In this document: piece by piece, positions 1 through 37,781 of the stretch
Layout: every line of letters begins with the position of its first letter
Position numbering within the stretch: the first letter of the stretch is position 1
NCBI GenBank assembly: GCA_002869535.1
Contig: PKUK01000006.1
Location: forward strand, 1 to 37,781
Origin: Arcobacter sp.
Lineage (GTDB): Bacteria; Campylobacterota; Campylobacteria; Campylobacterales; Arcobacteraceae
Length of the DNA: 37,781 bases
Reading direction: 5' to 3'
The notes under the pieces: model-generated
What the model saw: only the letters and a program-made list of their open reading frames with translations
What the model was told of the DNA's origin: nothing
Databases searched by the model: none
Program-made: the position numbers and the translations under genes

Positions 1-369
1 ACATATACACCAGATGCAGATTATAATGGAACAGATACAATCACAGTAACAACAAAAGATGATGATGGAGCAACAACAACACAAACAAGTGCAATAACAA
101 TCTCAGATGTAAATGATGCGCCAACATTAGAAGTACAAAGTACAGCAACAGTAGCAGAAGATGGAAGTACAACAATAACATTTAATGCGTCAGATGTAGA
201 TGGAACAATAGTAGAAACAACAGCAACTGCAGAGCATGGAACAGTAGTAGTAAATAGTGATGGAACAATCACATATACACCAGATGCAGATTATAATGGA
301 ACAGATACAATCACAGTAACAACAAAAGATGATGATGGAGCAACAACAACACAAACAAGTGCAATAACA
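1..369 (+). repeat. Tandem 270-bp adhesin repeat with 99 identical bases
   Basis: Bases 1-99 and 271-369 are identical, giving a repeat period of 270 bp (90 codons). Synonymous positions match as well, which points to recent duplication or gene conversion. The array continues to the left of the window. Confidence 0.9.
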
Positions 370-3300
370 GTGACTCCTGATGGTCTTACTTTAACTCCAA
401 CTGCAGATATCGTTGATGAAAGTGATACAGGTGTTAGCAACACTGACAATATCACAAATGATAATACTCCAACAATTTCAGGAGTGACAGAAAATGGTGC
501 AACTGTTACAATAACTGATAAAGATGGCAATATTGTTGGTACTACAACTGCAGATGAAAATGGAAACTATTCAATCACTACAAGTGAACTTCCAGATGGA
601 ACACAAAATCTTACAATAACTGCAAGAGATAGTGAAGGTAATACTGGTGTTGAAACACAAACAATAACAGTTGATACAACAGCTTCAATAACAGTTGATA
701 CAGAATTTATTTCAAATGATGAAACATCAGCATTTGTATATGATTCTGAGGGTGCAAGAAATGTAAATAATGAGAACTTTAATTCATTAGAAGAAGCATT
801 ATCTGGTCAAAATGGTGAGAATCATGATAACGGAAACCTTGTATATGATGAAATAAATGGAGCTAGCTGGAATATTAATGGTGACAGCGATGACACTTTT
901 GTTGTTGTAGGAAATTCAAATAATGCAAATATTAATCTTGGAGATGGAGATAATAAAGTTGTATTTGAAACAAATCCAGGACAAAATATAAATTTAAATG
1001 TAGGAAATGGTAGTGATATTCTTGTATTACCAGGTAATATGAGTGATTATAACTTTAGTGCTTTAAATAATAATAATGATGTATTTAGCGGTCAAATTAC
1101 AGGTCCAAATAATATGTCTATGACTATAAATAATTTTGAGACTATATCATTTGGTGATAATAATTACATGGGTGATGAAAGCTTGATTCCTCAATCTCCT
1201 GCAGATACAATTGAAATCACAGGTACAACTTCAAATGTTGAAGCTGGACAAACTATAAGTATAACAGTTACAGATAGCCAAGGAAATGAAGCTACGACTA
1301 CTGCAACTGTTCAAGAAGATGGAACATACATAACAACAGTAGATGCAAGTTCTTTTGTTGATGGTAATATTACAACAAATGTAAGTGTTTCTGATTTGGC
1401 AGGAAATCTTGCTACTGATTCAGATGATTTAGGTATTGATACAACAGCAAGTGTTACAGCTGATATAGAAGATGCAAGTGATACAGGGGTATCTTCAACA
1501 GATAATATTACAAGTGATAATACTCCAACAATTGCAGGTTCAACAGAACCAGGAGCAACAGTAGTAATAACAACAGCAGCAGGAATAGCAATTGGAACAG
1601 CAATAGCAGATGAAAATGGCGAATATTCAATTACTACAAGTCAATTACCTGATGGTACTCAAAATCTTACAATAACTACAACGGATCTTGCTGGAAATAC
1701 TGCTTCAACTACGCAAGCAATTACTGTAGATACAACGGCAAGTGATATGGAAAATCTTGCTATTACAGATATAGTAGATAATACAGGTGACTATTCATCA
1801 GTTACTATGAAAGGTACAGGGGCAGAAGCTGGCAATACAATTACTGTTTTTGATGAAGATGGTGCAGAAGTAGGTACTGCAACAGTTCAAGAAGATGGTT
1901 CTTGGAGTGCAGATATTTCAAATCTAGCAGCAACTGGTATAAATGATAATGAGTTCTTTAAAGTAAGTGAAACAGATATAGCAGGAAATGAGACAGGACA
2001 AACTGATAGTACACACTACTGGCATGGTGATTGGGCAAATGGAAATACAGAATCAACAGATGATTTTGTAATGGCTGGAAGTGGTGATGATGTTATTAAT
2101 ACTGATGCAACACTATCTGGGACAAATGAAAATGGTACTGTTACAAGTGACAACAACGATGCAAATGATAAAGTTGTGATTGATGGTGGAGCTGGAGATG
2201 ATACTGTAACATTTGGAAAAGATATTTCAGAATATACAATCACTACAGATGCAAATGGAAATACAATAGTAACAGAATCTGCTGCAAGTGATAGTGATGG
2301 AGATGGAACTGGTGATGTAACAGAACTTAGAAATGTAGAAACTATAACTTTTGCAGATGGTTCATATGATGTTGCAAATGGAGTATTTACACCAGATAAT
2401 ACTGCACCAGAAGCAAGTAATGACACAGTATCAACAAATGAAGATGTTGCATTGGCTTTATCTATCAATGACTTTGGGTATAGCGATTCAGATGGGGATT
2501 CTATGAGTGCTATTCAAATTGTATCTTTACCAGTTACAGGGGCAATAACATTAAATGGAGTAGAAGTAACCGCAGGTGATGAGATTAGTGCTAGTGATAT
2601 AAACTCTGGTAACTTAGTATTTACACCTGATGCAAATAGCGATGCTGATGTAAGTTTTGACTTCAAAGTAAGTGATGGTACAGTTTGGAGTGATACAGCA
2701 ACTACAACAATAAATGTTGATGCAGTTGCAGATGCACCTATGAATGTATCTATTGATGTTGGAGAAGGTACAGATTCTGTAGAGCTTTCAGAAGTAGTAA
2801 GTGAAAGTGCAAATCAAGCTGTAGGTATATATGAAAGAGATGGTAATTACTACCAAATGCAGTCTCAAGATGTAGAAACACAAGTTTTAGATTTAGCTGC
2901 CTTAAAAGAAAAAGGTTACACAATAGATAATGATGGAAACTATTTTAAGATAAATGATGATGGGGCTAAAGTATTAGTTGAACAAGAATTTTCAAGAGAA
3001 GTTACAAAAGTTGTAGATGCTGAACCTATTATGAAAACTGTATCTGAGGCTACAACTTATGAAACTCTTGGACAAGCACATGTAGATAACGGTGCAGTTG
3101 TAAATACAAGATCTACACTTAATTTAGATTTTGCAGAGCCAACATCAAATATAGAGCTAGATTTTAGTAACTTTAATACAGGAACTGCAAAAATAAGTTT
3201 TTATGATGCAAATGGAGATCAAGTTGGAAGTACTATAAATCAATCACATGTTAATGACTCTAGGGGGTATACAGTACCTGATGGAGCTGTTGGAGTATCT

Positions 3301-4851
3301 GTTTATAATATAGATAGTAGTAATGATTTTAAAGTAGATAGCATTTCATATAGAGGAGAATCAGAAGAAGTTACTGTTGAAGCTGGTGGGCTGATTCCAG
3401 ATTACGCAGCAATGGAAGCAGCAGGTATTACATGGACAGATACACAAAGTGAAACAATAACTCAAAGTGCTGATATTAACAATATTGGTAATATCGGAGA
3501 TAGTAATGTTAGAGGATTTAATCCTGAAGACCATGAGACAAGTCAAGTATTTGATTTTGGAGCAGACTTAGCATATAGAGAAGTTACAATTACTGTTAAC
3601 ATGGATGTAAAAGGTTCTTGGGATAATAACTCATCTAGTACAAATGATTATTTTAAAGTTAGTGCAAATGGACAAGAACTGGATGTAAATTATTACTCTA
3701 ATCAATCATGGGGACATGAGTCAGATGATGTTTCAACTATAGGTTGGGATAACTTTGAAAACTTTACTTATGAATATAAAGTATATCTTGATGAAAATGG
3801 ACAAGCACAGTTAGATTTTATGGTAGCTTCAACTGCAGATGATGAAACTGTTGATGTTAAAAATATTGATGTTGCTTATGAAGGACAAACAGGTTGGGTG
3901 AAAGAAGTAACAGAGACAGAAACATATACAGAAAATGTATTGGTAGATGCACCTGCAGAGCAAGTTCAACCTGAAGATATTCCTGGTGGCGTACCTATGA
4001 AAACTTTAGTTCAATCACACCAAGTAGAAGTTGAAGTTGATCCAAAAATGACTACAGTATCTGAAGTGATTGCTACAATCTATCCTGTAGATATAACTGC
4101 AGCATTGGCCGATGTTGATGGTAGTGAAGCTCTTAGTGTGACTATTACAGGAGTTCCAACAGGTGCAACACTAAGTCAAGGGACAGACAACGGTGATGGA
4201 ACATGGAGTATAAATGTTGAAGAAGATGTAACATCAATTGCTGAGCACTTGACTATAAGTGTACCTGCTGGAACTGAAAGTTTTGATTTAGGTGTTACAG
4301 CAACAGCAACAGAAGCAAGCACAAATGAAGAAACAGTTCAAAGTGATACTGATAGTGTAGTAGTTGATTCATCTGATGAAGCTAATGAAGATGCTAATAC
4401 AATCAATGCAAACAATAATGAAGTTACAACAGGAACAGATGCAGATGATATCTTTAATATAAGTATTGAAGGAGAAGATGCGCTATCAAATAATCTTACA
4501 ACAGTAGATGGCGGAGAAGGTAGTGATACTTTATCAATAGAAGATGCCGGAGTTTTAGATTTTGATACATTGATTGCAAAAAATATTGAAGAAATCAATT
4601 TAGATAATAATCAAATAAATAACCTTGAAATTGATTCTTCAGATGTTATAAATATGACAGATGATGACAATATCTTAAAAATCATTGGTGATAGTGGTGA
4701 TGAGATAGGATTAACTAGCGAAGATAACGATAGCTCTTGGGTTAAAACAGACGAGAGTGTTACAACTGATGATGGTGAAACATTTGATGTGTGGAGAGAC
4801 GATAACGTAACTGTATTTATTGATACTGATATTACTGTTACAGATATATAA
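1..4851 (+). CDS. Giant repeat adhesin, probable type I secreted (3' part only)
   Basis: The frame is open from base 1, so the gene starts left of the window; 1616 residues are visible. The first 123 residues are Asp/Thr-rich cadherin- or VCBS-like repeats, and a 33-residue block occurs identically at residues 1-33 and 91-123. Next come Bap-type Ig-like domains with the recurring pattern DNTPTI...GATV...DENG.YSIT...DGTQNLTI, near residues 133-228 and 486-580. Between and after them are Asp/Gly-rich RTX-like segments (GGAGDDTV, GGEGSDTL). The acidic C-terminal tail, ending in alternating Thr/Val/Ile/Asp, fits an uncleaved type I secretion signal. Cysteine is absent from the visible part, as in LapA/Bap-like proteins. 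Likely role: surface attachment or biofilm formation, with Ca2+ bound by the repeats (family knowledge). The transporter genes are not in the window. A stem-loop follows the stop codon. Confidence 0.85.
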   Translation, partial: TYTPDADYNGTDTITVTTKDDDGATTTQTSAITISDVNDAPTLEVQSTATVAEDGSTTITFNASDVDGTIVETTATAEHGTVVVNSDGTITYTPDADYNGTDTITVTTKDDDGATTTQTSAITVTPDGLTLTPTADIVDESDTGVSNTDNITNDNTPTISGVTENGATVTITDKDGNIVGTTTADENGNYSITTSELPDGTQNLTITARDSEGNTGVETQTITVDTTASITVDTEFISNDETSAFVYDSEGARNVNNENFNSLEEALSGQNGENHDNGNLVYDEINGASWNINGDSDDTFVVVGNSNNANINLGDGDNKVVFETNPGQNINLNVGNGSDILVLPGNMSDYNFSALNNNNDVFSGQITGPNNMSMTINNFETISFGDNNYMGDESLIPQSPADTIEITGTTSNVEAGQTISITVTDSQGNEATTTATVQEDGTYITTVDASSFVDGNITTNVSVSDLAGNLATDSDDLGIDTTASVTADIEDASDTGVSSTDNITSDNTPTIAGSTEPGATVVITTAAGIAIGTAIADENGEYSITTSQLPDGTQNLTITTTDLAGNTASTTQAITVDTTASDMENLAITDIVDNTGDYSSVTMKGTGAEAGNTITVFDEDGAEVGTATVQEDGSWSADISNLAATGINDNEFFKVSETDIAGNETGQTDSTHYWHGDWANGNTESTDDFVMAGSGDDVINTDATLSGTNENGTVTSDNNDANDKVVIDGGAGDDTVTFGKDISEYTITTDANGNTIVTESAASDSDGDGTGDVTELRNVETITFADGSYDVANGVFTPDNTAPEASNDTVSTNEDVALALSINDFGYSDSDGDSMSAIQIVSLPVTGAITLNGVEVTAGDEISASDINSGNLVFTPDANSDADVSFDFKVSDGTVWSDTATTTINVDAVADAPMNVSIDVGEGTDSVELSEVVSESANQAVGIYERDGNYYQMQSQDVETQVLDLAALKEKGYTIDNDGNYFKINDDGAKVLVEQEFSREVTKVVDAEPIMKTVSEATTYETLGQAHVDNGAVVNTRSTLNLDFAEPTSNIELDFSNFNTGTAKISFYDANGDQVGSTINQSHVNDSRGYTVPDGAVGVSVYNIDSSNDFKVDSISYRGESEEVTVEAGGLIPDYAAMEAAGITWTDTQSETITQSADINNIGNIGDSNVRGFNPEDHETSQVFDFGADLAYREVTITVNMDVKGSWDNNSSSTNDYFKVSANGQELDVNYYSNQSWGHESDDVSTIGWDNFENFTYEYKVYLDENGQAQLDFMVASTADDETVDVKNIDVAYEGQTGWVKEVTETETYTENVLVDAPAEQVQPEDIPGGVPMKTLVQSHQVEVEVDPKMTTVSEVIATIYPVDITAALADVDGSEALSVTITGVPTGATLSQGTDNGDGTWSINVEEDVTSIAEHLTISVPAGTESFDLGVTATATEASTNEETVQSDTDSVVVDSSDEANEDANTINANNNEVTTGTDADDIFNISIEGEDALSNNLTTVDGGEGSDTLSIEDAGVLDFDTLIAKNIEEINLDNNQINNLEIDSSDVINMTDDDNILKIIGDSGDEIGLTSEDNDSSWVKTDESVTTDDGETFDVWRDDNVTVFIDTDITVTDI

Positions 4852-4873
4852 GAGAGGTTTTCCTCTTTTATAT
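4847..4873 (+). terminator. Stem-loop terminator after the adhesin gene
   Basis: The stop codon lies in a hairpin with arms TATAAGAGAGG and CCTCTTTTATA, one mismatch and a TTTT loop. It is AT-rich and has no long T-run, so it may be a weak terminator or a 3' end stabiliser. Confidence 0.5.
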
Positions 4874-5023
4874 AAGATATCTTAATCCTTATATACTATA
4901 AAATACTTCTAAAATATCCCCATAAAATAGTTCTCTTGTTTTAAATCAATAAAGATAATTACATATAAAGCTAAAATTTTAAAAGATGAATAAAATTTAA
5001 GCATAATTAAACAGAGGCTAAAC

Positions 5024-5029
5024 TATAAT
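5024..5029 (+). promoter_or_regulatory. -10 box of the tRNA-Glu promoter
   Basis: A perfect TATAAT lies 10 bases before the first base of the tRNA gene. No good -35 box is visible at the expected distance. Confidence 0.5.
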
Positions 5030-5039
5030 TTCACTCTTC

Positions 5040-5115
5040 GACCCCGTCGTCTAGTGGCCAAGGACGACAGGATTTCCTCCTGTAGACTCAAGTTCGAATC
5101 TTGATGGGGTCGCCA
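5040..5115 (+). tRNA. tRNA-Glu (anticodon UUC), CCA encoded
   Basis: The 76-nt sequence folds as a cloverleaf. The acceptor GACCCCG pairs with TGGGGTC, followed by discriminator G and an encoded CCA. The anticodon stem ACAGG/CCTGT holds a 7-nt loop ATTTCCT, so the anticodon is TTC. The T arm contains GTTCGAATC. It closely resembles the E. coli tRNA-Glu pattern. Its 3' 46 bp (from the anticodon loop to one base past CCA) are repeated at 13170-13215, so the gene served as the integration target and was regenerated by the inserted DNA. Confidence 0.95.
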
Positions 5116-5116
5116 A
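5071..5116 (+). repeat. attL-like site (tRNA-Glu 3' end)
   Basis: These 46 bp are identical to 13170-13215 and include the anticodon loop, T arm, acceptor 3' strand and CCA. The sequences diverge at once on both sides. This is the classic geometry of tyrosine-recombinase integration in the 3' part of a tRNA gene. Confidence 0.85.
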
Positions 5117-5185
5117 GTATAACTACCATAACTACGTGCTTCAAAAGAAAAATAACTATATTAATTATCTTAAAAAAATATTAAT

Positions 5186-5207
5186 GGTGATACTTTTGGT
5201 GATATTT
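5186..5207 (+). repeat. Tandem GGTGATACTTTT doublet near the left att
   Basis: Two copies of a 12-bp unit (GGTGATACTTTT, then GGTGATATTT) lie 70 bases after the tRNA CCA. The same doublet type occurs at 13032 and, as GGGTAACACTTT twice, at 13284. Spacing and repetition suggest integrase arm-type binding sites (inference). Confidence 0.5.
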
Positions 5208-5229
5208 CTTAAAGATAGCTTATAAGTTC

Positions 5230-5580
5230 TTTGAAATTTGTATTTTAGGACGCAATATCTAACATATATTTTATGCTGTAGATGAAGAAATAGAAAAGTA
5301 TTTATTTAATAAGTTAATAATGTTATTATAGATATTATTATTAACAAAAAAGTTTTATATTATAGTATTTAAATTATACATTTTATTTTAAAACATTGCA
5401 GATAAGTGAATGAGATTTTGGTAATTTTTTTGATAAAAGTAGAGAGCAAAAGTATAAGACTTTTTTATTTTAGTTTTTGCCATTATCAAAGAGAAGAAGA
5501 TATTTATTTTACCTGTATGGAGTGATATACAGATTCTTCTAAACTATGCACTAAAATTTTATTATAATCTATAAATTAAT
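5230..5580 (+). pseudogene. Decayed sbcD relic (promoter region and first ~65 codons)
   Basis: This stretch aligns along its whole length with 19240-19595, which is the upstream region and 5' end of the intact sbcD. The best block is the upstream part: bases 5298-5334 and 19308-19344 are nearly identical. The coding part is badly eroded but still recognisable, for example AGTAGAGAG against AGTAGGGAG, AAGAGAAGAAGAT against AAGATAAGAAGAT, and AACTATGCACT in both. The start codon region and frame are lost. It lies between the tRNA-Glu gene and the giant sensor gene. Either tRNA-Glu once stood directly before sbcCD, or an incoming segment carried another sbcD copy. I made the alignment by eye; its ends are approximate. 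Confidence 0.75.
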
Positions 5581-5635
5581 AGTTGTTTTATTTGAAATAT
5601 AATAATAAATTGAATTGAGGGAAAGGTGTATATTA

Positions 5636-8600
5636 ATGATTATTTTAAAAAAAGATATTGACACTTATGATAATATTTATAAGACAATTTTACGAATAAA
5701 AGAAGAGTTTAGAATTAATCAGGTTATTTCAATTATATTTCATAATAATATTAAATTTATTGACCCGTTATTTTTAATTTTAATTTTAAACTTACATGAT
5801 AAGTATAGAAATAAAAAAGTTTTAGTTATTGATATTTTAGATTTAGACTACTCCTCAGAAACTATTAAAGACTACGAAAATAAAAATAAGATTCAAGAAG
5901 AAAAAAATAAGAATTTTAATAGTAAAACTATTTCTATTGAAAAAAAAATTGATGAAAAAACAAACTTTAACTTCCCTCAAAAAGACAATAGACAACATCA
6001 TGTGTATAGGATGTTATTAGAATTTTTAGACACAGGTTATTTTGTTAAGGAAAAATTAAGCGATTTCAAATGGAATAAGTACATAAATGATTATGAAAAT
6101 AAATACTATAAAGATATTGAAAAACGGAATAAAGACTATCCTAAAATTCTTGCAAATAAAATTAATAAAAATGCAATTGTTGATAGTGATACTGAGGAAG
6201 TAATCTATAAAAATATATTTTTTTATTTTTCTAAAGAACATAATGATTCATTATTCCAAAATAATGATGAAACTAGACATTTATTACCTATATTTAAAAT
6301 TAATAATTTTTCTAAAGTATTATTTAATGATTCAATCCATTATAATGATATTTATACAAAAAAAGATGATAGAAAAGAGATTTTTGAAGGACTAATAAAA
6401 AATGTAAATGATGATTTTTCCAGGAAAGAGTTTGAAGATTATTTGGAAAAGATATTTAAAATAGTTAAACCAAATAATCAATCAAATAATTTAACTAATC
6501 TTATTCCTCCACTAAAAAACTTACTTTTTGAATGTATTGATAATATAAAAAAACACACAAATAAACATACGAATGGTTATTTCTGTTTTTACTATGATTC
6601 CGTAAATAAGCAATTTAAAATAATTATATATGATGATTTTACTGAAGGTTTTTTAAATACTTATAAGAAGACGCTAGAAGATGAATTGGTAGATTTAGAA
6701 AAAAGATTTGATATTACTAATGTGGATGAAAAAATAAAGAAACCTTTTTTAGATTCTATATTTGAATTAAATAAAGTTAAAAATCAAAATGATACTGAAA
6801 TAGATCATTTAATATTAAAGAAAATTTTTAATAAGAAAGGTGTTTTTGAAGCACATCAAATTCCCAGAATTATTATGCATTTTGGAATACCAACATTAGT
6901 TAAAATAATAAATGAAGTTGGAGGAGAATTTTTTATTAGGTTACATAGAAAAATAGATGAGAAAAAATCATTATATTATTGTTTAGATAATAAAAATAAT
7001 ATTAAAGATACTTCTATTAATGGATTAGATGGAACACATATATATATTACAATTCCAGAGAATGCAATATATAAGATGCGTAAGGCTCAGCCTTTAAATT
7101 TAAAAGATTCTGACTTAATTAATATTTCTGAAAAAAAAGAAATTATAGAAGAAAAAATAAAGAAGTTTATATCTATTAATGATACTAAAAATGAAAGTAA
7201 ATATCGTATACTTGATTATAATAATTATTTTGAGAAAAATCCAAATAATACAATAAGTGATTTTTTAAGAGATTTATATTATTTTTCCTATAAATTAAAT
7301 ATTCTAGATGTATTAGTGATTAATTTTCCAATAAAGGAATTTGAATTATATTTGCAAAACTTAGTTTATATACTATTTTTTAACAAAGAATATAATGAAG
7401 AATCAATTATTCCACTTAATGTTGTATTTTTCAATAAAACATCACTTGATATTGTATTTATTGGGGGGCGTAATTATTCTGAGTTTTATAATTCTAATAA
7501 ATTAATAAGCGAGCATTATGGTAAGTATTATAATAAAATTACGGATGTATTAATTGACACAAGTAATACTTTAAAAAACAATTACGCTACAACAGAGTTT
7601 TTTTATAAAACTAATAATGATATTGTAGTCCTTCCATTTGAGTTATATGAGAAATGTGAAGTATCAATTCAACATCTCATTATGAATAATTTAAATGATA
7701 ATAAACAATGCTTACATGTTGATGTAAAAAAAGGTATACATGTATCTGAATTTTATAAGTTTGATATTATCTTTCAAAGTTCACGTTTTATAGATAGAAT
7801 TGTACATAAAATTTTAGAAAGAATTAAGTTAACTATAGAAGATTTGGATAAAAAGAATATAAAATTTATTGGAGTTGGTAAATATTCAAATTTACTTTTA
7901 GCTACTCTTTACAGAAGTTTAAATAAAAATATAGATGAATATTATCTTGTTTTAGATGATTTAATAGATCAAAATGAACAAAACTGTCTTAATGAATATA
8001 TGGAAAATAATAAAGAAGCAGATGCTTTTTTTATTTTTACACCTGTAACATTTGATGGCACACATATTAAAAAAGAGATAATTAATAAATATAATAATCA
8101 ATTTATCTTTTGGATAAATACAATAGAAATCACACTAGAAACAGAAAATAAAGTAAATATCAATAATTACTACACTCTTTTGGAACTTCAATTAAAAAGT
8201 GAAAAATATTTTAAAGTAAATGAGAAGGAGGGATGTAAACTTTGTAATAGTGAGAATGAATTACCTTTATATAATATAAGTAAAAGAGATAATTTTTCAA
8301 TAGAAAATTGTTATTTTGACGATTATAAAAAGAAGAAATTAAAACCATATTTAGATATTAAAGATGTGAAATGGGCAGATTCAATATACTTCGGCCATAT
8401 AAAAAGAGATAACAATCATTATTTATACTATACAAAAACTATTCAGTTTTTTAATAGGAACAATGCTGAAATAGTCAATTTTCTGAAGTCAATTAAAATT
8501 AAAGTAAATGGACAATACAATATTTCTGAGAATGAAATAATAATTATAACACCAATGCATTCAACACATAATAAGTTTTTAACAGTAGTAAATACAATTG

Positions 8601-11263
8601 TCTTTGATGGAAGAGCTACAATACTACAAATTGATTTAAAAAAAGATGGTAATATCTTTTATAACGAAAATGATATTGAAGAAAATACACTGTTTTTTTA
8701 TGTTGATGATGAAATAAGCTCTGGAACAACAATTCAGCATATTTATACTTTATTTAAGAGTAATAATCAAATTAGACGTTTTAATGGAATTATAATATTA
8801 ATTGATAGGATGTTAGAACAAGATGAAAATAGTATTGAACACCTTATTGATTCCAAAATAACAAAAGCACATGAAGCTATTCATTTATTTGCAAAATTAG
8901 AAATAAAGCCTATAAAAACTACAAAATATGAAGAATGTTTTTTATGCAAAAGAAAAGAAGAATATAAAAAGCTTTTAGAATATACTGTATTGGATATAAA
9001 TAGATTTCAAATTGCAAAGAGAATTAGTAAGTTAAATATAATAAATCACACAACTATTGATTTTGAAGATGGACTGAATCAAAATAGTAGTAATAAGATT
9101 GATATTAATAGGAAAATTAAAGATTATATAAAAATGATTGCTGTTGATTATATTCACCGTAATTTTGACTTATTTAATAGAATATCAAATGGGAATTATG
9201 ATGAAATATTTAGAGAGTATATTACTCTTGAGAAAAAGTTTACTGATCTTATATACCCTAATATTATTAAATATTTTTATGTTATAAATAAATATGAAAA
9301 GATATTTATTCAAATTTGTGCTTTTGAAGCAAGCATTGCCTTAATTAAAGCATTATCTTTTCCAAAAATAGTTTATTTTAAAGAAATACGCTATTTGGCA
9401 ACAGTTGTTTTGATAAAAAAAATAGAAGAATATATCAAGAAAGAACCATTAGCAAATGTATTTGATAAAAAAATGATATCTCAACTAAGTAATGAACAAG
9501 AAAAAGAATCTAATAAGTTTTTTATACAAGAGTATAGTAATAAATTAAATATTAATTATATGAATGTTTTATATGTTACTGCAGGATATTTAAATATTCA
9601 AAATATACTAAATATTAAAAATTTAGAATATTATTTTAATGTTTCTATAGAAACCAAAGAAAAACAATATGAACACATTTTATTACAACCTTACCAATTT
9701 GCAGTAAAAATGGTCTCAATGCAAAGTATTGATAAATCAAAGTACCTTGATAAACAAATTGAACTATTTTTTCAATGTAGAGAAAATGTAGAAAAAGTAG
9801 ACTGTACAGATTACACTTTAATAGAAGCATTAACTATTGAAAATAATTATAGTATATCTAAAGATATATCTAGCGGAGTTAATTTCAGTGATAGGTTACA
9901 GTATCTTTTAAAAGATAGTGATAAAAGTCTTACTGAAAAAACCAGTAAATGTAAACTTTATATAGAAAAAGTTATTTATAATAACTTTAATGATAAAAGA
10001 AATGATATTAAAGTTGAAAGTATATTTATTAATGAGAATATATATACAAAGTATGACAAGTACGAATCTTACCTTGATAATTTAAAGTTCATAGATATAT
10101 TGGATAATTTTAATGAAATTGATGATGAAAATCCAAACTTAAAGTATATTAATAGAATTGTAAAAGGTGCATTATCTAAAAAGCCCGAAAAAGCAATGGA
10201 ACTTAAAGAAGATAGTATAACTAAAGAGATAGAAGATATTGATAATACATGGTCAAATATATATGTTCAAGACTTTCTTATTAATAGTGAAAATAAAAAT
10301 TCTTTATTGATAAGATTAGTTGATATTGATATTGAGAAATTGGATAACATAAAATATACTAAATCGATTGAAAACTTATGGTATAAACCTATAGGATGTA
10401 TGGCAATATCCTGTAGTGAAAATAAAATAGAATTATTAAATATTGCAAAAATTATTTTATCAATCCAAAATGATTTAGTAAAGTTTATTAAAGAAGAATT
10501 TAGTCATGAAACATTTAGAGAAATTTTAAAGAGAAAAGATGAAGAAAAAAGAAATGACGATATAGCAAAAGATTATGCGATGCAAATATCAGCTATAAAT
10601 CATTCTTTTAAAGATCAAATTGATTTAAGATCAAAAATTGATAGTTATTTGAATGGCACGATAAATAATGAACTTGAGAGAGATGAATATTTAAAATTAT
10701 TAGGTTACTTCTCATATGGATTACATCATTTATCATCATTAACTAGTGTTAAACCTAACAAAATGAAGAAGAGATTAACGTCAATAGATATAACTGATTC
10801 TTTAAATACATATATTCAAGATGGATTTTTTGACGGAATAACGAAATTTATTTCATCTACAAGATACTTCATGGATAACATAAATCAATATTTCTCAGAA
10901 GATTCACTAGATATTACAAGTTTAAATAGTGATTCTTTTAAATTGAATTTAGAACAGGTAGCTCACATGAGTCATATTTGTTTTGAACTTATTTTTAACG
11001 CTATCAAATATTATAACATTGATGAAAAAAAACCAGTAATTAAAATTTCTTCTTTAACTGATGGTGAAGGAATAATGGTAGAAAATATGGTGAAAGAAGA
11101 TTTTACTCTTGATGCCATGAATTTAAAATTAGAGAAAAAAAGTAGGATTGGAGTTAAGTTTATTGAAGAGATTTTAAATGACCAAGATTATATTATAGAA
11201 TATGAATTTATTGAAAGATATTTAAGTGTAATTATAAAAAAGGATAAAAATAATGACAAGTAA
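5636..11263 (+). CDS. Giant sensor: GHKL ATPase + PRTase-like core + C-terminal histidine kinase-like module
   Basis: About 1875 aa, with no signal peptide or membrane segments, so probably cytoplasmic. I chose ATG 5636 because AGGGAAAGG stands just upstream; a TTG seven codons earlier is less likely. Approximate layout: residues 1-75 are STAS-like in pattern; 296-308 form a GHKL N-box-like ECIDNIKKHT, with DGTHIYITI at 465-473; 740-820 resemble a weak phosphoribosyltransferase fold; 969-1035 form a clearer one with the PRPP-loop motif VDDEISSGTT. CKLC and CFLC flank this core and may bind zinc. The end looks like a histidine kinase: possible phospho-His about 1656 (NHSFKDQ), N-box ELIFNAIKY about 1784, G2-like IGVKFIEEIL about 1838; the G1 box is weak. 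The 11-bp overlap with the receiver-nucleosidase gene makes a sensor role likely. The exact trigger is unknown. Confidence 0.7.
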   Translation: MIILKKDIDTYDNIYKTILRIKEEFRINQVISIIFHNNIKFIDPLFLILILNLHDKYRNKKVLVIDILDLDYSSETIKDYENKNKIQEEKNKNFNSKTISIEKKIDEKTNFNFPQKDNRQHHVYRMLLEFLDTGYFVKEKLSDFKWNKYINDYENKYYKDIEKRNKDYPKILANKINKNAIVDSDTEEVIYKNIFFYFSKEHNDSLFQNNDETRHLLPIFKINNFSKVLFNDSIHYNDIYTKKDDRKEIFEGLIKNVNDDFSRKEFEDYLEKIFKIVKPNNQSNNLTNLIPPLKNLLFECIDNIKKHTNKHTNGYFCFYYDSVNKQFKIIIYDDFTEGFLNTYKKTLEDELVDLEKRFDITNVDEKIKKPFLDSIFELNKVKNQNDTEIDHLILKKIFNKKGVFEAHQIPRIIMHFGIPTLVKIINEVGGEFFIRLHRKIDEKKSLYYCLDNKNNIKDTSINGLDGTHIYITIPENAIYKMRKAQPLNLKDSDLINISEKKEIIEEKIKKFISINDTKNESKYRILDYNNYFEKNPNNTISDFLRDLYYFSYKLNILDVLVINFPIKEFELYLQNLVYILFFNKEYNEESIIPLNVVFFNKTSLDIVFIGGRNYSEFYNSNKLISEHYGKYYNKITDVLIDTSNTLKNNYATTEFFYKTNNDIVVLPFELYEKCEVSIQHLIMNNLNDNKQCLHVDVKKGIHVSEFYKFDIIFQSSRFIDRIVHKILERIKLTIEDLDKKNIKFIGVGKYSNLLLATLYRSLNKNIDEYYLVLDDLIDQNEQNCLNEYMENNKEADAFFIFTPVTFDGTHIKKEIINKYNNQFIFWINTIEITLETENKVNINNYYTLLELQLKSEKYFKVNEKEGCKLCNSENELPLYNISKRDNFSIENCYFDDYKKKKLKPYLDIKDVKWADSIYFGHIKRDNNHYLYYTKTIQFFNRNNAEIVNFLKSIKIKVNGQYNISENEIIIITPMHSTHNKFLTVVNTIVFDGRATILQIDLKKDGNIFYNENDIEENTLFFYVDDEISSGTTIQHIYTLFKSNNQIRRFNGIIILIDRMLEQDENSIEHLIDSKITKAHEAIHLFAKLEIKPIKTTKYEECFLCKRKEEYKKLLEYTVLDINRFQIAKRISKLNIINHTTIDFEDGLNQNSSNKIDINRKIKDYIKMIAVDYIHRNFDLFNRISNGNYDEIFREYITLEKKFTDLIYPNIIKYFYVINKYEKIFIQICAFEASIALIKALSFPKIVYFKEIRYLATVVLIKKIEEYIKKEPLANVFDKKMISQLSNEQEKESNKFFIQEYSNKLNINYMNVLYVTAGYLNIQNILNIKNLEYYFNVSIETKEKQYEHILLQPYQFAVKMVSMQSIDKSKYLDKQIELFFQCRENVEKVDCTDYTLIEALTIENNYSISKDISSGVNFSDRLQYLLKDSDKSLTEKTSKCKLYIEKVIYNNFNDKRNDIKVESIFINENIYTKYDKYESYLDNLKFIDILDNFNEIDDENPNLKYINRIVKGALSKKPEKAMELKEDSITKEIEDIDNTWSNIYVQDFLINSENKNSLLIRLVDIDIEKLDNIKYTKSIENLWYKPIGCMAISCSENKIELLNIAKIILSIQNDLVKFIKEEFSHETFREILKRKDEEKRNDDIAKDYAMQISAINHSFKDQIDLRSKIDSYLNGTINNELERDEYLKLLGYFSYGLHHLSSLTSVKPNKMKKRLTSIDITDSLNTYIQDGFFDGITKFISSTRYFMDNINQYFSEDSLDITSLNSDSFKLNLEQVAHMSHICFELIFNAIKYYNIDEKKPVIKISSLTDGEGIMVENMVKEDFTLDAMNLKLEKKSRIGVKFIEEILNDQDYIIEYEFIERYLSVIIKKDKNNDK

Positions 11264-12680
11264 ACAAATTAATATTTTAATTATAGATGACAAACCTAAA
11301 AATATTAGAACAGTTAGAAAGGTACTGAATAAAAATTTTGGTTTTTTAGATGAAAATTTATTTCCTAAAGATAAAGATATTCAGGGCTTTGTAGATGAAA
11401 TATCATCGTTTGTAAGTAGTAAAAGTAAAGCAGCACTTAAGAGATTTATAAAACAATATATTTATGATAATGATATAGACTTATTAATTTTAGACTTTGC
11501 ATTATCTGATGATGAAGCATTAGATGGCAATGATATAACCTCAACTAGTGGTTACAGTTTACTAGATGAATTCTTAGAAGATGAAAATTTATGGAAATTA
11601 CCAATAGTAGCATTTACTTTTTTACCATTAGAGGATATAAAGACAAAACATAAGGCTAGATATATTGCCACAATAAAAAAACAAGCATCAAATGAAAATG
11701 ATTTAATTACAGAACTAATAGCAGATCTAAAAAATTATGACAACTCAGTGTTGTATTCAATTCTATACCATGGTAACTTATATAAACAGCAAAAGGTAAT
11801 GAATTATGACTTAGCTATTTTATGTGCTTTGAAAGAAGAATTTGATGAAGTATTAAAATTACCTAATGAATGGAAAGGAAAAGAAATTAAAGATGTTGAT
11901 GATAATGGATGGAAAAAAGTTAAAGTAGAAAATGATACATATTTTGAGACAGTTTTCTTATCTTCTAAGAATCAACAAATTAGAGTTATTGGTAAAGCTA
12001 TGAATGATATGGGAATGGTTGAATCAGCAACTTACTCAACTAAAATGATTGATAACTTTAATCCTAAATATATCACAATGACAGGAATTGCAGCAGGTAT
12101 AAAGGATGACGATGTTGAAGTTGGAGATATTATTATCCCACAATATAATTGGAATTGGCAAGCAGGAAAATTTAAAACAATTTTAAGTGATGAGTTTGAT
12201 AAAGAAAAAAACAAGTTTAGAAAAAAAATTGTAACTTTTTTTGATAAAGATATGAGACAAAAAGAATTGGATACTGAAATTTACGATTTGGTTACACAAG
12301 AACTACAATCTAATAATGATTTCTTCAAAAACTTATTTGAGAATTTTTGTTCAGAATATACAGATTTCACTATACCAATTATTAGAGATAATAAAAAAAG
12401 AAATAGATATCCGCAAGTCATTACAGAAAAAATGGTTTCTGGCTCTGCAGTTGTTGCAGATAGTAAAGTAATTAATGAAATAAAACAAAGAAAAGTTGTT
12501 GGACTTGAAATGGAAGCATATGGTGTATTTTATGCAGCAAGTAAATCAAAAACTAAGGCTGTAGTTTTAAAAGCAATTTGTGATTTTGCTGATGAAGCTA
12601 AAGATGATGAATACCATACTTTTGCAGCTTATTCAAGTGCAAGAACTATGTATAAACTTTTTACAGAATATATATTTTGA
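11253..12680 (+). CDS. Response regulator receiver fused to nucleoside phosphorylase/nucleosidase
   Basis: A 475-aa protein. Residues 5-160 are a receiver domain: acidic pair D12-D13, phosphoacceptor D81 in LLILDFAL, T122 and K142. Residues 185-475 form a PNP_UDP_1 domain: E195/E196 near its start, TGIAAGIKDDDVEVGDIIIP at 277-296, VSGSAVVAD, GLEMEAYGVFYAA at 417-429, and D444 in CDFAD, matching the catalytic Asp of MTA/SAH nucleosidases. There is no DNA-binding domain, so phosphorylation should control an enzyme rather than transcription. In Detocs, a receiver-PNP protein cleaves ATP once its kinase senses phage; I infer similar action on ATP or another nucleotide. The start overlaps the sensor gene by 11 bp, indicating translational coupling. 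No stand-alone receiver (DtcB-like) gene is present. Confidence 0.85.
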   Translation: MTSKQINILIIDDKPKNIRTVRKVLNKNFGFLDENLFPKDKDIQGFVDEISSFVSSKSKAALKRFIKQYIYDNDIDLLILDFALSDDEALDGNDITSTSGYSLLDEFLEDENLWKLPIVAFTFLPLEDIKTKHKARYIATIKKQASNENDLITELIADLKNYDNSVLYSILYHGNLYKQQKVMNYDLAILCALKEEFDEVLKLPNEWKGKEIKDVDDNGWKKVKVENDTYFETVFLSSKNQQIRVIGKAMNDMGMVESATYSTKMIDNFNPKYITMTGIAAGIKDDDVEVGDIIIPQYNWNWQAGKFKTILSDEFDKEKNKFRKKIVTFFDKDMRQKELDTEIYDLVTQELQSNNDFFKNLFENFCSEYTDFTIPIIRDNKKRNRYPQVITEKMVSGSAVVADSKVINEIKQRKVVGLEMEAYGVFYAASKSKTKAVVLKAICDFADEAKDDEYHTFAAYSSARTMYKLFTEYIF

Positions 12681-13169
12681 TTTTTAATTAAAGTATGTAT
12701 ATATTGTAAGTAATATATAAAGATATTTATCTATATCCTTTATAACATAAGTATCCTATCCCTCTAAAGTTATTTGGTTTAAAAAATATAAACCAAGTGC
12801 TTTAACATCATCTGATGAATTTTTACACATGGTATTTGTTTTCTTATCAACTTTTTTCTAGTGAAAGTAAACTATCTTTCTAAATTAGAATTACAACTAA
12901 TGCATAATTTAGTGTGGAGGGGAAGAAGGTAATTATTATAAAGCTGCTTTTAATTATGATAATATATTTTAGTTTTAGTGAATTAATTACAATTGATGGC
13001 AGAATTGTTTTAATTTATTGTAATAATATAAGGTGATACTTTTGGTGATACTTTTGATTGTAAATTAATGTAAATTTATACTATCTATTCAATATTAAAA
13101 ACTTAAAAACTACCTATAAAATGGCATTTTACTGCCTATTTGTAAATTCATGTAATTATAAATCTTAAA
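12681..13169. other. Non-coding right end of the island, with hairpins
   Basis: I see no gene here. There are two inverted repeats: 12716-12744 (TATAAAGATAT with ATATCCTTTATA) and 12774-12796 (TTGGTTTA with TAAACCAA, 7-nt loop). Either could end the sensor/nucleosidase transcript, though neither has a good T-run. The perfect 12-bp doublet at 13032 follows, then the tRNA-Glu fragment. Confidence 0.5.
13032..13055 (+). repeat. Perfect GGTGATACTTTT tandem doublet inside the right end
   Basis: Two perfect 12-bp copies stand 114 bases before the right tRNA fragment, matching the doublet near the left end. This is a candidate arm-type recombinase site. Confidence 0.5.
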
Positions 13170-13215
13170 GATTTCCTCCTGTAGACTCAAGTTCGAATCT
13201 TGATGGGGTCGCCAA
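13170..13215 (+). repeat. attR-like partial tRNA-Glu copy
   Basis: This is an exact copy of the last 46 bp of the tRNA-Glu region, without the 5' half, so it is not a functional tRNA. It marks the right end of the island and could itself be the left att scar of a second element to its right. Confidence 0.85.
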
Positions 13216-13883
13216 TCTACAAGCTCCATAAATAGGTATATTTAGCTGAAAAAAATATTATTCATATTCTTTAAGGTTTACAAGGGTAACACTTTGGGTA
13301 ACACTTTTATAATTTAGTTTCAAATATTAATAATTTGAAACTAATATTTATACATACATTTTAAGTTAATAGTCAGGTGAATCAATATACTATTATATAA
13401 GTTGAAAATACAATAATATATCATTATGTAAAGTAATGATAATCCAAAAGATATCTCTAACTAATAAATAGCAAAGAGATATAAAATTCATTTATTTGAA
13501 TTAAAAAAATTATATAAATATCTTAGATATTTCTTTATTAAATTTATATAGTAAACCTAAACAAAAAGTCTGTAGTTGAAATACTATGAGATTTTAAAAG
13601 GAAGATATAAACTTATAATATCTTCAATAAAATGTTATTTTTTTAGATAGCAAAACAAGAAAGTTTGAAGTTAAAAATGACTGAGAGATTTTCAAATTCA
13701 TAAATTTGAATTAACTAAAATAATCATCTATAAATGATGAAAACTAAAATGAATCTCAATTCGAGATACTAAAAAAAGATTATGTAAAGATAGTAATTTT
13801 TTAAATACTAAAATCATACATCAAAAAATAAAAAAAATCCATTTTCAACTAATAAAACATTATAAAATATTAGAAGGAATACT
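13216..13883. other. Gene-free AT-rich spacer
   Basis: No open frame with coding character and no clear RNA gene is visible in this ~670-bp stretch. It holds the GGGTAACACTTT doublet at 13284 and many short A/T runs. It may be an eroded recombination or integrase region of a second element, but nothing recognisable remains. Confidence 0.5.
13284..13308 (+). repeat. GGGTAACACTTT tandem doublet right of the second att
   Basis: Two copies of a 12-bp unit related to GGTGATACTTTT begin 69 bases after the CCA of the right tRNA fragment. That nearly equals the 70-base distance on the left, as if a second element with the same end structure starts at this att copy. Confidence 0.5.
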
Positions 13884-14081
13884 ATGTTAAATACTGAAGT
13901 GCAAAATAGATGGCTAAGTCCAAAAGATTTTGAAAATATTTTCAAAATAAAACAGTCTACACAAGCAAAAATGAGAATGAATAAAACGATACCATTTTCA
14001 AAAATTGGTAAGTTTATTCGCTATGATATTTTTGAAATTAATAAGTGGTTTGAGAAGCACAAAGTTATAGGAATAAATTAA
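13884..14081 (+). CDS. Small AlpA/excisionase-like HTH protein
   Basis: A 65-aa protein with start ATG after AGAAGGA. The sequence WLSPKDFENIFKIKQST...IPFSKIGKFIRYDIFEINKWF has the winged helix-turn-helix layout of the AlpA/HTH_17 family: the first helix and recognition helix lie in residues 10-30, then the typical I.F.KIG..IRY wing and a closing helix. Such proteins act as excisionases or activators in integrated elements (family knowledge). It stands alone, some 670 bp right of the second tRNA fragment, and is followed by two strong hairpins. It supports the idea that a second, degraded element begins at 13170. No integrase gene accompanies it. Confidence 0.7.
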   Translation: MLNTEVQNRWLSPKDFENIFKIKQSTQAKMRMNKTIPFSKIGKFIRYDIFEINKWFEKHKVIGIN

Positions 14082-14083
14082 GG

Positions 14084-14113
14084 AAAAAGTTAAAAAATTT
14101 AATTAACTTTTTT
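14084..14113 (+). terminator. Rho-independent terminator of the HTH gene
   Basis: Arms AAAAAGTTAA and TTAACTTTTT (10 bp, perfect) with a 9-nt loop and a closing T-run start two bases after the stop codon. Confidence 0.75.
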
Positions 14114-14126
14114 AAAAAATACCTAC

Positions 14127-14161
14127 TGTACAGTAAAATTATTTTTTAATTTTACTGTACA
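14127..14161. terminator. Perfect 15-bp hairpin
   Basis: TGTACAGTAAAATTA pairs perfectly with TAATTTTACTGTACA across a 5-nt T loop, and ATTTTATT follows. It is probably a second terminator in tandem with the previous one, working in either direction. The length and perfection also allow a protein-binding or mobile-element end role. Confidence 0.6.
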
Positions 14162-14360
14162 ATTTTATTCAATACTTTTTCTAAATAAAAGAAGGAAAAA
14201 TGTATTTTTAATTGTAAAAAGAATAAAAATTAATCTATAAAAAAATATGTTAATATCTTGAAAATTTATAAAATCTAAAATTATAAAATCAAAAAAATTT
14301 CAAACTTAGAATTATAAAATCAGTAGAGGGTTTTTGTAAAAAAATTCAGTTTTTTCATTA

Positions 14361-14516
14361 TGTAGAAATTGATGTCGCAGTGAAAAAAAAATTGCGATTT
14401 TGATGTCCTAACTTCATAGTAGATTTACATTTTAAAAAAATAGCATGTAGATTTTGATGTCCCTTGTGGATTTCCTCAAAAGCCCGTTTTGTAGATTTTG
14501 ATGTCCTAACTTCGTA
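14361..14516. repeat. Four direct repeats of TGTAGATTTTGATGTCC
   Basis: Copies begin near 14361, 14394, 14446 and 14490. All share GATGTC (at 14371, 14402, 14456, 14500), and copies 2 and 4 extend through CTAACTTC(A/G)TAGTA. Spacing is irregular (31, 54 and 44 bp). They lie in the gene-free stretch 14162-14778. On the minus strand a short frame reads across them, but its repeated TSKST-like peptides follow from the DNA repeat. Confidence 0.6.
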
Positions 14517-14778
14517 GTATAGTATGTTAAAGTTAAGCATTTACGCTTTAATGTGAAGTAGAGAGATTAAGAATTTTTTCAATACACATTTTTAAGATTT
14601 AGATTATAGGCATTTAAACAAACATAAAGGCATCAAATCATTGAAATTATTTGTTTTTTGATATTTATGTTGAGTTAAAGATAAAATGCTTTCTTGTGCA
14701 AATATGAGAGTTTTAATCAATTAGAATAATCAATATAAATATTCTACTATTTTGATGAAAAGAAAAATTATTTTAAAA

Positions 14779-15906
14779 TTATAAAACAATCTCATAACTA
14801 ATATTTCTACCAGCAGTTCCTTTTTTCTGTTTTATACAATTCTTTTCTAAAAGTTCAGCTAGATCTCTTGATGCAGTTGTTGAAGTTGTATCTGCAATAC
14901 TCATATATTTCTTTTTGCTAAGATTTCCTATAAAACTTTCTATTCCAATATCTAAAATAAAGTTAAGTACTTTTATTTGTCTAAGATTTAATTTCTTGTT
15001 TTTATTTCTATCCCAAAATTTTGTCTTTTGAACAATATGATTTAATCTATTTTTTGTATCAAGTAAAGCTTTGTATAACGTATTTAAAAACCACTCACAC
15101 CAAATAGTTATATCAAGATGATTATCTATTTTTTTGATGTATCCTGTTGTACTTTCTAAAGCTTTATAATAATTTTTTCTATCATCATTTATTGCACTTG
15201 ACATGGAGTAAAGTCTTGATATTTTTGAGTTCTCGATTTTTGATAAAACAAGGTCAGTAATAGCTCTTGAAATTCTTCCATTTCCATCATCAAATGGATG
15301 AATAATTACAAACCAAAGATGAGCAATACAAGCTTTTATTAAACTCTCTTTTGTACTATTAAACCAAGTTAAAAATTCATTCATTTCTTTCTCAAGTTTT
15401 TCTTTTGGAGGTGCTTCATAATAAACTATCTCTTTTCCTACAAATCCACTAACTATCTGCATAGTTTCATTTCCTCTAAAGTTTGCAGTATTGATTTTAG
15501 TTAATCCACTATAACCTTTTGGAAAAAGTGCATTGTGCCAACCAAATAATCTATCAAGTGTTAAACCATCATTATAATTTGTATTTGCATCAATAAGAAT
15601 TTCAACAAGATTATCAGTGCTTTCATCTGTTTTTTTATAATGCATCTCATCAAGTGCAAATTTTTTAGCAATAGAAGCTTTTACACTATCTCGATTTAAT
15701 ACTTCTCCTTCAATTGCTGCTGTACTTATAGTTTCATTTAGTAAGGTATCAAATTGTCTTTGAATAATATTGTCTTTATTCATAGTTTCGGTAAGTGCTT
15801 TTAAGTACCCTTGTTCTAAAGATATTTTTTGTATTAAATCTTCTAATTTTTTAGAATCATAAGTAAAATTTGGATAGTTATCTTGTTGCCAAATCCATCT
15901 TTTCAT
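14779..15906 (-). CDS. Fic family protein (AMPylase) with autoinhibitory motif and C-terminal winged helix
   Basis: A 375-aa protein. The N-terminal part (MKRWIWQQ...) fits the DUF4172-like domain of this Fic class. The inhibitory motif [ST]xxxE[GN] is TAAIEG at 62-67. The catalytic core is HPFDDGNGR at 203-211, fully conserved, so the enzyme should transfer AMP from ATP onto a target hydroxyl, held off by the inhibitory Glu (family knowledge). The last ~70 residues form a winged helix (LRQIKVLNFIL...SIADTTSTTASRDLAELLEK). Its own promoter region contains a 31-bp dyad, which suggests autoregulation by this domain. It stands alone on the minus strand. The targets are unknown. Confidence 0.9.
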   Translation of the reverse strand: MKRWIWQQDNYPNFTYDSKKLEDLIQKISLEQGYLKALTETMNKDNIIQRQFDTLLNETISTAAIEGEVLNRDSVKASIAKKFALDEMHYKKTDESTDNLVEILIDANTNYNDGLTLDRLFGWHNALFPKGYSGLTKINTANFRGNETMQIVSGFVGKEIVYYEAPPKEKLEKEMNEFLTWFNSTKESLIKACIAHLWFVIIHPFDDGNGRISRAITDLVLSKIENSKISRLYSMSSAINDDRKNYYKALESTTGYIKKIDNHLDITIWCEWFLNTLYKALLDTKNRLNHIVQKTKFWDRNKNKKLNLRQIKVLNFILDIGIESFIGNLSKKKYMSIADTTSTTASRDLAELLEKNCIKQKKGTAGRNISYEIVL

Positions 15907-15920
15907 GATATTTTTCCTTT

Positions 15921-15951
15921 ATGGTGCGATTAGTTTATATAATCATACCAT
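15921..15951. promoter_or_regulatory. Dyad operator upstream of fic
   Basis: ATGGTGCGATTA and TAATCATACCAT are 12-bp inverted arms with two mismatches and a 7-nt spacer, ending 15 bases before the Fic start codon. The position fits repression of fic, perhaps by the Fic protein's own winged helix (inference). Confidence 0.55.
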
Positions 15952-16003
15952 AAATGGTGTGAATAAGTTAATTATTTATTTCATTTATAAAAAAACTCAC
16001 TAA

Positions 16004-16228
16004 TCAACACTTCCCACAAACTTCTTTTTTAATATAATCAAATTTTTTAGCTTTCTCATAATAATTCAAATAAGATTCAACCCAAGAAGCAACTGGTAGT
16101 GTTTTATTATCTGATCTAGTTGTACCCCAGTTATTAATTGTTGAGTATGGAATATCTGTCATCTCTGAAAACTCTTTTTTTGAAATGTTTAACTCTTTTA
16201 ATCTATTTATAAATTCTTCTTTATTCAT
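16004..16228 (-). CDS. Small HTH repressor (74 aa)
   Basis: Residues 3-45 have helix-turn-helix character (LKELNISKKEFSEMTDIPYSTINNW), with the turn at MTDIPYS and recognition helix STINNW, as in phage-type repressors that read short operators. The tail ends CGKC. A ribosome site AAGGT precedes the ATG. The gene is divergent from the 16372-16899 pair, and the ~140-bp gap between holds a consensus promoter and two ATACTA-N3-TAGTAT palindromes. The likely job is to repress that pair and itself. I do not recognise a named family. Confidence 0.65.
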   Translation of the reverse strand: MNKEEFINRLKELNISKKEFSEMTDIPYSTINNWGTTRSDNKTLPVASWVESYLNYYEKAKKFDYIKKEVCGKC

Positions 16229-16273
16229 TCTTTTACCTTGAAATATGTAATTGGAACAATTATATCATAAAAT

Positions 16274-16288
16274 ATACTAATTTAGTAT
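16274..16288. promoter_or_regulatory. Operator O1, ATACTAATTTAGTAT
   Basis: A perfect palindrome ATACTAA-T-TTAGTAT lies upstream of the -35 box of the rightward promoter. It has the same half-site as O2 63 bp away, about six helical turns. Confidence 0.6.
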
Positions 16289-16296
16289 GTTTACTA

Positions 16297-16325
16297 TTGA
16301 CATAGTTCTATAATTAGTATATAAT
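16297..16325 (+). promoter_or_regulatory. Consensus sigma-70 promoter for the 16372 operon
   Basis: TTGACA (16297-16302), 17-base spacer, TATAAT (16320-16325): both boxes match consensus exactly. It lies between operators O1 and O2, and an extra TTAGTAT half-site sits in the spacer. A promoter this strong probably needs tight repression. Confidence 0.75.
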
Positions 16326-16336
16326 TTGATAAATAA

Positions 16337-16351
16337 ATACTATTATAGTAT
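16337..16351. promoter_or_regulatory. Operator O2, ATACTATTATAGTAT
   Basis: ATACTA and TAGTAT are perfect inverted half-sites with a 3-base centre, just downstream of the -10 box, where a bound repressor would block transcription start. Confidence 0.6.
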
Positions 16352-16371
16352 AAAATATAAAAGGATAGAAG

Positions 16372-16677
16372 ATGAAAAAGAGTGTGATTGAATTTTTATT
16401 AGCACCAATAGTTCCAATATTTTTATTGGTATTCTTTATTGTAATTAATATCTTTGAATTAAAATTAATCTATTTAGTTCTAATTGGATTAGTTTTATTT
16501 CTTGCATATAAAATAATTAACAAATTGAAAGAAAATTGGAAGTGGTTATATTCTAGTAGTATAATTTGTACTGATTGGTTTTTACTTGATGTAATTAATC
16601 TATTCTCAAATGAAAACCTGTCATTTTTAAAGCCATCAATTTTAGAAACTGTAATTAGAACTACATTAGTTATCTAG
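16372..16677 (+). CDS. Small membrane protein (101 aa), function unknown
   Basis: It has two clear hydrophobic segments at about residues 8-30 and 32-50, a basic stretch KIINKLKENWKW, and a weaker hydrophobic patch at 60-76. AAGGATAGAAG before the ATG is a good ribosome site. It is transcribed from the consensus promoter at 16297 under palindromic operators and followed 9 bases later by a 70-aa gene. A strongly promoted, tightly repressed small membrane protein next to an HTH gene is compatible with a toxin or holin-like role, but nothing in the sequence proves that. I do not recognise the family. Confidence 0.6.
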   Translation: MKKSVIEFLLAPIVPIFLLVFFIVINIFELKLIYLVLIGLVLFLAYKIINKLKENWKWLYSSSIICTDWFLLDVINLFSNENLSFLKPSILETVIRTTLVI

Positions 16678-16686
16678 GAGTGTAAA

Positions 16687-16899
16687 ATGTCAAACGTAAA
16701 AACAATAATAGAGCTAGAAAATAACTTAACAAAAGAGGAACAGGAAAAGCTTCAAAACTTTATAGAAAGAGAGTTTGGATGTAGTAAGGAGTATACAAAA
16801 ATATTTGATAGCTCTAATTATGTCTCACAAAGTGAATTTGCAAATGAAATATACGAAAAGATGAATAAAATAATGATAGAAGATTTTAGTGAATATTAA
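16687..16899 (+). CDS. Small acidic protein (70 aa), function unknown
   Basis: It starts with ATG after TAGGAGTG, 9 bases behind the membrane protein gene, so it is in the same operon. It is rich in Glu, Lys and Asn and predicted mainly helical (IIELENNLTKEEQEKLQNFIE). There is one cysteine, no membrane segment and no known motif. It could be a cytoplasmic partner of the membrane protein (inference from context only). Confidence 0.55.
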   Translation: MSNVKTIIELENNLTKEEQEKLQNFIEREFGCSKEYTKIFDSSNYVSQSEFANEIYEKMNKIMIEDFSEY

Positions 16900-16916
16900 A
16901 TTTATGTTTTAAAAAA

Positions 16917-17018
16917 TTAAGATTCTTTCTTATTTGATTCTAGATTGATTGAAAGGTATAGCATATAAACCGCAATAACTGTCATGATAGATAGTTTTGT
17001 AAATTCTAAAGTATCCAT
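16917..17018 (-). CDS. 33-aa single-pass membrane peptide
   Basis: The frame is open further upstream (77 codons), but the only good ribosome site (AAAAGGATAACA) stands before the ATG at 17018, and the longer version would overlap the neighbouring HTH gene. The short product has one hydrophobic segment (LSIMTVIAVYMLYLSI, residues 9-24) with a charged tail LESNKKES. It lies 70 bases downstream of the XRE-like gene on the same strand. Similar tiny membrane peptides occur in type I toxin loci, but no antisense RNA is evident here. Confidence 0.45.
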   Translation of the reverse strand: MDTLEFTKLSIMTVIAVYMLYLSINLESNKKES

Positions 17019-17088
17019 TGTTATCCTTTTGATATTTAGAATTGTATCTATTATGGATTTTAATGTCAATAAATTAAAGTAGGGTTTT

Positions 17089-17331
17089 TTATTTAAAGAA
17101 CTCTTCAATCTCCACTTCAAAAACTTTGCTAAGTTTATATAGGTGAACAATAGAATAGTGATGAGTTGGAATCTTTGGATTTTCTACATGGGATATAAAG
17201 CTTGAATTTCTAAGACCCAATTCAATTGATAAATCAAGTTGGGTCATTTTTTTATTAAGTCTTAATTGTTTTATATTATTTGAAATCTTATCTTGAAATT
17301 CTAATATTTCATCATCAGAAAAATTAAGCAC
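17089..17331 (-). CDS. XRE-family transcriptional regulator (80 aa)
   Basis: The HTH_3/XRE domain spans almost the whole protein: NNIKQLRLNKKMTQLDLSIELGL (19-41), then SSFISHVE with the typical recognition helix, and LYKLSKVFEVEIEEFF at the end. The start is GTG at 17331, with AAAGG nine bases upstream. Its upstream region carries two perfect TACATATATGTA palindromes 54 bp apart, probably its own operators, shared with the rightward 17467 operon. Confidence 0.85.
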   Translation of the reverse strand: MLNFSDDEILEFQDKISNNIKQLRLNKKMTQLDLSIELGLRNSSFISHVENPKIPTHHYSIVHLYKLSKVFEVEIEEFFK

Positions 17332-17341
17332 ATAGAACCTT

Positions 17342-17353
17342 TACATATATGTA
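17342..17353. promoter_or_regulatory. Palindromic operator TACATATATGTA (copy 1)
   Basis: A perfect 12-bp palindrome 10 bases upstream of the GTG start of the XRE gene, identical to the copy at 17396. It is the likely binding site of that regulator. Confidence 0.6.
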
Positions 17354-17395
17354 TAAATATAAAAGATTCTATATGAATTATGAAATATACAATAA

Positions 17396-17407
17396 TACAT
17401 ATATGTA
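17396..17407. promoter_or_regulatory. Palindromic operator TACATATATGTA (copy 2)
   Basis: An identical palindrome 54 bp from the first, nearer to the divergent 17467 gene. Flanking bases (AT before, TAA after) also match, which argues against chance in this AT-rich DNA. Confidence 0.6.
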
Positions 17408-17466
17408 TAATTATATATTAATAACTAATTTACTAAAATACTAACAATTAAATAAAAGGAGAAAAT

Positions 17467-17682
17467 ATGGGAATGCCTGGAGGTTTAGAATTCTTAATAG
17501 TAAGTGTTATACCACTATTGTTATTAGGAATATACATTTATATCTTGATTGATATATTAAAAAGTGAGTTTGATGGTGCTAACAAATTGATATGGCTTAT
17601 AGTTGTTTTTGTATTGCCATTTGTTGGTGCGATACTATATTACTTTATTGGTAGAAAACAAAAGATACAGAAAAGTAATTAA
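17467..17682 (+). CDS. PLDc_N-like small membrane protein (71 aa)
   Basis: Two membrane helices (about 8-30 and 41-63) separated by a short loop DILKSEFDGANKLIW and ending YYFIGRKQK. This is the signature of the phospholipase D nuclease N-terminal (PLDc_N) domain found at the start of cardiolipin synthases and as stand-alone small proteins. The catalytic HKD domain is absent. AAAGGAGAAAAT is a strong ribosome site. Its stop codon lies one base before the ATG of the TraT-like gene, so the two are co-translated. It may help anchor or organise envelope proteins (inference). Confidence 0.75.
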   Translation: MGMPGGLEFLIVSVIPLLLLGIYIYILIDILKSEFDGANKLIWLIVVFVLPFVGAILYYFIGRKQKIQKSN

Positions 17683-17683
17683 G

Positions 17684-18469
17684 ATGAAGATATCTATAAA
17701 AAATTCTTTAATCCTTATATTGGCTATCTTTGTATTGGTAGGATGTGGAACTACTGAGCTACAAACAAGAGCAAAACTAACAAGAACTATTACACTTGAT
17801 AAGAGTGAAAAAGATAATAGAAAAATGTACTTGCAAGTTTCTAATACTGCTGGAAGTGGTGGAAAAAATCTTAATTTGCTAAATGATTTGAAAACTAAAT
17901 TAGAGTCTAAAGGCTATACAATAGTTGGAAATTCAAAAGAGGCTTCTTATGGATTGTTTGTTAACGTACTTTTCGCAAATAATTTAAAGGAAGCAAACGC
18001 AATTAAAGGTGCAACACAAGCTGGTGCATTATTTGGTCTTGGTGCAGTTGGTGCTGGTCAAAGTGGTTCAAATTCACTATTAATTGGTGCTGTTGCTGCT
18101 CTTGGTGGTGGTATTATTTCTTCTGCTATGGAAGATGATGTTTTTCGTGCTGTAATTGATGTTGAAATTAGAGATTACAAAGGAAAAGAGATTCAAACCG
18201 CTAGAAGTACAATAGATGCTGGTGCATCTTTGTCTAATACTCAAAGAGCTGGTAATGCAAATACTCTTGCTGGTTCTCTTGGAAATAAAGACGGAGTAAC
18301 AGATATGGATAGTGGTATATCTGAACAAACTACCGAATACGACACTGTTAGTTATAATAAATATTTAACTAGAGCATTTGTTGAAGCGATTAGAATGGAT
18401 TTAAAGCTAGATGAAGCTCTTCCAATTTTAAGTTCTAAAGCATCAACTAGAATTTCAAATTTATTTTAG
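17684..18469 (+). CDS. traT: TraT-like outer membrane lipoprotein
   Basis: The 261-aa product begins MKISIKNSLILIL with lipobox LVGC (Cys21), so it is a lipoprotein. A longer frame upstream overlaps the previous gene and lacks a ribosome site, so I chose ATG 17684. The mature part follows the TraT pattern: a VFLQ/MYLQV.NT segment, KLESKGYTIV, a Gly/Ala-rich hydrophobic centre (GALFGLGAVGAG...LLIGAVAALGGGI), a VIDVEI strand, and C-terminal LDEALPILSSKASTRISNLF. TraT proteins of F-type plasmids block conjugation between like donors and confer serum resistance. No transfer genes are near, so here it may be a mobile cargo exclusion factor or a chromosomal surface protein. Confidence 0.85.
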   Translation: MKISIKNSLILILAIFVLVGCGTTELQTRAKLTRTITLDKSEKDNRKMYLQVSNTAGSGGKNLNLLNDLKTKLESKGYTIVGNSKEASYGLFVNVLFANNLKEANAIKGATQAGALFGLGAVGAGQSGSNSLLIGAVAALGGGIISSAMEDDVFRAVIDVEIRDYKGKEIQTARSTIDAGASLSNTQRAGNANTLAGSLGNKDGVTDMDSGISEQTTEYDTVSYNKYLTRAFVEAIRMDLKLDEALPILSSKASTRISNLF

Positions 18470-18478
18470 GAGTATATT

Positions 18479-19090
18479 TTGAAGAAAACACTTTTTTTAA
18501 CATTATTAATGGCATCAACATTATTTTTATTTACAGGTTGCGTTAATCACAAAACATATGCCGTGAAAGTACCTTATGAAAGTAATTATTGTAAATCAAA
18601 ATACAAATTAATTAACCAAAGTACTTGTGCTTATATCTCTTCAAAAGAGGGTAAGGATATTTATTTGATTGATGCTATTTCTAGCTTTAGTGATTATGGC
18701 TTTGTCCATATGGGCATAAATAATGCTGTTACTGCAGCATTACAAGCTGCTGCTGAAACTACATTATTGACGGGTAAATCATATTTTGCAATTATATCTC
18801 CAACGGCTATTTCTAATATGAACAATGTTCTTATAAATACTCCAGAAGATTATCTAAAGAACTGTACTACATCAATGGGTACAGTTTTAAGTCTTGGTTC
18901 TAGAAATTGTGGCGTTAAGGGTGTAAGAAAAAATGGTGTAATAACATTTAAAGTGTACGATGAACGTCCTCACGATATTTTAGTATATGATGCAAATGAA
19001 GTTATACAGTATTATAAAGATAATGATTTATATGATGATGAAGAGCGTGTTAAAGATATCATAACTTTTAAAGAAGGTGCTTTTAAATAA
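18479..19090 (+). CDS. Small lipoprotein of unknown function (203 aa)
   Basis: The start is TTG with TAGGAGTATATT in front, 9 bases after the TraT-like gene. A signal peptide with lipobox FTGC (Cys21) predicts a lipoprotein. The mature protein has five further cysteines (YCKSKY, STCAY, NCTTS, NCGVK region) that may form disulfides in the periplasm, and an Ala-rich helix (AVTAALQAAAETTLL). It ends the operon, directly before a strong terminator. I recognise no named family. Confidence 0.75.
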   Translation: MKKTLFLTLLMASTLFLFTGCVNHKTYAVKVPYESNYCKSKYKLINQSTCAYISSKEGKDIYLIDAISSFSDYGFVHMGINNAVTAALQAAAETTLLTGKSYFAIISPTAISNMNNVLINTPEDYLKNCTTSMGTVLSLGSRNCGVKGVRKNGVITFKVYDERPHDILVYDANEVIQYYKDNDLYDDEERVKDIITFKEGAFK

Positions 19091-19111
19091 TCTAAATTAT
19101 ACAGCCAAAAC

Positions 19112-19143
19112 AAAAAGCCAGGTTCTCGTAATCTGGCTTTTTT
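19112..19143 (+). terminator. Rho-independent terminator of the TraT operon
   Basis: AAAAAGCCAG and CTGGCTTTTT form a 10-bp stem with an 11-nt loop and a run of six or more Ts, 22 bases after the stop codon. Confidence 0.9.
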
Positions 19144-19396
19144 AGTTTAAAGAGGGTGATTTTAAGAAAAAAGTACTCTATAGATATAATTATAGTGAAG
19201 TACTAATCTTTGGTTAATTGTTTTAATTTAATAAGTTTTTATAGATAATGCTTTTTGTGACACAATATGTGACGTTATTTTGATAGACTGAATAATGACA
19301 TAAAAGAGTATTTATTTAATAAGTTAATAATATTATTATAGATACTATTAATAACAAAAAAGTTTTATATAAAAATATTTACATTATGGATTTTAT

Positions 19397-20587
19397 TTGA
19401 AAATATTACATACATCAGATTGGCACTTAGGTCAAAATTTTATGGGTAAAAGTAGGGAGGGGGAGCATAAGGCTTTTCTATCTTGGCTTTTAGAGGTTAT
19501 TAAAGATAAGAAGATTAGAATATTACTTGTATCAGGAGATATTTTTGATACAGGAACTCCTCCCAACTATGCACTTGAACTTTACTATAACTTTTTAAAA
19601 CAATTATCCGCAGTCAAAACTTTAAAAACCACAATCATAACAGCTGGAAATCATGACTCAGTATCAACATTAAAAGCATCAAAACAACTCCTAGAAACAT
19701 TTAATGTACATGTAGTAGTGAATGGTGATGAAGATGAAAATATTATCATTCCAATAAAAGAAGATGAAGGTACCATAGCAATAGTTTGTGCAGTTCCATT
19801 TTTAAGAGATAATGTCATAAGACAATCTCTTGCTGGGGAAACTGTAAGTGACAAAGAGAAACTTGCAAACAATGGCATCAAAGCTTTTTATGAAACTGCA
19901 CACACAAAAGCACTTGAACTAAAACAAGATAAAAATATACCTCTCATAGCTATGGGACATCTTACAACTGTAGGAAGTCGGACTAGTGAGAGTGAAAGAG
20001 ATATCTATATAGGCGGTACACTTGATATTGGTGGAGATTATTTAGGAAGTCTTTTTGATTATGTGGCTTTAGGACATCTTCATATAAATCAAACAGTAGG
20101 CTGTGAGCATGTTAGATATTCCGGCAGTCCAATTCCACTTAGTTTCTCAGAATCAAAAAACACACAAAAAGTAAATCTAGTAACTTTTAATGAAAGTAAA
20201 GTAGAAGTAGAAGAGTTAGCTGTTCCACTTACTAGAAAGCTTATTGTTATTAAAGGTAACAGTGAGACTATAAAAAAAGAGCTTAAAAATATAGAAGATA
20301 AAAACTCTTGGATAGAAGTACATATAAAAGATGATAACCCAATGTATGCAAACACAGAGATAAGAGAACTGGCTTCAAAGTTAGAGCTTATATTATTAGC
20401 TGTAAAGATAGATAAAAGTGAAAAACAACTTCAAGCCAAAGAGCTAAAAGCCATAAGCTTAGATGAACTCTCTATTGATGAAGTATTTCAAAAAAGATTA
20501 GAGCAAGAAGAACTTGAAGATAAAGTGCTTGAAGTTGAGCTTGTAACTAACTTTAAACAAATAGTTTCAAAGGTACAAAGCCAATGA
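19397..20587 (+). CDS. sbcD: SbcD exonuclease subunit
   Basis: A 396-aa protein and the Mre11-type metallophosphoesterase of the SbcCD complex, which cuts DNA hairpins and protein-blocked ends. Metal-binding motifs are in place: DWH (8-10), SGDIFD (D48), GNHD (85-88), MGHLTT and GHLHI. The length is normal for the family. The start is TTG directly at MKILHTSDWH; no ribosome site is visible before it. It overlaps the sbcC start by four bases (ATGA). The upstream ~150 bp and first ~65 codons have a decayed second copy at 5230-5580. Its partner sbcC is interrupted, so SbcD may lack an ATPase subunit. Confidence 0.93.
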   Translation: MKILHTSDWHLGQNFMGKSREGEHKAFLSWLLEVIKDKKIRILLVSGDIFDTGTPPNYALELYYNFLKQLSAVKTLKTTIITAGNHDSVSTLKASKQLLETFNVHVVVNGDEDENIIIPIKEDEGTIAIVCAVPFLRDNVIRQSLAGETVSDKEKLANNGIKAFYETAHTKALELKQDKNIPLIAMGHLTTVGSRTSESERDIYIGGTLDIGGDYLGSLFDYVALGHLHINQTVGCEHVRYSGSPIPLSFSESKNTQKVNLVTFNESKVEVEELAVPLTRKLIVIKGNSETIKKELKNIEDKNSWIEVHIKDDNPMYANTEIRELASKLELILLAVKIDKSEKQLQAKELKAISLDELSIDEVFQKRLEQEELEDKVLEVELVTNFKQIVSKVQSQ

Positions 20588-23500
20588 AAATATTAAAAGT
20601 AAAATCACTGAACATAAACTCACTAAAAGGTGAGTTTGAAATAGACTTTCAAGCATTTTTAAAAGATGAATCTCTTTTTGCTATAACTGGACCGACAGGG
20701 TCTGGAAAAAGTACAATTCTTGATATTATAACCTGTGCATTGTATGGTAAAACTACTAGATTAACTAGTCCTCCAAATGAGCTTATGAGTCGGCATACTT
20801 GGGAATCATTTTGTTAAGTAGAGTTTGAAGTTAAGGGTAATATTTATCGAAGTTCTTGGAGTCAGAAAAGAGCAAGAAAGAGTGCAGATGGGAACTTTCA
20901 AACTGCAAAGATGGAAATAGTAGATTTAGCTACAAATAAAATACTTGAGTCAAAAGTAAGAGAAGTTCCAAAAGTCATAGAAGAGATATCTGGACTTGAT
21001 TTTGATAGGTTTTCTAGGTCAATGATGTTAGCACAAGGTTCTTTTGATGCTTTTCTTAAATCAGATGTAAATGAGCGATCAACTCTTCTGGAAAAAATAA
21101 CAGGGACACAAATATACAAACAAATTTCACAACAAGTTTTTGAAACATATTCAACAAAGAAAAAAGATATCGAGTTGGATGAAAATTCTTTAGGAAGTAT
21201 TGAATTACTTGAAAAAGAAGTAGTAGAAGAGAAAACAAAACTTCTAGAAGCTTCAAAAAAACAAAAAATTCAATTAGATACAAAAGAAGTAGCACTCAAA
21301 AAACTAGCATCATGGCTTGAAGTGTTATCTAAATTAAAAGCTGATGATATTAGGTATACACAAGAATTTGAGCAAATCACAAAAGAGAAAGAGGATAAAA
21401 AAGAAGATTTTTTAAATCTTAAATTGGCAAACAAAGCACTAAATGTACAATCAATTTATCAAGAAAAAAACTCATTAACTAAAATAATAGATATAGATAA
21501 ACAAAAACTTGAGATACAACAAAAAGATTTAGAAGAGCTAAAAAAAATAATAGAGTCAAAAACAAATGAATCTAAAATATTAAAAGAAAATTTTGATAAA
21601 GAAAAAATATCTTATGAGCAAAACTCTAAAAAGCTACAAGAAGTAAGAACTCTACAAACAAAGATACAATCAAAACTTCAAAACATAAATGAGCTTGAAT
21701 CTAAAATCAAATCAAATCAAGAAGAAAAAACTAAAATAAATGATGAGTTAGTAAAAGTAAAATCAACGCAGCAAAATATCCAAAAAGAGTTAGAGACTAT
21801 AAATAGTTATTTAGATACCAATAAAAATGATTCATTTTTAAAAGAAGATATCTCTTTGATATCAAAAAACATAAATGATTATAAAGATGGAACTAGATCT
21901 TTAGCTGAGTGTGAAGCAAAATTACAAAAAACAATATTAGATAAAAAGAGTTTAGAAGAACAATACAATAAAACAAAAAAAGAGTTTGAAGAAGCTAAAA
22001 CTGCATTTGAATTAAAAGATAAAGAGTACAAAGAATTAGAAATTAAATCATCAGCTAACAATAAAAAAGAGCAAGAAAATCGAGATAGATTAAAGACTAT
22101 AGATAAGTTGATAGTCTCTATAGATGATTATGAAAAACTCATACAAAATATCTCGAAAGAAGAGGGTGTAATTTCTTCATCAAATGAAGAACTAAAAAGT
22201 TTACAATCAAAAATAGAAGAAAAAACAAAACTCATAACTGAACTTCAAACGCATATTCAAACACTAAATGAAAAAAGAGAAGCACAACTTCTAATTGCAA
22301 AATATGAAAACGATAGAGAAAAACTAAAAGAGGGTGATTAATGCTATCTTTGTGGTTCAACTGAACATCCCTATGTAGATCATAGGATAAGTGTTAATGT
22401 AGATGATACAAGATTTAAAATCAATGAAAAAAAACAAAACTTAGAAGATGAAAGCAAGACATTAAGAACACATGAATTATCTCTTTCAAAACTTGAATCA
22501 AAAATAGAAACATCTACTTTAGAAAGAGATAAATTATTAAAAAATAAAGAAACTATTGAGAGTATCTTTAACTCATATAATTTTATATTAGTAGAAGATT
22601 CAAAGATAAATTTAGAAGAAGAAAAGTTAGTAAAAGAAAATGAGCTTAGTAAAATAGTAGAACAAAGAACTAAAAAAGAGCTATTACTAACACAAAGAGA
22701 TAATTTACAAACAGAGTTAAACACAAAACAAACTTTAGCTTCTGAAAAAGAGAAAGAATTTTATAAACTAAAGACTTCAAAAGAACAATTTGAAACTGAA
22801 CAGAAACAAAACATATCTAAAAAGCAAATATTAGCTGAAGAACTTACAAAGGTATATAGTAAATACAATATTTCATTTGATGAAACATACGAAGAGAAGT
22901 TTAATACAATAGTAAATAGAAAAGATGAATATATTAAAAATGAATTATCAAAAAAAGAGTACGACACCAAACTACAAACTATCCTAGTGGAGCAAAAAGA
23001 GTTCGATACGAAAATTTCATCGATAGATGCAACACTAAAAAAAGATAGTGAAGACTTATCAAAACAATCAGAAGAACTAAAAGAGTTACAAACACAAAGT
23101 AAATCTATACTTGATATAGATGATTTAGAAAAGTATGAAAAAGATATAAGTGATAGTTTTAACGCTATTACTACAAAATATAATACTTTACAAAACGAAA
23201 TGATAAATCTAAATTCAAAAATTGAATCACTGAATACTCAAATAAAAGAATTAACTCAAAAACAAAACACTGACAATACAAAACTAGAAGAGTTAAAACA
23301 AAGTTTTGAAAAGGCTTTAGAAGAAAATAGTTTTGGCTCAACCCAAGAGTTTGAAAAAGCACTTTTAAGTAAAGAAAAAAGAGAAGAATTATCTCAAACT
23401 TGTAAACTAATAGAAGAAAAATATACACAAATCAAGACACTTAAAAATGATACAACTAAAAAATTAAAAGAACAAAAAGAGTTAAATCTAACAGACAGAG

Positions 23501-24171
23501 AACTCGAAAGTATAAATGATGAACTAAAAGAGTTCCAAGCAACTATAGATGAACTTCAAAAGTCTATAGGAAGTGCAGAAAAGGAGCTTGAGATAAATGC
23601 ATCAAATATCAAAAAACATGAAGATAAAATTAAAGAGTTAGAAAAGAAAAAACAATCTTTCAAAGTATGGGTAAAACTAAATGACATGATAGGTTCAGCT
23701 ACTGGTGATAAGTTTGCTAAATTTGCCCAAGGTATAACACTAGACCAACTAATCTACCTAGCAAACAAACATCTAAATATTTTAAGCCCTAGATATGAAC
23801 TTCAAAGAAGTATAGACTCAAATAAACTATTAGAGATAGAGATAATAGATGGCTTTCAAGGTGATGTGGTAAGACCTGTAAGTACTCTCTCAGGTGGAGA
23901 GAGTTTTATAGTAAGTCTATCTTTAGCCTTAGGACTATCGAGCCTAGCTAGTCAAAAGATAAGTATAGACTCACTTTTCTTGGATGAAGGATTTGGAACA
24001 TTGGATAGTGATAGTTTAGAGCTAGCATTAAATGCGCTAAATCAATTACAAAGTTCAGGAAAAATGGTAGGTGTGATTTCCCATGTGGAAGCACTAAAAG
24101 AGCGAATTCCATTGCAGATTAGGGTTATACCCAAAGGAGATGGAACAAGTTTTCTAAGCACCAGTTTTTAG
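20584..24171 (+). pseudogene. sbcC: sbcC broken by two in-frame TAA codons
   Basis: One frame of 1195 codons encodes a full SbcC/Rad50-like ATPase, except for TAA at codon 78 (20815-20817) and codon 586 (22339-22341). The reading frame is the same before and after both, and there is no indel. Walker A is GPTGSGKST near residues 37-45. The first stop follows MSRHTWESFC and precedes VEFEVKG, where relatives have Glu. The second stop replaces the residue just before the zinc hook CYLCGSTEHP. Long coiled coils surround the hook. The C-terminal signature TLSGGESF, Walker B DSLFLDEGFGTLD and switch His VISHV are intact. It could yield fragments, since internal starts exist, but a full protein requires readthrough. 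Recent inactivation or a sequence error are the simplest explanations. Confidence 0.9.
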
Positions 24172-24264
24172 TCTTACTCTTCGTTTGATTGCGAAAATTA
24201 AATACTCATGTACTTTGTGTACATTCCGTTTAAATTTTTTATCCGCCTTGATTACGACTAAAAC
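24164..24264. repeat. ~100-bp imperfect inverted repeat after sbcC
   Basis: The outer arms TTTTTAGTC and GACTAAAA enclose partly matching inner arms (GATTGCG...AATTAAA against TTTAAATTTT...CGC..GATTA) and a GTAC-rich centre. The sbcC stop codon lies in the left arm. It resembles a dispersed REP-type element and could act as terminator or 3' end stabiliser. Confidence 0.5.
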
Positions 24265-24265
24265 C

Positions 24266-24285
24266 TGATACTTAGTTTAGTATCA
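24266..24285. promoter_or_regulatory. Inverted repeat TGATACT-N6-AGTATCA
   Basis: Perfect 7-bp arms lie 19 bases before the ATG of the WYL-like gene and next to the larger inverted repeat. It may be an operator of that gene. Confidence 0.4.
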
Positions 24286-24577
24286 AAATAAAAAAGGAAA
24301 AGAAATGGAAAATATAATTAAAAAGGCAATAGAAAATCAACAGTTGTTATCGTTTGTTTATAATGGTAAAAATAGAACTGTAGAACCATATACTTTTGGT
24401 GAATCTACAAAAGGCAATGATACCTTAAGTGCTTTTCAAATTGAAGGTGGAAGTAATTCTTCTAAAGATTTAGGTTGGAGACAGTCGCCACCTTAAAAAA
24501 ACTTTAAATTTTAAAATTTCTAATTAATATCATAACATAATAAATCTCCATAAAAAAGAGTAGTTTAATGACTCTTT

Positions 24578-25573
24578 TTATACACTACCACAAGCTTTTT
24601 TATAAAATTCTTTATCATATTGGGTGTCATTTTTATATAAAGAATAAGCAATAATTATCATCTTTCTCATAACTGCTATTTGTGCTAAAGTTGTATGTTT
24701 TCCATTTGATTTTAATCTCTCAAAAAAGTTTTTAAAGTTTTCATCGTATCTAATGGCAGTCATTACTCCCATAAATAAACTTCCTCTATATACTCTTGAA
24801 CCTGCTTTTGAGATTTTTGATTTCTTATGAACAGATGTTCCAGATGTTTTTTCTATTGGGTCAAGTCCAGAGAGTGAAACTATTTGTCTTTGATTTGCTT
24901 TTGGATATTTAATAAATAGATAAAGCAATACTATAGCTCCTACTTCTCCTATGCCATATACTGATTTAATATTATTATACCCTTTTAATAATTTATTATC
25001 TGAGTTAATAATATCCTTTATTTTATTGAGTATTTCAATCTCTTTGTTTTTTGATATTTTAAGAGATTTTTTTAAATCATTAATCATATACTTACTGCCA
25101 TCTTTTACTGTTACAGCTTCTAGTTGATTAATTAGTTTAGAGCTACTTTTAGTAGTGAATTTATAATATGATATTAACTCTTTTAGCTCTTCAACTATAG
25201 TATCAATATAAGGTACTTTAATCTCATCATCTTTTGCTAAAGGAATAGCTTGTGATAATACTTGTGCATCTATCAAATCTGTTTTATTTCTTTGTCCTAA
25301 AGCCTTTGAGAAGTTAGAAAATTGTTTAGGGTTAATAAGGAAACATTTAATATTTTTTTCATTACAAAATTTTGTTAAAGCAAAAGAATAGTTACCTGTT
25401 GGTTCAAAAATAAAAACCAAATTATCAATATCTTTTTTATAAAGTTTATTTAACTTTGAATATAAACCTTTTAAACCTTTTACATTATTCTCAATTTCAA
25501 TATTTGCTTTGTTAATAGGTATATGTACTGCAATTAATTTTTTACTAATATCTAATCCGATACAATTAATCAT
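24578..25573 (-). CDS. IS110-family transposase (DEDD, serine-assisted)
   Basis: A 331-aa protein. The N-terminal RuvC-like DEDD domain shows D8 (IGLDISKK), E57 (FIFEPTGNY), and D99/D102 (KTDLIDAQ). The C-terminal transposase_20 domain has YGIGEVGA (a helix-hairpin-helix-like motif), SLSGLDPIEKTSGTS with the candidate catalytic Ser, and KAGSRVYRGSLF. Length and order match complete IS110 enzymes, which recombine a circular form guided by a bridge RNA. A strong ribosome site GGAGG is present before the ATG. It lies inside the WYL-like gene, in the opposite orientation. It appears intact and possibly active. Confidence 0.93.
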   Translation of the reverse strand: MINCIGLDISKKLIAVHIPINKANIEIENNVKGLKGLYSKLNKLYKKDIDNLVFIFEPTGNYSFALTKFCNEKNIKCFLINPKQFSNFSKALGQRNKTDLIDAQVLSQAIPLAKDDEIKVPYIDTIVEELKELISYYKFTTKSSSKLINQLEAVTVKDGSKYMINDLKKSLKISKNKEIEILNKIKDIINSDNKLLKGYNNIKSVYGIGEVGAIVLLYLFIKYPKANQRQIVSLSGLDPIEKTSGTSVHKKSKISKAGSRVYRGSLFMGVMTAIRYDENFKNFFERLKSNGKHTTLAQIAVMRKMIIIAYSLYKNDTQYDKEFYKKACGSV

Positions 25574-25584
25574 CGTGAACCTCC

Positions 25585-25835
25585 AATATTTATATTTGAG
25601 AGTTCGTTAGGCTAGGAGTTAACTCCTAGCTGATTAATTCTTTACACATAACTTAACCTCGTGTAATACGATCTAGTAAAACTTACCGATCTTGTCGCCA
25701 CTCAAGTTTAAAGTGTAATTATCTGACTGTCCCTCAAGCTAGTTAATTTATTTAAGTTTATTTAACCGCTTTGGATACTTTACCAATATATTAACTTTAA
25801 TGAACTCTAGATTTATTATATCATGCAGATACGAG
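25585..25835 (-). ncRNA. Candidate bridge RNA region of the IS110 element
   Basis: About 250 non-coding bases lie between the element's left end and the transposase start, as in IS110-group elements that encode a bridge RNA there. On the transposase strand a hairpin at 25709-25679 (stem AAACTT/AAGTTT) has GTGGCGAC in its loop. The same 8 bases end the element's other terminus (24491-24484, running into the CT core). That is what a left donor guide should look like. The loop continues AGATCG, close to AGATACG, the complement of the other donor side. I found no clear target guide. Confidence 0.5.
25611..25630. repeat. Perfect 20-bp palindrome in the IS110 leader
   Basis: GCTAGGAGTTAACTCCTAGC is fully self-complementary and lies 38 bases before the transposase start. 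It could end the bridge RNA, or hold down read-through into the transposase. Confidence 0.6.
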
Positions 25836-25964
25836 TTTATCATTGATGAGATACAAAATCTTACTTTATTAGATATTAAATTTGAAGAAATAAGAGATGG
25901 ATATAATCCAAATGACTCAAGAATGAGTCGTATTTATATAACTATATAGCAATGGACAATAAAA

Positions 25965-28040
25965 ATGGCAATTATAAATATTAAAAACTGTAATAGTATA
26001 GACGAAGCAAGTGTAACTATAGAAAGTGGTAGATTAAATATAAAATATGGAATTAATGGAACGGGAAAGAGTACAATTGCAAAAGCTATTAAGTTTCATA
26101 ATGAGCCAGAATTTTTAAATGAATTATTGCCATTTAAGTATTTTGAAGAAAATCTTGATAATAAGCAACCTTTAGTTACAAGTGTGGAAAATTATCAAAA
26201 TATAATGATGTTTAATGAAGATTATATTAATCAATTTGTATTTAAAAAAGATGAATTACTTGAAAATAGTTTTGAAATCTTTATTAAAGATGAAAAATTT
26301 GATGAAAATCTATCTAAAGTAGAATTATTATTTTCTCATGTGAAAAATACATTTCAATCAAATGAAAATTTGACTAAGATTTTAACTGATTTAAACGAAT
26401 TAAGTAATTCTTTTAGTAAGACAAAAGGTGGAGTTGCACAAAATAGCATAATAATGAAAGCATTAGGTGAAGGTAATAAAATTGATAATATCCCTGAAGG
26501 CTTAGAAGAATATTAAGATTATTTAAAAAGTGATAAAAATACGGCTTGGATAAAATGGCAATCTTCAGGAAAAGGATTTTTGGAAATTGCAGATAAATGT
26601 CCTTATTGTACTTCTTTAATTAAGACAAAAAAAGAGACAATAGAAAGAATATCAACTGAATATAATGATAAATCAATAGGACATTTATTAAAAATAATTG
26701 AAGTAATGGCAAGCTTAAAAGAATACTTTACTGATGAATCTCAGAAAACAATAGAAAAAGTTACAAAAAATAAGATTGGCTTAAATGATGCAGAAATCGA
26801 GTTTTTAAAGGGTATTTATAATCAGATTAATGTATTAATTAAACAATTGTCACAATTACAATACCTTGCTATATTTACCTTTAAAAATGTTGACGATATG
26901 TCTGAAAAAATAAATGAACTTAAAATAGATTTAGATTTAGTTCCTGCATTAAAGTCATCTGCAACAGAACTTATAATTAGTCCCTTAAATGAATCCTTAG
27001 AAGAGTTACTTAGTAAAGTTGATGAACTTAAAGGAAAAATGAAAAAGCAAAAACAATCAGTAGTTAAAAAAATAGAGAATTACAAAAATGAAATAAATGA
27101 ATTTCTTAAATATGCTGGGTATAAATATGTTATAGATATAGAAGAAGTAAATGAAGAGTACAAACTAAGATTACAGCATTCAGATATATCATCTTTTGTA
27201 GAAAATGGAAATCAACATTTAAGTTATGGTGAAAAGAATGCATTTGCATTGATGTTATTTATGTATGATTGCCTATCCAAGAATCCAGATTTAATTATTC
27301 TTGATGATCCAATATCATCATTTGATAAAAATAAAAAATTTGCAATAATAGATAGACTTTTCAGGGGTGAAAAATCTTTTAAAGGTAAAACAGTACTCTT
27401 GTTAACACATGATATAGACCCTATAATTGACATGTTTAAAGTGTTATATGGAAAGATAGAACCTGTTCCTGTCGCATCCTTTATAAAATCAAGAAATGGT
27501 ATGATAGAAGAAATACCAATATTAAAAGACGATTTACAAACTTTTGCGCAAGTATGTGATGAAAATATTTCAACTTCTAGTGATGATATTAATAAATTAA
27601 TTTATCTTAGAAGATATTTTGAAGTTTTAGATGATAAAGGTGTATCTTATCAACTTCTAGCAAGTCTTTTTCATAAAAGAGATACTCCTACCAAGTTTAC
27701 AGATAATGGTGAAGAGGATATGACTTTAGATGAAATAACAGATGCTACAAATAAAATCAATGAAAAAATAGAGAACTTTGTATATAGTGAACAATTATTA
27801 AAAATGAAGGACTTAAACAATTTAAAATCAATATATGGTTGTGCTGATAATGATTATGAAAAACTTCAATTATTTAGATTAATATATGAAGGTAGACATC
27901 CTAGTGATGTAGTTCAGAAGTTTATTAATGAAACATTTCATATTGAAAATGAATATGTTAGTCAATTAAATCCTAAAAAATATGAAATTATCCCTGAATT
28001 TATTATTCAAGAATGTGATAGATGTATTTTAAGTAATTAA
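25965..28040 (+). pseudogene. AAA_13-type ATPase (RloC/COG4694-like) with one in-frame TAA
   Basis: The frame of 691 codons is open except for TAA at codon 184 (26514-26516); the frame is unchanged after it. The ATPase parts are all present: Walker A GINGTGKST (29-37), a CPYC motif like a zinc hook, coiled-coil middle, ABC signature LSYGEKNAFAL, Walker B LIILDDPISSFD, and switch LLTHD. The C-terminal ~200 residues contain YEGRHPSDVVQKF and FHIENEY. AAA_13 proteins such as RloC and PrrC pair this ATPase with an RNase, but I cannot confirm a nuclease here. It begins 15 bases after the WYL-like gene, so the two were likely one operon before the IS110 insertion. Confidence 0.8.
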
Positions 28041-28051
28041 AAGGAAAAATA

Positions 28052-28279
28052 ATGACAACTTATAAAGATATAAATGGTGATTCGGGTGTTTTAAGATATA
28101 AAATTAACAATGATAAGATAATAGTTGAGTTTAAAGGAGGCTCTCAGTACTTGTATACATATGCAAGTGCCGGACAAACACATATTGAAAAAATGAAAGT
28201 TTTAGCACAAAATGGAGATGGATTAAATAGTTATATTAATAAATATGTAAAAAAACAATATGAATCAAAATTAAGATAG
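28052..28279 (+). CDS. KTSC-like small protein (75 aa)
   Basis: The pattern VLRYKINNDKIIVEFKGGSQYLYTY...GDGLNSYINKYVKKQY fits the KTSC domain (a short beta sheet, then an N-x-x-I-x-x-x-Y helix), a small domain found alone or fused to nucleic-acid enzymes; its function is not established. The ribosome site AAAAGGAAAAAT precedes the ATG, 11 bases after the ATPase stop. It is the second gene in the run and is followed 4 bases later by the next gene. Confidence 0.65.
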   Translation: MTTYKDINGDSGVLRYKINNDKIIVEFKGGSQYLYTYASAGQTHIEKMKVLAQNGDGLNSYINKYVKKQYESKLR

Positions 28280-28283
28280 TTTT

Positions 28284-29822
28284 ATGAATAGTTTTGAAGT
28301 ATATGGTAAAGAAGCAGAAAATATTTTAATAACACAAGTTAATCAACAACAACAAATAATAAGTGAAAAACTAGAATATTATAGTTCAGGTAACTTTTTT
28401 TTTAAATTACATAGACTTGTTAAAACTATAGAAGAATTTATAAATATTTTTACCTTTGGTTTAGAAAAAGATGATACTTTTGACAGTTTTGTATCCATGG
28501 AATTAAATATTTATAATAAATTTTTTTTAGGGTTAAATCCAATTTGGAAAAGAATTGAATATAAATATGGACAAGGTACTTGCAATAGATTAATTAATTT
28601 AGTTAAATATTCAATAGATATTAATAATTCTTTTAAAATGCTTGGATGGAATAACTTTGAAAATCAAAATAATTTAGAGTCAGTGATTGGAATGATTAAT
28701 TATTTTCAGTCTCGAAGAAGATATTTTATTAGTTTATTATATTCAATTGATACCTTAAAAAAAGGTTTAATTAGTATTCCAGAAAATGAACTAGTATTGG
28801 AACTTATTCCTATAATTGAATGTCATTGTTTACCATTAACTTCAATTCAAAATAAACAGGTTTTTCAAAAATTAAATAAGAATTTTAAATTAATTGTTGA
28901 TGGTATAAGGTGTACTAGTAATTACCATTATAATATATTAGATGAAAGTTATTTAGAACCTGAACGTATTTCACTATCTGAACATTTAGAACATAGAGAA
29001 ACTAATTATGAAGAAGATCCTTTTTATGTTGATGATTCAAAAATATTTTCAGTTAATGAGTTTAAAAATTCAATTATAAAAATGGAAAAATTTCATCAGT
29101 TCTATGTAACAGATATTTCAGAGTTTTTAATATTTAAAAGAATAATTTTTGAATTATTAGAACATATATATGATGAATATTTTATTTTTGTTGATGAAGA
29201 TATTTTTATAAATATTGTTAAAAAAAATTCAGATAAAAACAGTTCAAAAATTTTAGAATCATTAATTTCTAATTCTAATGATTATAATATAAGTATTAAT
29301 TCATATCAACCTGTAATTAAAATCGAATCAGGATATACTACAAATATAAATTTATTAATGAGATTTATGTATTTTTATAAAAATAAAATATTAAATAAAA
29401 AGAGAAGATTTCAAATACATTCTGGATTTATTTTTGAAGATGAAGTGAAAAATAAACTTAAAGAAAATGGTTTTTTTGTAACTGAAAATACAAAGAGAAT
29501 TGAAAGAAAAGAGTTTGATATTGTTGCAATAAGGAATAATACAATTTATAATTTTCAGTGTAAGAATAGTTTTATAGATATATCTTTGATTTATGCATCT
29601 CCTGAAAAATTTATAAGAAAAAGTAAACATTTACAAAATTATTTTAATAGAGCTTTGAGAAAAGAAGTTGAAAGGGAAAGTCTTCTTAAAGTAAAATTGA
29701 AAATTGAGGATATAAAACATTATGTTATTAGTCGTTATCCTATTGTAAGTGAGAATGAAAATATAATATCTTTTTTTGATTTACATGATTGGATTAAGAA
29801 AAATTTTAAAGATGAAATATGA
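28284..29822 (+). CDS. Large protein with C-terminal PD-(D/E)XK-like nuclease domain
   Basis: A 512-aa protein. The first ~370 residues are Asn/Ile/Phe-rich, mostly helical and unrecognised. Around residues 380-430 a restriction-endonuclease-like core appears: FEDEVKNKLKENGF (helix with Glu), KEFDIVAI (catalytic Asp), then IYNFQCKNS, a QxK version of the (D/E)xK motif. This arrangement is typical of Mrr/NERD-like nucleases, some using Q in place of E. The start ATG lies 4 bases after the KTSC-like stop, and the stop overlaps the next gene (ATGA). Probably a DNA-cutting component of the cluster (inference). Confidence 0.6.
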   Translation: MNSFEVYGKEAENILITQVNQQQQIISEKLEYYSSGNFFFKLHRLVKTIEEFINIFTFGLEKDDTFDSFVSMELNIYNKFFLGLNPIWKRIEYKYGQGTCNRLINLVKYSIDINNSFKMLGWNNFENQNNLESVIGMINYFQSRRRYFISLLYSIDTLKKGLISIPENELVLELIPIIECHCLPLTSIQNKQVFQKLNKNFKLIVDGIRCTSNYHYNILDESYLEPERISLSEHLEHRETNYEEDPFYVDDSKIFSVNEFKNSIIKMEKFHQFYVTDISEFLIFKRIIFELLEHIYDEYFIFVDEDIFINIVKKNSDKNSSKILESLISNSNDYNISINSYQPVIKIESGYTTNINLLMRFMYFYKNKILNKKRRFQIHSGFIFEDEVKNKLKENGFFVTENTKRIERKEFDIVAIRNNTIYNFQCKNSFIDISLIYASPEKFIRKSKHLQNYFNRALRKEVERESLLKVKLKIEDIKHYVISRYPIVSENENIISFFDLHDWIKKNFKDEI

Positions 29823-31300
29823 ACCTATCTAAATCCCTCTACACAAAAGGCATCCAATGTCCCAAAGCACTTTGGCTTAAAAAATATAATCCAAATGTTT
29901 TAACCCCACCTGACGAGCAAGCGCAGGCTATATTTGATACAGGAAATATAGTAGGGGACTTTGCTTGTCAACTTTTCCCTGATGGTAAAGAAGTACCTTT
30001 TACAAGGGAATATGATGAGATGATTGCTACAACTAAAAAGTGGCTTGATGAGGGATTGTCTAATATCTATGAAGCTACTTTTAATTATGAGGGTATTTTA
30101 GTCATGGTGGATATTTTGACTATAAGTGAGGGTGAAGTATCTATCTATGAAGTGAAAAGTTCAACTGAAGTAAAAGATATATATCTTCATGATGTATCTA
30201 TTCAGTATTATGTTCTTAAGAGTTTGGGTTATAAAATAAAAAGTGCTCATGTGGTACATATAAATAATGAATATGTAAGAGATGATGAGCTAGATATTTA
30301 TGAGCTTTTTAAAATAGTAGATGTCACAAGTGAAGTCAAGACAATGCAAACAAATATTCCAAATATCTTAAAAGAGTTTGAAACATATCTAAGTGATAAA
30401 GAAAATGAACCAAATATTGATATAGGAAAACATTGTAATAAACCATATGAATGTGATGCTAAAAACTATTGTTGGAAAGTACAAAGAGAAATTCCAGATT
30501 ATTCTATATTTAATATCTTCAATCTTGGAAGTAAAAAACAAATCGAACTTTATAATCAAGGCATCATAAATATAGCTGATATTCCGCAAGATTTTGACAT
30601 GACTGCAAATCAAAAACAAGCAGTAGAAAACTACAAATCAAAAGTAAGCTATATAGATAAAAATAGTATCGAAACCTTTTTACAAAACCTAACTTATCCA
30701 ATCTATCACTTAGACTTTGAAACCTACCAACAAGCCATACCACAATACAAAGGACTAAAACCCTTTGAACAAATCCCTTTCCAATATTCACTTCATATTG
30801 AGCACGAAGATGGAACGCTAATTCATAAAGAGTATTTGAGTGAGGATAGTATAGATAGTAGATATGAGTTAGCACAAAAGCTATGTGAAGATATCCCAAG
30901 TGATGTTACAGTATTGGCTTACAATATGAGCTTTGAAAAAGGTGTGATAAAAAGACTAGCAAACTCTTTTGCTGACCTTGAAGCGCACTTATTGGCTATA
31001 AATGAAAACATACAAGACCTAATGATACCTTTTCAAAAGAAATGGTATGTAACTCCAAGTATGAATGGAAGTTATTCTATAAAGTATGTATTGCCTGCTC
31101 TTGTACCAGAGTTTGAAAAAGCATATAAAGAATTAGAAGGTGTACAAAATGGAAGCCAAGCTATGAATGCCTTTGCAAGTATGAGTAAGCTAGAAGAGGG
31201 TGAGAAGATGAAACTTAGAACTGCACTTTTAGAGTACTGTAAACTTGATACTTTGGCTATGGTGAAAGTATTAGAAAAACTAGGCAAATTAAATGAATAA
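29819..31300 (+). CDS. DUF2779-type protein: Cas4/RecB-like domain fused to DEDD exonuclease-like domain
   Basis: A 493-aa protein. N-terminal part: CPKALWLKK (14-22), IYEVKSST (PD-(D/E)XK Lys motif), and a later cluster HCNKPYECDAKNYCW. Together these resemble the four-cysteine iron-sulfur layout of Cas4/RecB nucleases. C-terminal part: YHLDFETYQ (D299, E301), LAYNMSFEKGVI and YCKLDTLAMV, the DEDD exonuclease-like motifs of the DUF2779 family. Its stop overlaps the next start by 8 bases. The DNA is visibly less AT-rich than the genes on both sides, closer to sbcD, so its history may differ. Role in DNA end processing is inferred from the domains. Confidence 0.8.
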   Translation: MNLSKSLYTKGIQCPKALWLKKYNPNVLTPPDEQAQAIFDTGNIVGDFACQLFPDGKEVPFTREYDEMIATTKKWLDEGLSNIYEATFNYEGILVMVDILTISEGEVSIYEVKSSTEVKDIYLHDVSIQYYVLKSLGYKIKSAHVVHINNEYVRDDELDIYELFKIVDVTSEVKTMQTNIPNILKEFETYLSDKENEPNIDIGKHCNKPYECDAKNYCWKVQREIPDYSIFNIFNLGSKKQIELYNQGIINIADIPQDFDMTANQKQAVENYKSKVSYIDKNSIETFLQNLTYPIYHLDFETYQQAIPQYKGLKPFEQIPFQYSLHIEHEDGTLIHKEYLSEDSIDSRYELAQKLCEDIPSDVTVLAYNMSFEKGVIKRLANSFADLEAHLLAINENIQDLMIPFQKKWYVTPSMNGSYSIKYVLPALVPEFEKAYKELEGVQNGSQAMNAFASMSKLEEGEKMKLRTALLEYCKLDTLAMVKVLEKLGKLNE

Positions 31301-33356
31301 TTATTATGCAGAAAAACATCAAAAGCTATTAAATATTGGATATAGAAAAGAAGAATCATTTATTGAGCTATATCACATATACTTAGATAAAAAAAATAAA
31401 AATATATTAACAAATGAAAACAACAAACAGTTTTGGAATGGATTTGTAGAAATACATATTAATCTCTTACCTATGAATGAACTCTTTATACAATGTTTAT
31501 CTACAGCATTAAAAGAAAATCACATTTATACAAGAGATTTTATTCAAAATATAATTGAATCAAATCAAGAATTATTGTTAAAGGCTATAAAAAGGTCAAA
31601 AATATTTTTAGATATAAATAATAAAAATTTTCAAATCATTAAGGAGTGTTATTCAAAGAGAGAGTTAGATGATTTATTTTTTAAGTCATGTGATATTTTA
31701 TATAAGCAAAAACTATTATTAGAAAAAGAGAGAGATGATAAATTCTGTTTATTAAAAGAATTTGGTTATTTAGATTTAGTGTGTGCAATATCACTTTTTA
31801 TGATGAAAAATGTTAATGAAAATATAAATACGATTATTTATCAAATGAATGGAAATATATTAACAAAAATATTACACGATAGATTAAAAATAAAAGATAA
31901 AAGAAAAAAACCACATGATGATGAAAGTATAAAAAGATTTTATAAAATAATCATGCCTCAACAGAATTATGAAGTTTTAGATAGACTTGAAAGAATATTT
32001 GAATCATATAAAGGAATCTATTATTTTGAAGAAAATATATTGTCAACTTTTTGTTATGATGATAATTTTAAGTATGAGATAAAGGATAATGTATTTGAAT
32101 TAAATGTTATATGTCATTCAAAATATAAAGACTGGTTTAATAATGGAGAAAAAATAAATCTCCTTTTTGAATATTTTTCAGAAAAAGCATTAATAAGTTC
32201 TATAGAATTTATGTCAAAAAATATATTTGGATATCCAGAAAATGATGATATTAATAAACTTGTGAATATTAATACATTAGAAACTTATCTTTTATTACAA
32301 AACTTATATGGAATTTCAGATGATATTTCTATTTCAAAAAATACTACACTACCCTTATTTGAATCTATACATTCAATAAATAATTTAAGAGGATTATATC
32401 TAAAATATTTTTTACCTGTTTATTCAAATTTTTTAAAAGAAAAAGGTACTTGGAGTGAAGCATGGAAATCATTTCATTTTCATGGTATGAAAATTGGAAA
32501 AATGAGATTTCCTTTGATTTGTCAAAAAGAATTTCAGTTCACTGAGAATATGATAGGTTACGATAGCTCTATAACTGAAACAGATAAAAAAAATATTTAA
32601 TCATTTTTTACATTTGATTTACGTAAAGTACATACTAACAATGAAGAAAAAATACCAAATATATTTGAAAAACCGTTATTAAAATTGGATAATTTCGTTT
32701 TAATTATGCCTTTTGTACTAGGCGCACAAAATTCTTCGACATCATTTATTAATAATTTATTTAATGTTCATTTTAAAAGAACAGAATATAGAAAAAAAGA
32801 AGTTCATGACAGTGAGGAAAATCTTTCTGAAGTTTTTAGAACTAATGGTTTTAATGTAAAAACTGGTTACATGTTACCTTCTTCTGAAAAATATAATATT
32901 GGAGATATTGATTTGATTTGTGAAAAAGATGGATACCTCTTTGTATTAGAATTAAAATCTACATATATTCGAACAAGTTTAGAAAATATTTGGAATTATA
33001 AAAATAGAACTTTAAGAAAAGCGTCAAATCAATTACATAAAAGAAAAAGACTAATCAATGAATTATTGAAAAGTAAAGAAGAAAACTTTATGTCTTTAGC
33101 TGGTGAAGCTAAAGCTATTTATTATTGGATTATTGATACATCATTTGAATATGACCATGAACTAATTGATGATAATTTAAAAGTATCTATGTTTGAACTT
33201 ATATATGTATTAAATAGTAAAAATAAAGATTTCTACCCCAATGGTTTTGATGTATGTAAGTTTATTGAATTAATAGAATCAGGCTCAATGTGGAATAAAC
33301 TATTAAAAGAAGATATTCATATGACTGAAATAAATTATAAAATTCAAATTAATTAA
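31293..33356 (+). pseudogene. Unknown protein with C-terminal PD-(D/E)XK-like domain, one in-frame TAA
   Basis: A 687-codon frame, open except for TAA at codon 436 (32598-32600), with no frame change. The first ~430 codons are unrecognised, helical and Asn/Lys-rich. Past the stop, codons 480-570 show HFKRTEYRKKEVHDSEENLSEVF, then GDIDLICEKDGYLFVLELKST: the Asp and ExK of a restriction-like nuclease. If the stop is real, the nuclease part is lost or made separately from an internal start. The 8-base overlap with the DUF2779 gene indicates coupling. The layout (long unknown part plus C-terminal nuclease) mirrors the 28284-29822 gene. Confidence 0.65.
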
Positions 33357-33386
33357 TAGAAAAAGATTTCATAATAAGGATAAGTA

Positions 33387-33638
33387 ATGGGAAAGCCAAA
33401 TGTAAATGCGATTGATGCCCTTCCAAAAATACTACAGCGATTATCAAATGGTGAAAGTTTGTGTTTAATAAATTTGTCAAAACAATATGATGCACCAATC
33501 ACAACATTACACGATAACATAAAAAATATATCGTTAATTCTTTTCCAAATAAAACTAAGTAAAAAACTTGTTGAGAGAATGAAAAAAATATCTAATGATA
33601 TTACTGATAAACTGATTGAAAAAGAAGAAATGGAATAG
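33387..33638 (+). CDS. Small HTH-like protein (83 aa)
   Basis: The N-terminal half (NAIDALPKILQRLSNGESLCLINLSKQYDAPITTLHDNIKNI) looks like a helix-turn-helix: LINLSKQYDAPITTLHDNI fits the DeoR/HTH-11 pattern. The tail is a charged helix. AAGGATAAGT precedes the ATG. It ends 3 bases before the helicase gene, so they are coupled. Likely a regulator or DNA-recognition subunit of the cluster (inference). Confidence 0.6.
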   Translation: MGKPNVNAIDALPKILQRLSNGESLCLINLSKQYDAPITTLHDNIKNISLILFQIKLSKKLVERMKKISNDITDKLIEKEEME

Positions 33639-33641
33639 TTT

Positions 33642-36335
33642 ATGGATAAAGACAAATATTTAATATTTATAGATAATAAGAATAAGACTGAAGAAATTGA
33701 AAAAGTTTCATCTCCTAATGAATCAAAAGTTAAAATAAAATTTTATAGTAATAGCACAAATTATACCTATGGTAAAGAAAAAGTAACTATTTTTAAAAAT
33801 CCAAAAGAAATTGATGCAACATCATGTTTGGTTTATTTAGATGGTTCATATTTATCTAATATTGTGAAGCTTCTTGATTTTAAAGATTATATAAGAATTT
33901 ACTATAAAAATGGTAAAGAAAATGTATATGAAAAAAGCCGTATAGTTATTGAAAAGAATGTGTTGGCGGATGGCAATTCAAAGCAAGTATTAGGCTATTT
34001 AAAGGAGTTGGCAGAAAATATTGATACTGAAAATGATTTTTTATTTAAACAATATAAAAAAATAGTACAACTTAGTGAAAAGAGTATTTTATCTAAATAC
34101 TTAAATCCATCCAAAATAGATTCATTTAAAAATAGTTCTTCAAATATATTTCCTTTTGGCTTTAATTTAAGTCAAGAAACTGCAGTATCAAAAGCTTTAA
34201 CTAATCAAGTAAGTATCATAGAAGGACCTCCTGGCACTGGAAAAACACAGACTATATTGAATATCTTAGCTAATATTATTATGGAAGAAAAAACAGTTGC
34301 CATTGTATCAAATAATAATGCAGCAACAATGAATGTTTTTGATAAACTTAAAAAGTATGATTTGTCTTTTATATCTGCTTTTTTAGGAAATAATGATAAC
34401 AAAGAAGATTTTTTCAATAATCAAAACCTTATATACCCTAACTTTGCAGATATTATTAACAATGATTCAGACATAAATAAATCTCGTGCAGATATTGAAA
34501 ATGATACAAACTTATTAAAAGAAATGTTATCAGCACAAAATCAAATTGCAATATTAAATCAAGTGCTTGAAGAATTACTACTTGAAAAAAAATATTTTTT
34601 AGAATTATATGAAAAAAGAAATATCAAAGCTAAAAAATATATGAGTTTTTTTAAAGATACTTCTAAAAAAACTTTATCTTTATGGGCAGATTTTGAGTAT
34701 ATCCAGACTACTAATAAAAGTATGTCTCTTTTTTTTAAAATAAAGAATCTATTTAAATATGGAATATTCTCATTTTCTTTTTATAAATATTCAATTGATA
34801 CAATAATTTTATCATTACAAAATACTTTTTATTTACTCAAAGAAAAAGAGTTGAAAAATGAAATATCAACTCTAAAAAAATCACTAACAGAGTTTGATTT
34901 TGAAAATGCTATGATACTTCATAGTAAAAAATCTATGATACTTTTTAAAACATTTTTATCTAATAAATATCAATTATTAAATAAACGAAAAGATTTTAAA
35001 AGTGATTCATTATGGAAGGACTTTAAGACTTTTATAGATGAGTATCCAGTGGTTTTAAGTACAACACATTCTTTGATAAATTGTACAGGAAAGAATTTTT
35101 TATACGATTATTTAATTATTGATGAATCTTCACAAGTTGATATTGTATCTGGATCATTGGCTTTGTCTTGTGCAAAAAATGTTATTGTAGTAGGTGACTT
35201 AAAGCAATTACCTCATATTGTAAATGAGAAATCAGCAGAAATTGTAGAAACTATTTTTAATAAATATAAAATAAACCCATTTTATCATTACCAAAACAAT
35301 CTATTGTTATCAATTTCCAATATCTTTAAAGATGCACCCAAAATTTTATTAAAAGAGCATTATCGTTGTCATCCAAAAATCATAGGATTTTGTAATAAAA
35401 AATTCTATAATAATGAGTTGGTGATATTAACAAAAACTATAAATGAAAATGAGGTGCCACTTGTTTTATATAAAACTGTTGATGGAAACCATTCAAGGGG
35501 AAAATATAATCAACGTCAAATTGATGTAATCAGAAATGAAATTTTACCAACAATTATTAGTGATAATATAGGGATAATATCTCCTTTTAGAATGCAAGTA
35601 AATAAATTAAATAAAGAAATTGAAACAAATTCCAGTATAGAGGTTGATACTGTCCATAAATATCAAGGTCGTGAAAAGAATATCATTATTATTACAACTG
35701 TAGTTGATGATCAAAATGAATTTGCAGACAATTTAAATTTATTAAATGTTGCTATTTCTAGAGCAGTTGATAAACTATATGTAGTAGTTTCGGATGATGA
35801 GAAAAATAAAAATATGAAAGATTTAGTTAACTATATAAGGTATAATAATTATGATATAAAAGAAAGTAAAATATATTCAATATTTGATTTACTGTATCAA
35901 AATTATGCCCCATATTTAAATACATATTTGAATAAACTCAAAAAAGTGTCCCAATACAAATCAGAAAATTTAATGAATATTGTAATTGAAAATGTTTTAA
36001 GCAATGATGAATTCCACTATTTAGGTGTTTTTCTAAATTATTCATTAAATAAAATAATAAAAGATACTAATTTACTAAATGATGAAGAGAAAACTTTTGT
36101 GGAGAATCCATGGTCTCATATTGATTTTATAATATATAGTAAGATTAATAAACAAATTGTATTGGCTATAGAGGTTGATGGTTGGGCATTTCATGAAAAT
36201 AATCCTAAGCAATTAAAAAGAGACAAGATTAAAGATGGTATTTTAAATAAATATGATATTCCATTGATTAGATTTGCTACTAATGGTAGTGGGGAAGAAG
36301 AAAAATTATTTAAAATGTTAAAAAATATACTGTAG
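33642..36335 (+). CDS. SF1 (UPF1/Dna2-like) helicase with C-terminal nuclease-like domain
   Basis: An 897-aa protein. Helicase motifs in order: EGPPGTGKT (I, about 194-202), YLIIDESSQ (II, D494-E495), VVGDLKQLPH (III), EHYRCHPKII (IV), DTVHKYQGREKNIIIITT (V), and NLLNVAISRA (VI). This is the full set for a UPF1-like helicase. The C-terminal ~100 residues hold HIDFIIYSK and LAIEVDGWAFH...RDKIKDGIL, a DUF2726/VSR-type restriction-endonuclease-like domain. Such helicase-nuclease fusions are common in phage defence loci. It is the last gene of the cluster and is followed by a strong bidirectional terminator. The sequence appears intact. Confidence 0.88.
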   Translation: MDKDKYLIFIDNKNKTEEIEKVSSPNESKVKIKFYSNSTNYTYGKEKVTIFKNPKEIDATSCLVYLDGSYLSNIVKLLDFKDYIRIYYKNGKENVYEKSRIVIEKNVLADGNSKQVLGYLKELAENIDTENDFLFKQYKKIVQLSEKSILSKYLNPSKIDSFKNSSSNIFPFGFNLSQETAVSKALTNQVSIIEGPPGTGKTQTILNILANIIMEEKTVAIVSNNNAATMNVFDKLKKYDLSFISAFLGNNDNKEDFFNNQNLIYPNFADIINNDSDINKSRADIENDTNLLKEMLSAQNQIAILNQVLEELLLEKKYFLELYEKRNIKAKKYMSFFKDTSKKTLSLWADFEYIQTTNKSMSLFFKIKNLFKYGIFSFSFYKYSIDTIILSLQNTFYLLKEKELKNEISTLKKSLTEFDFENAMILHSKKSMILFKTFLSNKYQLLNKRKDFKSDSLWKDFKTFIDEYPVVLSTTHSLINCTGKNFLYDYLIIDESSQVDIVSGSLALSCAKNVIVVGDLKQLPHIVNEKSAEIVETIFNKYKINPFYHYQNNLLLSISNIFKDAPKILLKEHYRCHPKIIGFCNKKFYNNELVILTKTINENEVPLVLYKTVDGNHSRGKYNQRQIDVIRNEILPTIISDNIGIISPFRMQVNKLNKEIETNSSIEVDTVHKYQGREKNIIIITTVVDDQNEFADNLNLLNVAISRAVDKLYVVVSDDEKNKNMKDLVNYIRYNNYDIKESKIYSIFDLLYQNYAPYLNTYLNKLKKVSQYKSENLMNIVIENVLSNDEFHYLGVFLNYSLNKIIKDTNLLNDEEKTFVENPWSHIDFIIYSKINKQIVLAIEVDGWAFHENNPKQLKRDKIKDGILNKYDIPLIRFATNGSGEEEKLFKMLKNIL

Positions 36336-36364
36336 TATGGTCTCTATATATATTAGCCAATTCT

Positions 36365-36396
36365 AAAATAGGGGAATGAAATAATTCCCCTATTTT
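36365..36396. terminator. Strong bidirectional terminator
   Basis: AAAATAGGGGAAT and ATTCCCCTATTTT form a perfect 13-bp stem with a 6-nt loop, T-rich on both strands. It separates the helicase gene from the minus-strand genes at the right end. Confidence 0.9.
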
Positions 36397-36400
36397 ATTC

Positions 36401-36571
36401 TCAATTAAAAATATCACATCTTGCAATGACTCTATTTGCTCTAGCTAGCAACTGTTTGCATTCTAGTTTAGAAAAGTAAAAATAATTTTCTTGGTTAAAT
36501 AAAGTAATAGTTAATCTTAAATAGTGTACATTTTCTTTTTTTAGAACTGAAAAACTTAGACTATTAGTCAT
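36401..36571 (-). CDS. Possible small protein (56 aa), unknown
   Basis: A frame starting at ATG 36571 (MTNSLSFSVLKKENVHYLRL) and ending QLLARANRVIARCDIFN. It lies directly beside the terminator and downstream of leuB. No good ribosome site is visible, and a longer start at 36658 is equally unsupported. The composition looks more protein-like than the noise frames nearby, but I recognise no family. Confidence 0.35.
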   Translation of the reverse strand: MTNSLSFSVLKKENVHYLRLTITLFNQENYFYFSKLECKQLLARANRVIARCDIFN

Positions 36572-36681
36572 TTCATACTTTGTGTTGACAGATAAAATAT
36601 TCAAACAAAAACAATTGAAATATTCTAAAAAATGGAATAATCCCAATAAACTAGACATAATTTAATTCAGTAAATTAATAT

Positions 36682-36705
36682 ATAATTATAATTATAATTA
36701 TAATT
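36682..36705. repeat. (ATAATT)x4 microsatellite at the leuB 3' end
   Basis: Four exact copies of a 6-bp unit overlap the last codons and stop of leuB. A change in copy number would leave the frame unaltered but could change the C-terminal residues or the 3' end. Confidence 0.8.
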
Positions 36706-37777
36706 TCTTTGAATTAATAATATTCTTTACAAATACATCACCCATTTCAGAAGTAGTAACCACTTCTTTAGCATCATAAGCAGCTAAATCTTTTGTTCTA
36801 AAACCATCTTTTAATGCTTTTTTAATAGCTGAATCAATTAAATCAGCAGCTTCTGTTTCTCCTAAAGAGTATCTAAGCATCATACCAGCACTCTCAATTG
36901 TTGCAATTGGATTTGCTATTCCTTGTCCTGCAATATCAGGAGCTGAGCCATGAATTGGTTCATAAATAGCTGTTTTATCTCCAGTAGAAGCACTTGGTAA
37001 TAATCCAATAGAACCTACTACCATAGAGGCTGTATCTGATAGGATATCTCCAAAAATATTTCCAGTTACTATTACATCAAATTGTCTAGGATTTCGTACT
37101 AATTGCATAGCTGCATTATAAACATACATATGAGTTAATTCAACTTCTGGATAATCAGCTGAAAGTTCAATCATAGTATCTCTCCACAATTGAGAAACTT
37201 CAAGAACATTTGCTTTATCAACAGAACAAACTCTTTTATCTCTTTTCATTGCTAATTCAAATGCTTTTTTACCTATTCTTTCAATCTCTGGTTTTGTATA
37301 AACCATAGTATTAAATGCTTTAAAACCATCATTTGCTCTTGGTTGTCCAAAATAAATACCGCCAATAAGCTCTCGAACTACCATAATATCAACACCTTCA
37401 ATAACTTCAGGTTTTAAAGTTGATGCATTTACAAGTTCATCATAAATAATCGCAGGTCTTAAGTTTGCATAAACACCCATTGCTTCTCTAAATTTTAAAA
37501 GTCCAGTTTCAGGTCTAAGCTCTCTTGGCAATGTGTCCCATTTTTCTCCACCAATTGATCCAAATAAACAAGCATCAGAGTTTAAAACACCTTGTACTGT
37601 TTCATCTGGAAGTGGAACACCTGTCATATCAATAGCAATACCACCCATTAAGTACTCTTTATACTCTAATTGAAATCCACAATTATAAGATACTGCATCC
37701 AATACTTTTATAGCTTCATCAACTATTTCTGGTCCAATTCCGTCACCTTTTATTACTGAAATATTATATGTCTTCAT
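36698..37777 (-). CDS. leuB: 3-isopropylmalate dehydrogenase
   Basis: A complete 359-aa enzyme of leucine biosynthesis that oxidises and decarboxylates 3-isopropylmalate with NAD+. Motifs: [10 protein letters not shown] near the start; [23 protein letters not shown] (substrate-binding Arg residues); [35 protein letters not shown] (metal-binding Asp); and the NAD-binding [14 protein letters not shown]. Length is normal. The start ATG lies 4 bases from the window edge, so the upstream operon (probably leuD or leuC) is outside. It marks the core-genome side of the accessory region. Confidence 0.96.
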
Positions 37778-37781
37778 TATT

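Follow-up and report, generated by a model that had tools for sequence, protein, structure and literature searches.

Detocs is a family of three-gene systems, the best-described member of which cleaves ATP by means of its PNP effector (PMC11249213). On plasmids of Aliarcobacter faecis and Klebsiella there are canonical Detocs-type operons whose three genes are matched by the PADLOC profiles PDC-M60A, PDC-M60B and PDC-M60C and encode a sensor of 1132–1159 aa, a receiver of 152 aa and a receiver-PNP protein of 397–403 aa. From this gene content, which fits the published description, we infer that PDC-M60 corresponds to Detocs.

We compared these operons with a gene pair located on a stretch of 37,781 nucleotides from Arcobacter sp., which is referred to as the window. 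An earlier note on this DNA had claimed two open reading frames, a sensor of about 1875 aa and a protein with PNP-type output, and both are present as described (Table 1); its observation proved right in almost every detail. The genes overlap by 11 nt and form an operon. An alternative TTG start of the sensor gene is found at 5615.

Table 1. Features of the island and of the sensor/receiver-PNP pair (positions in the window; residues refer to the encoded protein).
Feature	Position	Strand	Basis or remark
tRNA-Glu (TTC), integration site	5040..5115	+	ARAGORN
att-like direct repeat, copy 1 (tRNA-Glu 3' end)	5071..5116	+	46-bp exact repeat
22-bp inner repeat near left end of island	5186..5207	+	recurs at 13032-13053 and 13044-13065
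Giant sensor histidine kinase, 1875 aa	5636..11263	+	ORF from ATG; 66% identical homologue L006; family A2
Compact alpha/beta N-terminal domain, residues 1-95, STAS-like by strand/helix order (tentative)	5636..5920	+	model
GHKL-like ATPase fold 1, residues 290-475 (weak)	6503..7060	+	motif order
PRTase-like fold 1, residues 675-860, without canonical PRPP loop	7658..8215	+	structure only; block pLDDT ~50-82
CxxC pair 1 (C867, C870)	8234..8245	+	invariant in 7 of 7
PRTase-like region 2, residues 960-1090; PRPP-loop motif VDDEISSGTT 1023-1032 (nt 8702-8731)	8513..8905	+	mainly sequence
CxxC pair 2 (C1101, C1104)	8936..8947	+	invariant in 7 of 7
GAF/PAS-like sensory domain and signalling helix, residues ~1459-1620 (tentative)	10010..10495	+	strand/helix order in model
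Histidine-kinase core with candidate phospho-acceptor H1656 (nt 10601-10603), CA ATPase domain 1731-1870, N1788	10601..11245	+	invariant H/N, profiles, folds
Receiver-nucleosidase gene, 475 aa	11253..12680	+
Receiver domain; D12/D13, phospho-acceptor D81 (nt 11493-11495)	11253..11747	+	family-profile matches
PNP-superfamily nucleosidase output; E421, D444 (nt 12582-12584)	11811..12674	+	PNP_UDP_1, PDC-M60C, invariant residues
Inner repeats near right end of island, two overlapping copies	13032..13065	+	match 22-bp left-end repeat
att-like direct repeat, copy 2	13170..13215	+	46-bp exact repeat

Residues 187–474 of the second protein match PNP_UDP_1 (Pfam, E 6.9e-17) and the protein is DtcC-like, with a match to PDC-M60C at E 1.4e-60, which agrees with the Detocs-type logic of a kinase acting on a receiver-PNP protein that the earlier note had put forward. 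The receiver is divergent and taken alone stays under the Pfam cut-off (0.34), while a search with its family profile finds CheY (7e-5) as well as receivers of canonical Detocs (E 1.5e-7). Invariant residues are D81 in the receiver and, in the PNP part, the Glu of the motif ME-x-YG (E421) and an Asp of catalytic type (D444). Nearest among solved relatives are MTA/SAH nucleosidases. A survey of 104 Arcobacteraceae genomes for DtcC yielded four canonical copies below 1e-115 and two variants at about 1e-60, the one in the window and one in an Aliarcobacter-type genome (G060), both paired with a sensor of the kind described here; below these variants there is a gap, followed by ordinary receivers and nucleosidases.

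The pair thus resembles Detocs in having a sensor histidine kinase that acts on a receiver–PNP nucleosidase fusion, in the conserved receiver Asp and PNP Glu/Asp and in its mobile setting. The sensors differ: the protein described here has 1875 aa, contains PRTase-like folds and is unrelated to DtcA or only very remotely related, whereas DtcA measures 638–1165 aa in the operons read. No match of the sensor to PDC-M60A was obtained at E 1, as compared to 2.5e-78 and 1.9e-82 for the plasmid DtcAs, and an hhalign comparison with DtcA gave a probability of 0.7%. Relative to DtcC the receiver carries an extra inserted segment, and the sensor family also drives outputs other than PNP. In agreement with the earlier note, neither the rest of the island nor the flanks of the pair encode a stand-alone receiver of the DtcB type, the phosphate sink of Detocs, and DtcB was not found beside the sensor at any locus read, including that of the 66% identical homologue. 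The known damping of Detocs is therefore either absent or replaced here. With the features of DtcA and DtcB lacking, canonical Detocs membership is ruled out, and the best reading is that the pair works like Detocs but represents a new subtype.

The C-terminal third of the sensor is, on solid evidence, a histidine kinase. H1656 and N1788 are invariant in the sensor family, the homologue L014 matches HATPase_c at 4.5e-10, and among the proteins of the source genome the family profile retrieves an ordinary histidine kinase (3.4e-5). When 77 proteins were ranked in a local kinase test, two genuine kinases took ranks 1 and 2. Foldseek matches of the C-terminal model include DesK, AgrC, HK853 and similar proteins as well as phytochrome GAF-PHY-HK chains, and alignment with histidine kinase folds gave Z up to 9.9 (111 residues, rmsd 2.6; VIA-align values refer to the strongest domain of each sensor model only). 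The GAF-like part is the better-modelled portion of the C-terminal half. Together with the cognate receiver and its acceptor Asp in the same operon, the phospho-acceptor His and the ATPase domain make up a two-component system.

Two GHKL-like regions had been proposed in the earlier note, and the C-terminal one is borne out by profiles and folds. The N-terminal one at residues 290–475 is plausible from the order of its motifs: E299, N303, H307, D333, G338 and G466 are invariant and GTxIxIxxP is present, which points faintly to such a domain. HATPase_c gave one weak match here, in the homologue L024 (E 0.12), and in the profile test of this region controls scored as well. Model confidence is modest, with a mean pLDDT of 58 for residues 1–1160 and of 51 for the second sensor model; residues 1–60 reach about 72–84. 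We obtained no database match for residues 1–95, no sequence match of the sensor or its family profile in the PDB and no match of the sensor in PADLOC.

Between the two CxxC pairs the earlier note had placed a PRTase-like core with the motif VDDEISSGTT, and the motif indeed lies there. Structure prediction of the sensor, a check it had suggested, revealed a PRTase fold besides the kinase fold. Nearly all top Foldseek matches of the model of residues 1–1160 are HPRTs (probability 1.00, model region 675–870, modest model confidence). Residues 675–860 align with B. subtilis PurR carrying cPRPP at Z 11.1 (154 aligned residues, rmsd 3.8, VIA-align), and structural matches of this part, with Z of 10–11, are led by PurR in complex with cPRPP or ppGpp, after which come Xpt and APRT. 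Because a comparison with PRTases of the same genome was not clearly above controls, this first PRTase-like fold is assigned by structure. The second region contains the PRPP loop, two acidic residues followed by Ser/Thr/Gly. DDxISSG does not vary among the six fuller members of the family and is degenerate in the partial member L024 (VDDSIASSHT). The region of residues 900–1110 ranked the gpt-like PRTase of the same genome first among 94 proteins with a probability of 79% and the PRPP loops in register, and PRTase_2 matched weakly in three of six family members (best E 0.0027). Profile comparison showed no similarity between the two regions. Since the best-fitting fold sits upstream of the PRPP-loop region, the sensor probably contains two PRTase-like units, the first predicted from the structural model and the second mainly from sequence. 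The invariant CxxC pairs framing the second region suggest a metal-bound unit.

With B. subtilis PurR, Xpt and APRT, which have the type I PRTase fold, the sensor shares the fold at 675–860 and the acidic PRPP-loop motif. It differs from them in that these parts are fused inside a histidine kinase, with CxxC pairs around the second region and without a DNA-binding domain. A PRTase protein has been described in an anti-phage setting in type III retrons (PMC12548924), where the PRTase serves a reverse transcriptase system as effector, whereas here it is part of a sensor kinase.

Relatives of the sensor comprise one protein with 66% identity (L006), four with about 27–36% and one partial member (L024). 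The family occurs in 3 of 397 genomes of the phylum, 5 of 104 of the family and 4 of 399 of the order, the source genome being counted in each set, and no relatives were found in plasmids, phages or IMG/VR. As found so far, it is a rare family restricted to Campylobacterota, the phylum that our search covered. The 66% relative, encoded in an Aliarcobacter MAG, belongs to another genus and keeps a receiver-PNP partner with 61% identity; this pair adjoins GajA/GajB (Gabija), a PDC-S71-like gene and a resolvase. The sensor L020 of genome G289 directly adjoins a HepT-like/nucleotidyltransferase pair, so that the defence linkage of homologues on which the earlier note had made its proposal depend is observed at two loci. 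In G016, G074 and G289 the receiver downstream of the sensor ends in a helical tail that differs from the PNP output and is uncharacterised, and in G011 the sensor is followed by a receiver and, as a protein of its own, a small membrane protein. The relatives in G011 and G016 are found among ordinary housekeeping genes. The sensor family keeps its receiver partner and swaps the output, which is typical of defence systems. This output swapping, the PRTase-like fold at 675–860 and the GAF-like domain at about 1459–1620 go beyond the earlier note. For the homologue L007 we considered a tRNA-Asn island and rejected it: two tRNA-Asn genes adjoin, but the downstream repeat was not found.

The pair is the sole cargo of a tRNA-Glu island, for which the earlier note had given a length of 8.1 kb. 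The two 46-bp copies of the 3' end of tRNA-Glu are identical and spaced 8,099 bp apart, copy 2 corresponding to the last 45–46 bases of the tRNA; shuffles of the window contained 0 repeats of this type. All other ORFs of at least 50 aa inside the island lie within the two genes. The island is thus bounded on either side by a direct repeat of the 3' end of the tRNA. No integrase is encoded in it, and the integrases of the same genome are located on other contigs; its mobilisation may occur in trans. Its GC content is 22.5%, versus about 29% at thirteen other loci of the same genome and 27% in the rest of the window. Neither of two congeners (G001 and G002) has the sensor gene. At the same tRNA-Glu, G001 holds an ABC-3C conflict system on a segment of 5.1 kb that has no integrase, and G002 an ICE-like element of about 31 kb, which carries a tyrosine integrase and genes of conjugation type. 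An empty site was not found in these two genomes, and since both hold other material there, the tRNA-Glu is an integration hotspot. The ABC-3C segment resembles the island as a small integrase-less defence-type cargo between the same tRNA-Glu repeats, but its genes are unrelated to the sensor/receiver-PNP pair.

We consider the pair to be probably a Detocs-like two-component system of abortive infection, or one triggered by stress. The input region with its PRTase-like folds, CxxC pairs and GAF-like domain would register a change caused by infection, upon which the C-terminal kinase would autophosphorylate on His1656 and pass the phosphate to Asp81 of the receiver. The phosphorylated receiver would switch on the fused PNP nucleosidase, which by analogy with Detocs would cleave the N-glycosidic bond of purine nucleotides such as ATP or dATP; their loss would halt phage production and abort the infection. 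Without a sink receiver, damping might come from phosphatase activity of the kinase or from fast turnover of the receiver. The DtcC-like output with its clean score gap, the kinase core, the receiver, the PRTase fold and the translational overlap count for this explanation, as do defence linkage, output swapping and the patchy, low-GC cargo. Against it count the sensor without similarity to DtcA, the missing DtcB, the location of the G011 and G016 relatives and the modest model confidence.

What the input registers allows several explanations. As a refinement of the Detocs-like reading, and as the earlier note had suggested, the PRTase module might sense PRPP or purine nucleotides directly in a PurR-like manner; the system would read a nucleotide pool disturbed by phage infection, and the nucleosidase would then collapse this pool. 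This is a tentative idea, which draws on PurR with cPRPP or ppGpp, Xpt and APRT as best structural matches of 675–860, on the intact acidic PRPP-loop motif of the second region and on an output that acts on the same class of molecules. A common fold shows no ligand, though, the first PRTase-like fold has neither a canonical loop nor sequence support, and the same sensor family drives outputs without any link to nucleotides. Alternatively the PRTase-like domains might serve as scaffold or bait and recognise a phage protein or nucleic acid instead of a small molecule, signalling being otherwise unchanged. Many defence sensors detect phage proteins, and the great size of the present one, long stretches of which are poorly modelled, would fit this. 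On the other hand, the acidic PRPP-loop residues and the CxxC pairs are strictly conserved across about 30% identity, which speaks for a site that has been kept to bind a small molecule or a metal, and we regard recognition of a phage component as possible at best. Doubtful, too, is a broader version in which a tandem PRTase-fold, PurR-like sensor within the histidine kinase would read phage-disturbed PRPP or purines as an alarm of the nucleotide state and, via a bare His-Asp relay without sink, let the nucleosidase destroy the purine pool, the sensor being a general module wired to several killing outputs.

The mobile island might also carry a metabolic or stress two-component system whose nucleosidase recycles or adjusts purines and plays no anti-phage role. 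Metabolic sensing commonly involves GAF-like and PRTase-like inputs, and the nearest solved relatives of the output are MTA/SAH nucleosidases, but the output family is DtcC-like and not housekeeping MTAN; output swapping, island location, defence neighbours and the absence of the pair from congeners likewise make such a role unlikely. That the pair is an inactive remnant, as an island devoid of its integrase might suggest, is highly improbable, given that both ORFs are intact with conserved catalytic residues and that an intact homologous pair exists in another genus with 66% and 61% identity.

For the Detocs-like reading, the combination of a DtcC-like output with a sensor carrying metabolite-binding folds leads to a specific and directly testable hypothesis on the trigger. 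The PurR-like match makes PRPP, a purine or an alarmone worth testing as input, a phage product being the other candidate. The sensor family also suggests that defensive two-component systems can be assembled from unrelated sensors and controlled without a DtcB sink. Several uncharacterised outputs of this family are likewise worth testing.

A further observation concerns G011, where receiver and small membrane protein share a motif of 21 residues (15 of 21 identical; score 77, as compared to a maximum of 55 in 1000 shuffles). It resembles amyloid-type signalling motifs, which link receptors to their effectors (PMC12261475), the likeness being one of resemblance only. The stretch of DNA next to the window carries genes similar to SoFic, PDC-S06 and Mokosh, which adds to the defence linkage of the pair.

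Relatives of the giant sensor kinase are paired with receivers of varying output. A single genome (G074) carries canonical DtcC, the receiver-PNP nucleosidase of Detocs, with an adjoining receiver (contig C337) as well as a giant-sensor locus (C25), whose output differs from DtcC. The receivers at L003 and L014 share homology in their C-terminal halves, with an alignment score of 106 that was reached in 0 of 500 shuffles; these halves matched no Pfam family and possibly represent a new effector. In G011 the gene following the receiver encodes a small membrane protein, and 15 of 21 residues are identical between the C-terminus of the receiver (RVINLYGDSKYIEKMDGNINE) and the N-terminus of this protein (RKINLYDKSKYIEKLNGDINE). 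Such a motif may possibly serve an amyloid-type hand-over from receiver to membrane effector.

Features at sensor-homologue loci (L003, L007, L014, L020), in the window and at the tRNA-Glu locus of congener G001 (L038)
Feature	Position	Remark
HepT-like/nucleotidyltransferase (MntA-type) pair	L020:12412-13129	directly upstream of sensor homologue
Receiver and next gene	L007:3622-4636 (G011)	shared 21-aa motif
Receivers, homologous C-terminal halves	L003:463-1485; L014:144-1190	
22-bp repeats GGTGATACTTTTGGTGATA	window 5186-5207, 13032-13053, 13044-13065	close to both island ends
SoFic-like Fic protein	window 14779-15906	PADLOC 2.8e-38
SbcD-like nuclease gene	window 19397-24168	coiled-coil and SbcC Walker-B genes close by
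IS110-type element	window 24578-25573	immediately upstream of split ATPase
PDC-S06/AAA_13 ATPase	window 25965-28040	two ORFs
Helicase-like protein, 897 aa	window 33642-36335	Mokosh MkoC/MkoA, 7e-52
5.1-kb segment without integrase	L038 (G001:C1:1449800-1456500)	same tRNA-Glu as the window's island

The 22-bp repeats could be recombinase arm sites or the leftover of a lost integrase gene. In G001, which lacks the sensor, the segment at this tRNA-Glu carries an ABC-3C system (alpha/beta hydrolase-CTD8, MC4 and AAA) as cargo.

Further defence-like genes are found elsewhere in the window, the SoFic-like gene being located immediately past the right end of the island. ORF 26580-28037 matches PDC-S06 at 3e-189, covering profile positions 206-688; since this ATPase is split and preceded by the IS110-type element, it is probably a disrupted defence gene.
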